A stretch of 64,000 nt of DNA, from the NCBI RefSeq assembly GCF_021462415.1, contig NZ_JAKEDS010000006.1:1-64000 (forward strand). Reading direction: 5' to 3'. This document shows, one piece after another, positions 1 to 64,000 of the stretch. Numbering within the stretch: the stretch's first letter is position 1; the number at the start of each line of letters is the position of its first letter. The DNA is from Rhodohalobacter sp. 614A. GTDB lineage: Bacteria; Bacteroidota; Rhodothermia; Balneolales; Balneolaceae. The position numbers were made by a program, and so were the translations under genes. Below the pieces are notes generated by a model. The model was not told the DNA's origin. It searched no databases and worked only from the letters and a program-made list of their open reading frames with translations.

Positions 1-1
1 T

Positions 2-394
2 AAAATAACTCACATTCATTTCACTTTTAAAATCATTAATGATCAGATCGATTTTGATTTTGAAAGCGACTCAGGTGAAAAACCTTCCGATTGGCAGCCA
101 CGATTTAAACTATTGGAGAGATTAAAAAAAGCACAACTGAACCAATCGCAGACTCAAGCCATCATTGATTTTCTGATTAGTAATCCTGACCTGGAAAAGG
201 CATTCTCAAGCTTTTTTAATCAAGAAATTGAGAATGTGATTGATACAGGCGCAACAGATCACCGGGGGAAGAAAATAGAGAATATCCAGGCGTGGGCATG
301 GGTGAAAATTAAAAATGCAATTGAAAGCGAATCCTTAACTTCAAACGAAGAGCAGGCAAAAAAAGTTTTTACCCCCGTGATTGAAGAAAAGTAA
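2..394 (+). CDS. C-terminal part of a probable plasmid replication initiator (5' end outside window)
   Basis: The frame is open from base 2 to the TAA at 392-394, so the true start lies left of the window; the TTG at 113 is only an internal codon. The visible 130 residues hold a tryptophan-led helical segment, then a QAIIDFL helix, then a Lys-Ile-Glu-Asn stretch ending in an aromatic/Lys-rich helix. This pattern loosely resembles the second winged-helix domain and C-terminal tail of Rep_3/RepB-type plasmid initiators. That reading is inference, helped by the parA cassette 300 bp downstream, since rep-par order is common on plasmids. It could also be an unrelated hypothetical protein. No catalytic motif is visible. 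Confidence 0.45.
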   Translation, partial: KITHIHFTFKIINDQIDFDFESDSGEKPSDWQPRFKLLERLKKAQLNQSQTQAIIDFLISNPDLEKAFSSFFNQEIENVIDTGATDHRGKKIENIQAWAWVKIKNAIESESLTSNEEQAKKVFTPVIEEK

Positions 395-401
395 CCCTCT
401 T

Positions 402-417
402 AAATTTTGCTTCTAAC
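402..417 (+). repeat. Degenerate copy (A) of the AAATTTCGYTTCTAAG repeat
   Basis: The 16 bases just after the rep-like gene match the repeat seen at 55791, 60572 and 63465 with two differences (TTTTG for TTTCG, and final C for G). This is the only copy at the left end of the window. Function unknown. Confidence 0.45.
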
Positions 418-539
418 GGCTTAAAAAATTTAGATGGCCCATACCATTAGTTTTTTCCGATCCTCTGCATTACCCTTAATTCTGACCGCACAATTAAACT
501 TCAAGACCCTCAATCCATCCGCGACCAAAGACCCAACTA

Positions 540-692
540 CAAATATACTAAATACATTTTGTACAAATGATACAGGTTGTACAACGTGTATAACTTATAA
601 CAATACCATCAATGATATTGCTTATATCTATTATAAAAGTTATAATAGCATTATAAGATGTATTGATTGTATCAGATAAATAAATTATATAA
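540..692. promoter_or_regulatory. AT-rich repeat region before parA: candidate partition site/operator
   Basis: Between the rep-like gene and parA lies an AT-rich stretch dense in short related words. The palindrome TTGTACAA occurs at 559-566 and 577-584, 18 bp apart, followed by TGTATAAC, TTATAAC, ATTATAAAA, TTATAATA, ATTATAAG and TTGTATC variants up to parA. Clusters of short repeats just before a parA/ribbon-helix-helix operon often serve as both centromere and operator. The 81-residue open frame across this stretch (434-679) looks incidental. Confidence 0.45.
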
Positions 693-697
693 CAAAA

Positions 698-1357
698 ATG
701 ATAGTGCTCATTGGCGGTGAAAAAGGCGGGACTGGCAAGACGACCATTGTGACAAACCTTGCTGCGTATCGATACTCCGTAAATTCAAAATCTCCCATTC
801 TTATTGTTGATTCGGATCCGCAAGGATCCGCTTCAGATTGGGTTTATTATAGAAAAGAAACCGGTGTGAAAGGAATTGACTGTATTCAACTATTTGATAA
901 GCGGATAGCATCAGAAGTGCCGGACCAGCATGAACGGTATGGGGATATTATCATCGATGCTGGTGGCAGAGATTCAAAAGAACTGCGATATGCGATGGGG
1001 ATTGCAGACATTATGGTGGTACCAGTCGGTGCATCTCAATATGATCTGAATACGATGGAACAGATCGAACAGTTATTGATACAGATCCAAACCATGAATC
1101 CAAACCTGAAATGCTATGTTGTAATCAACAAGCTTCGAAATATTCCAAATCTTAAGGAAAAAGACGAGGCCATCGAATTCTTACAAGATTTTGAAGGAAT
1201 AGAAATTTGCGATTTTCAAATCCATGAACGCATTGCATTTACTCGCAGCTCAAGTTCAGGGCTGGGCGTATCAGAAATGAAAGGAGATAAGGGTCAGGTT
1301 ATTGACCCGAAAGCAATGCAGGAAATAGAAAAACTGCACGAGGTAATTTGGTCATGA
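698..1357 (+). CDS. parA: ParA-family partition ATPase
   Basis: A 219-residue MinD/ParA-type P-loop ATPase that drives segregation of plasmid copies with a DNA-binding partner and a centromere site. The deviant Walker A motif KGGTGKTT is at residues 9-16, with the signature first lysine; a DSDPQGS switch motif (about residues 46-52) and an IIIDAGG segment (about residue 87) follow. The short length without an N-terminal helix-turn-helix is typical of small type Ib ParA proteins, whose operons are usually repressed by the partner protein rather than by ParA. Its stop overlaps the start of the next gene (ATGA), implying coupled translation. The repeat-rich region just upstream is the likely partition site. 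Confidence 0.9.
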   Translation: MIVLIGGEKGGTGKTTIVTNLAAYRYSVNSKSPILIVDSDPQGSASDWVYYRKETGVKGIDCIQLFDKRIASEVPDQHERYGDIIIDAGGRDSKELRYAMGIADIMVVPVGASQYDLNTMEQIEQLLIQIQTMNPNLKCYVVINKLRNIPNLKEKDEAIEFLQDFEGIEICDFQIHERIAFTRSSSSGLGVSEMKGDKGQVIDPKAMQEIEKLHEVIWS

Positions 1358-1671
1358 GAAAAAGAAGTGAAAATCCCAGGAAAAATATCGATATCGATAA
1401 ACTGGACGAGTTTGCATCCGGAGCCAGGGGGGGAGGGGCAAATGTAGAAAAATCGGCCGGGAAGAAACCCAAAAAGAAAAAGAAGAAAAAAGAACTCGAC
1501 CGGTTTCATATGGCCATTGATCCGGCGATCAAAGAAGCGATACAGGCACTTGCCTGGTATGATCGCGTCTCACAACGTGAAATCGTAGAAGAAGCATTTC
1601 TAAAAGTATTTCCGCTAAAAAGCGACCAGGTAACCGAGGCTCTGGAAAAATACCGAAATCAAAATTCATAA
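1354..1671 (+). CDS. Ribbon-helix-helix-type partition partner of ParA
   Basis: A 105-residue basic protein whose ATG overlaps the parA stop by 4 bases, so I start it at 1354 rather than at the upstream in-frame TTG. The N-terminal half is low-complexity with a run of lysines (about residues 38-48), suited to non-specific DNA contact. The C-terminal half, with the segment FHMAIDPAIKEAIQALAWYD and then SQREIVEEAFLKVF, fits the strand-helix-helix pattern of small ribbon-helix-helix DNA-binding proteins. In type Ib systems such a protein binds the centromere repeats, stimulates ParA ATPase and represses the operon. The role is inferred from position and fold pattern; sequence alone does not prove it. 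Confidence 0.7.
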   Translation: MRKRSENPRKNIDIDKLDEFASGARGGGANVEKSAGKKPKKKKKKKELDRFHMAIDPAIKEAIQALAWYDRVSQREIVEEAFLKVFPLKSDQVTEALEKYRNQNS

Positions 1672-1682
1672 ATGATAACGCC

Positions 1683-1868
1683 ATGGAACGTTCATACAAA
1701 TCATTGGGCCATGAAAAAGAACTCGAGCCGCTAAAAAATTTAACAGCCGAAGAAGCTGCGCTAAAAGCAATAATCGATGCAGGAATTCCAGTGGAAGGGG
1801 AGACCCCGCAAGCGGTGTATAAACTGGTACTTGATCGGCTGAAAAAAAGTGAATCAATTATGGATTAA
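1683..1868 (+). CDS. Small hypothetical protein downstream of the par genes
   Basis: A 61-residue open frame 11 bp after the ribbon-helix-helix gene, on the same strand. It is highly charged, helical in appearance (LTAEEAALKAIIDAGIPVEG) and has no signal peptide or cysteine. I do not recognise the family. Close spacing suggests co-transcription with parA. Confidence 0.5.
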   Translation: MERSYKSLGHEKELEPLKNLTAEEAALKAIIDAGIPVEGETPQAVYKLVLDRLKKSESIMD

Positions 1869-1964
1869 GCGTGGTTTAAGTTGATGCAACGTAAGGATAG
1901 TTGTAAATAAAATTTCACCACCAATTTAAAAGCTTGAATAATTATAACCGTGAATAAAATATTT

Positions 1965-1985
1965 GCTGATTAAATATCAATCAGC
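1965..1985. terminator. Stem-loop between convergent genes
   Basis: GCTGATT (1965-1971) pairs with AATCAGC (1979-1985) across a 7-base loop. It lies at the 3' end of the minus-strand XRE gene and downstream of the par operon, so it could end transcription from either side; the minus-strand exit is A/T-rich. Confidence 0.4.
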
Positions 1986-2163
1986 CATCAGCATCAAGGA
2001 GAAGTTTTAACGTTTGTTCATCCCGGGGAGTAATGGATCGTTTGCCATTTTCTTTTTCGCTAATCCGTGTTTTTGCAGAATATCCCATCTTTTCTGCCAG
2101 TTCGGTTTGAGTAAGATCCAGTTGTATTCTAATGGATCGAAATTCTTCTTTTGACATGGTCAT
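1981..2163 (-). CDS. XRE-family helix-turn-helix regulator
   Basis: A 60-residue single-domain Cro/C1-type DNA-binding protein. The helix-turn-helix spans about residues 15-40: LTQTELAEKMGYSAKTRISEKENG has the usual Q-x3-A-x3-G pattern, although the second helix reads AKTRISEKE, slightly unusual for the family. A GGAG box 7 bases before the first of two ATG codons (2163 and 2157) supports the chosen start. No toxin gene is adjacent. It is probably a plasmid-borne regulator; its target is not visible. Confidence 0.75.
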   Translation of the reverse strand: MTMSKEEFRSIRIQLDLTQTELAEKMGYSAKTRISEKENGKRSITPRDEQTLKLLLDADG

Positions 2164-2179
2164 AAATTTTCTCCAAAAT

Positions 2180-2422
2180 TTAGATTAAGGGTTTTAAGTA
2201 TCCCCGGCCAAAAGCCGGGGTCGACGTATTAATTTTATGGCTGCCCGGGTCGTTCGGGCGGCCATAAAATTTAGTGAATTCTGGTTCAGCTTTGATATAG
2301 GGTTTAAACTCAACATTCCGGAAGCTGTCCGGCCCGGAATATTCATTTACATCATCGAAAGTAAAGCTCATAAAAAGTACCGAATTTTGATTGCGGAAAA
2401 TATTTCCAGCTCTTGACTGCAT
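2180..2422 (-). CDS. Hypothetical 80-residue protein
   Basis: An open frame downstream of radC on the same strand. The long version starting at 2548 overlaps radC and would need a membrane segment that is just radC antiframe, so I prefer the internal ATG at 2422. The product is soluble and polar (MSFTFDDVNEYSG) and unrecognised. A GC-rich perfect hairpin (CCCCGGC / GCCGGGG, 2202-2220) lies inside its 3' end. Could be spurious. Confidence 0.35.
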   Translation of the reverse strand: MQSRAGNIFRNQNSVLFMSFTFDDVNEYSGPDSFRNVEFKPYIKAEPEFTKFYGRPNDPGSHKINTSTPAFGRGYLKPLI

Positions 2423-2443
2423 GAAAAAGTTCCCCGGAAGGGG

Positions 2444-2470
2444 AGGAGCTTCCTTTTTAAAGAAGCTCCT
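2444..2470 (-). terminator. Stem-loop at the 3' end of radC
   Basis: AGGAGCTTC (2444-2452) pairs with GAAGCTCCT (2462-2470), and the radC stop codon lies in the loop. It may end radC transcription or protect the mRNA end; no clear T-run follows. Confidence 0.35.
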
Positions 2471-3086
2471 TGTTCCGAAAACTGATATACTGATCACCAG
2501 CAATAATGATGTGATCATCCACAGCAATTTGTACCAAATCAAGCGCATCTTTAATTTGACGGGTTATATTGATATCTGCTGCGGATTCTTTCATATATCC
2601 GGAGGGGTGATTATGGGAAAGAATCACGGATCTGGCTTCTCTTACGATTGCTTCTTTCACAACCTGTTTGATCTCAACCACGGTAGCGCTTGATGAGCCG
2701 GTTGATACGGTTAACTGGCTTTCAAGTATCTTGGCATTGTTTAAGAAAAGCACGATAAATTTTTCTTGTTTTAAGTCTCTAAAACGCGGAGACAAATAAG
2801 CTGCTGCTGATTCAGGAGATGTAATTTTAATCTCCTCCGATAAATTTTCAGTGTTGTATCTTCGGCCAACTTCAAAACAAAGATTCAGCCGTTCGGCCTC
2901 TTTCTTTTCAATTCCTGATTGAAAGGCAATGCTTTGAAAATGTTCTTTTCCGATTGCTCGTAAACTTCCAAAGTGATCTAAGACCTTTTTAGCAGATTCT
3001 TTATTGCTTGTAATCAGGCTTAAAAGCTCATGATTGGACAAGGATTCTGCTCCATAGGTTTTAAACTTTTCATAAATGGTTTCCAT
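2457..3086 (-). CDS. radC: RadC-family JAB-domain protein
   Basis: About 209 residues from the ATG at 3086. A longer frame to 3200 adds a Pro/His-rich stretch unlike any RadC, so I reject that start. The N-terminal helical region (TYGAESLSNHELLSLI) matches the usual RadC opening. The C-terminal JAB/MPN domain carries the metal-binding core SHNHPSG followed by an Asp in SAADINITRQIK. RadC-like proteins are very common on mobile elements and plasmids; the biochemical role is unsettled, although JAB domains elsewhere are zinc isopeptidases. It follows ssb on the same strand and probably forms a small DNA-maintenance unit with it. Confidence 0.85.
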   Translation of the reverse strand: METIYEKFKTYGAESLSNHELLSLITSNKESAKKVLDHFGSLRAIGKEHFQSIAFQSGIEKKEAERLNLCFEVGRRYNTENLSEEIKITSPESAAAYLSPRFRDLKQEKFIVLFLNNAKILESQLTVSTGSSSATVVEIKQVVKEAIVREARSVILSHNHPSGYMKESAADINITRQIKDALDLVQIAVDDHIIIAGDQYISFRNKELL

Positions 3087-3180
3087 AACATCCGAATTTT
3101 TAATGATGGCTGTTGTCGCCAGCCGTTTTAAATGAAAGTGAAACCCAGGGAACGGGGGAACCCGTGCCCCGGGGTTATTG

Positions 3181-3513
3181 TTAATTAGCCGCTTTTTCAA
3201 GCAAGCGAATATTCAGGGCTTTGATCTCAGCAGAAACCTGCTCGTTGCCTTCTTTATCTTCCCATTTCCGATACTCAATCGGTCCCTCAAACATGGCCAA
3301 AGAACCTTTTTTCAGGTACTCCCCGGCGATTTCTGCGGTGCGTCCCCAGGCAACTACCCGGTGCCATTGGGTTTTTTGTTGGATTTCTCCGTTTTCGTCT
3401 TTCCATCGCTCCGATGTAGCAACAGAAAGAGTCGTAACAGGGGTGTCGTTTTGGGTATGTCGAACTTCGGGATCGGCCCCCAAATGGCCGATAATTTGCG
3501 CTTTATTATACAT
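3181..3513 (-). CDS. ssb: Single-stranded DNA-binding protein (short plasmid type)
   Basis: A 110-residue OB-fold protein covering single-stranded DNA during replication and repair. Typical SSB landmarks are present: IIGHLGADPEVR near the start, then SVATSERWKDENGE, TQWHRVVAWG and AEIAGEYLKKGS. It ends soon after the OB fold (LLEKAAN). The flexible Gly/Gln-rich tail and acidic DDDIPF-type tip that recruit partner proteins in chromosomal SSB are absent, as in some plasmid or phage SSBs. The start at 3513 gives the normal SSB N-terminus, although the Shine-Dalgarno signal is weak. Confidence 0.93.
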   Translation of the reverse strand: MYNKAQIIGHLGADPEVRHTQNDTPVTTLSVATSERWKDENGEIQQKTQWHRVVAWGRTAEIAGEYLKKGSLAMFEGPIEYRKWEDKEGNEQVSAEIKALNIRLLEKAAN

Positions 3514-4155
3514 AACTTTGTAGGTTTCGTTAATGTTTGGCGGCCTGTCATCATCAGTGCCGGCAGGCCAGTTCCGGCAGACTCCGAAACCTCGGAGTTT
3601 CGACTTGTGCCCGGAGCCTTGCGGTCTGTCTTTCAGGCAAATACACGCTGGGGGTGAGGTGTTGTTACCTCCGGGACTTTCAATAAATCAAAGAACCCAA
3701 TCAAGAATAACCCTCATCCTTAATCCACTAATAAGTTACGCAATGCGTAACATTTAAGCAAGGTTAATTTCCTGTAAATCCAAAAAACATAATGATTTAG
3801 GAATATTATAGTATTTCCTAAAAATTTTAAGAGAAGCTCATTATTTGAAAGAATACCCTCCTCTAAGAAAATGAGGGGGGATAAAAGGGGGGAGTTTGCC
3901 ATCAAGAGAGACGCTATTGAGTTGCAATTGCCAAAACATTCAGGATTCCACCAAGGGCATACATTCCAATTATCGATTTGATAGCGTTCCACCACCTCCA
4001 CAATCAACCCGTAAAAGCCAAAGTGTCCATCGGGGCGGGACAATGCAGTCCAAAGGCAACGGACAGGGAAAGTTTAACCAAAGCTACTGAACGTTATGCC
4101 CCGATAAGAGGGCCGGTCTAAGTGTGTACAAAGGACCCGGAACCCAACCCGGCCC
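3514..4155. other. Gene-poor spacer with small hairpins
   Basis: No convincing gene on either strand. Two inverted repeats lie just upstream of ssb: GGCCTG (3542-3547) with CAGGCC (3564-3569), and ACTCCG (3581-3586) with CGGAGT (3593-3598); these could be operator or regulatory structures. A G-rich stretch (3860-3895) resembles intergenic repeat debris. Open frames here show no protein-like composition. Confidence 0.5.
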
Positions 4156-4326
4156 GTGCAGAATACAACTGACCCAACCAAAGGAGAGTTCGAAACAAAA
4201 AATCAGGAGCAGATTAAGAAAGCGAACAAGCTTATTGATACTGTCGATGCCGCAATGGTATGTCAGGACTTACTTGACGAGTTGAATGATTTGTTTGAAC
4301 ATGAACATTACAAATTGCCAGAGTAA
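4156..4326 (+). CDS. Small open frame, possible gene remnant
   Basis: A 56-residue frame from GTG 4156 (or slightly earlier) to TAA 4324-4326. The C-terminal 40 residues look protein-like: acidic, amphipathic helices such as EQIKKANKLIDTVDAAM and LDELNDLFEHEHY. There is no ATG or Shine-Dalgarno near the beginning, so it may be the tail of a lost gene. Family not recognised. Confidence 0.3.
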   Translation: MQNTTDPTKGEFETKNQEQIKKANKLIDTVDAAMVCQDLLDELNDLFEHEHYKLPE

Positions 4327-4358
4327 CGGATTGGTAATCAAATGTTTGGTAAAAATAA

Positions 4359-4425
4359 AAACCTATCAGATTGTATGAATTGCTTCCCGATTTGACAGAT
4401 TACAACCCCCAAACCTGATAGGTTT
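4359..4425. repeat. Hairpin repeat of the AAACCTGACAGGTTT type
   Basis: AAACCTATCAG (4359-4369) is the reverse complement of CTGATAGGTTT (4415-4425); the right half is itself palindromic (AAACCTGATAGGTTT). Related hairpins occur at 14252 and 48259. It lies just past the 3' end of the S8 protease pseudogene and may act as its terminator. Confidence 0.55.
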
Positions 4426-4451
4426 ACGAAACAGATAGAAGAATAACTATT

Positions 4452-6122
4452 TTAAATACCCGCCAATAGCTCTTCCCCCTCTTCGAGACTTGTAGGAATA
4501 GTATCTCCTGAATCGTATTTAAAATATTTTGCTTGGGCCCAAGAACCCGCACCACATTCATTTACAGCCCGAATCCGATACGCGACCCAGTAGCTTGAGG
4601 GTTGCCAGGTTGTAGCTTGCAAATTCTGTGACATGGTCATGATATCCGTATACGAGGTGGATGAAGGCGCGGCCCACAAAGTCCAGCTCCCCTGCCAGTG
4701 TCTGCGCTGGATTTCATATCCCGTTGCCCCGCTGACAGAGTTCCAATTAAGCCTGGGGCTTTCTTTACTGGGATCAATTGGGCTTTGTACGACGCTGTGG
4801 TTGACGTTTGAGGGAATGCCTACTATTTCTGCTTTTGCAATAGGATCAGCAGGAGACTCAGGATCGCCTGAAGCTGTTCCATTCGAACCCAAACCAGATG
4901 GTCCACACCCCAGTAGGATACCAGCAACATGAGGAGTTGCTTGGGAAGTACCATCTGCCGTATATGTTCCACCATTTCTCCATAGTGACAAAACACTGAC
5001 CCCTGGAGCTGCAAAATCGATTGGTGGACTTCCATAGTTAGAAAAAGATGCAAATTGATTGCTGGAATTAATGGCCGACATTGTCCAAACATTGTTGTGA
5101 TTCATCCGACTGGGGGACCATAAATCTACATCTTCATCATAGTTATGGGCTAAAATAGTGAACATCAACCCGTCATCTGCAGCATCCTCTATTGCGTTCT
5201 CCAAAACAGAAAGAGCAATATCTATGTATGGATAGTTTGGATCACTTGCAAGATAAGTAGGCCAGCCTATACTCATGTTTACAACATCTCCTGAATTATA
5301 GTTATTACTGGCGTAGTTAACCCCGGCCGTAGCATCGCTTACAAAACAATATCCATCATCATCACACACTTTTAAGGCGATTACCTGAAGACCAGGTGCA
5401 ACCCCTACAACATCTGAATTGTTATCTCTCGCAGCAATAATGCCTGCTACATGGGTACCGTGACCGTGATCGTCATCTGGACTTGATGTATATTGTACGA
5501 ACGAGTCACTGTGGCTTGAATTCACATTGAGGTCGGAATGGTTGAGATCGATACCGGTGTCAAGCACCCAAGCACGATGATTTTGCGCTAATCCTTCAAA
5601 TGACCCCCGTAAAGGCCCGCCAACTCTTGAGATCCCCCATGGTGTTACCTGACCTCCTTGTAGAGAAATGGTTGAATCCGGTTCAAAACCAGACCCAATG
5701 GCCTGATATTAGAAATCCGGTACTACGGTTTTTACCCTCGGGTCGCTTTCCAGCGCTTTCACCTGTTCGTCCGAAAGATATGCAGCAAAACCTTTGGATA
5801 CATACAGGTATTCATGGATGAGTGAGTCACTATTTATCTTCAGGTCAGAAAAAACAGACTGTATCCTTTGCCGGGCTTCATTAGCTGCCTGCTGTGAAAT
5901 ACTTCTCTCTGCCTGATCTTTAAAAAGGACCATATAGCGACCTTCAGCTTTCTGAATTGATTGATTTGCCGCTTTAACTTGTTTCCCTGTAACTGATGGT
6001 CGACTGTTCAGGGTTTCGGTGTCATTTTGTATTAAACTTTCGTCCTCACATGCGAGAAGCGATGTGAGTGCAATTATTATTATGAAAAAAATTCGCAACG
6101 TTGAAATAAAGTATGAATTCAT
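4452..6122 (-). pseudogene. Secreted subtilisin-like (S8) protease, interrupted by one in-frame stop
   Basis: Reading from ATG 6122, the product begins with a lipoprotein-like signal (TM segment then LLACEDES), followed by an inhibitor-I9 propeptide (RYMVLFKDQAERS ... DPRVKTVVPDF). The frame then meets TAA at 5709-5711. The same frame continues with no shift through GGQVTPWGISRVGG and the S8 catalytic domain: Asp in WVLDTGIDLNH, His in HGHGTHVAGI, Ser in DGTSQATPHVAG. A fibronectin-III-like C-terminal domain (GATGYEIQRRHW) ends it. All three catalytic residues are kept, so only the single nonsense codon breaks the gene. It could be recent decay, a sequencing error or a read-through event. Confidence 0.85.
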
Positions 6123-6343
6123 CGTTATCTTATTGTATTGTTGATTAGAGTAGATCTGACTCACATCTTTATTATTTGATGTAAGCACACACTACAGAAT
6201 AGTTTGTTTGTAGCGTTGGTTACATACTCTTATTACACATAACCGACAAGGTAAACCTACTCAAGATGGTATATTTTTGAATTTTAAAGTAGGTATACCA
6301 CTTATCTGATGTGTATATCGAACACACAACCAAAGGAATTTGT

Positions 6344-7402
6344 ATGCATCGATTCATACTGACAATTAGCATAATCTGCTCCATTTTTCTACTTTCTTGT
6401 TCCACATCGCCAGAATTGGGTGATTTATCACCCGGATGGGATGCTCATGGGTTGGAAGAAGTGGCCGTTCACTCTATTCACGAACGTAACGGTAAACTTT
6501 ATGCAGGTACGGATAGTGGAGTGTTTATTTCCAACGATGACGAGTACACCTCCTGGAGAGGGCCTGAACTGGATCTGCAGAATGTTAAGTATGCGTCGCT
6601 TGCGTTAGATGGTGATCAAAATATAATCGCTGCATTACGGTATCGGGACTATGACAAATTTGGTGCAGAGGATAACATGCTCTTCAGAAGTAGAGATGAT
6701 GGAAGTACCTGGCGGCCTATTAATACACAAGCAGAGAATTGGACTGATGGTTTTTATATTTTTGATATTGTCCCACAAACTAGTGATAGTGAAGTATTAT
6801 TTGGATATGTTGGTGCAATTTATTGCTCAAAAGATAGTGGGAAGAACTGGAGAGCGGTGTACACCGAAGGTGGATTCCCTTACTTTATTACGGTAAGTGA
6901 GAATTATCCAAACCACATTTGGACAGGAGGGACGTTACCGATCTTTTGGCCATATTTATCAAAATCAGATGATGGAGGTAAAACCTGGACTAAGCTTAAT
7001 GATCAGGTTAGTTTTAAAGCTGAGGCTACGGCTCGGGCTGCTTCTGTCTCTCCTAGTGATCCTGATGTTGTTTTGGTGGGTTTCACCTCTAATGGTCCGG
7101 CCATTAGAAAAACGACAACCGGAGGCCAAACCTGGAAAACAGTATTGGAGGATTATCATGTGTATGCCCTGCAAAACGGACAAATGGGGGCTGGCCGGGT
7201 GTATGCTTCGGGTAAACATCCTTCTATGCAGCTTTCCGTGGTTGTATCCGACAATTACGGGGATGACTGGACTACATTTGTGAATGAGGATGGCCCAAAC
7301 GAGATTAGGGTAAACGATATGGCCGTAGCAAACATTGATGGAGAAGAAATGGTTTTTTTAGGTACCAATCAGGGATTGTATAGCTTTCATTTGAATAAGT
7401 AA
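6344..7402 (+). CDS. Exported lipoprotein with BNR/Asp-box beta-propeller
   Basis: About 352 residues from the ATG at 6344, which has an AAAGGA box before it; the upstream in-frame start at 6311 lacks one. A signal peptide ends in the lipobox LLSC. The body holds repeated Asp-box motifs typical of sialidase/Vps10-type propellers: SRDDGSTWR, SKDSGKNWR, SDDGGKTWT, TTGGQTWK and SDNYGDDW. Such propellers bind sugars, proteins or act as scaffolds; sialidase catalytic residues are not evident, so I do not call it an enzyme. It is divergent from the broken protease next door and stands alone. Confidence 0.8.
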   Translation: MHRFILTISIICSIFLLSCSTSPELGDLSPGWDAHGLEEVAVHSIHERNGKLYAGTDSGVFISNDDEYTSWRGPELDLQNVKYASLALDGDQNIIAALRYRDYDKFGAEDNMLFRSRDDGSTWRPINTQAENWTDGFYIFDIVPQTSDSEVLFGYVGAIYCSKDSGKNWRAVYTEGGFPYFITVSENYPNHIWTGGTLPIFWPYLSKSDDGGKTWTKLNDQVSFKAEATARAASVSPSDPDVVLVGFTSNGPAIRKTTTGGQTWKTVLEDYHVYALQNGQMGAGRVYASGKHPSMQLSVVVSDNYGDDWTTFVNEDGPNEIRVNDMAVANIDGEEMVFLGTNQGLYSFHLNK

Positions 7403-7535
7403 AATCCATCAAATTTTTTTGAAGCCTTAAGAAGACTTATCGCCTAATTTTATTTGTTAGTATCAATCAGTTTGCCTCTGAGAAGCGTTATAAAGTGCCT
7501 AATACTGTCAATAATGGCGATTCTTCTAGGGGAAA

Positions 7536-7760
7536 TTAGGGAACGATCACAAAATCCTCATTAAGTCCATCGACAATGGCAAGATCTTTTATATCGAGCA
7601 GGGCTGTTAATTGTGCATCGGAACATTTCAACTCATCTTTTAGAATATCCGCATAGGAGTAATTCATGAAAATTCGGCTGTAGGACCCGGATTCGATAAA
7701 GTATTCCCGGATCGCAGATTGAAAACGGCTGAATTCTTTTTTGCTCATATTGTAAACCAT
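7536..7760 (-). CDS. Hypothetical small protein
   Basis: The minus-strand frame runs from 7904 (GTG) or, more likely, from ATG 7760, which has AGGTAAG about 10 bases before it. The roughly 74-residue product contains MSKKEFSRFQSAIREYF and ends in DGLNEDFVIVP. No domain recognised, no signal peptide. Sits alone between the propeller lipoprotein and dnaB. Confidence 0.4.
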   Translation of the reverse strand: MVYNMSKKEFSRFQSAIREYFIESGSYSRIFMNYSYADILKDELKCSDAQLTALLDIKDLAIVDGLNEDFVIVP

Positions 7761-8119
7761 TGGTTGCTTACCTGTATGAACCAAAAAATCGATATCCCTT
7801 ACACTTTTTTTGAATTTTCTGACAAAGGAAAAAAGGCCGAAGCGATCAAGCAACGGCCGTTCTTTTTTTAGGGGTACAATGCACTTAAAATAAAAGCCAG
7901 GCACTAAGCAGGCAAGCGGGACAGTGACGATGCCACTGCGTTAGTAACTATCAGCAAGTGGTACAAACATTTGTATATTGCATTCTCTCTTGATGAATAG
8001 TAGGCTCTGCATGGTGAAAAGTGCAGGGCCTTTACTCTAAAGACCAGCGGTTTTATTGATGAGACACCCAGGATGACATCGATCCAGGTAAACAGTGCAA
8101 AATTAAAAAACTGTTCTTC

Positions 8120-9637
8120 TTAAAACGGTGCTTTGTCATCATCACCGCCAGGATCGTGAGTAGGAGGGGGGAGGGCAGATCCATCCTCAGACTCTTCGAG
8201 ATAGCCGTCTACTCGGGGGGTTTTGTTAGTATCGATTCGTGAAAGGCGTTCGAACCGGGCATACTCTTTCACAAAATACATTCGCGTAGTACCCACTGGT
8301 CCGTTTCGCTGCTTGCCGATAATCAATTCCGCTAGCCCGTTTGTGGATTCGCCCTCTGCGGTGGTGGTGATTCCATAATACTCCGGCCGGTAGAGGAAAC
8401 AGACAACGTCGGCATCCTGCTCAATGGAACCGGATTCCCGAAGGTCACTCAACTGGGGACGTTTATCACCGCCCCGCTGTTCCACTGCACGGCTCAACTG
8501 AGCAAGAGCAATAACCGGTACACTCAATTCTTTTGCAAGTGATTTTAAACCACGGGAGATCGTTGCAATTTCCTGCTCTCGGTTTCCGTAATCCTTGGAG
8601 CTGGCAGTCATAAGCTGGAGGTAATCAACCACAATCAAACCGATATCGTGCTCGCTTTTCAGTCGCCGGCATTTGGTTCGGAGTTCCATCAGGCTCAGGC
8701 TGGGAGTGTCGTCCACAAAAATATTGGCGGTAAACAACCGGCTGGCCGCGTCAATCAACCGTTTAAAATCTTCATCTTTCACACGGCCCGTCCGGGCATC
8801 CTGGGCGTTAATGCGTGCTTCCATTGTCAGGAATCGTTGAACCAACTGCTGGGATGACATCTCCAAACTAAAAATAGCTACGTTGGTTTGCATCTCCTCG
8901 TTTGAATGAAGAGCCGCATTCCGAGCGGCCGTCAATACAAACGCCGTTTTACCCATCGAGGGACGGGCTGCTATTATAATCAAATCGCCGTTTTGCCAAC
9001 CAGAGGTGTATTTATCCACATCCAGTCCAGATGGAACACCAGTTACACCTTCCGGTTTCCCGCGAAGATCTTCAAGGTATCCAAGTGTGTCTTTTAAAAT
9101 ATCACCAATGGCCGTAGCATTGGCTCTGGTTTTATTATTGGAGAGATCAAAAATTCGTTGCTCGGCTTCATCCAGAACATCAAAGGCGTCAGAAGTGGTA
9201 TCGTACGCTGTTTTGATAATTTCATTACAGTGCAGAATCAAATTTCGCTTAATCGATTTTTCCGTAATGATCTGCGCATGATAATCGATATTGGCCGCTG
9301 AGCTTACCGAACGGGTGAGGTCAGCTAGGTAACCAGTTCCGCCCACAACATCCAGGAGACTTTTGTCCCGCAGTTCATTTTCAACGGTTAGAAGATCGAG
9401 GGGATTATCCCGTTCGTAGAGTTCAAAAAGCGTTTCAAAAATGTGTTTATTGGCGGGTTTGTAAAAATCCTCGGGCCTCAACAGCTGAAGTGCGATCGTG
9501 GCTGCTTCCCGCTCAATCAGCATCGCCCCTAAAACGGCTTCTTCCACTTCCACAGCCTGGGGAGGAACACGTCCGCCATCTTCACGAAAGGACCGCGGAT
9601 TGTTTTGGGAGGAACTGGAACCACTCTGGTTTGCCAT
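8120..9637 (-). CDS. dnaB: Replicative DNA helicase DnaB
   Basis: A 505-residue hexameric RecA-fold helicase that unwinds DNA at the fork. The N-terminal DnaB domain (about residues 25-130) carries the usual PPQAVEVEEAVLGAML opening. The C-terminal ATPase has Walker A ARPSMGKT at residues 224-231, Walker B LIVVDYLQL and the conserved RESGSIEQDADVV segment near the end. Length matches chromosomal DnaB, with a Ser/Gln-rich N-terminal extension and an acidic C-terminal tail. Carrying its own dnaB, with ssb nearby, suggests a large plasmid that supplies part of its own replication machinery; a chromosomal location cannot be excluded from this window alone. Confidence 0.96.
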   Translation of the reverse strand: MANQSGSSSSQNNPRSFREDGGRVPPQAVEVEEAVLGAMLIEREAATIALQLLRPEDFYKPANKHIFETLFELYERDNPLDLLTVENELRDKSLLDVVGGTGYLADLTRSVSSAANIDYHAQIITEKSIKRNLILHCNEIIKTAYDTTSDAFDVLDEAEQRIFDLSNNKTRANATAIGDILKDTLGYLEDLRGKPEGVTGVPSGLDVDKYTSGWQNGDLIIIAARPSMGKTAFVLTAARNAALHSNEEMQTNVAIFSLEMSSQQLVQRFLTMEARINAQDARTGRVKDEDFKRLIDAASRLFTANIFVDDTPSLSLMELRTKCRRLKSEHDIGLIVVDYLQLMTASSKDYGNREQEIATISRGLKSLAKELSVPVIALAQLSRAVEQRGGDKRPQLSDLRESGSIEQDADVVCFLYRPEYYGITTTAEGESTNGLAELIIGKQRNGPVGTTRMYFVKEYARFERLSRIDTNKTPRVDGYLEESEDGSALPPPTHDPGGDDDKAPF

Positions 9638-9781
9638 AAGCAGATGGTTTTAAAAGGAAATAAAGAATACTCCAACGATAAATCACTGTTTTTGAAAGTA
9701 ATAAAAGTGAAAGGAAATGTTTATTGAAATTTTAAACGAACACTTCGGCCAAGGGGTGGCGAATCGTAGACCAAAGTTGTT

Positions 9782-9940
9782 TTATTTCTGTTCATGATCG
9801 AAACGAGATGCATTAATGGCAATAGATTCTAAAAAATACTTCTCAATTTTAGCAGCAAAATAATTGTTGCACTTATCGCACACTATACCGGGAGGGAAAA
9901 TGTATTCAATCTTGCTCAACCGGTAAAGGTTTATAACTAC
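9782..9940 (-). pseudogene. Remnant resembling an HNH-endonuclease C-terminus
   Basis: A short minus-strand frame with no start codon, ending at TAA 9782-9784. It contains EYIFPPGIVCDKCNNYFAAK followed by IEKYFLES, similar to the zinc-knuckle CxxCN part of HNH_5-type endonucleases. The upstream half of such a gene is missing. Family assignment is tentative. Confidence 0.4.
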
Positions 9941-9975
9941 TCACGCACCGCTATTGAGACAGTTATAGCAAATGC

Positions 9976-10278
9976 GTGTATCATAAAATTTATGAGCAAA
10001 GCAGCCCGATTGAGGTGAACTCCTTGCGGGCCAGATTGAAGTACTCAGATTTTCTGTTCCCATCGATAGAAAATAAAATGCATCAGAAAAAAGGATTGTT
10101 TCAAGAGTTTACCGGACCCGCCGAATTGGAGGTTTTTGAAAGAGCTATTTTAGAACCTATAGAAAAAGAGCCATGCATGGTTGAAGAACTGGCCAATGAA
10201 TTTCACAAGAGACAGGATATTAAATCATATACGGAATATCAGAAGTGTGGGAAGGGTAGGCATAGATCATTTTTTTAA
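9976..10278 (+). pseudogene. Truncated open frame running into the reductase gene
   Basis: A GTG-started frame of 100 codons with natural-looking composition (PCMVEELANEFHKRQD) that overlaps the 3' end of the convergent reductase gene by 59 bases. Its last residues (GKGRHRSFF) are just antisense reductase sequence, so the original gene was probably cut here when the mer cluster inserted. The product is not recognised. Confidence 0.35.
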
Positions 10279-11569
10279 GTACTGCTGCTTTCAGGTTCTG
10301 GTTCATGGCCATGGTAAACAGGTTGATGATTTCCTCAGACTTGTTACCTAACACGTGTGCACCTAAAATCTGTCCGTTTTCTTTGTTGATAATGGTTTTA
10401 AAAGCGACGTGCGACTCATTGGTTCGCTTGTAGGAATACCAACCATCGATCTCTTTAAAATTGACCTCAATATCATAATCTTGTTTCTGGGCCTGCTCCT
10501 CGGTGAACCCCACTGAAGCCAGTGGTGGCAGGGTAAATACTGTGGTTGGCTGGGCCGGATAATCCGCTTTTCGGTGGTTGCCTTCCAACAGGTTAGAGGA
10601 AACAATATGTGATTCAAATCCGGCAACCGGGGTTAAGGGCAGGCCATTGGTGTCTGCGGCATCTCCGGCCGCATACACTCTTGGATTACTGGAGCTCTGC
10701 AGATATTCATTCACGCTAACTCCGTTATTAGTTCGTTCTATATTTCCTTCTTTCAATTGCATATCGTCAATGTCTGGAACGCGACCCGCTCCGTGAACGA
10801 CCAGATCCCCGGTAAATATTTTGGTAGTACCCTTTTGTGAAGCTTCTACTCTAAAAGAACCCCCATCCTTAATTATGGACTGCACGTCGGTATTCAGGTG
10901 GACCTTGATATTTAATGTACGGGCTTTTTTCAGAAGTATGTTAACCATGTCTTTATCAAAACCTTCCAATGGGCGCTTCCCACGGTGTACGATTTCCACT
11001 TCGGACCCGGCCATCGAAGCGATGAAGGCAAATTCAAATGAGATGTATCCACCACCCACAAAAACCAGCTTTTGGGGTAGATCATCGAGGTTAAGAAACT
11101 CAGTGCTCGTAGTAAGGTGTTCGAAGCCGTCAATAGGGAGGGGAGCAGGTTTGGCTCCGGCAGCTATTAAAAAGTTTTTGGCTGTCAGCCTTTCACCGTT
11201 TACTTCGATGGTTTCTTCATCAACAAAGGACGCTCGGCCGTGAAAAGGAGTAACACCTATCTTCTCCATGCCTTTTTCCCGACTTTCCGGGACTGGCTCG
11301 GTAAAGGTGCGCTTGAAGTCCATCAATTCCTGCCAATCGATAAGCGTGTTGCCCGAAATGCCATGATCCTTCATCCGGCGGTTCCAGTCGATCAGTTCGG
11401 CTGCCCCGACGATCACTTTTTTGGGATCGCAGCCGCGGCGCGCGCAAGTTCCGCCAAATGGACGGGAGTCAATCTGGGCGACACTCCATCCGGCTTTGGC
11501 GCATTTCCCGGCAGCCGTTGAGCCGCCTGATCCGGTTCCGATGACGATAAGATCAAAGTGTTTAGCCAT
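10220..11569 (-). CDS. FAD-dependent disulfide reductase of the mercuric reductase-like group
   Basis: 449 residues from ATG 11569. It has the Rossmann FAD site IGTGSGGSTAAGK (about residues 10-22), the redox-active pair GGTCARRGCDPKK (Cys42, Cys47), an NAD(P)H-binding VGGGYISFEFA and the GDAADTNG FAD motif. It is placed last in a mer cluster, so mercuric ion reduction is the obvious guess. However, it lacks the C-terminal vicinal CysCys pair of classical MerA (it ends YPSHTSDIPYMI) and has no N-terminal HMA domain. It may reduce another disulfide or metal substrate, or work with the Cys-rich neighbour. The start is one base after the stop of the GDCCVxC gene (TGATATG), indicating translational coupling. 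Confidence 0.85.
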   Translation of the reverse strand: MAKHFDLIVIGTGSGGSTAAGKCAKAGWSVAQIDSRPFGGTCARRGCDPKKVIVGAAELIDWNRRMKDHGISGNTLIDWQELMDFKRTFTEPVPESREKGMEKIGVTPFHGRASFVDEETIEVNGERLTAKNFLIAAGAKPAPLPIDGFEHLTTSTEFLNLDDLPQKLVFVGGGYISFEFAFIASMAGSEVEIVHRGKRPLEGFDKDMVNILLKKARTLNIKVHLNTDVQSIIKDGGSFRVEASQKGTTKIFTGDLVVHGAGRVPDIDDMQLKEGNIERTNNGVSVNEYLQSSSNPRVYAAGDAADTNGLPLTPVAGFESHIVSSNLLEGNHRKADYPAQPTTVFTLPPLASVGFTEEQAQKQDYDIEVNFKEIDGWYSYKRTNESHVAFKTIINKENGQILGAHVLGNKSEEIINLFTMAMNQNLKAAVLKKMIYAYPSHTSDIPYMI

Positions 11570-11570
11570 A

Positions 11571-11780
11571 TCAACAACAGGATTTATTCTTTTGGATGGG
11601 TGGACAGGGTGAGTCACCATATGAACAGAACACACAGCAGTCTCCTTTTTTGGGTTTCAATACTTCTCCGCATTTTGGACATTCCCAGAAAAACTGACAA
11701 GAATCTGTTAGCATAATTTCGGTCGTTTTATATCCACAATTTGAACAGGTGATGGTTGATTCTAAGGTTACGGTACTCAT
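11571..11780 (-). CDS. GDCCVxC-domain small metal-site protein
   Basis: 69 residues, nine or so of them cysteines. It opens with a CxxC pair (ITCSNCGYK), a second CPKC pair, then the family signature KKGDCCVFCSYGDSPCPPIQ, and a C-terminal CC. This small family is found beside mer and other metal genes in many environmental bacteria and includes selenoprotein members; its function is not established. I start at ATG 11780 (MSTVTLEST); upstream ATG 11807 would overlap merTP. The product may bind or pass on Hg(II) to the reductase encoded immediately downstream. Confidence 0.82.
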   Translation of the reverse strand: MSTVTLESTITCSNCGYKTTEIMLTDSCQFFWECPKCGEVLKPKKGDCCVFCSYGDSPCPPIQKNKSCC

Positions 11781-11796
11781 GGAGTGGTTAATTATT

Positions 11797-12399
11797 TCAT
11801 TTTTCATTAACAGTAAACCCGGTTTTGTTGATAGCGGCTGTAATCGTTTCCCGGTTGGTTTTGCTCTTATCATATTTAACTGTGGCTTTGCGGGTGTCAT
11901 ATGAAGCATCCGCTTCGAGAACACCATCTACACTGCTTGCGGCATTTTTTACGGTAGCTTCACATCCCGTACAAGTCATCCCTTCAATATCCAGGGTAAT
12001 GGTTTGCACTTGACTTTTCTGTACATAAACTACCTGTTGGTTTTGCTTCGGGAAGAACGCCTCCGAATAATATGGGAAAGCCAGTAGCAGGGCGGTCAGA
12101 ACGGTTATGATGCTCAGAAAACCTTTGGTCTGCCAGAAAGAGGGGTTTTCCTCACAGGCACATTCCGGATCCCATCTCGGCTTGAGTTTTTGATACCAGG
12201 CGAAGCCTACCAAAAGCACTGTAATCCCAATCAGGAAGGGACGGAAGGGTTCAATCCACGAAAATGTAGAGGCTACACCACTTATTCCGGCAAGAAATGC
12301 AGCTACCGGTGTTACACAGCACAAAGATGCTAAAAAAGCCGCAAACAGGCCTGCGCCCATCCACTTCGTGTCAGAGTTGTTCTTTTGTTGATCGTTCAC
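11797..12399 (-). CDS. merTP: Mercuric transport fusion protein MerTP
   Basis: 200 residues. The N-terminal MerT-like part has three membrane segments with the vicinal pair SLCCVTP (Cys27-28) in the first and a further CACEE cysteine pair in a loop. The C-terminal part is a MerP/HMA domain with GMTCTGCEATVKNA. Such fusions import Hg(II) across the inner membrane and hand it to cytoplasmic thiols. The start codon overlaps the arsR stop by 4 bases, so it is in the same operon. Confidence 0.92.
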   Translation of the reverse strand: MNDQQKNNSDTKWMGAGLFAAFLASLCCVTPVAAFLAGISGVASTFSWIEPFRPFLIGITVLLVGFAWYQKLKPRWDPECACEENPSFWQTKGFLSIITVLTALLLAFPYYSEAFFPKQNQQVVYVQKSQVQTITLDIEGMTCTGCEATVKNAASSVDGVLEADASYDTRKATVKYDKSKTNRETITAAINKTGFTVNEK

Positions 12400-12776
12400 G
12401 CAGCTAACACCTCCAAGAGATTATTGTCTTTAATTTGATTGAAGTTTGGAGAAAGAATCTCGCTAAATTGAGGGTTCAACGAATAAAAAATGGTTTGCCC
12501 GTCCCTTTCAGTTTCTACCAGTCCGCCATCCTTGAGCTTGCGAAGGTGCTGGGAGACAGCAGGGACGCTCATGTCCAGGATATCACTTAGATCGCAGGGA
12601 CAAAGCTTTTTTTCCTGGCTAAGCAGGTAAAGGATCTTCAGGCGTACGTCATTGGCAGTCAGCTTTAAAATATTGACCAGCCGATCAATCGATCCTTCCA
12701 CTTTGTTTAAAGAATTTATACACCGATTTATTTGAGTAAGGTCGGCTACCTCTCGAATACATTCTTGTTTGCTCAT
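12396..12776 (-). CDS. ArsR/SmtB-family metalloregulator of the mer operon
   Basis: 126 residues. The winged helix has MSVPAVSQHLRKLKDGGLV as its recognition region, preceded by the metal-sensor-like KLCPCDLSDIL at the start of the same module, where ArsR proteins hold their thiolate site. Two extra N-terminal cysteines (QECIRE, NRCINSL) could complete the Hg site. It is the first gene of the tightly linked arsR-merTP-GDCCVxC-reductase unit and probably represses it until metal binds. Confidence 0.88.
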   Translation of the reverse strand: MSKQECIREVADLTQINRCINSLNKVEGSIDRLVNILKLTANDVRLKILYLLSQEKKLCPCDLSDILDMSVPAVSQHLRKLKDGGLVETERDGQTIFYSLNPQFSEILSPNFNQIKDNNLLEVLAA

Positions 12777-12887
12777 CGTCGTACTTTAATTCCTTGTTAG
12801 GTCATTAAATTGCTATAACACTAATATAATTTATTTATTATTTAATTAAATGCTTAAATATAAGCTAAAATGAATTGTTAGATTCTA

Positions 12888-13337
12888 TCATCTGATGTTT
12901 TTACCGGTGTTACTTTCTCCCTCAAGAGCTTCAAGAATCGGGCAGTCACCTTTCGGTCCGCTTCCTGCACAGGAATCAATCAGATCGGTCAGCGTTGATT
13001 TAATCCGCCGAAGATCGCTTATTTTTTCAACTACATCTCTGTATTTTTTTTGCGCTTCACTTCGGATTTCAGAACAGGTGGTTCCTTCATCCATTCTTAG
13101 CTCAAGCAGTTCTTTTATCTCTTTTAGTGTAAAACCTAACTCCTGGGCTCGCTTAATAAATTTGATTTGATCGATATGCCGTTGGGTAAAAATTCGATAA
13201 CCAGATCGGCGTCGGTCTGGTTTGAGAATGAGGCTTCTTTTTTCATAATAACGTACCGTTTCCTTGTTAACATTAGCTCTTCGTGCAACTTCGCCAATCT
13301 TATAAGTGGCTCTGTCTTTACTTTTTTCTTCAGTCAT
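12888..13337 (-). CDS. merR: MerR-family mercury-responsive regulator
   Basis: 149 residues from ATG 13337 (AAGGTG box; the upstream GTG is less likely). An N-terminal MerR winged helix (YKIGEVARRANVNKETVRYY) is followed by a dimer helix. The three cysteines that bind Hg(II) in MerR of Tn501 are all present in matching places: TTC (Cys88), DSC (Cys123) and DCP (Cys132). It is therefore a true Hg sensor rather than a Cu, Zn or Cd type. It is separated by 111 bp of AT-rich DNA from arsR, where the mer promoter should lie; no clear dyad could be fixed by eye. Confidence 0.92.
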   Translation of the reverse strand: MTEEKSKDRATYKIGEVARRANVNKETVRYYEKRSLILKPDRRRSGYRIFTQRHIDQIKFIKRAQELGFTLKEIKELLELRMDEGTTCSEIRSEAQKKYRDVVEKISDLRRIKSTLTDLIDSCAGSGPKGDCPILEALEGESNTGKNIR

Positions 13338-13377
13338 AATCACACCTTCATTTCAGTAAAATGAAATTTCAATAAGA

Positions 13378-13402
13378 ATATCCGGGAAACAAACCCGGAT
13401 AT
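13378..13402 (-). terminator. Stem-loop between the Cys-rich gene and merR
   Basis: ATATCCGGG (13378-13386) pairs perfectly with CCCGGATAT (13394-13402), 9 bp with a 7-base loop, just after the 13407 stop codon in the direction of transcription. It probably separates the Cys-rich gene from merR. Confidence 0.55.
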
Positions 13403-13406
13403 GATT

Positions 13407-13553
13407 TCAATTCTTCTTTATCATTGTTTTGCCACAGCAGCACGTCGGGTTTTGAGTTCCCGAGCAATCGCTGGGCGCTCCTTGAGATACGGTGATTTCG
13501 CAACCGCAATTTTCATCTGGACATTGATAAATTTCTCCTTTTTTTAATGGCAT
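13407..13553 (-). CDS. 48-residue Cys-rich protein (metallothionein-like)
   Basis: A short minus-strand gene with eight cysteines in 48 residues: YQCPDENCGCEI, then SDCSG, then PTCCCGKTM. The CxxxxCxC and CCC groups are natural soft-metal ligands. A GGAG sits inside the 5' coding part; the start ATG at 13553 follows an AT-rich leader. I recall similar tiny proteins with a CCCGxxM ending near metal genes, but no function is known to me. It heads the mer region and may act as a small Hg or Cu buffer. Confidence 0.6.
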   Translation of the reverse strand: MPLKKGEIYQCPDENCGCEITVSQGAPSDCSGTQNPTCCCGKTMIKKN

Positions 13554-13734
13554 AAAACTACCTCAATTTTATTATGATTATTAATTCACTATAAATATAA
13601 GCCCTGTACCATGGTCGAGAGTCAAGTATTTTAATAATTTTATTAGGATGTTTGAAAGTAACCGGGCTTGATCATTGCCTTGTTTCAGAAAATTAAATTA
13701 CTTGAAAAAACTATTAGGCTAACATGCTGATATG

Positions 13735-14109
13735 CTACTGGGAGGCATTCATCTGTACCCAACGTTGATATGTTTGCTCATCCCAGAAGCTTTGAAAATA
13801 AGCGACTGCCGCAATAGCCTCCTCATCCGTTAACGTATCTTTAAATGCAGGCATGGTGCCACCCAATTTGATACCACCCTCTTCGATCTGTTGAATGAGA
13901 ACGGAAAGAGGGTGATGCCATGCATGGGCCAATCCGTCTAACGGTGGGGCAGGGAAAGACCCGTCGGGATTTCGCTGTCTCCAATCCTCAACAATTCCTT
14001 GTGCCCTGGTACCATGACAACTTGCACAATGAGTCGAAAATATTTGTTTGCCTACCTCGAACTGTTTTTCTGAAAACCAACGTCCTTCTGTAACAGGTTC
14101 TTTTTGAGA
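13735..14109 (-). pseudogene. Cytochrome c gene lacking its 5' end
   Basis: The frame holds a full c-type haem domain: FSTHCASCHGTRAQG with the CxxCH motif, then a methionine-ligand region around LGGTMPAFKDTLTDEEA. It lacks any signal peptide: reading back, the frame meets TGA at 14110-14112 with no start codon. Immediately upstream, in another frame, is the front of a PII gene. The two fragments share one junction, so a deletion fused them. Without a signal peptide it cannot be exported for haem attachment. Confidence 0.75.
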
Positions 14110-14231
14110 TCAGACATGCGACCGAGTCCCATTACTTCAAGAACTGTCATACAACAGTAGCCCTCAGCTTCAAGCCCGTCTACAACCTCTTCTGCTTTTC
14201 GTTTTCGGATAAATGCTTTTACTTCATTCAT
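14052..14231 (-). pseudogene. 5' fragment of a PII-like regulator gene
   Basis: ATG 14231 opens a 59-codon frame whose first 45 residues are a clear PII N-terminus: VKAFIRKRKAEEVVDGLEAE, then GYCCMTVLEVMGLGR. It matches the intact PII-like protein at 53026-53370 in both the Ile-Arg opening and the CC-x-TV strand. Past about 14105 it runs out of frame into the cytochrome c fragment and stops at 14052-14054. The T-loop and C-terminal half are gone. Confidence 0.7.
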
Positions 14232-14251
14232 AATGGTTTTTGGTTAATAGA

Positions 14252-14276
14252 CTGTCGGGTTTTTAAAACCTGACAG
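14252..14276. repeat. Hairpin repeat of the AACCTGACAGGTT type
   Basis: CTGTCGGGTTTT pairs with AAAACCTGACAG with one mismatch. It sits between the end of cusA and the PII/cytochrome remnant, where it could terminate the cus operon. Same family as 4359-4425 and 48259-48285. Confidence 0.6.
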
Positions 14277-14291
14277 GTCTGGTTCAGATTT

Positions 14292-17200
14292 CTATTGAGT
14301 TTCAATTTGTTTCTCTTCTTCAGATGCTGAAGCGAGTTTTTTAACTTCTCGGCTTTTCCACAGGTAGTAGATCACCGGCAGTACAACCAAACTGAGGATG
14401 GTGGTCGATACCATTCCTCCGACCATAGGAGCAGCGATCCGTTTCATGACGGTGGCTCCTGTTCCAGCACCCCACATGATGGGAAGCAGGCCGCCGGTAA
14501 TGGCACAGACGGTCATGAATATCGGACGAATACGCTGGGCCGATCCCTCAAAAATGGCTTGTTTCAGATCATCGAGGTTTTTCATCTTGTCATTATATTT
14601 TCGATGGTTATACGCATTATCAAGGTATGTGAGCATAATCACCCCGATTTCGGCGGCCACACCTGCAAGGGCGATGGCACCAACACCTACAGCCACACTC
14701 AAATTATAACCCAGGATATACAACAGCCAGAATGAACCCACCAGTGAGAAAGGCAGAGTTAACAGAACGATCATACTCTCCTGCAGATTTTTAAAGTTGA
14801 AGTAGAGCAGCAGAAAGATGATCAGCAGGGTGATTGGTACAACCACCTGCAGCCGTTTTTTGGCACGCTCCATATACTCATACTGTCCGCTCCAAGCCAA
14901 GCTGTAGCCGGATGGAAGGTCGAGGCGTTCCTCAACCGTTTGCCGGGCGTCATTCACATAGCTTCCGATATCGGAGGTTGTCAGGTCCACATAGATCCAG
15001 CTCGAATATCGAGCATTTTCCGTTTTAATAACCGGAGCTCCTTTTTGAACTTGCAAATCAGCAACATACTCAATCGGAATTTGAGCACCGGAAGGAGTGG
15101 GAATCAACACTCGGTCCAGATCCATCATGTTTTCACGAAGTTCCCGAGCGTATCGTACGTTTACAGGGTACCGCTCAAGCCCTTCCACCGTTTGCGTTAC
15201 ATTCATACCGCCAATGGCTGACTGGATGACATCCTGCACATCACCGGTTGTCAATCCATAACGTGCTGCTTCTTTCCTGTTGATGGTAAAGTCCAGGTAA
15301 TTGCCGCCTGTCGTCTTATCAGCAAAGACGCTCAGGGTACCGGGAACGTCCCGCACCACCGAGGCAATGTCTTGGCTGAGATCGGAAAGTACCTGCAAAT
15401 CCGGACCGGTTACTTTAATTCCAATAGGTGTCTTGATACCTGTCGAGAGCATATCAATCCGGGTTTTAATCGGCATCGTCCATGCATTTGTGAGCCCCGG
15501 TATCTTAATGGCAGCATCCATCTCCTGTTTCAACTTGTCCATGGTCATCCCTTCTCGCCACTCCTCTTCGGGTTTCAACTGGATGATGGTTTCGAACATC
15601 GAAAGTGGAGCGGGATCGGTAGAGGTTTGAGCCCGTCCGGATTTTCCAAATACGGTTTCAACTTCTGGGAAACTGGCTATAATTTTATCCGTCTGTTGCA
15701 AGAGTTCCTTGGCCTTGGTGATACTGATACCGGGATCGGTCGTTGGCATATAGAGCAGGTCTCCCTCTTCGATGGGAGGCATAAACTCGGATCCGAGCCT
15801 GTTCAGTGGAATAAAACTTAAGCCGAGGATGACGACAGCGGTAACAACCGTCGTCCATTTAAACCGGAGCACAAAATTAATCACCGGACGATAAATCCAA
15901 ATTAAGAACCGGTTGACCGGATTTTTGTGCTCAGGTTGAATTTTGCCGCGAATGAGATAACCCATCAGAACCGGCACCAGTGTTACAGACAGTAAGGCTG
16001 CCGCTGCCATCGCATACGTCTTGGTAAATGCCAGCGGTTTAAACAACCGGCCTTCCTGTCCCTGCAGGGCAAAGATTGGCAGGAATGACACTGTAATGAT
16101 AAGCAGTGAGAAAAACAGAGCCGGCCCGACTTCTTTTGAGGCGTCTACAATAATTCGCCAGTGATCTTTCTTCCCCCGATCTTTTTCCAGATGTTTATGG
16201 GCGTTCTCCACCATAACGATTGCAGCGTCCACCATGGCTCCAATGGCAATGGCAATCCCGCTCAGCGACATAATATTGGCATTGATACCCTGGAAGTACA
16301 TCACCAGGAAGGCAGCCAGAATACCGATTGGCAAACTGATAATAGCGACCAGGGAACTACGGAAATGCAAAAGGAATATCATCACAATGATTGCAACGAC
16401 AATACTTTCCTCCAGGAGTTTATGCTCCAGGAATTCAATGGCTCGCTTGATCAGACTGGAACGGTCGTAGGCTGTTTTGATGGTGACTCCCTCCGGGAGA
16501 CCACTTTCAAGCTCTTTCAGTTTAGCCTTTACATTGTCGATGGTCTGCAGCGCATTTTCACCAAAACGCATAATGACCACGCCGCCAACCGTTTCTCCCT
16601 CTCCATTCCACTCGGCTACACCGCGTCGCAGATCCGGACCGAGATGTACATTGGCAACGTTTCTAACGAGAATAGGTGTGCCATTACCGTCGGTTCCAAT
16701 GGGCACATTTTCAACATCGGCAACGTTTTGAATATAGCCCTTGCCGCGTACCATAAATTCGGTTTCGCTCATCTCGACAAGCCTGCCGCCAACATCGTTA
16801 TTGCTGCGCTTTATGGCCATCTTCACTTTAGAAAGAGGAACATTGTACGCCAACAGTTTATCAGGATCCACTTCTACCTGGTATTGTTTTACGTGTCCGC
16901 CGACACTGGCAACTTCAGCTACTCCTTCCACGCTCAGCAGTTCATATTTCAGGAACCAGTCCTGGATGGAGCGCAATTCCTGGAGATTGTGTTGATCGCC
17001 TCCGTCCAGAACATATTCATAAACCCAGCCGACACCCGTTGCATCCGGCCCAAGTGTAGGGGTGACTCCCTCGGGCAGGTTGCTTGTGGCCGTGTTGAGA
17101 TATTCCAGCACGCGGCTTCGTGCCCAATACATATCAGTATTATCCTCAAAAATGATATAGATAAACGAAAGCCCGAAGAAGGAGTACCCTCTTACAACTT

Positions 17201-17438
17201 TCGATTTGGGCACTGACATCATCGTTGTTGTCAGGGGATAGGTGACTTGGTCTTCTACGACCTGTGGTGCCTGACCGGGATATTTTGTAAATACAATCAC
17301 TTGAACATCACTCAAATCTGGGATAGCGTCCACCGGGGTTTGATACATCACATACGTTCCGCCTGCCAGTACCAGGATACTGGCAATAATCACCATAAAG
17401 CGGTTGTTAACGGACAGTTCAATTATTTTTTGCAGCAT
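14292..17438 (-). CDS. cusA: CusA/CzcA-type heavy-metal RND efflux permease
   Basis: 1048 residues, the normal length for the HME-RND family: a proton-driven trimer in the inner membrane that exports metal ions through CusB and an outer-membrane channel. It has the N-terminal membrane helix, two large periplasmic loops and a block of membrane helices with the conserved [25 protein letters not shown] segment, which holds the proton-relay acidic residue. Methionines in the porter loops (for example [14 protein letters not shown]) agree with Cu(I)/Ag(I) export, but Met residues alone do not separate Cus from Czc. It is third in the tolC-cusB-cusA unit, whose promoter carries a CTTAAA operator at 20322. 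Confidence 0.95.
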   Translation of the reverse strand: [1048 protein letters not shown]

Positions 17439-17500
17439 TTTCTAATTCTCCAAAATCGGTTTATGGTTTTTTTCTCTTTGATTATTCTGTCTGATATTTA

Positions 17501-18928
17501 TTACATGTCCATTTCTGAGTGATCCATCGTTTCCGGTTCAGCTTCAGTTTCATGATTCATTTCCTCTGTGGGCATATCCATCTCTTCCATTTCCGGATCT
17601 GTTTCGCTGCCATCTTTCTGTTGCAGCATCTTTTGAATGGCTTCCTGGAGCCTGCTCTCGCTGTCGAACAGGAATTGCGCAGAGGTAACGATCTGTTCAC
17701 CAGGCATTAATCCGGATAGAACTTCAACTTCATTATTGCGCTCTCCTCCTTCCATACCTAAGTTGACTTCCCGCGGCTCAAAGGACCCTTCTCCCTTTGC
17801 TACAAAAACGATATCCCGTTCACCGGTTCGAATGATCGCTTCATTAGGAATCACAATAACATTCTGCTTTGGCCTTGTTTGAATTTGAACATTGGCAAAC
17901 ATACCCGGTTTCAGTTCCAGATTCGGATTTTCAAATTCCAGCCGTACCTGAACGGTTCTCGTTTTTTGGTCTAGGTCGGGATAGATATAAGCAACGGTTC
18001 CTTCGTAGGTTTTTCCAGGCTGGTACGAAAGCTCCATTATTGAGGGTTGTCCTTCGCGAATCCACGGCACTTCGTAGTCGTACACACTGGTCTGTACCCA
18101 GACTGTAGAGAGATCTGCGATCTTATAGGCTGGTGTACCGGCCTTGATAAATTCTCCATCCACCGCATTCTTATGAATCACAACACCTGTTGCCGGGGCT
18201 TTCAATGTAATTGCTTTTTTCACTTCCCCGGTCTGTTCCAGCCGCTCTATTTCCGATTCGGGGATATCCCAGTATTCCAGTCGTTTGCGAGTAGCATCAA
18301 GCAGGCTGTTTCCACCATCGCGAATGGTTTGAAAGTTGCTTGCCCCGACCTTGTCTCGTGTCTTTAATGCCAATAAATATTCACGCTGAGTTGTGACCAA
18401 TTCCGGCGAATAGATGCTAAAAAGCGGCTGACCCCGCTCCACCATTTTACCTGTATAATCAACGAACAACTCTTCAATCCATCCGGAAATTTTAGTGTTT
18501 ACGGTATATAGTTTCTGTTCGTCATACTCCACCTTACCCACAGCGCTTACTGTTGTTGAAAGTGATTTTTGAACAACCGGTTGGGTACGCACATTCATAT
18601 TTTGCATCACAACTGGATTGATTTTTACCATGCCTTCGGAGCTGGCTGCCTCATCGGCATAAACCGGCACCAGGTCCATGCCCATCCTGGATTGACCAGG
18701 TTGATCATAAATCTCACTGGGATTCATAGGCGCCTGCCAGTACAATACTTCTCTTTCCCCCTGCTTTTGAACCCCGTCAGCAGAACCTGTGGTTTGGTTC
18801 ATCTCCATCGAATCGGAGCTTTGATCCATCTCGGTTGAAGAAGAGCCGGATTGTGTACCAAGCCAATACCCACCCAGGGTAAAAATGGTGATACCGGCCA
18901 GGATTAGAATTATATTTTTCGCGTTCAT
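17501..18928 (-). CDS. cusB: CusB-type periplasmic adaptor of the RND pump
   Basis: About 475 residues from ATG 18928, preceded by a GAGG box; ATG 18943 is the alternative. A membrane anchor is followed by a metal-binding module (YWQAPMNPSEIYDQPG ... RMGMDLVPVY), the HMBD-like domain in which the usual CPMHP cysteine/histidine are replaced by APMNP. Then come the barrel-sandwich, beta-barrel and alpha-hairpin domains of membrane-fusion proteins. The C-terminus is rich in Met, Glu and His (EEMDMPTEEMNHE, DHSEMDM), suitable for holding Cu(I). It lies 39 bp after tolC and 62 bp before cusA, as one operon. Confidence 0.93.
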   Translation of the reverse strand: MNAKNIILILAGITIFTLGGYWLGTQSGSSSTEMDQSSDSMEMNQTTGSADGVQKQGEREVLYWQAPMNPSEIYDQPGQSRMGMDLVPVYADEAASSEGMVKINPVVMQNMNVRTQPVVQKSLSTTVSAVGKVEYDEQKLYTVNTKISGWIEELFVDYTGKMVERGQPLFSIYSPELVTTQREYLLALKTRDKVGASNFQTIRDGGNSLLDATRKRLEYWDIPESEIERLEQTGEVKKAITLKAPATGVVIHKNAVDGEFIKAGTPAYKIADLSTVWVQTSVYDYEVPWIREGQPSIMELSYQPGKTYEGTVAYIYPDLDQKTRTVQVRLEFENPNLELKPGMFANVQIQTRPKQNVIVIPNEAIIRTGERDIVFVAKGEGSFEPREVNLGMEGGERNNEVEVLSGLMPGEQIVTSAQFLFDSESRLQEAIQKMLQQKDGSETDPEMEEMDMPTEEMNHETEAEPETMDHSEMDM

Positions 18929-18967
18929 TTTTATTGTCCTCATTTATCTTTTTTGATTTAAAAATGG

Positions 18968-20248
18968 TTAGAGTTCACTACCGGTTAGTGCTTCGAGATC
19001 AGCTACAGATTTGTGGTAGTCGGCCACGATGCGGTAATAATCCAGCCGCAGGTTAAAGAGAGTCAGTTCGCTGTCGAGCAGGGAAAGAAAATCTACTTTG
19101 TCAGTTTGATATCCGGCTAATGATGATTCAAGAGACTCCTCGGCCTGTGGAAGTATGCCTGTTTCATACAGGTCGATCAGTCTCCTGTTTTTTTCAAGGT
19201 CCGTCAGCGACTGTTGGAGCATCTGTTCAATTGAGTTTTCCACATCCTGATACCGGTATTCCATGGAGGTCCGGGTAATTTGCATCTCCTGTACTTTTTT
19301 ATCCTGTTTTTTATTGAAGTAGAGAGGAATGCGGACATTGAACATCCCCGAAACAAAATCATAGCCTTTCATTCCGTTTTGGAGTTCATCCCGTTGGGTA
19401 TAAGCCAAACCAATGGAAAAGTCAGGATACCGGCCCTTCAAAGCCAGGTCCACTTTTTGGTCACTTCTTTGGACGACCGTTCTCCATGCTTCCAATAACG
19501 GACTGCTGGTATCTGCTAACTCAACCAGGGAATTCAGGTCCGTTGTCAAATTATTTATTCCCGGGTCAACAGGCCGTCCAAGCGGTGCATCTGCCGGTTC
19601 ATTGATGAGTGCGTTAATACGTGCCTGGAGGGATTCTCTCTGCTGGCGGAGTTTCAGTTCCTTGTCAATCATTTTGGAGAGAGCTACCTGGGCTCGCATC
19701 ACATCCTGCTGCAATCCGTTGCCCACGCTGTAGCGAGTTTCGGCAATCTCCACAAATTCACTTAACAGGTCCTGGTTATTTTCAACCGTAGCAATTGCCT
19801 GATATACATAAAAGAGGTCGAAATAACTTTGCTTGGTTTTTTTGACCAGTTGATTTTGAAGTTCCTGGTATTGCTGTAAGCTGATATCTGAATCACTTTG
19901 GGCGATCTTGCCTTTAAGACCAAGCTTGCCCGGAAACGGAAACATCTGCATCAATGTGATCTGTTTTCCCGTCATCGGTTCCTGGTCGAGGGCAAAACTG
20001 TTCACAGGCAGGTTCATCATATTGAGTCCCAAAGTTGGATCGGGCAGTGCCTCTTGTTGGGATATTCGGGTTTTGCTGGCTTCCCAGCTTTCATAGGAAG
20101 AATGGAGTTCCGGGTTTTGCGTCAACACTTTTTGGATGAGTTGATCAAGTATCAAAACCGATTCCTGATTTTGAGCCTGAATAGTAATGGGGAGAAGCAA
20201 AAGCAGGTACAGGCCTGCTAACATTCGTCGGGTAATCATCTTTTTCAT
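18968..20248 (-). CDS. cusC: TolC-family outer-membrane efflux channel (CusC-like)
   Basis: 426 residues with a cleavable signal peptide (LLLLLPITIQAQ) and two long coiled-coil halves of the outer-membrane efflux protein family; motifs such as TLGLNMMNLP and MFPFPGKLGLKGK are typical of metal-pump channels. It completes the tripartite exporter with cusB and cusA downstream. Its promoter region carries an exact CTTAAA-N5-CTTAAA site 74 bp before the start. Confidence 0.92.
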   Translation of the reverse strand: MKKMITRRMLAGLYLLLLLPITIQAQNQESVLILDQLIQKVLTQNPELHSSYESWEASKTRISQQEALPDPTLGLNMMNLPVNSFALDQEPMTGKQITLMQMFPFPGKLGLKGKIAQSDSDISLQQYQELQNQLVKKTKQSYFDLFYVYQAIATVENNQDLLSEFVEIAETRYSVGNGLQQDVMRAQVALSKMIDKELKLRQQRESLQARINALINEPADAPLGRPVDPGINNLTTDLNSLVELADTSSPLLEAWRTVVQRSDQKVDLALKGRYPDFSIGLAYTQRDELQNGMKGYDFVSGMFNVRIPLYFNKKQDKKVQEMQITRTSMEYRYQDVENSIEQMLQQSLTDLEKNRRLIDLYETGILPQAEESLESSLAGYQTDKVDFLSLLDSELTLFNLRLDYYRIVADYHKSVADLEALTGSEL

Positions 20249-20321
20249 CTTTCGATCCGAACCTGTTATTAAGTTAAAAGGAAGTTATTATCTTATTTAT
20301 AGGCAAGCTAACACCTGAACC

Positions 20322-20338
20322 CTTAAATGAACCTTAAA
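20322..20338. promoter_or_regulatory. Copper-regulon direct repeat before cusC-cusB-cusA
   Basis: CTTAAA-TGAAC-CTTAAA. The half-sites are 11 bp apart, the spacing bound by OmpR/PhoB-type regulators. It lies 74 bp upstream of cusC. Confidence 0.75.
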
Positions 20339-20413
20339 ACGTCAGATTACTTTCAAAAAAGTGCCATGCTATTCAGCAGGGCTTGAAAAGATGGATGAAA
20401 GAGACTTTGTAAA

Positions 20414-20866
20414 TTAACCCCCTGGGCTTGAAGACCAGTGCAGTGCGGTGATTTTCCAATTCTCATCAACCTTTTGGAGAACAACCAATTCCAGACCGTT
20501 CAAATCGATATCGCGGTCATTGAAATTTCCCCAAAAGTGTGATTGGGTTGATATCCAGGCAACATTCCCCTCCATTGAGATGGTTTGAGAATCAATTTTA
20601 CGATCGATAGCGCTTAAGAACCTGCCATCAGAATGGAAATGGTGGGAGAGGTATTCATGTTTTGTTTCGATGTTTCCTCCTTCCAGGATTTGTACTGAAT
20701 CCGACAAAAGCTTTTTTGCTGCTTCGCTGTCATTTGCAATAATCGCCAAATGAAAGGCCTCAAGGGTTTCGATCACTGCTTCTTCCGGAGATGATTGTTG
20801 CCCATAAGAAATGTAAACACCAGTTAGCAACATGAGGGTTGTAAGAATGAAAATTTTACCATTCAT
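20414..20866 (-). CDS. Secreted SnoaL/DUF4440-like protein
   Basis: 150 residues with a signal peptide (TLMLLTGVYISYGQ). The mature part has the NTF2-like cone pattern: an EEAVIETLEAFHLAI helix, NDSEAAKKLLSD, and a final strand with WKITALHWSSSPG. Such folds bind small ligands; no catalytic residues are clear. It lies 12 bp after the DUF2231 gene, so the two share the operator at 22044. Function in copper stress unknown. Confidence 0.7.
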   Translation of the reverse strand: MNGKIFILTTLMLLTGVYISYGQQSSPEEAVIETLEAFHLAIIANDSEAAKKLLSDSVQILEGGNIETKHEYLSHHFHSDGRFLSAIDRKIDSQTISMEGNVAWISTQSHFWGNFNDRDIDLNGLELVVLQKVDENWKITALHWSSSPGG

Positions 20867-20878
20867 AGATATTTGTAT

Positions 20879-21952
20879 TTAGTGATCGGTAAGTTGAGTT
20901 AACGAAATCTGATCGATAAGTACAGATCCGTTTCCATTTAACTGGAGTCCGATGCTCCCGGCTTCTGGTGCATCACCGTGCCCGTGGACGGCCATTTCCC
21001 TGTTGATATAGGCCCGAAAGTGAGTACCGTTACCCACGGTACGAATAAACAGCATGCCCGTGGCTGAGTAGGATTCTTCGGCAAATACTTCGCGATTGCC
21101 ACCACTGACTCGGCCCTGGGAAATGGTTCCATCGGAAGAAAGCGTAACAAAATCGTAGTTATTAACATCCTGAACATGATTTACAAGGGAAATCTCGCCA
21201 TTGAAATCGGACAGGTCGAGGTAATAATCCACCTGTATGTTTTGATACGAGTTTTTTTGCACAAAGAAATTGGAAGAGGAGGCTGCAGAGATGCGAAGTA
21301 AGTGGTTTTCACCGTTGGTTGCAATGGTTGGTTGAAGGTCAGAAGCAGTTCCTTCTAACCATTGAAATCGGGTAAGAAGTGTACTTAGACCATTAGGACC
21401 TATTTCCCATGACCAGCCATTTTCATTGACCATGAATGTTGATCCGGCTTCATCCAGACTATCCGTGGGGATTGAAGTCGTCTCCTGTTGATTCATCAAT
21501 TGTCCGGTACCGGCTCCGTATCCAAAGACCATTTTAGCGCCATGGTCGCCGGTTTCATAAAGAAAAAATACACCTGGCAATACAAGCACAAATAGGCCAA
21601 TCCTAATAAGTTTTTGATCCATCTTTTTGTACCAATGGACAAAAATGCGAAGCAAGGAATAAATTCCAAAGAACCAAACTGTCCACCACGCCCAATCGGC
21701 GTGTTCATTCAAGACGGATTGTGCTCCGGATGGCAAGAAAACGCTATCGGCTGCCAGTGTCCCCGTGTAGTAAGCAATGATGGCTGAAATAGCACCGACT
21801 CCATAAAGAATGGTTGTTTTTAAGTCATCCCACCATTTATCCGGCAGAAAGAAGTTCAAAAAGTCCATCAATACGGCCAGTAAAATGATGGCTATTGGAA
21901 AGTGAACAAGCATCGGATGTATGTTGGGTGCCCATTGGGGGATGAGTTCCAT
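20879..21952 (-). CDS. DUF2231-like membrane protein with lectin-like C-terminal domain
   Basis: 357 residues from ATG 21952. The first 150 residues carry four membrane segments with NIHPMLVHFPIAIILLA, the hallmark of the DUF2231 group, whose conserved histidines in HP-x-x-VHFP suggest a haem or metal site. The C-terminal 200 residues look like a beta-sandwich of the concanavalin/laminin-G type (VDYYLDLSDFNGEISLVNHV), probably periplasmic. The fusion is unusual. It is first in its transcription unit, 86 bp from an operator. A decayed duplicate of its N-terminus lies at 22538-22744. Confidence 0.7.
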   Translation of the reverse strand: MELIPQWAPNIHPMLVHFPIAIILLAVLMDFLNFFLPDKWWDDLKTTILYGVGAISAIIAYYTGTLAADSVFLPSGAQSVLNEHADWAWWTVWFFGIYSLLRIFVHWYKKMDQKLIRIGLFVLVLPGVFFLYETGDHGAKMVFGYGAGTGQLMNQQETTSIPTDSLDEAGSTFMVNENGWSWEIGPNGLSTLLTRFQWLEGTASDLQPTIATNGENHLLRISAASSSNFFVQKNSYQNIQVDYYLDLSDFNGEISLVNHVQDVNNYDFVTLSSDGTISQGRVSGGNREVFAEESYSATGMLFIRTVGNGTHFRAYINREMAVHGHGDAPEAGSIGLQLNGNGSVLIDQISLTQLTDH

Positions 21953-22043
21953 AATCAAAGCTTTGATTTTTTAATTTAAGAGAAAAATTTGCGCCGAAAA
22001 TAACTTAGGCAACCACCTAATCGAAAGAATTTAATGATATAAC

Positions 22044-22060
22044 CTTAAATTAAGCTTAAA
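22044..22060. promoter_or_regulatory. Copper-regulon direct repeat before the DUF2231 gene
   Basis: CTTAAA-TTAAG-CTTAAA, 92 bp upstream of the chosen start at 21952. Confidence 0.72.
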
Positions 22061-22267
22061 CCAAGTGGCTGATAACATATCACGCTATAGTTTATAGTAT
22101 GGGCTTTGACATAAGCGGGTGGTGCGATGAAATAGGAAGGAGTTACATATCAAGTTCAAGCACTGAAGCTTTTATTAAATAGCTGCCTCCATTTCCGGTT
22201 TGTGGATTCCCGCCAGAGGTGTCCTTTCCTATGTCTGTTGGACTGTCATCTGTTTAGCGATCTACCA

Positions 22268-22435
22268 TTAGTTGTTCCGCTCAGGGCCTACAAACAGGAG
22301 ATCAAGTCTTTTCTTGAGCCTCAACCAGTCCTCTTTGCGGTAGTCAATATGGCACTCCTGCAATTTTTCTCGGAAAAGTTCTTCAAGGGCATTATCGGCT
22401 TCATTATCATGTTCAAACATGTCAACCACCTTCAT
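22268..22435 (-). CDS. Small acidic/basic protein under its own copper operator
   Basis: A 55-residue frame from ATG 22435 to TAA 22268. The product is soluble, with a single cysteine and two histidines (MFEHDNEADNALEELF ... ECHIDYRKEDWLRLKKRLD). Family not recognised; I found it by looking downstream of the operator at 22521, which lies 86 bp before its start, the same distance as for known genes. No clear Shine-Dalgarno. Confidence 0.5.
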   Translation of the reverse strand: MKVVDMFEHDNEADNALEELFREKLQECHIDYRKEDWLRLKKRLDLLFVGPERNN

Positions 22436-22520
22436 GGTCTATGTTTAGTAACTATTCCGTTTTAAAAAAGTATATCCCAGATCTATTCAGAATTATACAC
22501 GCTTAATATAAAAATGGTAT

Positions 22521-22537
22521 CTTAAATTAAGCTTAAA
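22521..22537. promoter_or_regulatory. Copper-regulon direct repeat before the 55-residue gene
   Basis: CTTAAA-TTAAG-CTTAAA, identical to the site at 22044. The DUF2231 pseudogene ends against it, so this site and part of the downstream gene may have been duplicated together. Confidence 0.7.
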
Positions 22538-22744
22538 CCGCAAGACATTCGATTGCACATATCTGGTACAAACGATGATGGCCGATTCGGATTCGACCCC
22601 ACGTAAAAAGGCAGTGGCCTCTTCAGTCCACCATTTTTTTCTTTTGGCAGGAAGAACGAGATAAAGTCAAAAAAGATAGCCGTAGCTAAAAGTGCAATGG
22701 GAAAATGCACAACCATTGGGTGTATATTCGGGGATGAGTTCCAT
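22538..22744 (-). pseudogene. Decayed N-terminal copy of the DUF2231 gene
   Basis: ATG 22744 starts MELIP exactly like the intact gene at 21952. A short deletion shifts the frame before NIHPMVVHFPIALLATAIFF, and a second shift follows at KKWW, after which TEEATAFLRGVESESAII in the third frame aligns with the intact protein. Two frameshifts and loss of the whole C-terminal domain make it non-functional. Confidence 0.75.
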
Positions 22745-22755
22745 AATGTTGTGAT

Positions 22756-23784
22756 TTAGTTTTTATTGGTTTGTTTTTTATTCTGGCCTTGTTTGTAAAT
22801 ATCTTTCCAACTCCAGCCACTGCTTTGTAGTAATCCAGACAGGAGTATTCGTCTTTTGTTGGTTCTGTTTTCCTTAAACAGCTCGTTATCTATAGATATC
22901 CCCGATTGTTTTAAATGCTGAAAATCAGGTTTACATTCTATCTCAAGGTCTGGTGTTTTGATGAAATGATTTTGAATGGTATGTAGAAATTTGTCAATGG
23001 CATTGCGAAGAGGACGCAAATCCTCATCTATTAATGTTTCGTTTTTAACTCGTGTTTCGAGAAGGGTTATAGCTTCATCAAGATTTGTGAGATTAACTGA
23101 AAGTGATTCATCACGCGGGATACTATAAAAGTAATGAACACCGGGGTGGGCATAATGATTTTGACTGTGTTTATTGATCATCTGCTGAAGATCAGGGGCT
23201 AATCTGGTTAACCGTTTAAAGTTTGTTCCGTTATAGCTGTTGGAAAGAATCTCTTCTGGTGTTTCACCTAAATTGGAAATAAACAGACTCAGTTCCCGCT
23301 TATGAATAACCGCTGAAGTGAGGTTCATCAGGTAAGTCATTGCTGTAGTAATAAAGATGAACCCGGCAAACGAGAAGGCAGCGACTATAACCTGCCAACT
23401 TTTGCCATTTGGTATATATTGCCCATTGCCCAACGTAGATAAAACATATCCGCTGAAGTAGAATTTATTGGCAGCACTGGCTGCTGTTTGAGATGGAGCG
23501 TGAAGAACTGAGCTTGGGTCGCTCATTAATAATAGAAACAGGCCCAACCAAAGAAGTCCAATCCATGCAATTACCAATGCCAGAATATGGGTCATGCCGG
23601 AAAATTTAAATAAGACACGACTATCAGTTTTTCTATTCACCCATAGAAATATAGCTGCGATTGACGTGGATATAGTCCTAGATAATATCCCCGCACCATT
23701 AAATGAAACGGTCGTGTAAAAGAAATCACCGGCGATTGCTATAATTAAAAGAACGCCAAGCGCGAGATACATTTCAGATGCCAT
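22756..23784 (-). CDS. Potassium-channel-like two-helix membrane protein
   Basis: 342 residues. Four or so membrane segments occupy residues 1-170; between the last two lies FYFSGYVLSTLGNGQYIPNG, which matches the pore loop and filter position of Ion_trans_2 channels, but the filter reads TLGNG rather than TVGYG. The C-terminal half is cytoplasmic and helical. This unusual filter casts doubt on strict K+ selectivity. It ends the long copA-copB-SHOCT-oxidase unit, 5 bp after the DUF305 gene. Confidence 0.7.
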   Translation of the reverse strand: MASEMYLALGVLLIIAIAGDFFYTTVSFNGAGILSRTISTSIAAIFLWVNRKTDSRVLFKFSGMTHILALVIAWIGLLWLGLFLLLMSDPSSVLHAPSQTAASAANKFYFSGYVLSTLGNGQYIPNGKSWQVIVAAFSFAGFIFITTAMTYLMNLTSAVIHKRELSLFISNLGETPEEILSNSYNGTNFKRLTRLAPDLQQMINKHSQNHYAHPGVHYFYSIPRDESLSVNLTNLDEAITLLETRVKNETLIDEDLRPLRNAIDKFLHTIQNHFIKTPDLEIECKPDFQHLKQSGISIDNELFKENRTNKRRILLSGLLQSSGWSWKDIYKQGQNKKQTNKN

Positions 23785-23789
23785 ATATA

Positions 23790-24329
23790 CTATTCCAGAG
23801 TTCCCATAAAGTCGGGTACCGGCCGGTCCTCTGCCACCGCTTGAGTGGTGGCGAATCCGTTTTCGCGGATATCATCGATCAGCCACTCCATCTCTTTAAT
23901 TTCCCTTCTTTGTGCCTTAATAATTTCGTCGGCGAGTTCGCGAACTCTTGGATCAACAATTTTAGCGCGTTCACTGGTGAGAATCGCAATAGAGTGGTGT
24001 GGGATCATCCCCTCCATGTAGTCAACGCCGTCAACGGTTGCCTGACTTCGCACCAGCCAAAGTGAACCGAGAAGCATAAGAGCGCCCAGTGAGAAAAGGG
24101 CGATATTTGCCTTACTGCTTTTGTACATCTGCAGCATGAAGGCCAGCATGATGATGATCATACTGCCGCCCATAATCAACGTCATATACATCCGGGTTTC
24201 ACTGAACCACGCATGATCCAGAAGCTGGTACGAATTCAGATACATCAAAAAGAACATGGCAACGATTGCCGTTGCGATCATTGCAATAAATCGTGAATAA
24301 CTGCCAGATTTTGAGTTGTTATTTTCCAT
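23790..24329 (-). CDS. DUF305-family membrane protein
   Basis: 179 residues from ATG 24329 (the in-frame start at 24395 overlaps the permease gene). Three membrane helices are followed by a four-helix DUF305 domain with the signature MEGMIPHHSIAILTSERA and a second helix REIKEMEWLIDDI. DUF305 proteins are ferritin-like and often accompany copper oxidases; the HH pair may bind metal. Cotranscribed with the permease upstream and the channel downstream. Confidence 0.85.
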   Translation of the reverse strand: MENNNSKSGSYSRFIAMIATAIVAMFFLMYLNSYQLLDHAWFSETRMYMTLIMGGSMIIIMLAFMLQMYKSSKANIALFSLGALMLLGSLWLVRSQATVDGVDYMEGMIPHHSIAILTSERAKIVDPRVRELADEIIKAQRREIKEMEWLIDDIRENGFATTQAVAEDRPVPDFMGTLE

Positions 24330-24348
24330 TATGTTTGTTGGTTTTGGT

Positions 24349-25557
24349 TTAGGATAAGAGTTGTGTGTAAGCGAATGCCGCCAGGCCGAGCACATTGATG
24401 ATGATGAAGATCGTAACAGCTACTTTTTTGATTTTACCGCCACCCTCCATCTCCATCATCTTCATGCTGTGATTTTTGAGATAGGCTTTGTTCTGCCAGA
24501 TCAGCCAGCCGGCAATCCAGACGAAGACCAGGTTCATCCAGAAGGTGTAATCGATCTTGAACTGGGTAATATTTGATACGGTGCGGCGGCTTTCAGGTAC
24601 AATATCAAGCAGAGTGAAAAGGCCGTTAAGAATCAGTGCTGTAAAAACAATGCTCACGAACATTACGCCGGCGATATAGAGAGCCACTCTCCAGCCGTAG
24701 TATTTAGCGTTGATGTGAACCAGCGGCGGTACCATCAGGTCGGAGTAGATAAATCCCATGATTCCGGCAAAAAGAACACCGTTGCTGTTTAGGACGGTGG
24801 CAAGAGGAATGTTTCCCATCGACCCGATAAACGTCAGCGCGGCCACGAATGGAGCAATCATGGCATTTTCGATGGCGACAAGCCAGCCCGGAACACCTTC
24901 TGCGCCAACGAGAAACAGGGTGGTCCAGAACGATTCTGGCACAAGAACAGCCACGAACCCGGCGATGGTGAATCCGATCAAAATATCTTCCCAGGCCATC
25001 TTCCAGTCGTTTACGAACTTATGGCCAACCAGCCGCCATCCCTCTTTGCTCTTGATCCGCTTTTTCCAGTCGAAATCTTCTTCCAGATCATCTCCCTCGC
25101 TCTCTACCTTATCCCGGGCTGCTTCAAGCCAGCTTTTTGGATAGGTTAATTTGATGAGAACCGAACTGATGGCTATCAGGATCAGGCCGCCTACGATTTC
25201 GGCCGCCAGAAACTGCCATCCCAAAAAGATGAGAATCAGGATTCCCAGTTCAATGACCAGGTTCGTGGATGCAAACATGAAAGCCACCCCGGCAATGAAA
25301 TGAGCTCCTTTTTTGATAAGTGCGCGGGCTGCTGCCAAAGCTGCAAAAGAACAAGAAGAAGAGGCTGCGCCAAAAAAAGTAGACAGTGAAATGCTTTTGA
25401 TATCAGCCTCGCCCATGTGTTGTGTGAGTTTGCCTTTTGGTACAAAAGCCTGGATCATACCGGAAACAAAGTAACCCAACACAAATGCCCACCCCGATTT
25501 CCAGAAAAACCCCAAGGCTGTTTTGGCTGATTCGCCGTAAAGATTAATGAATTCCAT
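24349..25557 (-). CDS. ArsP/DUF318-type permease
   Basis: 402 residues, about ten membrane helices in two repeats. The conserved GAASSSCSFAALAAARALI segment and the later FIGSMGNIPLATVLNSNGV match the DUF318/ArsP_1 family. Members export organoarsenicals (ArsP) or have unknown substrates; many related copies sit in copper and silver islands. The cytoplasmic linker (about residues 150-190) is charged. It is 8 bp from the upstream small membrane gene, inside the copA-copB operon. Confidence 0.8.
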   Translation of the reverse strand: MEFINLYGESAKTALGFFWKSGWAFVLGYFVSGMIQAFVPKGKLTQHMGEADIKSISLSTFFGAASSSCSFAALAAARALIKKGAHFIAGVAFMFASTNLVIELGILILIFLGWQFLAAEIVGGLILIAISSVLIKLTYPKSWLEAARDKVESEGDDLEEDFDWKKRIKSKEGWRLVGHKFVNDWKMAWEDILIGFTIAGFVAVLVPESFWTTLFLVGAEGVPGWLVAIENAMIAPFVAALTFIGSMGNIPLATVLNSNGVLFAGIMGFIYSDLMVPPLVHINAKYYGWRVALYIAGVMFVSIVFTALILNGLFTLLDIVPESRRTVSNITQFKIDYTFWMNLVFVWIAGWLIWQNKAYLKNHSMKMMEMEGGGKIKKVAVTIFIIINVLGLAAFAYTQLLS

Positions 25558-25565
25558 ATTGAGTG

Positions 25566-26015
25566 TTATTTTGACTGATGAGTTGACATTTTTTTGCTCT
25601 TTTCAGCAAGATAAATGCTGAGTGCCGGTAAAAAGGTGATCTGAAAAATCGGAGACAGGCCCACTTGATAATTCAACAATTCAATGACCGCCATGTTCGA
25701 AGAATATTCCCACAGATCCAGTGCTTTTGCCATCCACTCCAGGAAAATGCTAATTGGAAAACTAACGCCTATCAAGAGTGCATAATCTTTGAAGTTTACG
25801 GGTTTAAATTGCCTGGAAGGGATCAGCGCTAAAGCCAGCTTCCAGAGCCCCAGAACAATAAGAATGTCACCGAAAATTGCTGCCCACATCCAGATTGTTG
25901 CTTTCCAAAAGGGCCAATCCCACATATCATACAAAAACAGGCATTGCGTAAACTCCCAAAGCGTATGCAGAAGGAAAGCCCAGAAAATGATATGCAGGGG
26001 TCGGTTTTGTTTCAT
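25566..26015 (-). CDS. Small five-helix membrane protein
   Basis: 149 residues, about five membrane segments. Landmarks are HTLWEFTQCLFLYDMW near the start and YQVGLSPIFQITFLPALSIYL at the end; both match the protein at 42359-42889 (NLVWEIAQGPLY, VEVGLSPVLQFMILPALIFYL), so the window holds two paralogues. The family is unnamed as far as I know. The start overlaps the multicopper oxidase stop by one base (TAATG), so translation is coupled and a role in copper handling in the membrane is likely. Confidence 0.7.
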   Translation of the reverse strand: MKQNRPLHIIFWAFLLHTLWEFTQCLFLYDMWDWPFWKATIWMWAAIFGDILIVLGLWKLALALIPSRQFKPVNFKDYALLIGVSFPISIFLEWMAKALDLWEYSSNMAVIELLNYQVGLSPIFQITFLPALSIYLAEKSKKMSTHQSK

Positions 26016-27481
26016 TAAACAATCTCGAGATTCGCCATCATTCCTGCATCTTCGTGTTCGAGATTATGGCAGTGAAATACATAGAGGCCCTCTTCAGCAC
26101 TGAAGGTCATAATAACCCGGACTCGTTCCCCCGGCATGACCAGAACGGTATCTTTCCACCCGGTTTCGGTGGGCAGAAGGCCACGGCTTCCGCTACGGCT
26201 TAGTACTTTGAATTGCACCGCATGGATATGCATGGGATGAGGAACCGCGGAATTGTTGATGAACTCCCAAATCTCGGTATCTCCCTGGTTTATCTGCTCG
26301 TCTACACGGAGCATTTCAAACAGTCGACCATTGATGGTGTGGCCGGTCATCATCTCCATGTCGAGCTCAATTCTTCGGGTGCGTACTGCGCTTTCCTCAG
26401 CCGGGAAGTTGGACTCAGAGAGCTGTGGAGGCAAATCGACGGTTGATGATGAGCTACTGTCACAATTTATGCGAAATTCCATGAGTGGAAATTCAGAGCC
26501 CTGTTCCGGGCCTGCTCCGCCCATCATTTGAGACATATTCCCCATCATTCCACCGTTGGAAGGAACTGAGAATTCTTTGCTGACTAATTCAGCAGAGTTG
26601 CCGGAAAATCCATCAGAGAAATCCACCAGTATATCAGCACGTTCTCCGGGAGCTAGCAAAAGTTCCGTAGTTTGAACAGGCTGAGGCAGGAGTCCGCCAT
26701 CGGTGCCGATGACGGTAAACGGAGTTCGGCTGCGGAAAGCGATGTTATAAATACGCGCATTTGAGCCGTTGATCAACCTCAGCCGGTAGGTGCGAGGATG
26801 AACTTCATGATATGGATTGGGCACGCCGTTGATCAACATATGATCCCCCAGGTAGCCGGTCATCATGCGTTCCGGCATAGAAGGGTCGTAATAGATATTG
26901 CCCGAGTCGTCGATTTTTCGATCCTGAATGACCAGCGGCAGTTCGTATTCTCCGGACGGCAAATTCAGGACTTCTTCCTCTTCATCCGTCACAATAAAAA
27001 ATCCGGCTAATCCCCGGTATACCTGCGGACCGGTAATTCTGTGTGGATGGGGATGGTACCAATAGGTGCCGGCCCGCTGATTGATCTGGAAGTCGTAAGA
27101 ATAACTGCCATCGGAAATGACATCCTTTGGATGGCCGTCCATCTCAGGCGGCACGATCATTCCGTGCCAGTGGATAATACTTTCCTGGCCAATATCATTT
27201 TGGAATTGGATCTGGAAATGCTCTCCGCGTCTCTTGCGGATCGTTGGGCCGGGCAGACTTTCGTTAAACCGCAGGCCGTCTAAGGAATATTTGCCTGCAA
27301 TCATAAGGTTACTAGGAGCTGCCTGAAGTATGTCACTATCCAATCCTCCGGGCAGCTGAAGCGGATTTTGGTACAAATCAGAACTGCTTATTCCGTCATT
27401 CACGCAAGAGGTTATCACAGATGGAGTTAACATATAACCTGCACCGGCTCCGGCAGTTTTTAAAAATGTTTTTCGGTCCAT
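26015..27481 (-). CDS. Multicopper oxidase (CueO-like)
   Basis: 488 residues with three cupredoxin domains, exported by an N-terminal signal ending near VITSC (possible lipoprotein). All four copper-ligand groups are visible: HWHG, the YHPHPH pair, HPMHIH and HCHNLEHEDAGMM. A Met-rich loop (GGMMGNMSQMMGG, about residues 305-320) resembles the CueO methionine helix that feeds Cu(I) to the type 1 site. It probably oxidises periplasmic Cu(I) to less toxic Cu(II). It lies 6 bp after a SHOCT gene in the copA-led operon. Confidence 0.92.
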   Translation of the reverse strand: MDRKTFLKTAGAGAGYMLTPSVITSCVNDGISSSDLYQNPLQLPGGLDSDILQAAPSNLMIAGKYSLDGLRFNESLPGPTIRKRRGEHFQIQFQNDIGQESIIHWHGMIVPPEMDGHPKDVISDGSYSYDFQINQRAGTYWYHPHPHRITGPQVYRGLAGFFIVTDEEEEVLNLPSGEYELPLVIQDRKIDDSGNIYYDPSMPERMMTGYLGDHMLINGVPNPYHEVHPRTYRLRLINGSNARIYNIAFRSRTPFTVIGTDGGLLPQPVQTTELLLAPGERADILVDFSDGFSGNSAELVSKEFSVPSNGGMMGNMSQMMGGAGPEQGSEFPLMEFRINCDSSSSSTVDLPPQLSESNFPAEESAVRTRRIELDMEMMTGHTINGRLFEMLRVDEQINQGDTEIWEFINNSAVPHPMHIHAVQFKVLSRSGSRGLLPTETGWKDTVLVMPGERVRVIMTFSAEEGLYVFHCHNLEHEDAGMMANLEIV

Positions 27482-27487
27482 ACCCTT

Positions 27488-27703
27488 TTATTTAAGCAAC
27501 TCTTTTTTTCGCCTCTTGAATTCTTCCTCATCAATTTCACCATCGGCATACCTACGTTTCAGAATGTCCATGGGTGTCTCTTTACTTTGCCGGTTTTGAT
27601 TGGTGTTCATCAGAGACCGAACAACAATGATTACCAGTGCGATAATTAAAAACCACCAGAAAAACATCATCCAGCCCCCTCCAAAGAATTGAAAGTCATG
27701 CAT
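27488..27703 (-). CDS. SHOCT-domain membrane protein 1
   Basis: 71 residues: one membrane helix (WWFLIIALVIIVV) then a SHOCT helix pair (PMDILKRRYADGEIDEEEFKRRK). It opens MHDFQFFGGGW. SHOCT modules are short oligomerisation motifs. Four copies of this architecture occur in the window, three of them in transcription units with copper operators immediately upstream and this one inside the copA unit. Confidence 0.85.
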   Translation of the reverse strand: MHDFQFFGGGWMMFFWWFLIIALVIIVVRSLMNTNQNRQSKETPMDILKRRYADGEIDEEEFKRRKKELLK

Positions 27704-27755
27704 TGGATTCTCTTGTTTTGTGTTTCTGTTAAATAGTTACTCATGATAATATTTT

Positions 27756-28520
27756 CTAAAACCACATACGAACCCCGCCTATAAGTCCGAATACACTTGC
27801 TTCTCCTCCTTCAAGTCGTGTAAAATCGGCGGTTTGACCCAGTTTGCGGTTCCAGGAGATACCGATATAGGGCGCAAATTCACGCTCGATTTCATATCGT
27901 AACCGAAAGCCTAGCTGCACATTGTTAAAGCCGGAACCGATGCCCCACTTTTCTACCTCCTGCACGGCCAAACTGGTTTCAAGCCGTGGTTGTCCCCAAA
28001 GACGCTGGGTGATGGGAAAATCGTATTCCGCTTCCAGGCTGGCCGATATATCACCGGCATCGCTGACAAAAAGGGCACCGTCCACTTCAAACAGGTAGGG
28101 GGCTAGTCCCTGCAGGCCAATTACGGCAAATCCTCTCGACTGGCTGTCATCGGCGTTGTAGGCCACATCATACCGGATACCTGCTTGCGCGTCGAAGTAA
28201 GGGCCGACTGCCCGGCTGTACAAGCCTTGGAACTCCATTTCACCCTCGGTTTCAGCCGTCAGCGCTTCGCCTTCGGCTTTAAACCAGAACTTGTTCAAGT
28301 CCTTGCCGATATAGCCCTGGGCGTCGAGCACCAGTGGGTTTAATCCGCTATTCATATTGTACTCAAACCGGTCGGCCATAAAAAAGACATAGGTGTGGTT
28401 GTCCATCATGATGTCATTGCTGAATGGCGGGGCTTTTTGTGCCAGGACGGAACTTTGGGTGAATACAATGATTGCAAACATAGTAAGAATAAAGATTGCT
28501 GTGCGGTTTATCATGGTCAT
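27756..28520 (-). CDS. copB: CopB-type outer-membrane copper resistance protein
   Basis: 254 residues: signal peptide, then a beta-barrel rich in alternating aromatic strands ending in GGVRMWF with a C-terminal Phe, as outer-membrane proteins do. It matches the CopB/PcoB family by DNHTYVFFMADRFEY, the FWFKAEGE strand and ISWNRKLGQTADFTR. Unlike many CopB proteins it lacks the long Met/His-rich N-terminal stretch; only IMMDN remains. It follows copA by 58 bp. Confidence 0.9.
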   Translation of the reverse strand: MTMINRTAIFILTMFAIIVFTQSSVLAQKAPPFSNDIMMDNHTYVFFMADRFEYNMNSGLNPLVLDAQGYIGKDLNKFWFKAEGEALTAETEGEMEFQGLYSRAVGPYFDAQAGIRYDVAYNADDSQSRGFAVIGLQGLAPYLFEVDGALFVSDAGDISASLEAEYDFPITQRLWGQPRLETSLAVQEVEKWGIGSGFNNVQLGFRLRYEIEREFAPYIGISWNRKLGQTADFTRLEGGEASVFGLIGGVRMWF

Positions 28521-28578
28521 TGTTATGGAAATTTGTATATCAGATAAAATTTGTTCGTAAAGGTTTGGTTAGACTTAT

Positions 28579-30402
28579 TTATGCATAATCTTGTCCATAA
28601 ATATTGCCGTCTTCATCGGCTACCTGTACCACGCGGAACATGCCCCGCTCCATGTGGTAGAGAATGTGACAGTGAAAGGCCCACCGGCCTTTATCTCTCG
28701 GTGTAACAAGGGCAGATATGCGCTGTGCAGGCTGCAACAGCAATGTATGCTTGCGCGGGTTATAAATACCATTGCCGTTCTCCATCTCCATCCACATGCC
28801 GTGCAGGTGAATGGGGTGCTCCATCATGGTGTCGTTGACCAGCGTCAGCCGCAGGCGTTCGTTGTGTTCGAATTCGATGGGTCCCTTCACCTCGTGAAAC
28901 TGCTTCCCGTCGAACGACCACATGTAGCGCTCCATATTGCCGGTCAGGTGCAGTTCAACTTCACGTTCGGCCGGCCTTTCGTCGATATTTGGCTCCAGGC
29001 TTTTAAGATCGTTATAAACCAGCACATTGCGCCCATCGTTGCCCAAGCCAATGCCAGGTTCGCCCATCCGGTTGAACTGATTTTGTGCGATGGCTGCCGC
29101 GCCCGGTCCGTGTTTGTCAGGACCGTGCTTGACGGGCGTTTCTTTCATGGCGGACATGTTCATGTCGCTATGATCCATGTTCCCGTGATCCATATCCCCA
29201 TGATCCATCTCCATCATGCTGTCACCTTCCATGTCCATTCCGTCCATGTCCATCATCATACCCATATCTCTATGGCTGCGTTTGGGCCGGGGACGAAGTT
29301 CAGGTACTGCCGCCATCATGTCTTTGCGGGGCGCTATAGTACCGCGGGCATAACCGCTGCGGTCCAGCGATTCGGCAAAGATGGTATATGGCTTTTCATC
29401 TTTTGGTTCGACGATCACATCATACGTTTCTGCAATACCAATGCGAAATTCCTCGATAGAGACGGGTTTCACGTTTTGGCCATCGGCCTGTACCACGGTC
29501 ATATCAAGGCCGGGAATGCGCACATCAAACGCGGTGGTTCCTGCAGAGGCGTTAATAAAGCGCAGGCGCACCTTTTCTCCTTTCTTAAACAGGGGGTTCC
29601 AGTTCGATTCCGGGCCGTGACCGTTCATCAAGAAAGTATATGTGGCCCCGGTAATGTCGAGTAGGTCAGTGGCACTCATGCGCATTTGACCCCATGAGAG
29701 GTAATCTTTTATGGTACTTCCAAAACCTTTCTTCTTTACATCATTAAGGAATTCGCCTACATCTCGGCGCTGGTAATTATAGTACCCCTCCATCTTGACA
29801 TTTTTTTCGAGCACGTTGTATGGATTTTCAAAGGTCCAGTCGGAGAGTACCACCGGATACTCGCGGTCATACTCTACCGGATCTTCGCTGGCCGGATCAA
29901 TAATCATGGGTCCGTAGTGGCCGAGCTGCTCTTGCAGGCCAGAGTGACTGTGATACCAATAAGTCCCGCTTTGCCGGACTGGGTACCGGTATTCAAAGGT
30001 TGTTCCCGGTTTAATACCGTCAAAGCTGACCCCCGGGACACCATCCATCTGGAACGGCAGCAGGATGCCATGCCAGTGAATGGATGTTGGCTCATCTAAT
30101 TCGTTGGTAACACGAAGCAACACGTCCTGTCCTTCTTTCAGGCGAATAAGAGGGGCAGGGACGCTGCCGTTAATGCCAATGGCTTCTCCTCGCTTTCCAT
30201 CGACCATATGTGGCATTTTGCCAATGGTCAGATCGATGACATTATCGGGTCCTTGGGGGGTTAAAACATCTCGTTTCTCACTGCCGAAGCCCGCCAAGGC
30301 GTAGCCCGGCAAAATAGAACTTACGCCTGCAATGGCAGCCATCGAGGCGGAATAGCGCAGAAAGGTGCGGCGGGTGATACCGTTAGTTTTATTTTCACTC
30401 AT
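28579..30402 (-). CDS. copA: CopA/PcoA-type multicopper oxidase
   Basis: About 607 residues from ATG 30402 (the ORF extends to 30474, but the Tat signal fixes the start). RRTFLRYSASMAA is a twin-arginine signal. Copper-ligand groups are IHWHGILLPF, WYHSHS, HPIHLHGMW and the final HCHILYHMERGMF. Between domains lies a Met/His/Asp-rich stretch (MGMMMDMDGMDMEG, then repeated MDHGDMDHGNMDHSDM), able to load several copper ions. It is the first gene after the operator at 30477 and probably leads a transcription unit down to 22756. Confidence 0.94.
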   Translation of the reverse strand: MSENKTNGITRRTFLRYSASMAAIAGVSSILPGYALAGFGSEKRDVLTPQGPDNVIDLTIGKMPHMVDGKRGEAIGINGSVPAPLIRLKEGQDVLLRVTNELDEPTSIHWHGILLPFQMDGVPGVSFDGIKPGTTFEYRYPVRQSGTYWYHSHSGLQEQLGHYGPMIIDPASEDPVEYDREYPVVLSDWTFENPYNVLEKNVKMEGYYNYQRRDVGEFLNDVKKKGFGSTIKDYLSWGQMRMSATDLLDITGATYTFLMNGHGPESNWNPLFKKGEKVRLRFINASAGTTAFDVRIPGLDMTVVQADGQNVKPVSIEEFRIGIAETYDVIVEPKDEKPYTIFAESLDRSGYARGTIAPRKDMMAAVPELRPRPKRSHRDMGMMMDMDGMDMEGDSMMEMDHGDMDHGNMDHSDMNMSAMKETPVKHGPDKHGPGAAAIAQNQFNRMGEPGIGLGNDGRNVLVYNDLKSLEPNIDERPAEREVELHLTGNMERYMWSFDGKQFHEVKGPIEFEHNERLRLTLVNDTMMEHPIHLHGMWMEMENGNGIYNPRKHTLLLQPAQRISALVTPRDKGRWAFHCHILYHMERGMFRVVQVADEDGNIYGQDYA

Positions 30403-30476
30403 TTGACCGTTTAAATTCTTGTTTTTAATACTTAAGAGTTTGTTTGAAAAATTCAGATAAAACTTACAAAACAAAC

Positions 30477-30493
30477 CTTAAATCAAGCTTAAA
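30477..30493. promoter_or_regulatory. Copper-regulon direct repeat before copA
   Basis: CTTAAA-TCAAG-CTTAAA, 75 bp upstream of the copA start. Confidence 0.78.
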
Positions 30494-30528
30494 TGCAGCA
30501 AGACAAGAATTTTTAGACGGTATATATT

Positions 30529-31092
30529 TTAGTCAGCCATCATCCAGATCATAAATCCGGTCATAATGACTCCGCCGGCAATCCATGGGAGGGGGGTAAA
30601 ACCATTGTATGCAGCAGTGGGTTCAGAAACCTGCCGGAAATCTGAAATAATCAAAGGTGAAGAAGGCTGTTTATGGCCGCCAAACTGTATTTTGAAGGCG
30701 ATTTCATATCGTCCCGATTCATGGAAGCTGTAAGGGAATATCCAAGCTCCCGGGCCGCTCAAGGTTGGGCCGGGTACAATTGTGGCAGTGGAGAGAGTAG
30801 AGCCGTTGGTCCCCGTTTTTTTTATTTCCAGGATTGTTGATTCTATGGGAGAACCGGCCGTGTCCTGAGAGATCGTTTCCAGTTCAAAACGAACCTGCTG
30901 GCCTGCTGTAATAGAAGGGAATGTTGCCCGAATCGTCTGATTTTCTGTTTGGTGTTCTTTAATCAGAGTTGACTGATTTTCAGCAGGCTGGCTGCGGTTA
31001 TTATTGTAATGTCCGCCCCATCCCATAGTCATACATCCGCTAACTGACAGAAGTATGATTAGAGAAAGTAAAAGAGGAAGTCGGGTTTTCAT
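30529..31092 (-). CDS. Lipoprotein with C-terminal membrane helix, possible copper-associated
   Basis: 187 residues with lipobox SVSGC, a His/Asn-rich opening (GGHYNNNRS), an Ig-like middle (TISQDTAGSPIEST, SFHESGRYEIAFKIQF) and a C-terminal membrane helix (LPWIAGGVIMTGFMIW). The middle resembles FixH/YtkA-type periplasmic beta-sandwich domains. Family not certain. It lies 50 bp after the Asp/His repeat lipoprotein and probably shares the 31804 operator. Confidence 0.6.
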   Translation of the reverse strand: MKTRLPLLLSLIILLSVSGCMTMGWGGHYNNNRSQPAENQSTLIKEHQTENQTIRATFPSITAGQQVRFELETISQDTAGSPIESTILEIKKTGTNGSTLSTATIVPGPTLSGPGAWIFPYSFHESGRYEIAFKIQFGGHKQPSSPLIISDFRQVSEPTAAYNGFTPLPWIAGGVIMTGFMIWMMAD

Positions 31093-31142
31093 GGTAGTCG
31101 GCCGCTATAAATTCTCAACGTTATCTTACTTATTTATTTGAT

Positions 31143-31754
31143 TTAATTATGTCCTCCACCCATCATTCCTCCGTGACCTCGACCACCTTCTTCCCAATGA
31201 TCGTTCATGCCATTGCCGTTCATATCCACGAAACCGGGCCCATGCCATGTTGGGCTGCCGTTCTGGGCCAGGTCACAAATTCCATCCTGGTTTTCATCAA
31301 CAAAGTCATGTTCTCCCCAATGGGTTTCTTCCTCCATATAGTCATTCACATGATTATCATTTTCATCATGGAACCGCATTCCTTCATGTCGCTGGTGCAT
31401 CGGAAGGGATTCATCCCAATAGTCACAGATACCATTGTTGTTTTCGTCAATGAAACCGGGCCCATGCCACGTTGGGCTTCCATCCTGGGCATAGTCACAA
31501 ATACCATCATTGTTTTCATCAACAAAGGAGTGTCCGGGATCAGAAGAATTAGTAGTGGTAGTGCTGGAAGCTTTCCCAAATCCGTCATCGTGAGTTGTTT
31601 GCTCTACAAAATCGTTAATATCATTTGAGTTTTCGTCTATATACATTGGAAATATCGATTCAATCTCTTCAACTTCAGGTTCAGTAGAGGATTTGCATCC
31701 AGAAAGTATTAACATCGTGAAGAGGGTTAAGGAAAGCAGTGTAGAGATTTTCAT
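31143..31754 (-). CDS. Lipoprotein with repeated Asp/Asn loops and His motifs
   Basis: 203 residues with lipobox LSGCKS. The mature chain contains about six loops of the type VDENNDGICDY, similar to the calcium loops of EF-hand/dockerin proteins, each followed by His-bearing stretches. The unit SPTWHGPGF occurs twice and joins two loops. The tail is HWEEGGRGHGGMMGGGHN. The loop order suggests a string of metal sites; Ca(II), Cu(II) or both are possible. I know no named family with this layout. It is divergent from the response regulator, 50 bp from a shared operator. Confidence 0.7.
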   Translation of the reverse strand: MKISTLLSLTLFTMLILSGCKSSTEPEVEEIESIFPMYIDENSNDINDFVEQTTHDDGFGKASSTTTTNSSDPGHSFVDENNDGICDYAQDGSPTWHGPGFIDENNNGICDYWDESLPMHQRHEGMRFHDENDNHVNDYMEEETHWGEHDFVDENQDGICDLAQNGSPTWHGPGFVDMNGNGMNDHWEEGGRGHGGMMGGGHN

Positions 31755-31803
31755 ATTGTAGATTTTTAATCATTAAGCTCTCATTATAAGATATCATATC
31801 AAC

Positions 31804-31820
31804 CTTAAATCAAGCTTAAA
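31804..31820. promoter_or_regulatory. Copper-regulon direct repeat, shared by divergent genes
   Basis: CTTAAA-TCAAG-CTTAAA. It lies 50 bp before the Asp/His lipoprotein (minus) and 73 bp before the response regulator ATG (plus). Confidence 0.75.
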
Positions 31821-31839
31821 ACATTATTGAGATGTGAAC

Positions 31840-31856
31840 CTTATCTTAGGCTAAAG
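31840..31856. promoter_or_regulatory. Degenerate second regulator site
   Basis: CTTATC-TTAGG-CTAAAG keeps the 11-bp period in the same orientation, 20 bp nearer the regulator gene. It could be an autoregulatory low-affinity site. Confidence 0.45.
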
Positions 31857-31892
31857 TAGATTTGATTAATCGATAATGAATTGTCAGCTATT

Positions 31893-32615
31893 ATGTGGAT
31901 CTTATTGGTTGAAGACGAAAAACAACTTGCAAACTCCTTAAAACGCGGACTCGAAGAGGAGGGACATGTGGTAGAGATGACCCACGATGGGGAGGAAGGA
32001 GAACTGCACGGTTTTGCCAATGATTACGATATGGTGATACTGGACTGGCGGTTACCACATCGCGACGGTAAACAAATTTTGGAAAGCTGGCGAAAAGAGG
32101 GCCGATCTTTCCCGGTATTAATGCTCACGGCACTGGGAGATCTGGATCACAAAGTGTCTGGTTTGGATGCGGGAGCCGATGATTATATGGGCAAACCCTT
32201 CTCTTTTGATGAACTTTTGGCCAGAATTCGTGCGCTTGGACGTCGTTCTTCAGAAATGACACAAACTGAAATCCTTTCAGTAGGCCCAATTGAACTGGAT
32301 GCCCGTAAACACAAAGTACAAATTTGCGGGTATGAACTTATGTTAAGGCCAAAGGAATTTATTCTTTTAGAGCTCTTCCTCAACAATCCAGAAAATGTTT
32401 TTTCAAAAACACAAATTGCCGAAAGGGTCTGGGGGTCCGCTTATTATGTAAGTGATAACACTATCGAAGCCACTCTCTCCACACTTCGTCAAAAACTGGC
32501 TGAATCATTCAAAGAATGTGATGAGATTTTATTAAAAGATACATCAAAAATTGTCGAAACAATTCGTGGAGCGGGGTATCGCTTAAATAGCCGTTTAATT
32601 AAGATTGAAGAGTAA
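31893..32615 (+). CDS. OmpR-family response regulator (CusR/CopR-like)
   Basis: 240 residues from ATG 31893 (the upstream TTG at 31881 adds nothing conserved). Receiver domain: acidic pocket VEDE, phospho-acceptor Asp51 in VILDWRLP, Thr in MLTALG and Lys in GKPFSFDE. The C-terminal winged helix (RPKEFILLELFLNNPENVFSK ... TIRGAGYRL) is of the OmpR/PhoB class, which binds direct repeats with about 11-bp period. It is the only such regulator in the window and sits in the middle of the operators, so it is the best candidate to bind CTTAAA-N5-CTTAAA. It overlaps the kinase gene. Confidence 0.93.
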   Translation: MWILLVEDEKQLANSLKRGLEEEGHVVEMTHDGEEGELHGFANDYDMVILDWRLPHRDGKQILESWRKEGRSFPVLMLTALGDLDHKVSGLDAGADDYMGKPFSFDELLARIRALGRRSSEMTQTEILSVGPIELDARKHKVQICGYELMLRPKEFILLELFLNNPENVFSKTQIAERVWGSAYYVSDNTIEATLSTLRQKLAESFKECDEILLKDTSKIVETIRGAGYRLNSRLIKIEE

Positions 32616-34053
32616 AATAGTGGCAGGCATTACAACCTATTTCGACAGATTCTCGATTTCCAAAAGGCTTGCTTTTTGGTATGGATTAAGCCTCTTCATC
32701 ATGCTTAGTTTGTTTGGTTATTTTTTGTACGAGAGCTTCCACCAGTCCATCCATCATAACTATGATCGTCACCTTCGGTTTGAGGCCGAGCAGCTTCTCT
32801 CCTATATCCATACCAGCAACGATTCACTCTCGATTGACCTGACCGGCTACAGCAGGAACGCCGCACTTGAAAGCGGAATCGAATATGGAACCTATGTTCG
32901 GCTCTATAACGAGGAAGACAGCCTGATCTATGAAAGCCCCAACTTATTAGGGGTAAAACAGCCGTTAGACACAGAAATACCGGATACGCACGTGGAATAT
33001 TCCTTCAGCAGCCAATGGCAGGACCTTCCCGCCCGCACTCTTTTTTATCCGATCATGAATGAGAATAATGAGTTCTGCGGCTGGCTGGAGGTCACCGGTT
33101 TTGAGTGGACGCTGCACGAAGAACTGAGTCGCTTCAGACAGTACTTATTGGTTCTCATTGCTATAAGCGTGGTTTTTTCAATTATGGGAGGGTATTGGCT
33201 CTCCAGAAGAGCGTTGTCACCAGTGGCTTCCATTAATGAAGCGGCGAAGTCTATTACAGCTACTGATCTGGATAAACGAATACCGGTTAACTACCAGGTT
33301 AAAGATGAGTTAACCGACCTGGCTGAGACCTTCAATATCATGCTGAACCGCCTTCAAAAAGGTTTTGAGCGTGAAAAAAGATTCACTTCAGATGCGGCAC
33401 ACGAACTTATGACGCCGCTTTCATCCATGCGCAGTGATGCAGAGATCATGCTCCGTAAACCGCGATCCAAACAGGATTACCAGGAAACCATTGAGCGCAT
33501 GTTGACGGAAGTAAGAAAGATGAGCGAAATGGTTCACCTTCTGCTGCAACTTTCAAGAGTTGAGTCGGTACATCGCCCGAAGCCGGATATTGTGAACATC
33601 AGCCGCATCACTGAAGCGGTCGTTATTAAACATCAAGAAAAAATGGAAGCCAGGAATCTTGACATTAAAACGCAGATTGATTCAGATTTGCAGGTACGTG
33701 CACATGAAGCTTATCTCGAAGAGGTACTCAATAATCTGCTTCAAAATGCGATAAAATACACACCGCAGGGCGGAGAGATAAAATTAGAACTGCAGCAAAG
33801 CAGCGGTAAAGCGGTTATCCACTTGAGTGACACTGGAATTGGTTTTGACGAAGAGACCAGAAAACACTTGTTTGAGAGGTTTTTCCGTTCGAACGAATCG
33901 AACGTTCAGGAACAATCAGGAAGTGGTTTGGGATTACCACTTGTCAAAGCAATCGTTGAATTATATAACGGCCGGATTCGCGCGTACAGTGAAGGAGTTG
34001 GAAAAGGAAGTACGTTTGTTATTGAATTACCTCTGGTCGAAACAAACACATAA
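32605..34053 (+). CDS. Sensor histidine kinase (CusS-like)
   Basis: 482 residues from TTG 32605; a GTG at 32620 with GAAGAG before it is equally possible. Two membrane helices (about 23-41 and 178-198) enclose a periplasmic sensor of about 135 residues, the size seen in CusS/PcoS. HAMP follows, then the phospho-acceptor FTSDAAHELMTPLS (His266), the N-box NNLLQNAIKYTP, and G-boxes SDTGIGF and GSGLGLPLVKAI. The ligand is inferred to be periplasmic Cu(I)/Ag(I) from context; the sensor domain shows His clusters near its start (HQSIHHNYDRH). Confidence 0.93.
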   Translation: MKSKIVAGITTYFDRFSISKRLAFWYGLSLFIMLSLFGYFLYESFHQSIHHNYDRHLRFEAEQLLSYIHTSNDSLSIDLTGYSRNAALESGIEYGTYVRLYNEEDSLIYESPNLLGVKQPLDTEIPDTHVEYSFSSQWQDLPARTLFYPIMNENNEFCGWLEVTGFEWTLHEELSRFRQYLLVLIAISVVFSIMGGYWLSRRALSPVASINEAAKSITATDLDKRIPVNYQVKDELTDLAETFNIMLNRLQKGFEREKRFTSDAAHELMTPLSSMRSDAEIMLRKPRSKQDYQETIERMLTEVRKMSEMVHLLLQLSRVESVHRPKPDIVNISRITEAVVIKHQEKMEARNLDIKTQIDSDLQVRAHEAYLEEVLNNLLQNAIKYTPQGGEIKLELQQSSGKAVIHLSDTGIGFDEETRKHLFERFFRSNESNVQEQSGSGLGLPLVKAIVELYNGRIRAYSEGVGKGSTFVIELPLVETNT

Positions 34054-34692
34054 TCAGTATGGTTTTTCTGCTTCTATCATTCTAAAAATACCACTCGGTT
34101 CTAAATCCTTTACATCCACTACATTCCATCCGGCATTTTCAACATTCGCGACCGTTTCCCTGGCTATATGGACTCCGATAAGCCAGTGAATGAGATTATC
34201 CAGTTTATCCATCACAGAAGCTAAACCAGAATTTCGGCTACGCATGTGCTCCAGAAGATGAAGCTTTCCACTGGGCTTTGTAACCCGAAGGGCTTCTTTC
34301 AGACCTAAAACCGGATCGGGAACGGAACAGAATGCAAATGTTGCCATCACTTCATCGAAGGAATCATTATCGAATTCCAGGTTTTGAGTATCCATCTCTT
34401 TAAAAACAACATGTTGCCCCTCTTGCTTTGTAAGTTTTTTCCTGGCACGCTTTAACATTCCGGGCGACAGATCAATGGCAGTAATTTGCAGATGCTCTGA
34501 ATAGTATGGCAGGTTCTTGCCGGTTCCGACTCCGATTTCAAGCACCTTTTGCCCTTTTACTTGGTCCCAAATCATTTTGCGCCATCTGTTGTACCATATT
34601 CGCTCAATCGGCCATTCCATGAAGTCATACACAACCGATGTGGCGTTATAGCGTTTTCGGGTATGTTCGGTTTGTTGGGCATTATTTTTCAT
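34054..34692 (-). CDS. Class I SAM-dependent methyltransferase
   Basis: 212 residues. SAM-binding motif I is VLEIGVGTGKNLPYY, motif II AIDLSPGMLKRA, and the DTQNLEFDNDSFDEV and LLEHMRS segments follow. It resembles the UbiE/PMT-like small methyltransferases often found beside arsenic and copper genes; the substrate is not evident. It is convergent with the sensor kinase, the two stop codons being adjacent, and has no recognisable copper operator. Confidence 0.85.
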   Translation of the reverse strand: MKNNAQQTEHTRKRYNATSVVYDFMEWPIERIWYNRWRKMIWDQVKGQKVLEIGVGTGKNLPYYSEHLQITAIDLSPGMLKRARKKLTKQEGQHVVFKEMDTQNLEFDNDSFDEVMATFAFCSVPDPVLGLKEALRVTKPSGKLHLLEHMRSRNSGLASVMDKLDNLIHWLIGVHIARETVANVENAGWNVVDVKDLEPSGIFRMIEAEKPY

Positions 34693-34897
34693 ACTATAGT
34701 TATGAAGTTTTATGTTCTCCCGCTATTTAAAAAAAGAAAATGGCAAACTTGCTATCGGCTTGATAAGTGTAAAAGGGAATGTTCTCGAGAGTATCTTGTC
34801 CGCTGAGGTATTAAGGAAATTACAAAGACAGAGAGTGCTTCCAGATTAAAGTTTAGCAGTAGGTTGGATTCAGACAGTTTCATAATTTTTGTGAAGA

Positions 34898-34924
34898 TAT
34901 GGCGCAGTTTATCACTGCGCCATA
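34898..34924. terminator. Perfect 11-bp stem-loop terminator
   Basis: TATGGCGCAGT (34898-34908) pairs with ACTGCGCCATA (34914-34924) across five bases. It lies just past the porin-like gene's stop. Confidence 0.65.
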
Positions 34925-34949
34925 AATGATTGGGATTACAAGCTATTTT

Positions 34950-36239
34950 TTAAAAACTGATGACAGCTTCCATCATTACGCCGTTAAATTCAGCACCGTC
35001 ATAAGGCGAACCGGCATAACCTTCTCCGTCATAGTTCTGAGTTACATACTCCAGCTTGGCCAGCACGTTTTTGGTGAGGAACCAGCCGCCGCCAATGTTG
35101 AAGCGATCGATTTCAATGTCACCACTGGTCATTTCGCCATCCACCAGGTTATAACGTCCACCAATATAGAGGTCTTCACCGGCACCAAATCGATACAACA
35201 GTTCGGCTCCATACTGGTTAAAGTTGCGTCGGTCATCGGCAGATTTGATTTTGCCGGACGCATTTTCATAGACCCCGTAGAATTCCAGACCCTGGTATTT
35301 GATGAAGGGGTTGATCATGAAGGCCGTCATTTCGCCTGGGGCTGCGGGCTGGCCGAAGCCCGGAGTAAAGCTTGGGGCAAAGCGGCCCGCGCGGAAGTTG
35401 CCCGGGGTTATAACATCGTAATATCGTGAACCGGCCCGGTCACCTGAATAGATGTAAATAGAAGCCGACTGTGAAATATTAAGGATGGAACCGGTCAGCC
35501 GCACGCGCAGATCGTCATTTACTTGTTTGTCGTAGCCGAGTTTTCCATAAACGGTGGCTTTGGTTTTAAAGTCATCCTCGGCGGCGTCTGTCACACTTTG
35601 GTTCAGTTTGCCGTTGCTTACTCCGAACATAGCCAGCAGGCCTTCATTGTAGTAATACACCTCGCCGGCCACTTCAGTGGTAAACGAATCCATAATGTAG
35701 TTGCCTACAAAGGGGTTGAAAATGGCTTGGGCATTGTCGGATCTTCGGAAGTGATTGTCGCCATAGTTTAATTCCATGTGGCCCACTTTAAAGCGTACTT
35801 TGTCCATCAGTCCGGAGAGGAAGTCTTCACTGATAAAATCCAGCCGGTCCACTTGCAGGTAGCCTCCTTTAACATACGCTTCATTATGGTTTTGCGATGA
35901 TAGATAAGTACGCAGGTGCATACGCACGCCGCTGGCCAGAGCCACATCCAGATCCAGGTTGGAAGTGGCCAAGTTAAAATTCGATTCTAAATCGGATAGA
36001 TTGCCTGCTGTATTATCGTGTCGCAGCCCCTGGAACTGTAGCGTATTTGCCCCTCCGACCCGAATGTTTATACCATTAAATTCTATATCCGTTTCAAAAG
36101 GAGCCTCGAACTGATTAAGTCCCCGCTGATCGGGATATGTGAAATATTGCAGGTCTCGCGTAAATTGCCCAAAAACATTTCCCACACTCAAAAAGAATGC
36201 GATGATCCCAAAAGTGATATGTTTGATGCTTAGTTTCAT
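34950..36239 (-). CDS. Outer-membrane porin-like protein
   Basis: 429 residues with signal peptide (FFLSVGNVFGQ) and a beta-barrel pattern throughout: alternating strands with aromatic girdles, ending VMMEAVISF with C-terminal Phe. Asp/Gly-rich turns such as SGDRAGSRYYD fit external loops. The family is not certain; it looks like Bacteroidota phosphate-selective or OprB-type porins. An operator lies 121 bp upstream, so it may be repressed or induced by copper. Confidence 0.7.
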   Translation of the reverse strand: MKLSIKHITFGIIAFFLSVGNVFGQFTRDLQYFTYPDQRGLNQFEAPFETDIEFNGINIRVGGANTLQFQGLRHDNTAGNLSDLESNFNLATSNLDLDVALASGVRMHLRTYLSSQNHNEAYVKGGYLQVDRLDFISEDFLSGLMDKVRFKVGHMELNYGDNHFRRSDNAQAIFNPFVGNYIMDSFTTEVAGEVYYYNEGLLAMFGVSNGKLNQSVTDAAEDDFKTKATVYGKLGYDKQVNDDLRVRLTGSILNISQSASIYIYSGDRAGSRYYDVITPGNFRAGRFAPSFTPGFGQPAAPGEMTAFMINPFIKYQGLEFYGVYENASGKIKSADDRRNFNQYGAELLYRFGAGEDLYIGGRYNLVDGEMTSGDIEIDRFNIGGGWFLTKNVLAKLEYVTQNYDGEGYAGSPYDGAEFNGVMMEAVISF

Positions 36240-36359
36240 AATGATGTCAGTTAATGATGTTATTATTTTTTTTCCTGATGTATCCTGTATTCAAGTTCGT
36301 AGTGTTGGTTAGAATGACAGTTTATATACAAGTTCTTCCTTAATGATAGTGCCTCTATC

Positions 36360-36376
36360 CTTAAAACAAGCTTAAA
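36360..36376. promoter_or_regulatory. Copper-regulon direct repeat before the porin gene
   Basis: CTTAAA-ACAAG-CTTAAA, 121 bp upstream of the porin start, the longest distance in the set. Confidence 0.7.
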
Positions 36377-36508
36377 TCAGACAAAAAAGACTGTAAAATT
36401 TGATCTGAAAATGCGAAGATAGAAATTCAGGATAGCTGGATTTTGGCTGTTAATTCTGGGTAGTAAGAGGTGGAAAAACTTGATGTTTTTTTTCGCTAAA
36501 AGAAGTTT

Positions 36509-37249
36509 TCAAACCAGCTGTATCACAAAATAGCTGCCATCATCTCTGCTGATAAATTTTTGCCAGATAATGCCCTGGCTCTTGTCAAGAATCTCAATAA
36601 CACGGTAACCGAATCCTTTCATCTTAATGCCCATTACATACACTCCAAGATCAACTTCTGAATTAATTTGATACTGCCAGGACTGTAGGGTATCGCTAGA
36701 TACCACCTGTCGGTCTTTGATAGATATTTTGCTTTTTCCTCCCAGGAAACCCACTAATCCTTTATCAATATTCAAGGTAAATTCAATAGGTTCCATCTCC
36801 CAGCCGGGCTTGGGAGCTGTTGGGTAAAAAGCGTTCGTATCCAACAGGTTGACTTTGATTTCGCTGCCTTGTCCGTAATCTGTAAAGGGGAAAATATTTA
36901 ACAGTACTTGCTGTTCATCCGGGCGGCAGGTATAGATTGTTTTTGTACTGTCCTGAGGCTCTCCTTTGGCATTATACGAATACAGTTCTACAGGAAGTTG
37001 GTAGATATTCTCTTTTTCCTCGATGGAGCCAATAATAAGTTTTTGAACAGATTGCAACTCACCTTGTTTGTTAAAATTACGCTTTTCATACCGGTTGCCG
37101 TCGATTTCAAAGAGCAGCATCTTTTGCGCTTGCTGTGCTGCAATAGTGCCGGGATATGTCGACAAAAATAAAAATCCCGTCATCATAAGAATAGCTACAA
37201 ACCGTCTGTACTTTACATGTTGTTTACTTCTGGCTATTCTAAGATTCAT
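36509..37249 (-). CDS. TapB/DUF3108-like exported protein
   Basis: 246 residues with a signal peptide (GFLFLSTYPGTIAAQ) and a beta-rich mature part with evenly spaced strands (KMLLFEIDGNRYEKRNF, FTLNIDKGLVGFLGG, MKMKGFGYRV). This matches the TapB/DUF3108-type fold of secreted lipid- or polymer-handling proteins. ATG overlaps the MFS gene's stop by four bases, so the two are translationally coupled and probably act together at the envelope. Confidence 0.6.
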   Translation of the reverse strand: MNLRIARSKQHVKYRRFVAILMMTGFLFLSTYPGTIAAQQAQKMLLFEIDGNRYEKRNFNKQGELQSVQKLIIGSIEEKENIYQLPVELYSYNAKGEPQDSTKTIYTCRPDEQQVLLNIFPFTDYGQGSEIKVNLLDTNAFYPTAPKPGWEMEPIEFTLNIDKGLVGFLGGKSKISIKDRQVVSSDTLQSWQYQINSEVDLGVYVMGIKMKGFGYRVIEILDKSQGIIWQKFISRDDGSYFVIQLV

Positions 37250-38469
37250 TGATTCATTTTGATATTTAGAAACATCCGCAACATATAACCCGGTACCATC
37301 AACACCAAGATTGAAAACAAAAAATATGGCAAATGAATATTCAGCGAATACAGCCCAGCTCCCAGGAACGAACCAGCGGCAAGCCCCAAGCTGCTGATGG
37401 ATGCCAGCAGTCCCATCCGCTCAACGACCCGGCTGTCACTTATTTTACTCGTCAGCGAAGCCAGGCCCGGTGTAACCAACGCCATGCCCAACGCCAGAAT
37501 GCTGACCACCATAATAATGAGGGCAAAAGCATTGGCAAACATCAAAAGGAAAAGAGCCAGCCCTACCAGCAGATATCCAACGGGCAATAGCCGCTCCTCT
37601 CCCCAGCGGTCGATCAGAGAGCCGGTTAGCCCGATCTGACTGATACTCATCCCGAGTGCACAGGCCATAAAAATAAATCCCATTTCCAAAACGCTGTACC
37701 CCAGGATCTGCTGTGCGTGCAGGGCGTAGGTGGTTTCGAACATGGAGAGTGCTCCCTGTGCAATCAGGGCGTAAATGAGTATTGGGAGCATCTTTCCCTT
37801 CATAATGCTTAAAAAACCAATATTACTCTGTTGACAGCCACTGCTTCCACTCTGAGATGATACATCGGATAACCAGAATACCACAGCCACCAGAGCCAAG
37901 AGTGAAAACCCACCGGCAATCAAAAAGGGCACCGTATAGGCGTTTGCGGCCAGCAGCTTCCAGGACCATCCGTTAAACCAATCAACATCCATAAAGAAAG
38001 AACTCAGGACCGGACCGAAGATAACCCCAAGGCTGGCCCCTCCACCCGTCCACGCCAACACTTTGCCCCTGTCTTTAACCGGACTGAGATCCGTAACCCA
38101 GGAGTTGACCGTGGGCAATACCGAGGCCGAAAAAAGTCCTCCTGCCACCCGGAGTACATATAATAGAACTAAGTCATCTGTCCAGCCAAACAGGATCAGG
38201 GAGAAGGCATAGCCACCCATGCCCGCGGCCAGCACGGGGGACCGCCCGATGCGGTCGGACCACCGGCCCCAAAGAGGAGCAGCAATAAACTGCATCAGCG
38301 GGAAAATCCCGGTCATCAATCCTACATGGATAGCCGGGGAAAGATTGAACAGTTCATTCGAACGCGCTGATTGTTCCACCAAAAACGGAAGAATGGGCAG
38401 TGTCAGTCCGTAGCCGATCATTACCAGAAATAGACAGAAAAGCAGGATTCCAATTTCTTTTTTATTCAT
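37246..38469 (-). CDS. MFS transporter (TetA/multidrug-like)
   Basis: 407 residues, twelve membrane helices. Motif A between helices 2 and 3 reads APLWGRWSDRIGRSPVL, as in TetA-type drug exporters, and GGASLGVIFGPVLSSFF is the antiporter motif C. It has a Cys-containing central loop (GSSGCQQSN). It is the first gene after the 38532 operator. The substrate is unknown; a metal-chelate or siderophore exporter is possible given the regulation. Confidence 0.85.
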   Translation of the reverse strand: MNKKEIGILLFCLFLVMIGYGLTLPILPFLVEQSARSNELFNLSPAIHVGLMTGIFPLMQFIAAPLWGRWSDRIGRSPVLAAGMGGYAFSLILFGWTDDLVLLYVLRVAGGLFSASVLPTVNSWVTDLSPVKDRGKVLAWTGGGASLGVIFGPVLSSFFMDVDWFNGWSWKLLAANAYTVPFLIAGGFSLLALVAVVFWLSDVSSQSGSSGCQQSNIGFLSIMKGKMLPILIYALIAQGALSMFETTYALHAQQILGYSVLEMGFIFMACALGMSISQIGLTGSLIDRWGEERLLPVGYLLVGLALFLLMFANAFALIIMVVSILALGMALVTPGLASLTSKISDSRVVERMGLLASISSLGLAAGSFLGAGLYSLNIHLPYFLFSILVLMVPGYMLRMFLNIKMNQ

Positions 38470-38531
38470 TTCAAACTTAAAGCTTCATTAAGCAATTAAA
38501 GAGTGATATTAACAAGTATAGAGTTGCTCCC

Positions 38532-38548
38532 CTTAAAGCCGACTTAAA
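38532..38548. promoter_or_regulatory. Copper-regulon direct repeat before the MFS-TapB unit
   Basis: CTTAAA-GCCGA-CTTAAA. The half-sites are exact but the spacer lacks the usual AAG, so it is the most divergent of the exact set. It lies 63 bp from the MFS start. Confidence 0.6.
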
Positions 38549-38855
38549 AGAATCACATTATTACAATTTTCCCCGGTGATTCTGTCTGATTATTGCTTAC
38601 TTTTTTAACTGATCTGGCAAAATAGTCTATATATCTATATACCAGCATGTTCAATTCAAAAGGGTTTGGTTTATGGTGTATTTAGTTACTTCATCTGCCT
38701 TTTCTGATTTGTCACCTATTAAGAGGCGTACATCTGAAATTAGTACAGGACCATTTTAACAATGGGCGTTTTTTTCTGTTTATACTTCAGATTGGAAATC
38801 TCCGGGGAGATGTGAAGACCAAGTCTGTCTTAAAGTAAAGTACTGCATAAACAGA
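38549..38855. other. Spacer without a gene
   Basis: AT-rich DNA with no protein-like frame; nothing else recognised except short A/T repeats near 38630. Confidence 0.5.
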
Positions 38856-39611
38856 CTATCTTTCTTTGATGTGTGAAGGATAGGCCAGATTCAGTTGATC
38901 CAGTCTTTCAACTATCTTCTTGATCACCATAAAATTCCGGTACCATTTTTGGTCGGCAGGCACCACGTGCCAGTCGGCCGCCTCGCAGCATTGTTCAAAA
39001 ACTTCCCGGTAGGCCTGCATGTAGTTGTCCCAATGGCTGTGGGCAACAAAATCGCCGGGATCGTATTTCCATCGTTTTCGCGGATCTTCCAGTCGTTGAT
39101 TGAGCCGCTTTATCTGCTCTTCTTTGGAAATATGGAGATAAAATTTAAGGACAACCGTGTTGTTCTCCTCTTTCAGCAGGTGCTCGAATGCGTTGATAGA
39201 GTCATAACGCTTTCGAAGCTGTTCTACAGGCACCAGGTTTTTAACATGCGACACAATAATATCCTCGTAGTGCGAACGGTTAAAAATATGGATCATTCCT
39301 TTGGGCGGCACGTGTTTGTGAATGCGCCAAAGAAAATCATACTGCTGTTCTTCCTTCGAAGGAACCTTCCATGATTTAACATGGCACCCGGCAGGGTTAA
39401 CTCCCGAAAATACATTTCTGACCGTTCCGTCTTTGCCGGAAGCATCCACTCCCTGGAAAATTGCCAGCAGGGCATGTTGACCATCGGCATAAAACACATT
39501 TTGCAACTCGGTCAATCTTTTTTTGAGGGCCTTGGTTTCCTTTTTTATTTTAGATTTGTTGACAGAATCAGGTGGTTGTGAAGAAAGAGTATAAAACGGC
39601 TCAGGTTTCAT
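38856..39611 (-). CDS. ppk2: Polyphosphate kinase 2 family protein
   Basis: 251 residues. Walker A is FQGVDASGKDGTV, the lid/Walker B region is IFNRSHYEDIIV, and the conserved WKVPSKEEQQYDFLWRIH and RKRWKYDPGDF segments define PPK2. These enzymes make or use polyphosphate to phosphorylate nucleotides. It lies 2 bp after a glutaredoxin-like gene. Polyphosphate is known to chelate copper and to help metal export, so the location is sensible, although no CTTAAA site precedes this pair. Confidence 0.92.
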   Translation of the reverse strand: MKPEPFYTLSSQPPDSVNKSKIKKETKALKKRLTELQNVFYADGQHALLAIFQGVDASGKDGTVRNVFSGVNPAGCHVKSWKVPSKEEQQYDFLWRIHKHVPPKGMIHIFNRSHYEDIIVSHVKNLVPVEQLRKRYDSINAFEHLLKEENNTVVLKFYLHISKEEQIKRLNQRLEDPRKRWKYDPGDFVAHSHWDNYMQAYREVFEQCCEAADWHVVPADQKWYRNFMVIKKIVERLDQLNLAYPSHIKER

Positions 39612-39613
39612 GA

Positions 39614-39949
39614 TTAATGATCTCCGGGTGATTTTGTACCATAGTATATTTGATCAACCTGTTGTCTCCAGCGGATCAGATCAAGAGTTTCATCAACTTT
39701 TGACAAAGACGGTTTTTCGTAATAGGTGCCGTTGATATCGAGAATAGGCAAGATCAGGGGATTGCCAAGTCCAGCCACCAGTTCTTTTTCTTTTTTGGAA
39801 TCGAATCGTAGATCGAAAAATGTAAACGACCATTTCTCTTCCCTAAGCAGATTGACCAGTTTGCGGAGGTAGTCGCACCACTCCTTGCAATATATAATTA
39901 TTGTGGTTTCGTTTTTTTTATCAGGGCTACTATCTGTTTGGTTATTCAT
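39614..39949 (-). CDS. Glutaredoxin-like protein with CxxxC motif (copy 1)
   Basis: 111 residues. Strand IIIYCKEWCDYLRKLVNLL places Cys21 and Cys25 at the glutaredoxin active site, but with three residues between them instead of two. NPLILPILDINGTYYEKPS supplies the cis-proline and the glutathione-binding loop. About 60% like the copy at 42943. The spacing would prevent a normal dithiol helix turn, so it may bind metal or glutathione rather than act as a standard reductase. Confidence 0.75.
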   Translation of the reverse strand: MNNQTDSSPDKKNETTIIIYCKEWCDYLRKLVNLLREEKWSFTFFDLRFDSKKEKELVAGLGNPLILPILDINGTYYEKPSLSKVDETLDLIRWRQQVDQIYYGTKSPGDH

Positions 39950-40150
39950 GGATTAGATATGTTTTGTATTAAAAAATTTCGTTTTGAATAAAATCCAGGA
40001 TAAAGCCGGTCAAGCGCTATCCCGTTGGAGGGATGGGGATCATATTGAAGGTTATAATCTGTTAAGTACCACATCCTATTCGCTTTACACCTGTCAGTCA
40101 AAACTATGTTATTTGTTGTATTTTGAATCCATTCTCTCGAATTGAATCGA

Positions 40151-40825
40151 TTAGTCTGGGTTGTCTGAAGAACCGCTGGGTGACCGTTGCAGAAACTGTT
40201 TCCATTTGCCTTTCACCGGAAGGAAGGCCGGGACGTTCTGCTTGTACTGGAGATACTCTTCTCCAAACTCCTCGATCACTTTCTTCTCTTCCCTTTTGGC
40301 AAGCAGGACATAAGCGATAACGATGACCGGGAACAGGCCAACGGAAAATATAGTCGGCCAGTGAATGACCCCCTCTCCAAAAAGCCCGATAAACAACCCG
40401 GTGTATTGGGGATGCCTGACCAGGCTGTACAGTCCGTCGGTGGCCAGCCTGTTTTCCTGTTTGGCGTGATACAGCTGCCGCCAGCCCTGGATAAAAATGC
40501 CAAATCCACCAAAAAGAAGGATATAACCCACGATCATCGAGATCATCATACCCGCTTCACCAACGCCCACTAAAGTAGACCAAAGGTTGGCGTTTAGATC
40601 ACCACTACCACTATCCAATCCCAGGAACCGGACCATCAGATAAATGGTAAGCGGGAAGCCGTACATCTCTGCATACAGTGCGATGATGAAGCCCTGAATC
40701 AATCCGGCTCCCATCCATTCCCGCCATGTTTTGGGTGCCAGATATTTGTATAAAAGCCAGGACGCAATAACGATCACAAAAAGCGCTATAATCCAGGCAC
40801 CTGAATGTTCAAATCCTCTTTCCAT
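40151..40825 (-). CDS. Isoprenylcysteine methyltransferase-like membrane enzyme
   Basis: 224 residues with five or six membrane helices and the PEMT/ICMT core LVRHPQYTGLFIGLFGEG followed by AKREEKKVIEEFGEEY. This group uses SAM to methylate small or lipid substrates in the membrane. It is the last gene of the SHOCT-GAPDH unit (62 bp after GAPDH), so it probably shares the 42230 operator. Substrate unknown. Confidence 0.75.
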   Translation of the reverse strand: MERGFEHSGAWIIALFVIVIASWLLYKYLAPKTWREWMGAGLIQGFIIALYAEMYGFPLTIYLMVRFLGLDSGSGDLNANLWSTLVGVGEAGMMISMIVGYILLFGGFGIFIQGWRQLYHAKQENRLATDGLYSLVRHPQYTGLFIGLFGEGVIHWPTIFSVGLFPVIVIAYVLLAKREEKKVIEEFGEEYLQYKQNVPAFLPVKGKWKQFLQRSPSGSSDNPD

Positions 40826-40887
40826 GTAACAATTCCGTATTGTTTGAAATTTTTACTAAGCCCTCTTAATAATGAAACCAAACCTTA

Positions 40888-41919
40888 CTAAATGAACCGT
40901 TGCGTAACGCCCAGCGAACGGTTTGTTTTATCAATCGATTTTTTGGGGTCCGATTCGATGCCGGTCAGCGCTCGGATGGCGTCGATGGTTTCAGGAATCA
41001 CAATCGCCTGGTTATCGACCAGGTAGGCGTAGTATAGCTCGTCACCTTCCACTTTGAGCATATCCTCCCAGATGGCCACTTCGTACATATCCCCATGGGG
41101 ACGACCCAGATCCAGCATAAGTTCCTTGACGGCATTATTGGCCGAAAGATCATCGCTCATATTGATAAATGCGGTTCGCATTGAGGTACTAAAAGCCTTC
41201 AGCACGTCCTCCTTAGATACTTCTTTGGTCAATTGCACGGTCCAGTAATGCATATGGGAAAGTGTTTGGGGTACTTTTACGGCGGCAGTTACCACATCCA
41301 GTTCGGGATCTACGCTCTGGGCATCCGGGCCCTGGTGACTGGGAATTTCCGGTTCAGGAACCATTGTATTCATGATACCGTTTTTGTGGCTTTCCCATGG
41401 GTCGGTGGCTCGGCGCAACAGCGTGCCACGTGCTTTATTCAGTAATCCCGCTCGTTTTAATGCGCTGAGGGTCCGTACGATAGAGGTGGTGTTGCAGGAG
41501 ACCACGCGGGTACTTTCCCGATTTAAAGCAGAGGCATAATTATTTTCCGCGCTGAAGGAATGCCCGGTCGTCTCATGCTTTTCCCCGCCCTGCACGATAA
41601 ACTTCACACCTGCCGTTTTATACCGTTCGGCATTTTGCGCGCCGAATTTTTTCGGAGCACAATCCACCACCACATCAGCGGCCTCCAGCAAATCATCCAG
41701 GCCTCCGGTCACCGAGATATTCTGATTGACCATCGCTTTGCGGCCTTCGTCCGTATTGGCAAATATCGGATACCCTTTGGCGGCTGCGGCTTTAATTCTC
41801 CAGTCGGCAGCTACATCACCGATGCCCACCAGTTCCATATCTTCTTGCAAGGTTACTGCTTCCGCCACCCGTTTTCCGATGACGCCATATCCGTTTACGG
41901 CTATTTTGATCTTTTCCAT
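40888..41919 (-). CDS. Type II (archaeal-type) glyceraldehyde-3-phosphate dehydrogenase
   Basis: 343 residues of the type II GAPDH family, common in archaea but rare in bacteria. It has the N-terminal NAD(P) site IAVNGYGVIGKRVAEA, the catalytic Cys142 in VVSCNTTS and the downstream LLRRATDPWESHKNGIMN and MHYWTVQL segments. It would interconvert glyceraldehyde 3-phosphate and 1,3-bisphosphoglycerate like the ordinary enzyme. Copper inactivates the usual GAPDH through its active-site cysteine, so a second isozyme under a copper operator could keep glycolysis running in stress. It is 17 bp after a SHOCT gene that carries the operator. Confidence 0.9.
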   Translation of the reverse strand: MEKIKIAVNGYGVIGKRVAEAVTLQEDMELVGIGDVAADWRIKAAAAKGYPIFANTDEGRKAMVNQNISVTGGLDDLLEAADVVVDCAPKKFGAQNAERYKTAGVKFIVQGGEKHETTGHSFSAENNYASALNRESTRVVSCNTTSIVRTLSALKRAGLLNKARGTLLRRATDPWESHKNGIMNTMVPEPEIPSHQGPDAQSVDPELDVVTAAVKVPQTLSHMHYWTVQLTKEVSKEDVLKAFSTSMRTAFINMSDDLSANNAVKELMLDLGRPHGDMYEVAIWEDMLKVEGDELYYAYLVDNQAIVIPETIDAIRALTGIESDPKKSIDKTNRSLGVTQRFI

Positions 41920-41936
41920 TGTTGTATTTTTTAATT

Positions 41937-42152
41937 TTACTTGTTTAGTTTTAAAACTTTCTTACGCTCCTCAAACTCTTCGCGTTCTATCTCTCCACGG
42001 GCAAACCTCTTAGTCAATATATCCATTGCGTCTTCCCGGTTATCACTATCGCGCCAATATGGAATCAAATCCAAAAAAACCAAAAGGAGTCCTATAGAGA
42101 TCACAATCCACCAGATCCAATGCATGCCGAAAAAATGATGATTGTAAAACAT
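41937..42152 (-). CDS. SHOCT-domain membrane protein 2
   Basis: 71 residues: MFYNHHFFGMHW then a membrane helix (IWWIVISIGLLLVFLDLI), then the SHOCT helices (AMDILTKRFARGEIEREEFEER). The HH-x-x-x-M-H opening could bind copper. Nearly the same as the copy at 44154. It leads the unit SHOCT-GAPDH-methyltransferase, 78 bp from the operator. Confidence 0.85.
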   Translation of the reverse strand: MFYNHHFFGMHWIWWIVISIGLLLVFLDLIPYWRDSDNREDAMDILTKRFARGEIEREEFEERKKVLKLNK

Positions 42153-42229
42153 GGTTTTGTAATTTTTATTTAACTGAAAATATCGTGTTCGGTTATTTAA
42201 GCTATTATTTATAAGATAGATGTAAGCGC

Positions 42230-42246
42230 CTTAAATAAAGCTTAAA
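42230..42246. promoter_or_regulatory. Copper-regulon direct repeat between divergent units
   Basis: CTTAAA-TAAAG-CTTAAA, 78 bp before SHOCT 2 (minus) and 113 bp before the five-helix protein (plus). Confidence 0.75.
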
Positions 42247-42358
42247 CCAAATAAAGAAGTTTATGTCTCTTGATACATTCAGATGTGAGATAACCATTGC
42301 GTATGTAGAATATACACTACACTAAAAGCACAAATCCATAATCAAGAAAGGGTATAAA

Positions 42359-42889
42359 ATGACAGAATTAAAGCTCACTCAGTTTATTATTCCGGTGATA
42401 GTATTGCTCATTATTACAGCCTGTTATATCTATTATTCAAGAAAAGTCTCAGAGAAAAATGTCTTCAACAAACTCATATTAAAAATCAGCGGCCTGGCTT
42501 TTTTGCTTAACCTTGTGTGGGAGATTGCCCAGGGACCGCTTTATTCGGGCTACGTCTATGATTTAAATCATATTTCCTTTTGTGCATTGGCATCCGTAGC
42601 CGATATGTTGATGGTACTGCTTCTTTATTTTGCCTTTAGCCTGTTCTATAAAGATCCGTATTGGCCGGGCAGAGTGACCATCCATAACGTGATCTCTTTG
42701 GTTCTTATAGGTGGGATAGGGGCCATTTTGGGCGAACTCAGACATCTTGCCGCCGGGAGCTGGAGCTACTCTGATGCAATGCCGCTGCTACCTTACGTAG
42801 AAGTCGGCCTATCTCCCGTATTGCAATTTATGATTCTGCCGGCTTTGATTTTTTATCTTACCAGCTTATCCATAAGAAAAGTCCAATGA
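42359..42889 (+). CDS. Small five-helix membrane protein, paralogue of 25566-26015
   Basis: 176 residues, about five membrane segments with an extra N-terminal one. It shares NLVWEIAQGPLY and VEVGLSPVLQFMILPALIFYL with the protein cotranscribed with the multicopper oxidase. An AAAGGG box precedes the ATG. It is the only plus-strand member of the copper region besides the two-component pair, and shares the 42230 operator. Function unknown. Confidence 0.75.
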   Translation: MTELKLTQFIIPVIVLLIITACYIYYSRKVSEKNVFNKLILKISGLAFLLNLVWEIAQGPLYSGYVYDLNHISFCALASVADMLMVLLLYFAFSLFYKDPYWPGRVTIHNVISLVLIGGIGAILGELRHLAAGSWSYSDAMPLLPYVEVGLSPVLQFMILPALIFYLTSLSIRKVQ

Positions 42890-42942
42890 GGTTGATTACC
42901 CTTAAAAAAATCGGGATTCATTCATCTATCTGTCGATCCGTT

Positions 42943-43278
42943 TTAATAAGTATTGTCCCCGGATGGTTCTTTACCATAGTAAGTTTGGTCGACTTTTTGT
43001 CTCCAGTGGGTTAACTCAAGCTGATTTGTGACCTCTGCAAACGATGGTTTTTCATAATAGACACCATTGATCTCTAGTATGGGTAAAATCAGCGGATTAC
43101 CCAGCTTTGATATCAACTCGTTAGCTTTTAATGTATCAAACCGAAGATCAATAAATGTGAAATTTTGTTGTTGCTCCCACAGAAGATTAACTACGTTTTT
43201 TAAATATTCACACCATTCCTTACAGTAAATAATGATGGTTGTACTTTTTTCTATGTGGTTATTATTGGAATCATTCAT
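42943..43278 (-). CDS. Glutaredoxin-like protein with CxxxC motif (copy 2)
   Basis: 111 residues, the same layout as copy 1: IIIYCKEWCEYLKNVVNLL with Cys19 and Cys23, LILPILEINGVYYEKPS and a C-terminal HWRQKVDQTYYG. It is translationally coupled to the ATP-cone nuclease (ATGA overlap) and so falls under the 44437 operator, whereas copy 1 is coupled to ppk2. Two separate copies with the same rare CxxxC spacing suggest the spacing is functional. Confidence 0.75.
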   Translation of the reverse strand: MNDSNNNHIEKSTTIIIYCKEWCEYLKNVVNLLWEQQQNFTFIDLRFDTLKANELISKLGNPLILPILEINGVYYEKPSFAEVTNQLELTHWRQKVDQTYYGKEPSGDNTY

Positions 43279-44132
43279 CTTTTCACTGAATTATTTTTAA
43301 CATTACATATATCCATGGCTTCCTCAAAGACCTTGTTCATGGTATGATTATCAAGCCCAATACTCTTAAGAACTTGCTTGTCCTCACATATCTGCTTGCA
43401 GAAGACAACATTTTGTTCCAAAAGGAGCTTTTTCTTTTGATTGCTTAGGGTTGACAGGCTGGTAATCGGATGAAGATGTACATGGCTGATTAGGTCTTTT
43501 AGTCCGTTATTTTCCGGATAATCCCAGCTTAACAGTTTAAGGCCTGCACACTTGCCATACCGCAGGGCGTCTGTGGTGAAACGGGTGTTGGTAACTACCC
43601 AGCCCTGGTGTTGCTTATCTTCGTGACCGGGTTGGCTCCTCCAGTTTCTTTCCACATCCTTGAATCGTGATTGAATGTAAAGTGGGATTTTTACATTACA
43701 TTTATGGCCTTTCCGGTTGTGAAATTTACACTCGATCATAAAATGTTCGTCGTCTTTTTCTGCGATAACATCAATTTCATGGGAGACGCAGTTCCCGTCA
43801 ACAATAACTCTGGTATCAGTTTGATAACCGAGCCTGTTTAGAAGTTCTCCGATAAATTTTTCAAAAGGATAGCCGGAAGGCCCTAATTCCAGCAGGGCTT
43901 CTTTTAATTTATATCTGCCAGCCGAAGAATTTGAGTATTGGCTGAGTTGCTTAAAAGCTTCTTTATATATTTTTTCAGTCGTAATCCCTTCAAATAGAAT
44001 CCGCTGGATAGAGTGAATAATCTTGTTTGTAATCTGTTGATTGGCACCTGCTTTTCTGAGAGAATGGCGAAGCTTATTCTCATCAAAAGGTTCACTTTCT
44101 CCGGACGCTTTCATTACGTTGAATGTTGCCAT
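43275..44132 (-). CDS. ATP-cone domain fused to an Mrr-like restriction endonuclease
   Basis: 285 residues. Residues 1-90 are an ATP-cone (MKASGESEPFDENKLRHSLRKAGA, SNSSAGRYKLKEALLELGP), the nucleotide-sensing module known from ribonucleotide reductase and NrdR. Residues 95-200 hold a PD-(D/E)xK nuclease core: EIDVIAEKDD with Asp121, and FMIECKFHN with Glu134 and Lys136. The fusion would let ATP or dATP levels control a DNA-cutting domain. Cysteines in the C-terminal third (NVVFCKQICEDKQ) may sense metal. It is cotranscribed with SHOCT 3 and the glutaredoxin-like gene, under a copper operator, which is a surprising place for a nuclease. Confidence 0.8.
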   Translation of the reverse strand: MATFNVMKASGESEPFDENKLRHSLRKAGANQQITNKIIHSIQRILFEGITTEKIYKEAFKQLSQYSNSSAGRYKLKEALLELGPSGYPFEKFIGELLNRLGYQTDTRVIVDGNCVSHEIDVIAEKDDEHFMIECKFHNRKGHKCNVKIPLYIQSRFKDVERNWRSQPGHEDKQHQGWVVTNTRFTTDALRYGKCAGLKLLSWDYPENNGLKDLISHVHLHPITSLSTLSNQKKKLLLEQNVVFCKQICEDKQVLKSIGLDNHTMNKVFEEAMDICNVKNNSVKR

Positions 44133-44153
44133 TTTTTTTAGGCCGTTTGTTGA

Positions 44154-44369
44154 CTACTTACTTTGCTTTAGAATTTTTTTTCGCTCTTCAAACTCCTCGC
44201 GCTCAATTTCTCCTTTGGCGAATCTTATCTTTAAAATATCCATGGCATCTTCTTTCAGATCATTTTTAGGTCGAAAAGGTATAATATTGAAAGCAATCAG
44301 CAGAATAATTATGATTGAAATGACCCACCAGAGCCAGTGCATGCCTATAAGATGATGATCGTAGAACAT
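44154..44369 (-). CDS. SHOCT-domain membrane protein 3
   Basis: 71 residues: MFYDHHLIGMHWLWW, one helix, then AMDILKIRFAKGEIEREEFEER. Clearly a duplicate of SHOCT 2. It heads the unit SHOCT-nuclease-glutaredoxin, 68 bp from the operator at 44437. Confidence 0.85.
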   Translation of the reverse strand: MFYDHHLIGMHWLWWVISIIIILLIAFNIIPFRPKNDLKEDAMDILKIRFAKGEIEREEFEERKKILKQSK

Positions 44370-44436
44370 CGTTCTGATGTTTAAATTGCTGTTGTTTAAA
44401 GTGTGTTAAAGCTGCTTACAAAATAGGAATGGGTAT

Positions 44437-44453
44437 CTTAAAACAAGCTTAAA
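44437..44453. promoter_or_regulatory. Copper-regulon direct repeat before SHOCT 3 and the nuclease
   Basis: CTTAAA-ACAAG-CTTAAA, 68 bp upstream of SHOCT 3. Confidence 0.75.
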
Positions 44454-44476
44454 ACGGAAACTTTAAGAAATTAATC

Positions 44477-45556
44477 TTACTGATTTAACAGAGCTTGCCG
44501 TTCCAAAAGGAGATTATTTAAATCTTTCTCAGTAACAACTCCTAATAGTTTGTCCTCTCGAATAACCGGATACAGTGATTGATGTTTTGGAGAACTATTT
44601 TCAATTAATTCTACCAGTAATGTTTCCGGATGCAAGGTAATTACATCTTCCTGGATCAGTTCTGCTGCGGGGTATTCTGTTTCACCGGCTTGCAAAGCAT
44701 TGATGACAGACTTGAAAGATATCAACCCAATAAAAATATCCCCGTTGATTACAACCAATTCTGAAGATTGATTTTTTAGCATAACGGAAGCCGCGTGAGA
44801 AACAGTAGCACTCAAGGATACGCTTTGAAAGTTTCCGGTCATGATATCCTTTACCTTAATCTCTTTTAGGGATTCAGTCATGGAAACCTGTCGTGATTCT
44901 GCACCGGCTCCAAGAAATACAAAAATTCCAATAAATAATAGAAATGGATTGTAGAAGAGTCCAAACATGGTAAAGGCGATTGCCAGTAATTGACCGACTG
45001 AAGCTGCGATTTGAGTGGCTTTGGCTCGCTTCATCTTAAAAGCCAAAAGTGCCCGAAGCATCCGGCCTCCATCCATAGGAAAAGCGGGTATCAAATTGAA
45101 CACTACAAGAATAATATTAATGATCAGAAGATCGGACAGGAAATTACTCCCAGTAACATGATGGCTGATATCTATTTGACCCTGGCCTGTAATCAATAAC
45201 AGAGAAAATAACACAACTGCAATCACTACATTGACCGCCGGTCCGGCAGCGGCAACAACCAATTCTTGTTTAGGATCTTCGGGCATTCGTTCAAGCCTTG
45301 CCACCCCGCCAATGGGCAATAAATTGATGTCTTTTGTGTCAATTCCATACTTACGGGCTGCCAAAGCATGTCCAAATTCATGTAGTGTTACACAGGCAAA
45401 CAGGAAGATCAGAAAAAAGAGGCCCATTAAAATTTCATTCAAACCGTGGCCTTGTCGCAAATGCATCCAGGACAGCCAGATGACCAGCAGGATAAAGGTC
45501 CAGTGAATAAAGACTTTAATTCCTGCCGGTTTACCGATGTATAAGGACCATTTCAT
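44477..45556 (-). CDS. Site-2 (M50) intramembrane protease with CBS pair
   Basis: 359 residues. Zinc site HEFGH (about residues 60-64) and the distal NLIPAFPMDGGRMLRAL motif lie in six membrane helices, followed by two CBS domains (about residues 230-355: VKDIMTGNFQSVSLSATV and QEDVITLHPETLL). CBS-bearing M50 proteases of this kind (SpoIVFB-like) sense nucleotides or ions. It is downstream of the small gene at 45618 and so could share the degenerate operator at 45834. Substrate unknown; an anti-sigma factor or a small SHOCT protein is possible. Confidence 0.9.
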   Translation of the reverse strand: MKWSLYIGKPAGIKVFIHWTFILLVIWLSWMHLRQGHGLNEILMGLFFLIFLFACVTLHEFGHALAARKYGIDTKDINLLPIGGVARLERMPEDPKQELVVAAAGPAVNVVIAVVLFSLLLITGQGQIDISHHVTGSNFLSDLLIINIILVVFNLIPAFPMDGGRMLRALLAFKMKRAKATQIAASVGQLLAIAFTMFGLFYNPFLLFIGIFVFLGAGAESRQVSMTESLKEIKVKDIMTGNFQSVSLSATVSHAASVMLKNQSSELVVINGDIFIGLISFKSVINALQAGETEYPAAELIQEDVITLHPETLLVELIENSSPKHQSLYPVIREDKLLGVVTEKDLNNLLLERQALLNQ

Positions 45557-45617
45557 GGTAGTATTCTTTTTATTGGTGGTTATTTATTGTATAAAAGCAG
45601 ATGGTTATTTCAAGGTA

Positions 45618-45770
45618 TTACCCGTTTGTGTATTGGTGCCTGGTAGTCCTATAGGTCGTTGGGTGATTTTTTTCACGTACTCTTAGCGGAATTTCCTGTA
45701 GTCCGGACTTCCCCAGCAGTTGATCGATCTTATCGATAAGATTGCGAAGTAGGTTTTTCAAAGTTTCCAT
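45618..45770 (-). CDS. 50-residue basic protein, small gene under a copper operator
   Basis: ATG 45770 to TAA 45618. The first 20 residues form a leucine-rich amphipathic helix (NLLRNLIDKIDQLLGKSG), followed by a basic, His-bearing tail (PLRVREKNHPTTYRTTRHQY). It is too short for ordinary ORF calling, but it sits 64 bp after a degenerate operator and 61 bp before the M50 gene. The family is not recognised. Confidence 0.5.
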   Translation of the reverse strand: METLKNLLRNLIDKIDQLLGKSGLQEIPLRVREKNHPTTYRTTRHQYTNG

Positions 45771-45833
45771 ATCAATAATTGAAGGTTGTAATTAGCGGAT
45801 CTTATATTCTTTACATAACATGCGAAGGCATTG

Positions 45834-45850
45834 CTGAAATGAAGCTTAAA
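45834..45850. promoter_or_regulatory. Degenerate copper-regulon repeat before the 50-residue gene
   Basis: CTGAAA-TGAAG-CTTAAA, one mismatch to the exact form, with the same spacing and AAG. Confidence 0.55.
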
Positions 45851-46023
45851 CCGGAAAGAAATCTCACATTATTTTGCTTCCTGAGATCAAGTAATAAGTG
45901 CAACACAGGCTTCTATTTATCTGTCAAATCGTAACTTATGCCAGATGACGTGTTCGCACAAACTTGAGCAATACATCCCAAAAGCATAACCAAAAATGCT
46001 TACTAATTCGTTATGTATGTCCC

Positions 46024-47973
46024 TTAACCCCATCGCAGCCGCATACCGTTTAGAATTACGGCCATCACCGACAGCTCATGAATCAACATACCGCCCGCCA
46101 TATGCACCGACCCTGCCATTACACCCGCCAACAGTGCGGTCACTGTAATCAGAGCAATTACTACATTTTGATGTATATTGCGTAACGTCTTTTTTGAAAG
46201 ACGAAGTGCCTCGGGTATTTTCATCAGGTCATTGGCCATCAGTGCAATATCAGCCGTTTCGATAGCCACATCGGTGCCGGCTGCTCCCATGGCAATGCCG
46301 ATATCTGCGGTAGCCAACGCCGGGGCATCATTGATGCCGTCACCGATCATAGTCACTTGGTACCCTTGCTGTTGCATTTCAATGATGATATCGTTTTTGT
46401 CTTCCGGCAGAATGCCCGCATGCACCTCCGTGATCCCTGTCTCTTCGGCAATCGCTTCGGCCGTTGGCCGGGCATCACCAGTAAGCATCGCAATACGTTC
46501 AATGCCATTTTCACGCAGTTTTGATATCATTTTTGGAGCATCCGGGCGCATTTGATCAGCTATCCCAATAGCTCCAAGTAGTTTATTATTTCGTGCTACC
46601 AGAACCACGGTTCTTCCTTTATTCGTCAGACTCCGTATCTCTTTATTAATGTTTTCACTAATAGAGATCCTCTTTTGTTTCAGAAACTCAGCTTTCCCTA
46701 CATAGATATGATCGTCGCCCAATACCGCCTCAATTCCTTGTCCGGTATAAGATTCAAACTCATCGGGTTCCGGAATTTGGCCCGATTTTTCCGCTTCCGT
46801 TATAATGGCCTCCGCCAGCGGATGCTCGGAGGCTGATTCGGCTATGGAAGCCCAATAGAGAAGTTCTTCACCTTCCAATGGCAGCGACTCATTATTTCGA
46901 TCAGACAAAGAAACCGTATGAACTGCCGGAAACTCTTCCTGGCCACCACCGGCTACAGCAATGGCCCTTGAAAAATAAATAATCTCGATAACGCCCGGTT
47001 TTCCTTCTGTCAGGGTACCGGTTTTATCCAGTGCAATGGCGGTAACTTTACCTGCATTTTCCAAATATTCACCACCCTTGATAAGAATTCCTTTTTTCGC
47101 AGCATTGCCTATACCCGTTATGACGGAGATTGGGGTAGAAATCACCAGAGCCCCGGGGCAGCCGATCACCAGCAGCGTCAGCGCCAGCTCCAGGTCCCAG
47201 GTAAACAAGTAGGATACGATACTCAAGCCCACAATTCCGGGGGTATACCACCGGGCAAATCGTTCGATGAAACGTTGTGTAGGAGCTTTTTCTTCCTGGG
47301 CTTCCTCCACACGCCGGATAATTTTTGCCAACGTAGTGTCTGCACCCGCCTTGGTTGCCTTCACAAAAATACGACCGTTTTTATTGATGGTACCCGCATA
47401 CACTTCCGATCCGGTCTGCTTTTCGGTCGGGATCGGCTCTCCGGTAATCGCACTTTCGTCTATCGACGTAGTACCGGATTCCACCAGGCCGTCAACCGGA
47501 ATTTTTGATCCGGGTTTTACCAACACCCGCATACCTTCCTGAACCTGCCGGGCCGGAATTTCCTTCCGTTCTCCACCATCTATAACTATTGCAGTTTCCG
47601 GGGCCATATTAATCAGTTCTTTCAGGGTATTGCGGGTCTTGCTCATCGTTCGGGCTTCCAGCCAGCCGCCCAGCAGAAACAGAAAAGTAACGGCCGCAGC
47701 CTCCCAGAATACGCCGATGAAGATCCCGCCCGTGGCAGCGATGGCCACCAGCAGTTCTATATTAGTATGCCGGTTCCGCAGCCCCTGCCAGGCCCGGCGG
47801 GCGATCTCAAACCCGGCCGTCAGCGTGGCCAGCAACATCAGGACGTCAAACAGCCGGGGCAAAGCCCCAAAGAAATTTGCGGCCCATCCGGCTGCGATGA
47901 GCAGGCCGCTGACGATCAGTAGTGCTTTCTTCCGTGTTGTTGCATTACGCACTAGTTTTTGAAGTAATTTCAT
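46024..47973 (-). CDS. P1B-type metal ATPase with CPG motif
   Basis: 649 residues. The membrane metal site reads VIGCPGALVISTP, with one cysteine then Gly instead of CPC, CPH or SPC. DKTGTLTEGKPG holds the phosphorylated Asp, SEHPLAEAI is the HP motif and MIGDGINDAPALATADIGIAMG the hinge. The N-terminus has no HMA domain but a separate HMA gene lies immediately upstream (12 bp), acting as a split sensor/chaperone. It has no CTTAAA site and may serve another metal (Zn, Cd or Co), or copper through another regulator. Confidence 0.92.
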   Translation of the reverse strand: MKLLQKLVRNATTRKKALLIVSGLLIAAGWAANFFGALPRLFDVLMLLATLTAGFEIARRAWQGLRNRHTNIELLVAIAATGGIFIGVFWEAAAVTFLFLLGGWLEARTMSKTRNTLKELINMAPETAIVIDGGERKEIPARQVQEGMRVLVKPGSKIPVDGLVESGTTSIDESAITGEPIPTEKQTGSEVYAGTINKNGRIFVKATKAGADTTLAKIIRRVEEAQEEKAPTQRFIERFARWYTPGIVGLSIVSYLFTWDLELALTLLVIGCPGALVISTPISVITGIGNAAKKGILIKGGEYLENAGKVTAIALDKTGTLTEGKPGVIEIIYFSRAIAVAGGGQEEFPAVHTVSLSDRNNESLPLEGEELLYWASIAESASEHPLAEAIITEAEKSGQIPEPDEFESYTGQGIEAVLGDDHIYVGKAEFLKQKRISISENINKEIRSLTNKGRTVVLVARNNKLLGAIGIADQMRPDAPKMISKLRENGIERIAMLTGDARPTAEAIAEETGITEVHAGILPEDKNDIIIEMQQQGYQVTMIGDGINDAPALATADIGIAMGAAGTDVAIETADIALMANDLMKIPEALRLSKKTLRNIHQNVVIALITVTALLAGVMAGSVHMAGGMLIHELSVMAVILNGMRLRWG

Positions 47974-47985
47974 AGTCTTGTGGAT

Positions 47986-48210
47986 TTAAAATGGAGAGAT
48001 TTGAGCTTCGTAGCCTGAATGTCGGACGACTTCTATCAGTTTCTCTTCGGAGGCCCTATCGGGATCGTGTTCTACTTCGATGCGGCCGGTATTAAAATGG
48101 ACCTTGGCATTGGATACGCCTTCTGTCTGATTCAGGTTCGATTCGATGTTGTTTACGCATGACGGGCAGCTTAGCTCATCGCTTCGCAATATTGTTTTTG
48201 TCGTTGTCAT
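47986..48210 (-). CDS. HMA-domain copper chaperone
   Basis: 74 residues, one ferredoxin-like HMA domain with the metal pair ELSCPSCVNNIES. It delivers Cu(I) or another soft metal to the ATPase encoded just downstream, a common split arrangement. The C-terminus is short and acidic. Confidence 0.9.
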   Translation of the reverse strand: MTTTKTILRSDELSCPSCVNNIESNLNQTEGVSNAKVHFNTGRIEVEHDPDRASEEKLIEVVRHSGYEAQISPF

Positions 48211-48258
48211 AATGAGTACCTCTATTCGATCTTAAGATTTATTTGCCTGTTGTTGAGT

Positions 48259-48285
48259 ACCTGTCAGGTTTTAAAACTGACAGGT
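48259..48285. repeat. Hairpin repeat of the ACCTGTCAG type
   Basis: ACCTGTCAG (48259-48267) pairs with CTGACAGGT (48277-48285). Same family as 4359 and 14252. It lies between the HMA gene and the DUF6448 gene and could terminate the latter. Confidence 0.6.
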
Positions 48286-48300
48286 CTCTGGCAATATGTG

Positions 48301-48903
48301 TTACTCTCCTACGCCGTGGGCTGGTCCGGCTTGGATTTTTTGATACAGTTTGTGGACATATACGATATATTTTACATAAGCGTCTACCCACTCGCGGCCG
48401 GCTTCAACACTGTTATCCTTTTTGCTTTTGGCTTCCATAGCTTTGCTGTAAAGTTCCGAGGTTTTCTTCTGGATTTCGTTCGCCAGCATGTCGGTAACCG
48501 GGGCCAGTTCGCCTGAGACAAGTGCTTGTTCGGCTATCTGGATATCTTTGGAGCTTGGTTGGGCGGGTTTTAGACCGGTAAAGGGCATGCCTTCTGCCTC
48601 GCGGTGCAGTCGTACTGTCTCACTAATAAAATAGCGTACGGCAAGCTCTTGGGATTCATTACCCTTGGTATAAACTTCCAGGCTTTGCTCAAATGTGGAT
48701 TTGAGTTCCTCGGCTTGCTGATCTGTTACCCAAATAAGCGCATGAGAGAGATCGCCGGTTTCAAGGGCCTTTCGGGCATCTGTTGCGACCGGACCGTTAA
48801 CCCGATCGCAGTGGGCCTGACTGGTTGACGCAAAGCCAAGCATAAATACTAGCGTGAAAATTGATGCTAATGTGGTTTTTATATGTGATTCTAAGTATTT
48901 CAT
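48301..48903 (-). CDS. DUF6448-type secreted protein
   Basis: 200 residues with a signal peptide ending ASTSQAHCDRVNGP. The mature chain is all-helical and matches the DUF6448 pattern I know from metal clusters: an N-terminal HCD motif near the cleavage site, then VTDQQAEELKSTFEQ, FISETVRLHREAEGMPFTGLKP and AYVKYIVYVHKLYQKI. The HCD and later His residues may bind metal. It precedes the HMA-ATPase pair on the same strand, separated by a hairpin. Confidence 0.75.
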   Translation of the reverse strand: MKYLESHIKTTLASIFTLVFMLGFASTSQAHCDRVNGPVATDARKALETGDLSHALIWVTDQQAEELKSTFEQSLEVYTKGNESQELAVRYFISETVRLHREAEGMPFTGLKPAQPSSKDIQIAEQALVSGELAPVTDMLANEIQKKTSELYSKAMEAKSKKDNSVEAGREWVDAYVKYIVYVHKLYQKIQAGPAHGVGE

Positions 48904-49069
48904 AATGAGTACCTTTTGTGTGGTTTGTCATTTAGATTCAATCAAAAGGTAACAGGCGGGTAACAGCACTAAAATGAGCTGGATCAAGCTAGTGCAAATA
49001 AATTTTGTAGAAAGGGGAGGGGACTAAATGAAAGGCAGCTTACGGAAGCAATAAATACACAGGGAGAGA

Positions 49070-49819
49070 TCAATCTTCAGCCGAAATACGCAGCAGTTCC
49101 GGCTTGTCATTGATCGCAACCCACTGGCGACCGGAAGTAATGAGATCATCCTCTTGGAATTGACTCATAATCCGGCTGGTGGTTTCCGCAGATGTACCGA
49201 CCATGTCAGCCAGGTCTTTGCGTGAAAGCGGGAGCTGTATAAGCAATCCTCGACTGTGCTTTTCACCAAACTTATTGACCAGTGTTACAAGGATATGAGC
49301 CAACCTCTTTTTTACCGGCAAAGTGGTCAGATGCTGTATCCTTTGCCTCGATTCATTAAGGCGGTCAGCCGTGATATCTAAAACCGACATAGCAACCGAG
49401 GGATACCGGTTCATGACTTCTTTAAAATCACTAATCCTGATCGAAAGGATACAAGCCGATGTTTGAGTTTCTGCTGTTTCATTATAGACATCCTTGCTGC
49501 CGGCCGTGGGATTTCCGAAAAAATCGCCCGGCTGCAGCATATCCAGCAGCACACCTTCTCCCTCCAGGGTGTGAGCCACCAATTTTACGTTTCCCGCGAC
49601 GACCACCCGAAGCATGGTTGCAGAGTCACCCTGCCGGTAAATCGTTTCTCCTTTGGAATAGTGATTAGCCGTAAATTTTTTATTTACTTCGCGGAGCTGT
49701 TCTTCAGATAAATCTTGAAAAAACGGAACCATCCCCAGCTTCTCCAGGCGCAGGTCAACGCTACAGTGATGCCCTTCCAAGGACGGACTGTGAAGCGGAG
49801 TTTCCCTTTTTTTTGACAT
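49070..49819 (-). CDS. Crp/Fnr-family transcription regulator
   Basis: 249 residues. A cNMP-binding beta-barrel (KGETIYRQGDSATMLRVVVAG, LQPGDFFG) is followed by a long dimer helix and a winged helix (LSRKDLADMVGTSAETTSRIMSQF). A single N-terminal cysteine (HHCSVD) is insufficient for an Fnr-type iron-sulfur cluster, which needs four. Ligand unknown. It is third in a cytochrome b - LuxR - Crp unit. Confidence 0.88.
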   Translation of the reverse strand: MSKKRETPLHSPSLEGHHCSVDLRLEKLGMVPFFQDLSEEQLREVNKKFTANHYSKGETIYRQGDSATMLRVVVAGNVKLVAHTLEGEGVLLDMLQPGDFFGNPTAGSKDVYNETAETQTSACILSIRISDFKEVMNRYPSVAMSVLDITADRLNESRQRIQHLTTLPVKKRLAHILVTLVNKFGEKHSRGLLIQLPLSRKDLADMVGTSAETTSRIMSQFQEDDLITSGRQWVAINDKPELLRISAED

Positions 49820-49846
49820 ACGTTAAAAGTGGTTTAATCCAAAATA

Positions 49847-50368
49847 TTAACTTGTTTCCTGCTTTTGGGGCAGCAGTAAATCCTCAAGGAAAAAGGCGGA
49901 CAGCTCGGAACGTCCCGACAGCCCCGACTTGGAATAGATCGCATTGGTCTGTGCCCGAACAGTTGGGACACTGGTTCCTCTAACCTCAGCAATTACCTTG
50001 TTACTAAATCCTTTTAACAGTAAAAAAGAGACCTCTTTTTCTGCCTCAGTCAAGTCCCACCGATCCAGCTGGTTTTCTATTTCAATGCTCAGACCCTTCA
50101 CATATTTTTTGGACACCTTCCTCCATTTCTGGGCCTCAGTCTGAAGATCTTTCGAAAACTGTTGCTCTCTAGCCAACGAGTGCTGCAATTTGAAGCGACC
50201 CCGGACCAAATAAAAAACGCCTGCCATCGCAACAAATCCTACGACAGCTTCAATTGAAATATGCCACAAGGCCACTCCTTCAAAATAGTCATTATAGATG
50301 TCTATGGATGCCAGAACCGCTATTACAAAAAGGATTGCGGCAATGACCCACCGTTCATTTCTATTCAT
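49847..50368 (-). CDS. Membrane-anchored LuxR-type regulator
   Basis: 173 residues. Two membrane helices (residues 8-25 and 37-56), then a cytoplasmic linker rich in charged coiled-coil residues, then a LuxR/FixJ helix-turn-helix (LTEAEKEVSFLLLKGFSNKVIAEV, SVPTVRAQTNAIYSKSGLSGRSEL). It has no sensor domain of usual kind, so the membrane part may itself be the sensor. It is 10 bp from the cytochrome b gene, suggesting regulation by the redox partner. Confidence 0.8.
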   Translation of the reverse strand: MNRNERWVIAAILFVIAVLASIDIYNDYFEGVALWHISIEAVVGFVAMAGVFYLVRGRFKLQHSLAREQQFSKDLQTEAQKWRKVSKKYVKGLSIEIENQLDRWDLTEAEKEVSFLLLKGFSNKVIAEVRGTSVPTVRAQTNAIYSKSGLSGRSELSAFFLEDLLLPQKQETS

Positions 50369-50378
50369 TTATTATCGC

Positions 50379-51113
50379 TTAATCATTATTTTCATCTTCG
50401 TGGACTTCTCCTTCGTAAGTAGACTCATGTTCCTCCTCACCGAGTACCAGCTCTTGTCCGAATAAATCTATCGTTTGATTCGTACTGTCGTACTTGGAAT
50501 ACAAGTAGCCCGACCACATTAATGTAAGAATTAAAAATAGCATTCCGGCAAATCGCTTGCTATTGGTAATGCCTGTTTTTTCTGGTAGCGGTTGCTTTTT
50601 GCCATCGATCATGCTCGACCACAGCGAATCGCGATGTTTAAGATGATGGAATATAATACCGCCGACGTGGACGATAACCGTAATCAGAAATATATTAGCC
50701 AGGAGTTCATGCGTCTCTTCATAGAAATCGCTCTCTCCACCACTCGTCATCATCACACCAGTGATGGCTAATCCGGCAGCGCATATAAACATCACGAGAG
50801 CCGCATAGCTGGAGGCCGGATTGTGTCCCAGGTATCTTTTGGTCTTGGCGACAACAGCATCTTTTAGATATTGTATAAATTCAATTGGATTTAATTTAAA
50901 GGATGAAAAGCGGGCATAGGTGGTCCCGATAAATCCCCAAATAATTCTCAGAATTAATATAAAACCGATTGTCAGTCCTGCCAACATGTGGAGCGTAAAG
51001 ACCGGATTTTCATCGTCTACTATTTCGGCAATTAGATAAGCTCCCAAAAAGAGGAAGGCGAAAAGCCAGTGGAAAATTCGCGTAGGCCAATCATAAACGG
51101 TAGTCTTTTTCAT
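50379..51113 (-). CDS. Cytochrome b561-type membrane protein
   Basis: 244 residues with four membrane helices: the first haem His in RIFHWLFAF, others in FTLHMLAGL and VIVHVGGIIFHHLKHRDSLWSSM, as in diheme cytochrome b/b6 domains. The C-terminal tail is acidic (GEEEHESTYEGEVHEDENND). It passes electrons across the membrane; partner not visible here. It leads the cytochrome b - LuxR - Crp unit. Confidence 0.85.
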   Translation of the reverse strand: MKKTTVYDWPTRIFHWLFAFLFLGAYLIAEIVDDENPVFTLHMLAGLTIGFILILRIIWGFIGTTYARFSSFKLNPIEFIQYLKDAVVAKTKRYLGHNPASSYAALVMFICAAGLAITGVMMTSGGESDFYEETHELLANIFLITVIVHVGGIIFHHLKHRDSLWSSMIDGKKQPLPEKTGITNSKRFAGMLFLILTLMWSGYLYSKYDSTNQTIDLFGQELVLGEEEHESTYEGEVHEDENND

Positions 51114-51295
51114 GGTTATACTCCATAAGGTGAAGGTTGGTTTCTGTCTTAATATTCCATATTCACCTTACTTACGCATCAAACAAATGATGTAGAAAAC
51201 CACTCTTGATCATCATATTAAATTTTAATTCGAATATTCCTGAGCACCGAAGACGAAATTTATCAGCAACTTTAATTCATTGATCTGGTTTCAGC

Positions 51296-51586
51296 CTATT
51301 TCAGCTGCTCTTCTTCATCACCTATGCCAATATTATAGATTGCCGCTATCAAAGCACCAATCAACCAACTCAAAATGAATGTTTGAATAATGCCAAAAAA
51401 TACGTCCATGGCAGGCACACTCATCCGAATGATTGGTTCTACGTCCAGTCCATGTAACAGGTTGTTAAAAAAGAAGATGGTGCCTTCTCTGCCAACTGTA
51501 ACCATCAGTAAAATGCAGCCTATGTAAAGAATGGTGCCTGTTGCGCCAAATGCAAACCCCATTCTTTTAATGTTAAGTGTTTTCAT
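51296..51586 (-). CDS. DUF5676-like membrane protein
   Basis: 96 residues, two membrane helices with the conserved ILYIGCILLMVTVGREG and NNLLHGLDVEPIIRM segments of the DUF5676 family, which accompanies copper and mercury genes. It is last in the DUF302 to DUF5676 unit. Function not known. Confidence 0.8.
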   Translation of the reverse strand: MKTLNIKRMGFAFGATGTILYIGCILLMVTVGREGTIFFFNNLLHGLDVEPIIRMSVPAMDVFFGIIQTFILSWLIGALIAAIYNIGIGDEEEQLK

Positions 51587-51600
51587 GATCCCTCCTATAT

Positions 51601-51789
51601 TTAATGTTGATGATCTTTATGTTTGGATCCTTTTTGGTGATGTCCGATCATCATAATGTGACAAGCAAACATCGCTATTATAAAAAGGAATAAAGTTATA
51701 CTGCTGTTAAGCCCCAGCATCGGAGCTATAAACAGAAGCAGAAGCGGAATACCGCATCCGATAATCATCCATAGATTATGCTTGCTCAT
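51601..51789 (-). CDS. DUF2933-like small membrane protein
   Basis: 62 residues with two membrane helices (GCGIPLLLLFIAPMLGL, LFLFIIAMFACHIMMIGHH) and a His/Lys tail (SKHKDHQH). It fits the DUF2933 group. The exposed HH and MM could bind copper. Confidence 0.75.
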   Translation of the reverse strand: MSKHNLWMIIGCGIPLLLLFIAPMLGLNSSITLFLFIIAMFACHIMMIGHHQKGSKHKDHQH

Positions 51790-51804
51790 TTTTGAAATAT
51801 TTAA

Positions 51805-52020
51805 TTATTCGTTTTTTAATGAATGTTGAAGGTTCTTAAACTCCTCTTCGGTTATTTCTCCTGCATAAAATCGCCTGCGGTGAACTTCGATGGCTGCATT
51901 TCTGATTTCAAGCCGGTGCTTGCCGCGCAAGGCCAGGTACCAGACCAGAAGAAAAACCCCGGCCATTAAAATCCATAATACCGGGGCCCAATGGGTATTT
52001 AGTGTGTTTAACCAGTCCAT
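51805..52020 (-). CDS. SHOCT-domain membrane protein 4
   Basis: 71 residues with one membrane helix and a C-terminal SHOCT helix pair (RRRFYAGEITEEEFKNLQH). It lacks the MFYxHH opening of copies 2 and 3. It lies 2 bp after the Met-rich gene, in the same unit. Confidence 0.8.
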   Translation of the reverse strand: MDWLNTLNTHWAPVLWILMAGVFLLVWYLALRGKHRLEIRNAAIEVHRRRFYAGEITEEEFKNLQHSLKNE

Positions 52021-52022
52021 GG

Positions 52023-52502
52023 TTAGTTGTGATGTTGCTGATGATTATTGCCGTTCATTCCATTTTTGTTCATCATTCCCTGGCCGTTCATCATATCACC
52101 CTGCATCATTTGCATGCACATCATGTGCATCTTCATCATAGACGAATCTTCCATCATGTTCATCATTTTCGAGTGATCCATATCTCCATCCATCATGGAC
52201 TGCATCATCTTCATGTGGGCTTGCATGCGTTCTTTCATTTCAGGGTTATCCATCATTTTCTGCATGTTACCCATCATCATGGTGTTATCCATGTTCATGT
52301 TTTGCATCATAGACTGCATCATCTGCTTGCGCATTTCGGGATTCTGTGTCATATGCTCCATCATCATGGTTCGCATGGTGGAGTCTTGAATCATTTCCAT
52401 CATCTGCTGCTTTTTCATTTGCATATCTTCGTTTTGTTGCTGTGCAAATGCTAATCCGGTGAAAAGAAAAAATGTGGTTAGAATAAGTGTTAAGCGTTTC
52501 AT
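52023..52502 (-). CDS. Secreted methionine-rich copper-binding protein
   Basis: 159 residues with a signal peptide (TTFFLFTGLAFAQQQ). About 49 of 159 residues are Met, in repeated groups such as QQMMEMIQ, RKQMMQSMMQNM and MMKMHMMCMQMMQG, with a His tail (NNHQQHHN). Repeated NPEMRKQM/NPEMKERM units show internal duplication. Such proteins (compare PcoE, SilE and CusF-like buffers) hold many Cu(I)/Ag(I) ions in the periplasm. It follows the DUF302 gene under the 53000 operator. Confidence 0.85.
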   Translation of the reverse strand: MKRLTLILTTFFLFTGLAFAQQQNEDMQMKKQQMMEMIQDSTMRTMMMEHMTQNPEMRKQMMQSMMQNMNMDNTMMMGNMQKMMDNPEMKERMQAHMKMMQSMMDGDMDHSKMMNMMEDSSMMKMHMMCMQMMQGDMMNGQGMMNKNGMNGNNHQQHHN

Positions 52503-52547
52503 AATAATATCCTTTTGTTTGATTTAACTGTTTGTTGAATAATGTTC

Positions 52548-52934
52548 TTAGAGGTTGTCGATTACCTTGTCTAATTTATCTCTTACCTGGCCTGCAATAG
52601 GATGCAGATCATCATTGGTAACTGCTTGCATGGATGCAACAGGATTGACAGCCGAAACTTCTACGGTGCCGTCTTCATGCTCTTCGACAATAACATTACA
52701 CGGCAGCATGACACCAATTTTATCTTCTGCCTGAAGTGCCTTATGGGCAAAGTTCGGATTACAGGCTCCGAGGATTTTATATTTTTTAAAATCCACATCC
52801 AATTTCTCTTTAAGCGTATTTTTTACATCTATTTCTGTAAGCACACCAAATCCTTCTTCCTTAAGAAGCCCGGTGACTTTTTCAATAGCCTGATCGTAGG
52901 AAAGGTCGACAGTTTTTGAAGTAAAGTATTTCAT
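52548..52934 (-). CDS. DUF302-domain protein
   Basis: 128 residues, a single DUF302 domain: SYDQAIEKVTGLLKEEGFGVLTEIDVKNTLKEK and the CNPNFAHKALQAEDKIGVMLPCNVIVEE core with two cysteines. The family has a ferredoxin-like fold and is frequently linked to copper and redox genes. It is first after the 53000 operator, 66 bp away. Confidence 0.9.
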   Translation of the reverse strand: MKYFTSKTVDLSYDQAIEKVTGLLKEEGFGVLTEIDVKNTLKEKLDVDFKKYKILGACNPNFAHKALQAEDKIGVMLPCNVIVEEHEDGTVEVSAVNPVASMQAVTNDDLHPIAGQVRDKLDKVIDNL

Positions 52935-52999
52935 GATTGTTTTACGGATTAATTCGTTTGATTAATATTTATGTTCTGCTTAAACATACGTCCAAGATG

Positions 53000-53016
53000 C
53001 TTAAAGCAAGCTTAAA
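53000..53016. promoter_or_regulatory. Copper-regulon direct repeat before the DUF302 unit
   Basis: CTTAAA-GCAAG-CTTAAA, 66 bp upstream of the DUF302 gene and just past the PII-like gene's stop. Confidence 0.75.
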
Positions 53017-53025
53017 TCCTGAAAA

Positions 53026-53370
53026 TTAACCGCTCAACACTTCTCTTCCCACTTTACCATCCCTGATTCGTTCTGCATGTTCAATATCCATCACAAAAAT
53101 ATTGCCGTCCCCACGAGTACCTGTCGATGCTGTTTCTCTTATGACTTTTACAATGGAATCCACGTTTTCATCCAGTGCCACAATTTCCATTTTTACCACA
53201 CGAGAATGCATGGCTGGAAAGAAAAAGGAGCCGTGTTCCTTGTTGGAATCGCTATATTGGCCTGTACCTTCACCCTTGAATACAGTTACGCAACAGTGAC
53301 CAGATGAACGGAGTTTTTTATACACATCTTCAAGCAGTATGGGCCTGATGTAAGCTTTTACAAGTTTCAT
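53026..53370 (-). CDS. PII-like signalling protein
   Basis: 114 residues with the PII fold: VKAYIRPILLEDVYKKLR, then SGHCCVTVFKGEGTGQYSD, a shortened T-loop, and the C-terminal signature ASTGTRGDGNIFVMDIEHAERIR. The T-loop tyrosine that is uridylylated in GlnB is absent, so ordinary nitrogen control is unlikely; a metal- or nucleotide-linked role is more probable. The CC pair of the second strand is a possible metal site. It lies 15 bp after the copper ATPase gene in the same unit. Confidence 0.85.
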   Translation of the reverse strand: MKLVKAYIRPILLEDVYKKLRSSGHCCVTVFKGEGTGQYSDSNKEHGSFFFPAMHSRVVKMEIVALDENVDSIVKVIRETASTGTRGDGNIFVMDIEHAERIRDGKVGREVLSG

Positions 53371-53384
53371 AAGTACCTCACTTT

Positions 53385-55436
53385 TTAGCGTTCGATTTTA
53401 AGGAATCGGGCATTAATAGCCACAATTACCGTACTTAGCGACATCAACACAGCACCCAGTGCCGGACTCAGAATAATTCCGTACGTGTATAAGACACCTG
53501 CTGCCAGAGGAATTGCAAATGCATTGTAGCCCGTTGCCCACCAGAGGTTCTGAACCATCTTTCGGTAGGTGGCTTTAGCCAATCCGATGAGTGAAGCCAC
53601 GTCTTTCGGATTACTTTGGGTAAGAATGATATCTCCCGTTTCGACTGCCACATCCGAACCGGCTCCAATGGCAATACCAACATCAGCCTGTGCAAGGGCG
53701 GGAGCATCGTTAACGCCGTCGCCGGTCATGGCTACTTTAAGTCCACGGTTCTGAACTTCTTTGACTTTGGCGGCTTTTTCTTCTGGAAGTACTTCGGCAA
53801 AGAAATCGTCCAAACCCAGCTCTTTGGCAACATAAGCGGCAGTTTGTTTATTGTCACCAGTGAGCATGATACATTGAATTCCCATCGATTGCAGACTTTG
53901 GATAGCTGCTTTCGAATCTTCGCGAATGGTATCCCCCAGTGCAATAGCACCTTTCAGTTGATTGTCAATCAATACAAATACAACTGTTTTTCCCTGCCCC
54001 GAAAGTTGTTCGTATTCAGTGGTTGGCAGAGCAATGTTCTGTTCTCGAAGATAACCGGGACTAACCACTTTGATCTGTTTGCCATCTACCCGGCCTTCAA
54101 TACCTTTTCCTGTGATGGAGTTGAACTCTTCTACTTTCATCAACCCGTCCGTGGCCTTGACGATACCCCTTGCAATAGGATGTTCAGAGTTTTGTTCAAG
54201 GGAACCGGCCAATTTCAGGATTTCATCCTTCTCATAGCCATTGAACGTAAGTACGTCGGTTACACCAAACTCTCCGTGTGTCAGTGTCCCTGTTTTGTCA
54301 AAAATGATGGCTCCAAGATTTCTGGCTTCTTCAAAAGCCGTGCGATTGCGAATTAAGAAACCATTTTGAGCCGCTAAACTTGTAGAGACTGCTACCACCA
54401 GAGGTACAGCCAGTCCTAAAGCATGGGGGCAAGCAATGACCATAACGGTAACCGTTCGCTCCAAAGCAAAAACAAAATCCTGTGTTGTAAAGGCAGTCCA
54501 CGCAAAGAAGGTTACCGCCCCGGCCCCAAGTGCTACAATGGTCAACCAAAAAGCGGCTCGATTAGCTAAATCCTGTGTACGGGATTTACTCTCCTGAGCT
54601 TGCCGTACAAGATTGATAACCTGAGAGAGGAAGGAATCTTCCCCGGTTCGATTGACCTCGATGGTCAGCGACCCTTCACCATTGATAGAACCACCAATTA
54701 CCTCATCCCCCTGTTTTTTGGAGACCGGCTTTGATTCCCCGGTCATCAGAGATTCATTAACTGAACTCTTTCCCTCAACAACCAAGCCATCAGCGGGGAT
54801 CTTTTCACCTGGCTTAACAAGGACTTTTAATCCTTTTTCCAGCTCTTCAAGAGGAACATCCCGTGTGGATCCATCGTCCTGTACAACATGTGCTTCCGAT
54901 GGCATCAGTTTGGCAAGTTCCTCCAGGGCACGAGAGGCACTCATCACAGATTTCATTTCTATGTAATGCCCGATAAGCATGATATCTACGAGTGTAGCCA
55001 GCTCCCAGAAAAAGACTTGTCCCTCAACGGCAAAAACGACCAACGTACTATATACATAAGCAGCCGTAATTGCGATGCCAATCAGGGTCATCATCCCTGG
55101 TTGTCGCTTTTTTAGCTCATTATAGAGTCCACTCAGAAAAGGCCAGCCACCATAAAAGAACACGATGCTTGAAAGCAAGAATGATATATAGCTGTCACCA
55201 GCAAATCGAAGCGAATCTCCAAGTCCAAGGAATTCCTGAATCATTGGTGACAAGATCAGAATAGGAATCGTAAGCGCAATTGAAATCCAAAACCGCTTCA
55301 GGAAGTCTTCGGCCATGTGGGCATGATGTTCGGCATGTCCCCCGGAGTGCTTATGCTCTTTCTGGTTGTGGTGTTGATGATCGTGCCCTTTTTTGTGTGA
55401 ATGAGCATGACCGTTTTGATCGTGAGAATGTTCCAT
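53385..55436 (-). CDS. copB: Copper-translocating P1B ATPase with CPH motif (CopB type)
   Basis: 683 residues. An N-terminal His-rich stretch (15 His within the first 42 residues) replaces HMA domains. The transport site is VIACPHALGLAVPL, the CPH signature of P1B-3 pumps that export Cu(I)/Cu(II) or Ag(I). FDKTGTLTHGEFG carries the phosphorylated Asp, SEHPIARGI is the HP motif and MTGDGVNDAPALAQADVGIAIG the hinge. Three SHOCT proteins and the PII-like protein belong to the same regulon. Operator 55518 is 82 bp upstream. The symbol refers to the ATPase CopB, not the outer-membrane CopB at 27756. Confidence 0.95.
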   Translation of the reverse strand: MEHSHDQNGHAHSHKKGHDHQHHNQKEHKHSGGHAEHHAHMAEDFLKRFWISIALTIPILILSPMIQEFLGLGDSLRFAGDSYISFLLSSIVFFYGGWPFLSGLYNELKKRQPGMMTLIGIAITAAYVYSTLVVFAVEGQVFFWELATLVDIMLIGHYIEMKSVMSASRALEELAKLMPSEAHVVQDDGSTRDVPLEELEKGLKVLVKPGEKIPADGLVVEGKSSVNESLMTGESKPVSKKQGDEVIGGSINGEGSLTIEVNRTGEDSFLSQVINLVRQAQESKSRTQDLANRAAFWLTIVALGAGAVTFFAWTAFTTQDFVFALERTVTVMVIACPHALGLAVPLVVAVSTSLAAQNGFLIRNRTAFEEARNLGAIIFDKTGTLTHGEFGVTDVLTFNGYEKDEILKLAGSLEQNSEHPIARGIVKATDGLMKVEEFNSITGKGIEGRVDGKQIKVVSPGYLREQNIALPTTEYEQLSGQGKTVVFVLIDNQLKGAIALGDTIREDSKAAIQSLQSMGIQCIMLTGDNKQTAAYVAKELGLDDFFAEVLPEEKAAKVKEVQNRGLKVAMTGDGVNDAPALAQADVGIAIGAGSDVAVETGDIILTQSNPKDVASLIGLAKATYRKMVQNLWWATGYNAFAIPLAAGVLYTYGIILSPALGAVLMSLSTVIVAINARFLKIER

Positions 55437-55517
55437 AATACCATTATTAATTTTTTTGAAACCAATTGGATAAATACCTTTCCAATTTGGTATTGATAGT
55501 ATTATAGGAAAGAGGAG

Positions 55518-55534
55518 CTTAAATTAAGCTTAAA
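55518..55534. promoter_or_regulatory. Copper-regulon direct repeat before the CPH ATPase
   Basis: CTTAAA-TTAAG-CTTAAA, 82 bp upstream of the ATPase start. Confidence 0.78.
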
Positions 55535-55790
55535 TTTATGTTTCAATATAGTTTTCAGGGCAACTGCCAATGCGTAACAATGCATTGCTATAAAAATTTG
55601 CCAACTACAGAACAGTTTTTTACATGTTAGAAGTTGAGATGAGTAATGGGTTTGGATTCACTTGCGTGTCGGAGTCATGGTTTTGTTGTCAAGCTTCTTA
55701 AATATTATACAGAAATTGATTTTGGCCTGATTATGATCAAAATCCTCCTGTTTTCCATGTTTTTAGCAAACGGAGTAAAATCTGGCCTCT

Positions 55791-55853
55791 AAATTTCGCT
55801 TCTAAGCTCCGATCTTTTCACCTTTGGAGGGAAAACACTGTTAATTTTTGGGA
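55791..55853 (+). repeat. Copy B of the AAATTTCGCTTCTAAG repeat with downstream conserved block
   Basis: The 16-mer at 55791-55806 is identical to the copy at 63465. Fifty bases after its start lies TTAATTTTTGGGA, matched by ACTAATTTTGGGA in copy C and TTGAAATTTTGTG in copy D at the same offset. No gene overlaps. Confidence 0.65.
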
Positions 55854-55933
55854 TTTAAGTTCTTAACAATCACTCAACCGGCCGAATCATTGTTGCTAAG
55901 CACGGCTAAAACCGAGAGTTTAAAATTGAATAG

Positions 55934-56185
55934 AAAACCGATCACACCTACAATCCCCAGAGGACTTCTTCTATATTAATTCCACCAAATAAACTATTTA
56001 TAGCATCCTCTTTTGAACGAGTCGGTGGGACAAGTAGTCATTTATTTCGAAAAACATTTAAACTAAAAAAACCAAAAGCGGTACAATTAGCATCGCATCT
56101 TCAAAAGTGGAGACCAGAACAGCTTAACTTCACCGAAAGAATTCTTGAAAAAAATATGAATAATCAAATAATGTATTTAAGATAG
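55934..56185 (+). other. Possible gene remnant without start codon
   Basis: An 83-residue frame bounded by TAG 55931 and TAG 56183 with protein-like composition (LFRKTFKLKKPKAVQLASHL, RPEQLNFTERILEKN) but no upstream start. I do not recognise it. It may be debris from an inserted element. Confidence 0.25.
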
Positions 56186-56306
56186 GGTATACCCTAAATC
56201 AGTACATTAAACACTTCTTCGAATCAGCCTTTAACGTTCATATTTGCTTGCCTGAATACACAACCCTAAATTACACACAGCGATTTATAAATTTTGAGGT
56301 ATTACC

Positions 56307-56909
56307 ATGAAGGCAACTTATGTACGGGTATCCACTTTTGAACAAAATATATCCAGGCAGCTAAAAGATAAAGAAGGGGAGGTGTACTGGGACAAAGTCT
56401 CCGGAATGGTTGCATTCGAGGACCGGGAAAGTGCAAGCAGACTTTTAGCCGATGCCAGGAAAGGGAAGATTGATGAGGTAGAAGTCCATTCCATTGATCG
56501 GCTTGGCCGTGATGCCATCAATGTTCTTCAAACAATCAAAACATTTACTGAACTGGGTGTAAATGTTAAATCGAAGAAAGAAGGCTTAAATACTTTACTT
56601 GATAACGGTGATCAAAACCCGGTGGCGAAATTGTTGGTTTCTGTTTTAAGTACACTGGCTGAAATCGATTATAATAATAGGAGGGAGGCTCAACGAGAAG
56701 GGATAGAAAGGGCTAAAGCTGAAGGGAAATATAAGGGACGGGCAAACGGTACTGGTTTATCAGACCTTGACTTAGTTGAAAAACATTCAGATATAGTAAG
56801 AGAGTTAAATAGGGGAGAGTCCATTCGCAGAACGGCCAAGCTTACCGAGAAAAGTAAAAGTACGGTTCAGCGGGTCAAGAAAGTTATGGATAAGATGGAG
56901 ATAGATTGA
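56307..56909 (+). CDS. Serine recombinase (resolvase/invertase)
   Basis: 200 residues. The catalytic serine is in TYVRVSTFEQN (Ser9); the arginines of SIDRLGRDAINVLQTI and the E-helix (KLLVSVLSTLAEIDYNNRREAQREGIERAKAEGKYKG, positions about 108-145) follow, and the C-terminal helix-turn-helix reads NRGESIRRTAKLTEKSKSTV. This is the small resolvase type used by Tn3-like transposons and plasmids to resolve dimers. Part of the C-terminus is duplicated as a fragment at 61668-61762, and a 19-bp inverted repeat follows the gene. Confidence 0.92.
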   Translation: MKATYVRVSTFEQNISRQLKDKEGEVYWDKVSGMVAFEDRESASRLLADARKGKIDEVEVHSIDRLGRDAINVLQTIKTFTELGVNVKSKKEGLNTLLDNGDQNPVAKLLVSVLSTLAEIDYNNRREAQREGIERAKAEGKYKGRANGTGLSDLDLVEKHSDIVRELNRGESIRRTAKLTEKSKSTVQRVKKVMDKMEID

Positions 56910-56918
56910 CGGACAAAT

Positions 56919-56963
56919 GGGTTACAGAGCGATCGACGCAACCTGTCGATCGCTCTGTAACCC
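56919..56963. repeat. 19-bp perfect inverted repeat after the recombinase
   Basis: GGGTTACAGAGCGATCGAC (56919-56937) is the exact reverse complement of GTCGATCGCTCTGTAACCC (56945-56963), with a 7-base loop. On the plus strand it is followed by CAAAAAAAC and on the minus strand preceded by the T-run, so it is not a standard rho-independent terminator in either direction. It may be a transcription barrier, recombination site or element end. Confidence 0.6.
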
Positions 56964-57021
56964 CAAAAAAACTTCCCCAACTTCGACAGCACCTTAAATC
57001 ATGAATATTACCAATACAAAT

Positions 57022-57615
57022 TTAGAGTAGAAGTTTTAATTGATATGGCACATTATATAACTCGCAATATGCAATTCGAAAACTATTCCAATCATCATAT
57101 TTTCTCATCAGGTTTGTAGCTTGGAAAATGAATTTTGACAACTCTTTTCTTGCGCCAGTAGTTAAAAATTGATGATGTTTATATTTACGAATACCTGGAA
57201 TTATGAATGGATTGACAAGTCTAAGGAATGGTAAAACTTCTTTAGAAAACCGGTAGTAAATAATTTCATTCGTGTGGCGTCCAGCTTGCCAAGGCTTTTC
57301 AGAAATTATTCCATCATACTCCCAATTATTTAATCTGAACATCTCTTGGTAATATTCTTGGGTAAAAATTGTTTCATACCCGGCGGGGTTGTTTAATATC
57401 GTAGCATCAATACTTTCAGAATCCCATAAATTCCTTATCGTATCAAGAATTTTGCGCCTTTCATTTTCTGCGTCTAATTCTTTGTCAGAATACTTGTTTT
57501 TAACTTTTAAATCAGTTTTATCAATTATAAACCGTTCAAGTAACTCTCGATTCTTTTTTTCCTGTAATGCTTTAACTTTTTTTAAATCTTCTGAATTCAA
57601 TTTGGAACTTTTCAT
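57022..57615 (-). CDS. P63C-domain protein
   Basis: 197 residues. The C-terminal half matches the P63C domain: YYQEMFRLNNWEYDG, GRHTNEIIYYRFSKEVLPFL, GIRKYKHHQFLTTGARKEL. The N-terminal half is charged and helical. Found in phage and mobile DNA of unknown function. It lies 5 bp after the XRE-ImmA gene, so the two are probably translated together and may form a regulatory or defence pair. Confidence 0.75.
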   Translation of the reverse strand: MKSSKLNSEDLKKVKALQEKKNRELLERFIIDKTDLKVKNKYSDKELDAENERRKILDTIRNLWDSESIDATILNNPAGYETIFTQEYYQEMFRLNNWEYDGIISEKPWQAGRHTNEIIYYRFSKEVLPFLRLVNPFIIPGIRKYKHHQFLTTGARKELSKFIFQATNLMRKYDDWNSFRIAYCELYNVPYQLKLLL

Positions 57616-57620
57616 ATAAA

Positions 57621-58847
57621 TTAATTATAGATTGCTTGTCTTATTTTTTTTATGTGGTTCCCGAATGAGGAATTTGTTCCAAAATCGTGCTGTAGCTTTG
57701 ATTTTAATTTTTTTGTATCTGGATTTAATTTTTTTGCTCTACCCCAAGCATATTTATCGGTATCAGGAGCATCAAAAGCATAAAAAACATATACAAAGCT
57801 TGGGTCCACATTATTCGAGATTGCGAACTGTTTAATAAATTCTTGATTATTGATGTAAGGGCTTGCTTCTTGTGTTTTTTCTTTGGAAAAAAAGTATTCT
57901 CTTGCAAAATTATCCGCTTCTATTTCACTTTGAGAATGACTAAATAGACTTTTTTGGTCTTCCTGCGAAATATGATAACTTGAAATCATTATCTCTTCCC
58001 AGTCAAATAATACATGAGATAACTCGTGAACTAAGGCAAACCAAAGTGTTGGATAAAATCCCATATAATCAGTTAAAGCAATACAAGGTTTATTATTCAC
58101 TTCAAATGTTGCTCCCCTAATATGCAAAGAAGGAAAGGAGGGTATAAATACAACCGTTACACCTAATTGAAATAAATGCTGAATAACGTTCACAAGCCCA
58201 TTTTCTACATCCATTGACTGCCACCTGATTTCAGGAAAATAATCAATTAATTCTTCTCGGCTATAGTCATTGGGATTTCTAAGCTCAATGCAAGTCTGTT
58301 CAGCTAAGTACATCCAGTTTTTCACACTACAATTTCGCTTTGCTCTTTTTCCCGAACTAAAAGCAACATTCAAATCAGGTTCTGAATAATCAAAAATATT
58401 ATCTAAGCCAAAGTAGCTACAAATTGACTGCACGATTTCATCATAGTCAGTGAGAGAGTTAATTAGCCCCACTTTTTTTAGCTCGGCCAAATTGAATTTT
58501 TCGTTGACGAATCCAACCATTTCATTTCTCTCCTTAATATCATTGCCAACATTGTGAACCTCTCTGATTTTTTCTAGATAAAGTGTTGCGACCTGCTCAA
58601 TATCAATCCCTAAAAAATTTGACAATTTTATCAATTGAGTAGAATCCAATTTTTTTTGTTCACCTGAAAGAATACCATCCAATGTGCGGACGCTCATTCC
58701 CATAATGTTTAGTGCAGTTGTCTTAGGAATGTCCAAGCTTTCAAGCCTCTGTTCAAATAGTTCACTCAAAGTTTCTTTTACTTTAATGGACTTTGGCTCA
58801 AACAAACGCTTTAGAATATCATCACTGTCTGACTTATTCTTACCCAT
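57621..58847 (-). CDS. XRE regulator fused to ImmA/IrrE-type metallopeptidase
   Basis: 408 residues. The N-terminal helix-turn-helix is divergent (TTALNIMGMSVRTLDGILSGE). Residues about 255-300 hold the zinc peptidase motif ALVHELSHVLFDW, the ImmA/IrrE family signature that cleaves repressors. Such regulators use proteolysis to switch on genes during stress or phage attack. The partner P63C gene lies immediately downstream. Confidence 0.88.
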   Translation of the reverse strand: MGKNKSDSDDILKRLFEPKSIKVKETLSELFEQRLESLDIPKTTALNIMGMSVRTLDGILSGEQKKLDSTQLIKLSNFLGIDIEQVATLYLEKIREVHNVGNDIKERNEMVGFVNEKFNLAELKKVGLINSLTDYDEIVQSICSYFGLDNIFDYSEPDLNVAFSSGKRAKRNCSVKNWMYLAEQTCIELRNPNDYSREELIDYFPEIRWQSMDVENGLVNVIQHLFQLGVTVVFIPSFPSLHIRGATFEVNNKPCIALTDYMGFYPTLWFALVHELSHVLFDWEEIMISSYHISQEDQKSLFSHSQSEIEADNFAREYFFSKEKTQEASPYINNQEFIKQFAISNNVDPSFVYVFYAFDAPDTDKYAWGRAKKLNPDTKKLKSKLQHDFGTNSSFGNHIKKIRQAIYN

Positions 58848-59072
58848 AGAATTATGCTGCTTTTAAGAATAATTGTTAAATTAATTTTTAACCAAGATAT
58901 AAAAAAAATGCATCAATACATTTTTTATTTGGTTAACTTTAGAAATATAATTTAAAATCAATGACCGAATAAAAGCGCCTTGCTCAACTAATGAAGAAGA
59001 ACGGTGAGGAATTTTTCTTTGTAAAGTAGGGTGAGAGAATTTGTAAAATAATCAAAAGTAGGATTCCTTCAA

Positions 59073-59642
59073 CTATGATTCCTTGCGAATCTCAAAGGCA
59101 TTTGAAACAACGATCACTGATTGCAAGGTGTTGTTGTCATATTTCTCCGTGTCCCACTCCGCATAGACCCGTTCCCAAACCCGATACGTTCCCTCAATCT
59201 CGCCTCCATTCCAAGATGCATTGTTTCTGGTGGAATCCCACGTTGAAGAGTGCAACTGAATGGTTGCTTTAAAGATTTTACCGGGTTCTACTTTGATCGG
59301 AGCACGAAGTATATCTTGACAAAAAGGGGAGTAGGCTGGGATCCATTCCTCATCGACAAGCTTTTGTAGATTCTCTGATGCAACTCCCAAGCAGGATCCG
59401 GGATTGAGTACCTGGTCTCCTTTATTAATATAGACAAAGGTAATTTCCAAAAAACCATCTTCATTAACCAGATAGACATCCTGTTCTGTTTCTATTGAAA
59501 AGTTTTTAATAGCTTCGGAAAACCTTTCCATTTCATTTGAATCGAAAAGAGAACAACCACCAATTAAATTACTGAGTAGTAGAAAAGTACTCAGCCAGAT
59601 GATTTTGTAGAATAGTAAATTTGATGTTTTAAATTTATTCAT
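59073..59642 (-). CDS. Lipoprotein with Ig-like domain
   Basis: 189 residues with lipobox NLIGGCSLFDSN. The mature part is a beta-sandwich: IETEQDVYLVNEDGFLEITF, then GTYRVWERVYAEWDT, ending in VVVSNAFEIRK. Two internal cysteines (GSCLGVA, SPFCQDI) can pair in the periplasm. Family not recognised. Alone on its strand in the accessory region. Confidence 0.7.
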   Translation of the reverse strand: MNKFKTSNLLFYKIIWLSTFLLLSNLIGGCSLFDSNEMERFSEAIKNFSIETEQDVYLVNEDGFLEITFVYINKGDQVLNPGSCLGVASENLQKLVDEEWIPAYSPFCQDILRAPIKVEPGKIFKATIQLHSSTWDSTRNNASWNGGEIEGTYRVWERVYAEWDTEKYDNNTLQSVIVVSNAFEIRKES

Positions 59643-59702
59643 ACAGAGAATGATTTAACTATTCCCCCAAATAATAAATATTATCACTCTATAGGAGTGG
59701 AA

Positions 59703-60143
59703 TCATAGCCGTAAAACAACTTTCCAGTTGTAGAGTTGCAGGAAATTATACTGGGCCTGCTTGATATGTAAGTTATTGAGAAAATTATCATTTATTTCAA
59801 GGGCCCCGGCATAACGATGTTGCCTAAAAACCGCTTTGATTGCATTAGACTCCTCTTGGTTTAAAAGATAGACGTTGATATCACCCTTCTTGTCCTCATA
59901 GTGGCCACCATACCCAGGTATTTCAAAGGCAATATCAGCCAGTATTTTATCATACGTTATTCGAGCTGTATCGCTTTTTTATATTCAATATAGGCATCCC
60001 TTGCGGCATCTTTATCCACAACAGCACGCATGCTCTTGTCTTGATTTGAAGTGTCGCTTTGTTGAGTTACAAGGTCTCTTTCGCAACTAACAATATAACT
60101 TAACATTAGTAGTAAAAAGTGACCATAAAATATTTTTAGTCAT
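59703..60143 (-). pseudogene. Frameshifted lipoprotein gene
   Basis: ATG 60143 begins a signal peptide (MTKNILWSLF) that shifts frame to LLMLSYIVSCERDLVTQQ, a lipobox, and then continues to ARDAYIEYKK; a second shift near 59970 restores RITYDKILADIAFEIPGYGG, KGDINVYLLNQEE and LQLYNWKVVLRL. The pattern is a small exported beta-rich domain of unknown role. At least two frameshifts make it inactive. Confidence 0.6.
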
Positions 60144-61015
60144 AATTTGCCTCTCTATTTATCAAACAATGATTAGGTTATGAAATGGTAACCCATTGGA
60201 GGGGTTACTATAGTACTACACATAAAACAACCAAATACCTATGATGGTTTATAAAAAATTCATGTACATTAATTATACATATTTTAAAATTGATGCTTTT
60301 ATGAATAAACTGCACCCGGGTAAAAGAATGGAACTTGAAAGATTTGAAAAGTAAATAGAGCGATTATTTTCAATTGCCATCAAATAGCAGGGCGGCCGTT
60401 ATCAATGAAAGAAATTATTTATTGGAGGCCGGAATGGTATGATATTATACTACTTGAAGATGGTTAACCAAATTCAACCATTATGAAAAAAACCATATTT
60501 TAACTTGGTTATAGCTGCTTATCTGCCTAGTCGGCCTGTTTTTTAGGGAATCTGAGCGAAACTCGGCTTTTAAATTTCGTTTCTAAGCCTCGAGCTTGAT
60601 TGCCTGAACGATAGACCATTACTAATTTTGGGACTTTTGCAAGGTTTTCAAATTTCCGGTTCATACCTATAGAAGAAGATTCGAAATAGATTATACAAAA
60701 CCATATGAATCATCCATAAGCAGAGTACCGCAGGTGATGACAACACATCACGAAGCTAAGTAGGTATAGCTTTTGAGTTGTGTGTATCATTTATATGAAC
60801 TCCCCGAAACCAATCGAATGCTCCATTGCTATTTTAAAGGCGAATTTATCGTCCGTTGGCCTGGTATGCGATTGGGCAAAAATCATGGAGTAAACATCTG
60901 TCAAGGGTAATTTCTAATATATCTTCATCAGATAAAAAAGCGTTAAATAAACAGTTATTGTAAATACATATATGTAATAATTAGCGTTAGCACTATCAAA
61001 ACAATATTTATTCAT
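60144..61015. other. Degraded spacer with short gene debris and repeat C
   Basis: No complete gene. Short frames such as MNKLHPGKRMELERFEK (60300-60353) and INERNYLLEAGM look like fragments of lost genes. Copy C of the 16-bp repeat is inside. A short stem GTAACCC/GGGTTAC lies near 60188-60209. Confidence 0.45.
60572..60633 (+). repeat. Copy C of the AAATTTCGYTTCTAAG repeat with downstream block
   Basis: AAATTTCGTTTCTAAG (one C-to-T difference from copies B and D), with ACTAATTTTGGGA 50 bases after the start of the motif, as in copy B. It is flanked by GGCTT and AAGCC, which form an inverted repeat across the motif. Confidence 0.65.
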
Positions 61016-61444
61016 ATGCTGAGTTCATACAGACCAAAAATTATCACACTAATCATGGTAATTATCGCTCTTTTCATGGTTACATCGTGTAACGTCTTTG
61101 GGCCAGATACATCCTCTACTTTAGCAGAGACAAAATGGCGTCTGCAGGCCTTTGAAAAAGAAACCCCGCCCGGTGATCAAGAATACAGCCTCTCCTTCTC
61201 CGAAAACAAATTTGGTGGGTGGAATAACTGTAACCAATACTGGGGAGACTATGAAGCATTTACAGATGGTAGCCTCCGATTTGGCGATATCATTAGTACA
61301 TATATGCAATGTGTTGACGGTTCAAAAGCCGAAAAATTTCATCGCTGGCTACAAACCGTTGACGCCTTTGAAATTGATGGAGATCGGCTGACTCTCTCCG
61401 CGAGAAAAGGTGATCTCATTTTTAAGCGTGTCGCAGAAGAGTAA
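61016..61444 (+). CDS. META-domain lipoprotein (HslJ-like)
   Basis: 142 residues with lipobox MVTSCNVFG. META-domain landmarks are LAETKWRLQAFE, SENKFGGWNNCNQYWGDY and DGDRLTLSARKGDLIFKR, as in HslJ/heat-shock lipoproteins. The two cysteines (NNCNQY, MQCVDG) match the usual disulfide. Function is generally unknown; linked to envelope stress. Confidence 0.85.
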   Translation: MLSSYRPKIITLIMVIIALFMVTSCNVFGPDTSSTLAETKWRLQAFEKETPPGDQEYSLSFSENKFGGWNNCNQYWGDYEAFTDGSLRFGDIISTYMQCVDGSKAEKFHRWLQTVDAFEIDGDRLTLSARKGDLIFKRVAEE

Positions 61445-61461
61445 AGAGAAGGTTGGTGTGT

Positions 61462-61653
61462 TGGAGTTAAAGGTTTGTTTTTGGGTCTTCTAAACTTTCG
61501 GGTGTAATAAATATTTATGGCTATCCACGCTGCATTATCCAGCAACCAAATACCGGCCAGAAAAACGATTAGACAAAACAGATACATACCAATTGTAGTA
61601 AGATGACTTGGCCGGTCGGTCCATAAAATATCTTCATCCGGAATGTTTACCAT
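61462..61653 (-). pseudogene. 5' fragment of a PH-domain-like membrane protein gene
   Basis: ATG 61653 opens MVNIPDEDILWTDRPSHLTT, the start of bacterial PH_2-type membrane proteins (compare ILWxGRPS), with one membrane helix (GMYLFCLIVFLAGIWLL). The remainder of the domain is missing: from about 61462 the frame reads antisense of the META lipoprotein end. Confidence 0.55.
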
Positions 61654-61667
61654 GGCATGTCCATTTA

Positions 61668-61762
61668 TCGTTGAAGAACTGAACAGGGGAGAGTCCATAC
61701 GCAGAACGGCCCGGCTTACCGAGAAAAGTAAAAGTACTGTACAGCGATTGAAAAAACGGTAA
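61668..61762 (+). pseudogene. C-terminal fragment of a second serine recombinase
   Basis: The frame VEELNRGESIRRTARL continues to TEKSKSTVQRLKK and a TAA at 61760-61762; it is nearly identical in DNA and protein to the end of the resolvase at 56307-56909. The rest of the second gene is absent. Its left edge abuts the PH-protein fragment. Confidence 0.85.
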
Positions 61763-61918
61763 AAAAATGAAATAACCTTACTTAAGGTATACCTCCTGTC
61801 TTCGCTAAATATTCGTTACCAGTTGGCATCGTTTTTCTTTTCATGGTGGGGTTGTGTATATTTAAAAGGGTTATATTTTGTAAACCTAAAAAGCATTTTA
61901 AATGAATGGGTAGATAAA

Positions 61919-62146
61919 ATGAGTGTTGCAGAAAAAATAAATAAACGCATTCGCAGCTTGCCAGAAGCCTCACAAACTGAAGTGTTGCACTTCGTCGAGT
62001 TCCTGCTTGACAGATCAACTCGCACTTCTGCGAGCCATGAGAATCAGGAATGGGCAATAGGATCGCTTTCATCGGCCATGCACGGGATCGAGACCGATAA
62101 CGAACCTATCTATAGCGAATCCGATATAAAAGAGCATTTCTCGTGA
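61919..62146 (+). CDS. Antitoxin-like DUF2281 protein
   Basis: 75 residues from ATG 61919; the upstream frame part has membrane-like sequence that is probably untranslated. The N-terminal helices (SVAEKINKRIRSLPEASQTE, VLHFVEFLLDRS) match DUF2281-type antitoxins. It overlaps the downstream toxin start by four bases. Confidence 0.8.
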   Translation: MSVAEKINKRIRSLPEASQTEVLHFVEFLLDRSTRTSASHENQEWAIGSLSSAMHGIETDNEPIYSESDIKEHFS

Positions 62147-62493
62147 GCAGGCCGGGCGATATCGTTTTATTCCGGTTCCCCCAAACTGATTTAACGAAAG
62201 GAAAACTGCGCCCCGCGCTGCTCATTCAAGCACTCCCCGGTCCATATGATGCCTGGCTCATTTCCATGATTTCTTCTCAAACCCACCAGTATATTGAAGG
62301 ATTTGATGAGATTGTGGGAAAAGAGGATATGGATTTCCCGGTTTCGGGATTGAAACAGACCAGCGTGATTCGAATTGGTCGGTTGGCGGTGGTTCAGCAC
62401 GATATGCTGGCCGGAGGCATCGGCCATATCGCTCCGGAGCGATTGCAACGCCTCAGAAAAAACCTTGCGCGCTGGCTTACCAATAACAATTGA
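62143..62493 (+). CDS. PemK/MazF-family toxin
   Basis: 116 residues from GTG 62143, overlapping the antitoxin stop. The SH3-like mRNA interferase fold is visible: PGDIVLFRFPQTDLTKGKLRPALLIQ, SMISSQT, SGLKQTSVIRIGRLAVV. The Arg-Pro and Thr/Ser-Gln residues are the catalytic and substrate positions of the family. Pairs such as this stabilise plasmids by post-segregational killing. Confidence 0.85.
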   Translation: MSRPGDIVLFRFPQTDLTKGKLRPALLIQALPGPYDAWLISMISSQTHQYIEGFDEIVGKEDMDFPVSGLKQTSVIRIGRLAVVQHDMLAGGIGHIAPERLQRLRKNLARWLTNNN

Positions 62494-62847
62494 ACCCAAA
62501 TGTCTCAAGCGCTTAAAAAGTCAACGAAATTCACTATTGCTTTGATATCTCCACTTAGAAACAAAATTTAACATCCACCCAGAAGACAATAGAAGAATAA
62601 ACAGGGAGGGGGGAAGTACTCATATCTGTAAACATAGAATATTAGTTTCTAACTATTCTACTTTACATAATTTTAATTATATGACAACCTATATCTTCGT
62701 ATCATAATTTACTATTATACTCATTAATCGAATTAAACTTTAATAAAATTAACCCTACAATCTAAATTTATCCAAAATACCTCTATGCGTTTCAAGTCTG
62801 TAAAACGCAACTTATGTTGAACTTAAATATTCAATATTTAGTCAATG

Positions 62848-63411
62848 CTAATTTCCCGGTTCGAAAACCACAAATTCACCGGTAAAATTCACCGGATAAA
62901 ATACGCACTGAAGCGCTCCACAAACTTTGAATAAACTTTTTCCATCCGGCAGGTGTCGGCCGTACTCAATACGTTGGATCGTTGGCAACCCTAAGTGCGC
63001 CTGATCTGCGACTTCCTTTTGAGTCAACCCAAGCTGTTGTCTCCGTCCGGAAAAGAAATTACCAATCTTTGAACCAGCATCAGCCGCGTCAAAATCTGAG
63101 TCCTGAACGGAACCGCGATCGGCATTCCTGTTTTCAGCAATAGCCCAGGTTTTTTCTAACAGTTCTACAAAAGACTCATTTTCCGGTCTGTTGCGAAAAA
63201 CCAGGGACAACCCCAACTCCGATACCAAGCTTAACAGTGTTTCACCTCCAGGTACAAACTTTCCGTACTCAATCCGCTGAACCGTACTTTTCCGGACGCC
63301 TGTTTTCTCGGCCAACTTCTGCTGGGTAAATCCAAGCTGTTGTCTCCGTCCGGAAAAAAACGATCCCGTTAATTGCTTCACAATTTTAAGCTCTTGTGGT
63401 GTGATGCTCAT
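62848..63411 (-). CDS. Tandem-XRE protein with two duplicated HTH domains
   Basis: 187 residues with two near-identical helix-turn-helix units: FFSGRRQQLGFTQQKLAE (about residues 18-35) and FFSGRRQQLGLTQKEVAD (about residues 117-134), each followed by a TVQRIEYGK/TIQRIEYGR segment. Internal duplication is recent enough that the DNA is also similar. A HipB-like antitoxin role is possible but no toxin is adjacent. It could bind a pair of half-sites as one chain. Confidence 0.75.
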   Translation of the reverse strand: MSITPQELKIVKQLTGSFFSGRRQQLGFTQQKLAEKTGVRKSTVQRIEYGKFVPGGETLLSLVSELGLSLVFRNRPENESFVELLEKTWAIAENRNADRGSVQDSDFDAADAGSKIGNFFSGRRQQLGLTQKEVADQAHLGLPTIQRIEYGRHLPDGKSLFKVCGALQCVFYPVNFTGEFVVFEPGN

Positions 63412-63464
63412 GCAAATCGATTAAAAATCTATAGAAATTAGGTGTGTCACCAAGATCGGGTTTC

Positions 63465-63527
63465 AAATTTCGCTTCTAAGGCTCTATCTCTTTCAATTCT
63501 GTCCGATGACATCCTTGAAATTTTGTG
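63465..63527 (+). repeat. Copy D of the AAATTTCGCTTCTAAG repeat
   Basis: The 16-mer is identical to copy B. TTGAAATTTTGTG follows 50 bases after its start, a looser match to the downstream block of B and C. Confidence 0.6.
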
Positions 63528-63555
63528 TTTCTTGGGTTGATCTAAAATACATCTT

Positions 63556-63681
63556 TTATGCTGTTAGAACAACTTGTTCATGTAGCAATTCTTGACCGAC
63601 TCCTTTTCGATATCTCCAGTACCATTTATTTCCATTAAAGAGTTCTCGCTCCCCATATACCCTTTTCAGAGATTTTGCCAT
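63556..63681 (-). other. Small open frame, possible remnant
   Basis: A 41-residue frame (MAKSLKRVYGERELFNGNKW...) whose open part continues upstream to about 63730 as WRKEVTAIKKGRPIY. Basic, aromatic-rich composition resembles the C-terminus of a recombinase or other DNA-binding protein, but no family is assigned. Confidence 0.3.
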
Positions 63682-63917
63682 TTTATAGATAGGTCTTCCT
63701 TTCTTAATTGCTGTTACTTCTTTACGCCAGCGAATGATTCAGGAGATACAGATCCGTAACCATTCCTCCTAATATTACGGTGAATTCCAGATCAAATTGA
63801 CCATTTACATAGTAATTTCACTTTGATGAGTAATTCCGTATTTTAATTCATTAAACTTTGAGCTTAACTTATCCAACAAGCAGGTCCTTGTTTAAGAAAA
63901 CAGAACTCTTTAAAACC

Positions 63918-64000
63918 ATGTATAAACTATCAGCACGATTGTTGCTGCTTGTTTTTGCTATACATGCACTTAGTGTGCACAGTCTGGCAGAATCGTTGGT
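63918..64000 (+). CDS. 5' end of an exported protein (cut by window edge)
   Basis: ATG 63918 begins a signal peptide: MYKLSARLLLLVFAIHALS. The frame is open to the window edge. Product unknown. Confidence 0.55.
   Translation, partial: MYKLSARLLLLVFAIHALSVHSLAESL

Follow-up and report, generated by a model that had tools for sequence, protein, structure and literature searches.

The window analysed here is a stretch of 64,000 nucleotides, the first 64,000 positions of NZ_JAKEDS010000006.1 from Rhodohalobacter sp. 614A, whose genome is 4.69 Mb. The contig is a putative conjugative metal-resistance plasmid, a replicon of mobile type; when 19.8 kb of the island was compared with plasmids by megablast, the matches were limited to short P-ATPase pieces in four records. 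Three genes on the minus strand make up the operon under study, and all three were found where the first-pass annotation had placed them. The first (44154..44369) encodes a protein of 71 aa with a C-terminal SHOCT domain (PF09851, 6.4e-07) and an N-terminal stretch that is hydrophobic as judged by eye. The second (43275..44132) encodes a protein of 285 aa that joins an ATP-cone, a PD-(D/E)xK core (Mrr_cat) and an AF1548-like_C domain, as assigned from Pfam, PDB 1y88 and a structural model. The third (42943..43278) encodes a glutaredoxin-fold protein of 111 aa with the motif CKEWC (PF00462 at 2.5e-4, below the cut-off). The translational coupling claimed for the last two genes agrees with their overlap of 4 bp (ATGA). 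Upstream lies an exact operator, TTTAAGCTTGTTTTAAG, an 11-bp direct repeat at 44437..44453 on the minus strand, with the SHOCT start 68 bp downstream.

The second gene product is, judging by both sequence and model, a member of the AF1548 family (PDB 1y88). Its ATP-cone (PF03477, 31.8 bits, cut-off 25.8) and PD-(D/E)xK core (PF04471, 36.3 bits, cut-off 21) pass the Pfam cut-offs and are seen in the model, as first described, and a C-terminal AF1548-like_C domain (PF22357, 25.6 bits, cut-off 23.9) can now be added. D121, E134 and K136 were rightly named earlier as the catalytic residues, and none of the three varies across the full-length homologues (155 of 155), a set that excludes rows of fewer than ~250 aligned residues and rows interrupted by stops; the cone residues K8, T52, Y56 and K77 are kept in 142-152 of these homologues. 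The AF1548 family combines PF22357 with PF04471 and PF03477; its Archaeoglobus fulgidus member (PDB 1y88, matched at 4.5e-35) shares the PD-(D/E)xK and C-terminal domains with 37-38% identity (183 aligned residues, 187 columns), and its solved chain of 199 residues is matched from residue 23 onward. Model residues 83-279 superpose on AF1548 (Z 21.1) and residues 1-80 on NrdR (Z 10.0-11.7, rmsd 1.4-2.1; for 9a6n_B, Z 11.7 and rmsd 1.5 over 78 residues). Unlike the ATP-cones of NrdR and ribonucleotide reductase, the cone is here fused to a nuclease and not to the reductase or the DNA-binding part of NrdR. The Mrr type IV restriction enzyme carries an Mrr N-terminal domain beside Mrr_cat; at E <=0.001 Pfam returned just the ATP-cone, Mrr_cat and AF1548_C for our nuclease, and the Mrr N-terminal domain was absent. 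To our knowledge, no metal regulon or glutaredoxin-like partner has been known for AF1548, and the title of PDB entry 1y88 gives its function as unknown. In the available part of a paper from 2007 (PMC1821046), AF1548 and its relatives were predicted to be restriction endonucleases, and the AF1548 residues 38D, 51E and 53K given there are spaced like D121, E134 and K136. Within the portions of the literature available, this prediction is the sole statement found on the role of the family; in the available part of PMC4390871, "restriction endonuclease" appears as a reference title. Judging by the openings of abstracts, no publication found deals with a nuclease or a glucoamylase that carries an ATP-cone. 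Given its domains and residues, the nuclease is probably active and nucleotide-gated.

The motif CKEWC had been read as an active site replacing CxxC, but in the wrong register. In an HMM alignment C23 falls on the catalytic glutaredoxin Cys, L26 takes the place of the second Cys and C19 lies opposite a Thr; this alignment and the model (strand 15-19, helix 24-35) led us to reject the view of CxxxC as a modified CxxC. As aligned and modelled, the protein is in the monothiol glutaredoxin register with C23 as the predicted nucleophile (C-E-Y-L) and C19 as an extra cysteine, the active region being C19-K-E-W-C23-E-Y-L26. Its fold is that of glutaredoxin/NrdH according to Foldseek and VIA-align (model pLDDT 80.2; NrdH 1h75, Z 10.2), and its PF00462 score of 21.6 bits is under the cut-off of 22.9. 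Glutaredoxins carry the dithiol motif CxxC or the monothiol motif CGFS, both of which are absent from the 11 CKEWC rows, all reading C-[EDHK]-Y-[LM]. As in the glutaredoxins (NrdH, Grx3, mycoredoxin), the C23 position and Pro66 are kept in 11 of 11 rows, but the CKEWC proteins have Leu or Met for the second Cys, and the extra Cys19 ends strand 1. Sco-type copper proteins combine CxxxC with a conserved distal His; a Sco-like copper site was rejected for the CKEWC protein, in which C19 and C23 are invariant but no His is invariant among the 11 rows. A CKEWC paralogue (39614..39949, minus strand, 60% identity) lies upstream of a polyphosphate kinase gene in the same island. Weak matches in genomes G034, G106 and G207 in one scan, and in G034 and G049 in another, were left out as relatives. 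A further match is found on an Emticicia plasmid (30% identity, E 9e-4).

The operator, of the pattern TTTAAG-CTTNN-TTTAAG, occurs in nine exact copies, all of which are within the window, and in none elsewhere in the 4.69 Mb genome. At <=2 mismatches the reversed control gave 58 matches in this genome, more than the 35 of the operator pattern itself; thus, only exact and one-mismatch operators were used. Besides the copy upstream of the nuclease, exact operators lie upstream of a second SHOCT gene (42230..42246, minus strand), in the gap that separates the response regulator gene from the gene 31143-31754 (31804..31820, minus strand), at a multicopper oxidase gene whose mechanical start codon is just 3 bp away (30477..30493), and upstream of a copper P1B ATPase gene (55518..55534). 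One-mismatch operators precede the RND efflux set (20322..20338) and a 50-aa ORF (45618-45770) with an M50-CBS protease gene (44477-45556), the latter at 45834..45850 on the minus strand. Among ten chosen Balneolaceae genomes, 44 exact operators were found in eight, whereas the reversed control pattern gave none; the two operator-free genomes, G023 and G030, are also without a CKEWC relative. At Balneolaceae sites the operator is usually upstream of a -10-like box (TAtnTT-like) at a constant distance, with A at +13 in 28 of 38 operators and T at +16 in 29 of 38 (24 of 34 and 26 of 34 with duplicates removed). It is also evident that the nuclease-CKEWC pair and its operator, when looked for elsewhere, recur in other Balneolaceae. 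The two genes are adjacent in seven loci, and a quick tree places these together in a single group with an SH-aLRT of 94, a little below the tool's mark of 95. They overlap in five of these loci and are separated by 8 bp in the other two; upstream, five loci carry the exact operator, one has it with two mismatches and one runs into a contig end. These features of sequence make it highly probable that the three-gene operon belongs to the regulon.

The candidate reader of the operator is an OmpR-type response regulator (31881..32615, plus strand; Pfam), encoded next to a sensor histidine kinase (32605..34053, plus strand) whose best model is of the heavy-metal type (TIGR01386). Both score under the cut-offs of these models, the regulator with 190.6 bits against 279.2 for TIGR01387 and the kinase with 250.4 bits against 292.55. 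The pair adjoins copper genes, the layout of CopRS/CusRS. The multicopper oxidase for copper resistance (28579..30474; TIGR01480, 788 bits) and the copper-translocating P1B ATPase (53385..55436; TIGR01511, 647 bits) are over their cut-offs, and genes for RND efflux, membrane fusion and outer membrane channel proteins occupy 14292..20248, all on the minus strand. The oxidase and the ATPase share the exact operator, and the RND set shares it with one mismatch. Like CusR/CopR copper regulons, the island thus combines an OmpR-type regulator, a sensor kinase, a multicopper oxidase, a Cu-ATPase and RND efflux; unlike them, it uses TTTAAG-N5-TTTAAG as operator and adds a type II glyceraldehyde-3-phosphate dehydrogenase (GAPDH), a class II polyphosphate kinase (PPK2), the nuclease and glutaredoxin-like proteins. 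The label "copper-controlled" in the first-pass annotation is overstated, copper control being inferred from the neighbouring genes. Copper is, by this gene content, very likely the main inducer of the operon. The anatomy of the promoter suggests that the 11-bp repeat, bound by the regulator, substitutes for a -35 box, and that this binding would activate the operon as one output unit of a plasmid-borne two-component regulon of copper type.

Downstream of the second SHOCT gene (41937..42152; Pfam), the first gene upstream of that for GAPDH, the minus strand encodes the type II (archaeal-type) GAPDH (40888..41919; NF003251 and TIGR01546 over cut-off), an isoprenylcysteine/phospholipid methyltransferase-like protein (40151..40825; PF04191, PF04140) and PPK2 (38856..39611; PF03976, TIGR03709 over cut-off). 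A further GAPDH gene, on C1 of this genome, scores higher. According to the available parts of the sources, GapA is inhibited by Cu(I) (PMC6350627), and Prs is likewise inhibited, with extra prs lowering copper sensitivity (PMC10249872). Staphylococcus aureus cells that over-expressed gapA were no more tolerant of copper, according to a statement whose data are not shown there (PMC6350627), which counts against a simple benefit from a spare GAPDH.

We favor the reading that the operon supplies a copper-induced, ATP/dATP-gated enzyme that degrades nucleic acid within an energy and nucleotide-salvage arm, to which, as a whole, we assign a probability of roughly 0.4. Under copper stress, Cu(I) would poison GAPDH and PRPP synthase, and the pools of ATP and nucleotides would shift. 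The N-terminal ATP-cone may read ATP/dATP and gate the PD-(D/E)xK core, and the gated nuclease could then turn nucleic acid back into nucleotides while the spare type II GAPDH and polyphosphate kinase of the island sustain energy metabolism. The CKEWC protein would most likely keep cysteine enzymes reduced or buffer cytosolic Cu(I). The salvage role of the nuclease, proposed from its gene context, is tentative.

We then compared the neighbors of AF1548-family nucleases, which are found in 73 of 394 genomes of the phylum (partial matches in G379 and G407 were left out, and the neighbor tallies omit matches covering <40% of the query). In the even phylum sample, a beta-CASP/RMMBL protein is encoded on the same strand at 29 of 46 loci, at <= ~1.4 kb from centre to centre, and relatives of a USP-like protein occur at 14; RND genes are near six, CopA near three, which is no enrichment over chance (P ~0.29, rough model), and AMP-phosphorylase-like enzymes and PRPP synthases at two each. 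Among the 80 nearest loci, selected by similarity, a beta-CASP RNase-type protein lies within 10 kb of 50, an AMP-phosphorylase-like enzyme and a PRPP synthase each accompany 33, and a CopA relative accompanies 44, against a rough chance level of 4%. The beta-CASP, AMP-phosphorylase-like and PRPP synthase neighbors are also found on plasmids of Pontibacter and Criblamydia, and they speak for the salvage role, although the last two are scarce in the even sample. The 44 of 80 had suggested a copper link general to the nuclease family, and we dropped this claim because the even sample gave 3 of 46 and the list of 80 was chosen by similarity. For Balneolaceae the copper link is intermediate, at six of 20 loci in a set that includes order-level relatives (L033-L052) and four of eight in a second (L238-L245); six order-level relatives (L046-L051) have none of the tested metal genes. 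The locus sets overlap in part (judged by length, L117 and L198 are one contig, as are L124 and L202), and some of L062-L141 are also genomes with G handles. It had been stated earlier that homologues occurring without any metal or redox link would speak against the proposal, and this is partly the case, in that most even-sample homologues have no copper pump nearby. The other objection named there, catalytic residues that vary across the family, does not apply, as these residues are invariant. The metal link of the nuclease belongs to certain islands, and its constant partner in the even sample is the beta-CASP protein.

This partnership raises the possibility of ATP-gated RNA decay, in which the nuclease and the beta-CASP protein form a general-stress RNA turnover pair whose partnerless version on the copper plasmid acts alone. 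The beta-CASP counts in both samples and the USP-like relatives speak for it, but nothing in the present genome is closely related to the beta-CASP protein (best 27%, partial), and we regard this reading as unlikely. The same genome also lacks a close relative of the AMP-phosphorylase-like enzyme (best 28%), so that the salvage chain of our favored reading is incomplete here. Repair, in which the nuclease would cleave or resect DNA damaged by copper, with the ATP-cone tying this activity to dNTP supply, was raised by the first-pass annotation and survives as a rather unlikely reading. Among repair nucleases, those of the EndoMS/NucS type are similar to the core (2vld_A, Z 10.7; 5gke_A, Z 10.5), but restriction and CRISPR ancillary nucleases reach similar Z-scores in a fold search (VIA-align) where absence of a family from the match list does not exclude that family, and the recurring partners are beta-CASP, USP-like and metabolic proteins, repair genes being outside that tally.

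The first-pass annotation had also suggested defence, here a plasmid-borne anti-phage or anti-plasmid nuclease induced by metal stress, and this claim fares worse. The CRISPR ancillary nucleases Can2, Card1 and Cdn1, which place a ligand-sensor domain before the PD-(D/E)xK core, share this order with our nuclease (Z 9.4-10.4), although their sensor reads cyclic oligoadenylate according to the entry titles, and no CRISPR context was seen near the nuclease in the window. Beyond the restriction endonuclease prediction in the part of PMC1821046 available, PADLOC gave weak PD-(D/E)xK matches to the nuclease (best CARF_PDDEXK, 7.3e-6), with the CKEWC and SHOCT proteins unmatched and no model of a described system recovered. 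Against defence, no relatives appeared in 50,697 phage records or IMG/VR scans, no DNA methylase was seen among the scanned window genes near the nuclease, the family is common in ordinary genomes, and its neighbors are metabolic; we consider it improbable. The beta-CASP neighbor and the copper regulon beside GAPDH and PPK2 together suggest a role other than restriction. Equally improbable is hitchhiking, the capture of the operon by the plasmid without any copper function, which would suit the mobile-type replicon and the scarcity of metal neighbors in the even sample but not the exact operator, which is kept in five of six testable loci even though their nucleases have diverged from the window's nuclease by as much as ~28%.

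Returning to the copper-induced salvage reading, the copper response may include, besides pumps, a rescue arm for the cell interior. We propose, as a speculation that is more doubtful than the salvage role itself, that Balneolaceae copper regulons and Flavobacteriia metal islands carry a cytosolic arm bypassing poisoned metabolism, made of spare isoenzymes, ATP-cone-controlled enzymes that degrade polymers and a thiol-guarding glutaredoxin-like protein; the operator part of this proposal rests on the Balneolaceae islands. The spare isoenzymes for steps poisoned by Cu(I) would be type II GAPDH here and PRPP synthase in the wider islands. If so, copper resistance would include such a bypass, and the ATP-cone would act beyond ribonucleotide reductase and NrdR, gating catabolic enzymes in general, polymer breakdown among them, according to energy state. 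For the widespread AF1548 family, whose structure was solved without an assigned function, the copper-island context points to another role than the one predicted. In four related islands the CKEWC gene is followed by one for an ATP-cone fused to an enzyme of the glucoamylase family (Pfam on one; one such fusion lies at L155:10344-11873). In these fusions the cone may control glucan breakdown, as it may control nucleic-acid breakdown by the AF1548 nuclease.

The three genes under study lie on the minus strand from 44369 down to 42943 and encode a 71-aa SHOCT protein (44154-44369), a 285-aa nuclease (43275-44132) and a 111-aa CKEWC protein (42943-43278). They likely form one operon, and the nuclease and CKEWC genes are joined by an ATGA overlap. 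Pfam assigns the first gene to SHOCT and the nuclease to ATP-cone, Mrr_cat and AF1548-like_C, each over cut-off, and the third protein has a sub-threshold Glutaredoxin match; none of the three proteins matched an NCBIfam family with an E-value of 0.001 or less. Upstream of the operon, TTTAAGCTTGTTTTAAG at 44437-44453 is an operator made of a TTTAAG direct repeat with an 11-bp period. Direct repeats of this period are the type of site used by OmpR/PhoB-type regulators. The genome holds nine exact copies, all within the window, and the three-gene operon behind an exact operator, as the first-pass annotation described it, is sound and above chance. There are also three one-mismatch sites (window 20322, window 45834 and one on contig C1) and 23 two-mismatch sites; the latter were counted as background because, with up to two mismatches allowed, the reversed control pattern outnumbers the operator pattern in the genome (58 versus 35 matches). 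Across 10 chosen related genomes, 44 exact sites are spread over eight, and the reversed control has no exact match in the same 10; the two genomes without operator sites (G023 and G030) are also without a CKEWC relative.

Nine of the 11 operator sites in the window lie 50-121 bp ahead of a tested gene start. Two sites depart from this spacing, one at 30477, which is 3 bp ahead of a mechanically called TTG start, and one at 22521, which is 563 bp ahead of the tested gene and 86 bp ahead of a 55-aa ORF (22268-22435). A small ORF of 50 aa (45618-45770) begins 64 bp behind the one-mismatch copy at 45834. Among 38 operator sites from the window and nine related loci, L153-L161 (30 exact and 8 matching a slightly relaxed pattern), the repeat is followed by a TAtnTT-like box whose distance from it is constant, with A at +13 in 28 and T at +16 in 29; near-copy islands are present among these sites, and the 34 distinct sequences left after removal of duplicates give 24 and 26, respectively. 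Judging from this constant distance, the repeat seems to take the place of the -35 region, as an activator would require.

The operator also precedes genes for a copper-resistance multicopper oxidase (over the TIGR01480 cut-off), a copper P1B ATPase (over the TIGR01511 cut-off), a DUF302 protein and a second SHOCT protein, which leads a type II GAPDH gene, as well as, with one mismatch, an RND efflux set. An OmpR-type regulator and a heavy-metal-type kinase (31881-34053) adjoin an operator; both score under the curated heavy-metal cut-offs, so they are named copper-type by context. There is strong evidence that the SHOCT-nuclease-CKEWC operon belongs to this regulon, and copper is its likely signal. 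The 123,378-bp contig C6 (the window plus L246-L248) is a putative conjugative metal-resistance plasmid: its gene set includes ParA-like and Rep3 genes, the latter running off the contig end, as well as those for relaxase, coupling protein, CagE/TrbE/VirB4-type protein, secretion ATPase, TrbI and CagX. A heavy-metal P-type ATPase at 46024-47973, adjoining an HMA gene and DUF6448, has a CPG motif (by eye), CPC/CPH being usual in such enzymes, and the genome operator scan found no copy before it. A protein that matches PADLOC PD-Lambda-2_B (57621-58847; 7.4e-19) may form a defence pair with the neighbouring P63C-domain gene (57022-57615), on the replicon that also carries the operon. On another contig, about 2 kb separates a higher-scoring GAPDH gene from one for a copper-ATPase-like protein (G000:C1:1448086-1452269).

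Among PDB sequences, 1y88 (AF1548) is the only match to the nuclease at E up to 1 (E = 4.5e-35). In the AlphaFold2 model (25 rows, pLDDT 90.9), residues 83-279 match 1y88 (Z 21.1) and residues 1-80 match NrdR cones (Z up to 11.7, rmsd 1.5); the next structural matches, at Z of about 9-12, are restriction enzymes, EndoMS-type repair nucleases and CRISPR ancillary nucleases. A 2007 study predicted restriction endonuclease activity for AF1548 and named 38D, 51E and 53K as its residues (PMC1821046), which are spaced exactly as D121, E134 and K136 of the window nuclease. These three residues, previously proposed to be catalytic, are indeed conserved, being invariant in 155 full-length homologues together with H118, E119 and C135; C115 and C195 are nearly so, at 152 of 155 each. 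The nuclease is a member of the known AF1548 family, whose activity is a prediction. Cysteines near the active site could confer sensitivity to redox state or to Cu(I), although homologues in non-metal contexts keep them too.

The CKEWC protein has a glutaredoxin/NrdH fold by structural comparison of its model (pLDDT 80.2), in which C19 ends strand 1 and C23 stands directly before helix 1. Profile alignment to solved glutaredoxins places IYCKEWCEYLKK opposite IYTKNYCPYCKK, the latter being the profile consensus printed in mixed case. By this alignment C23 is the predicted nucleophile and C19 an extra cysteine, and the second glutaredoxin cysteine is replaced by Leu (Met in one row), so that CKEWC is not in the register of a CxxC active site, contrary to what had been suggested. 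Both C19 and C23 are invariant in all 11 CKEWC rows. Relatives are rare, found in 11 of 394 phylum genomes (8 clear) and in 5 of 58 relatives (3 clear). Seven of the 11 clear genes directly follow a nuclease gene; the other four (the paralogue at 39614-39949, L159, L160 and L161) are accompanied by GAPDH-II, PPK2 or copper genes.

The nuclease-then-CKEWC order is thus found at seven loci (the window and L153-L158). The three-gene order recurs exactly in L153 and L154, making three loci with the window; in L155, L156 and L158 a GAPDH-II gene and a methyltransferase gene lie between SHOCT and nuclease. Five of the seven loci have an exact operator ahead of the operon, and L156 has one with two mismatches; L157 begins at a contig end, and the stretch with any operator lies outside it. 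The seven nucleases group together in a quick tree (SH-aLRT 94, slightly short of the tool's threshold). Movement of the unit between genera is probable, because the window nuclease shares 94% identity with the one in G141, a genome of another genus, versus 52-62% to full-length nucleases of its own genus, and genome G302 has a second, diverged nuclease copy.

The nuclease itself is found in 42 of the 58 relatives, in 73 of the 394 phylum genomes and on two plasmids among 72,556 records. Near the 80 nearest loci, the best 80 of at least 580 relatives, we found a CopA relative in 44 (rough chance level in a stretch of such size, 4%), beta-CASP in 50, AMP-phosphorylase-like and PRPPS genes in 33 each, GAPDH-II in 28 and PPK2 in 8. 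In the even phylum sample, comprising all 46 full-length loci outside the order, beta-CASP is near 29, CopA near 3 and RND pumps near 6, with USP-like protein relatives at 14 and CRP-type regulators at 7. Eight further Balneolaceae loci have CopA in four and beta-CASP in three, and none of the tested metal genes occurs at six order-level loci (L046-L051). Because of the 29/46 versus 3/46 in the even sample, the constant partner of the nuclease is the beta-CASP protein, and the link to copper characterises particular islands; the proposed metal link stands for those islands and is not supported for the family at large.

A possible role in energy and nucleotide salvage is suggested by three clues. 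First, Pontibacter and Criblamydia plasmids (L053:1972-6597 and L054:11995-16602), which also carry multicopper oxidase or CusA-type genes, have a row of nuclease, beta-CASP RNase-type protein, AMP-phosphorylase-like enzyme and PRPP synthase, partial in 33 of the nearest 80 loci (best 80 of at least 580). This row suggests a route by which nucleic acid is turned into bases and ribose phosphates. On the AMP-specific model the phosphorylase reaches 480 bits, short of the cut-off of 535, and it passes the cut-off of a broader model. Second, the gene after CKEWC in L155-L158 joins an ATP-cone to a glucoamylase-family enzyme (509 aa; L155:10344-11873, L156:10344-11873, L157:1247-2776, L158:10315-11844; PF10091 by Pfam in L155), so that this sensor domain is also present on a second enzyme, which likely degrades a polymer; our literature search listed no paper that combines an ATP-cone with a glucoamylase. 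Third, GAPDH and PRPP synthase are reported targets of Cu(I) (PMC6350627 and PMC10249872, respectively), and such islands encode these enzymes. Against salvage, the beta-CASP and AMP-phosphorylase-like proteins are without close relatives in the present genome and uneven across the wider sample, and in S. aureus over-expression of gapA did not make cells more tolerant of copper (PMC6350627). A flavobacterial island (L097:82-19977) encodes GAPDH-II, class I aldolase, 6-phosphofructokinase and 2-hydroxyacid dehydrogenase, together with a USP-like protein, the nuclease module, PPK2 and a P-type ATPase whose start is rich in His/Met (by eye), and is nearly a spare glycolysis adjoining metal export.
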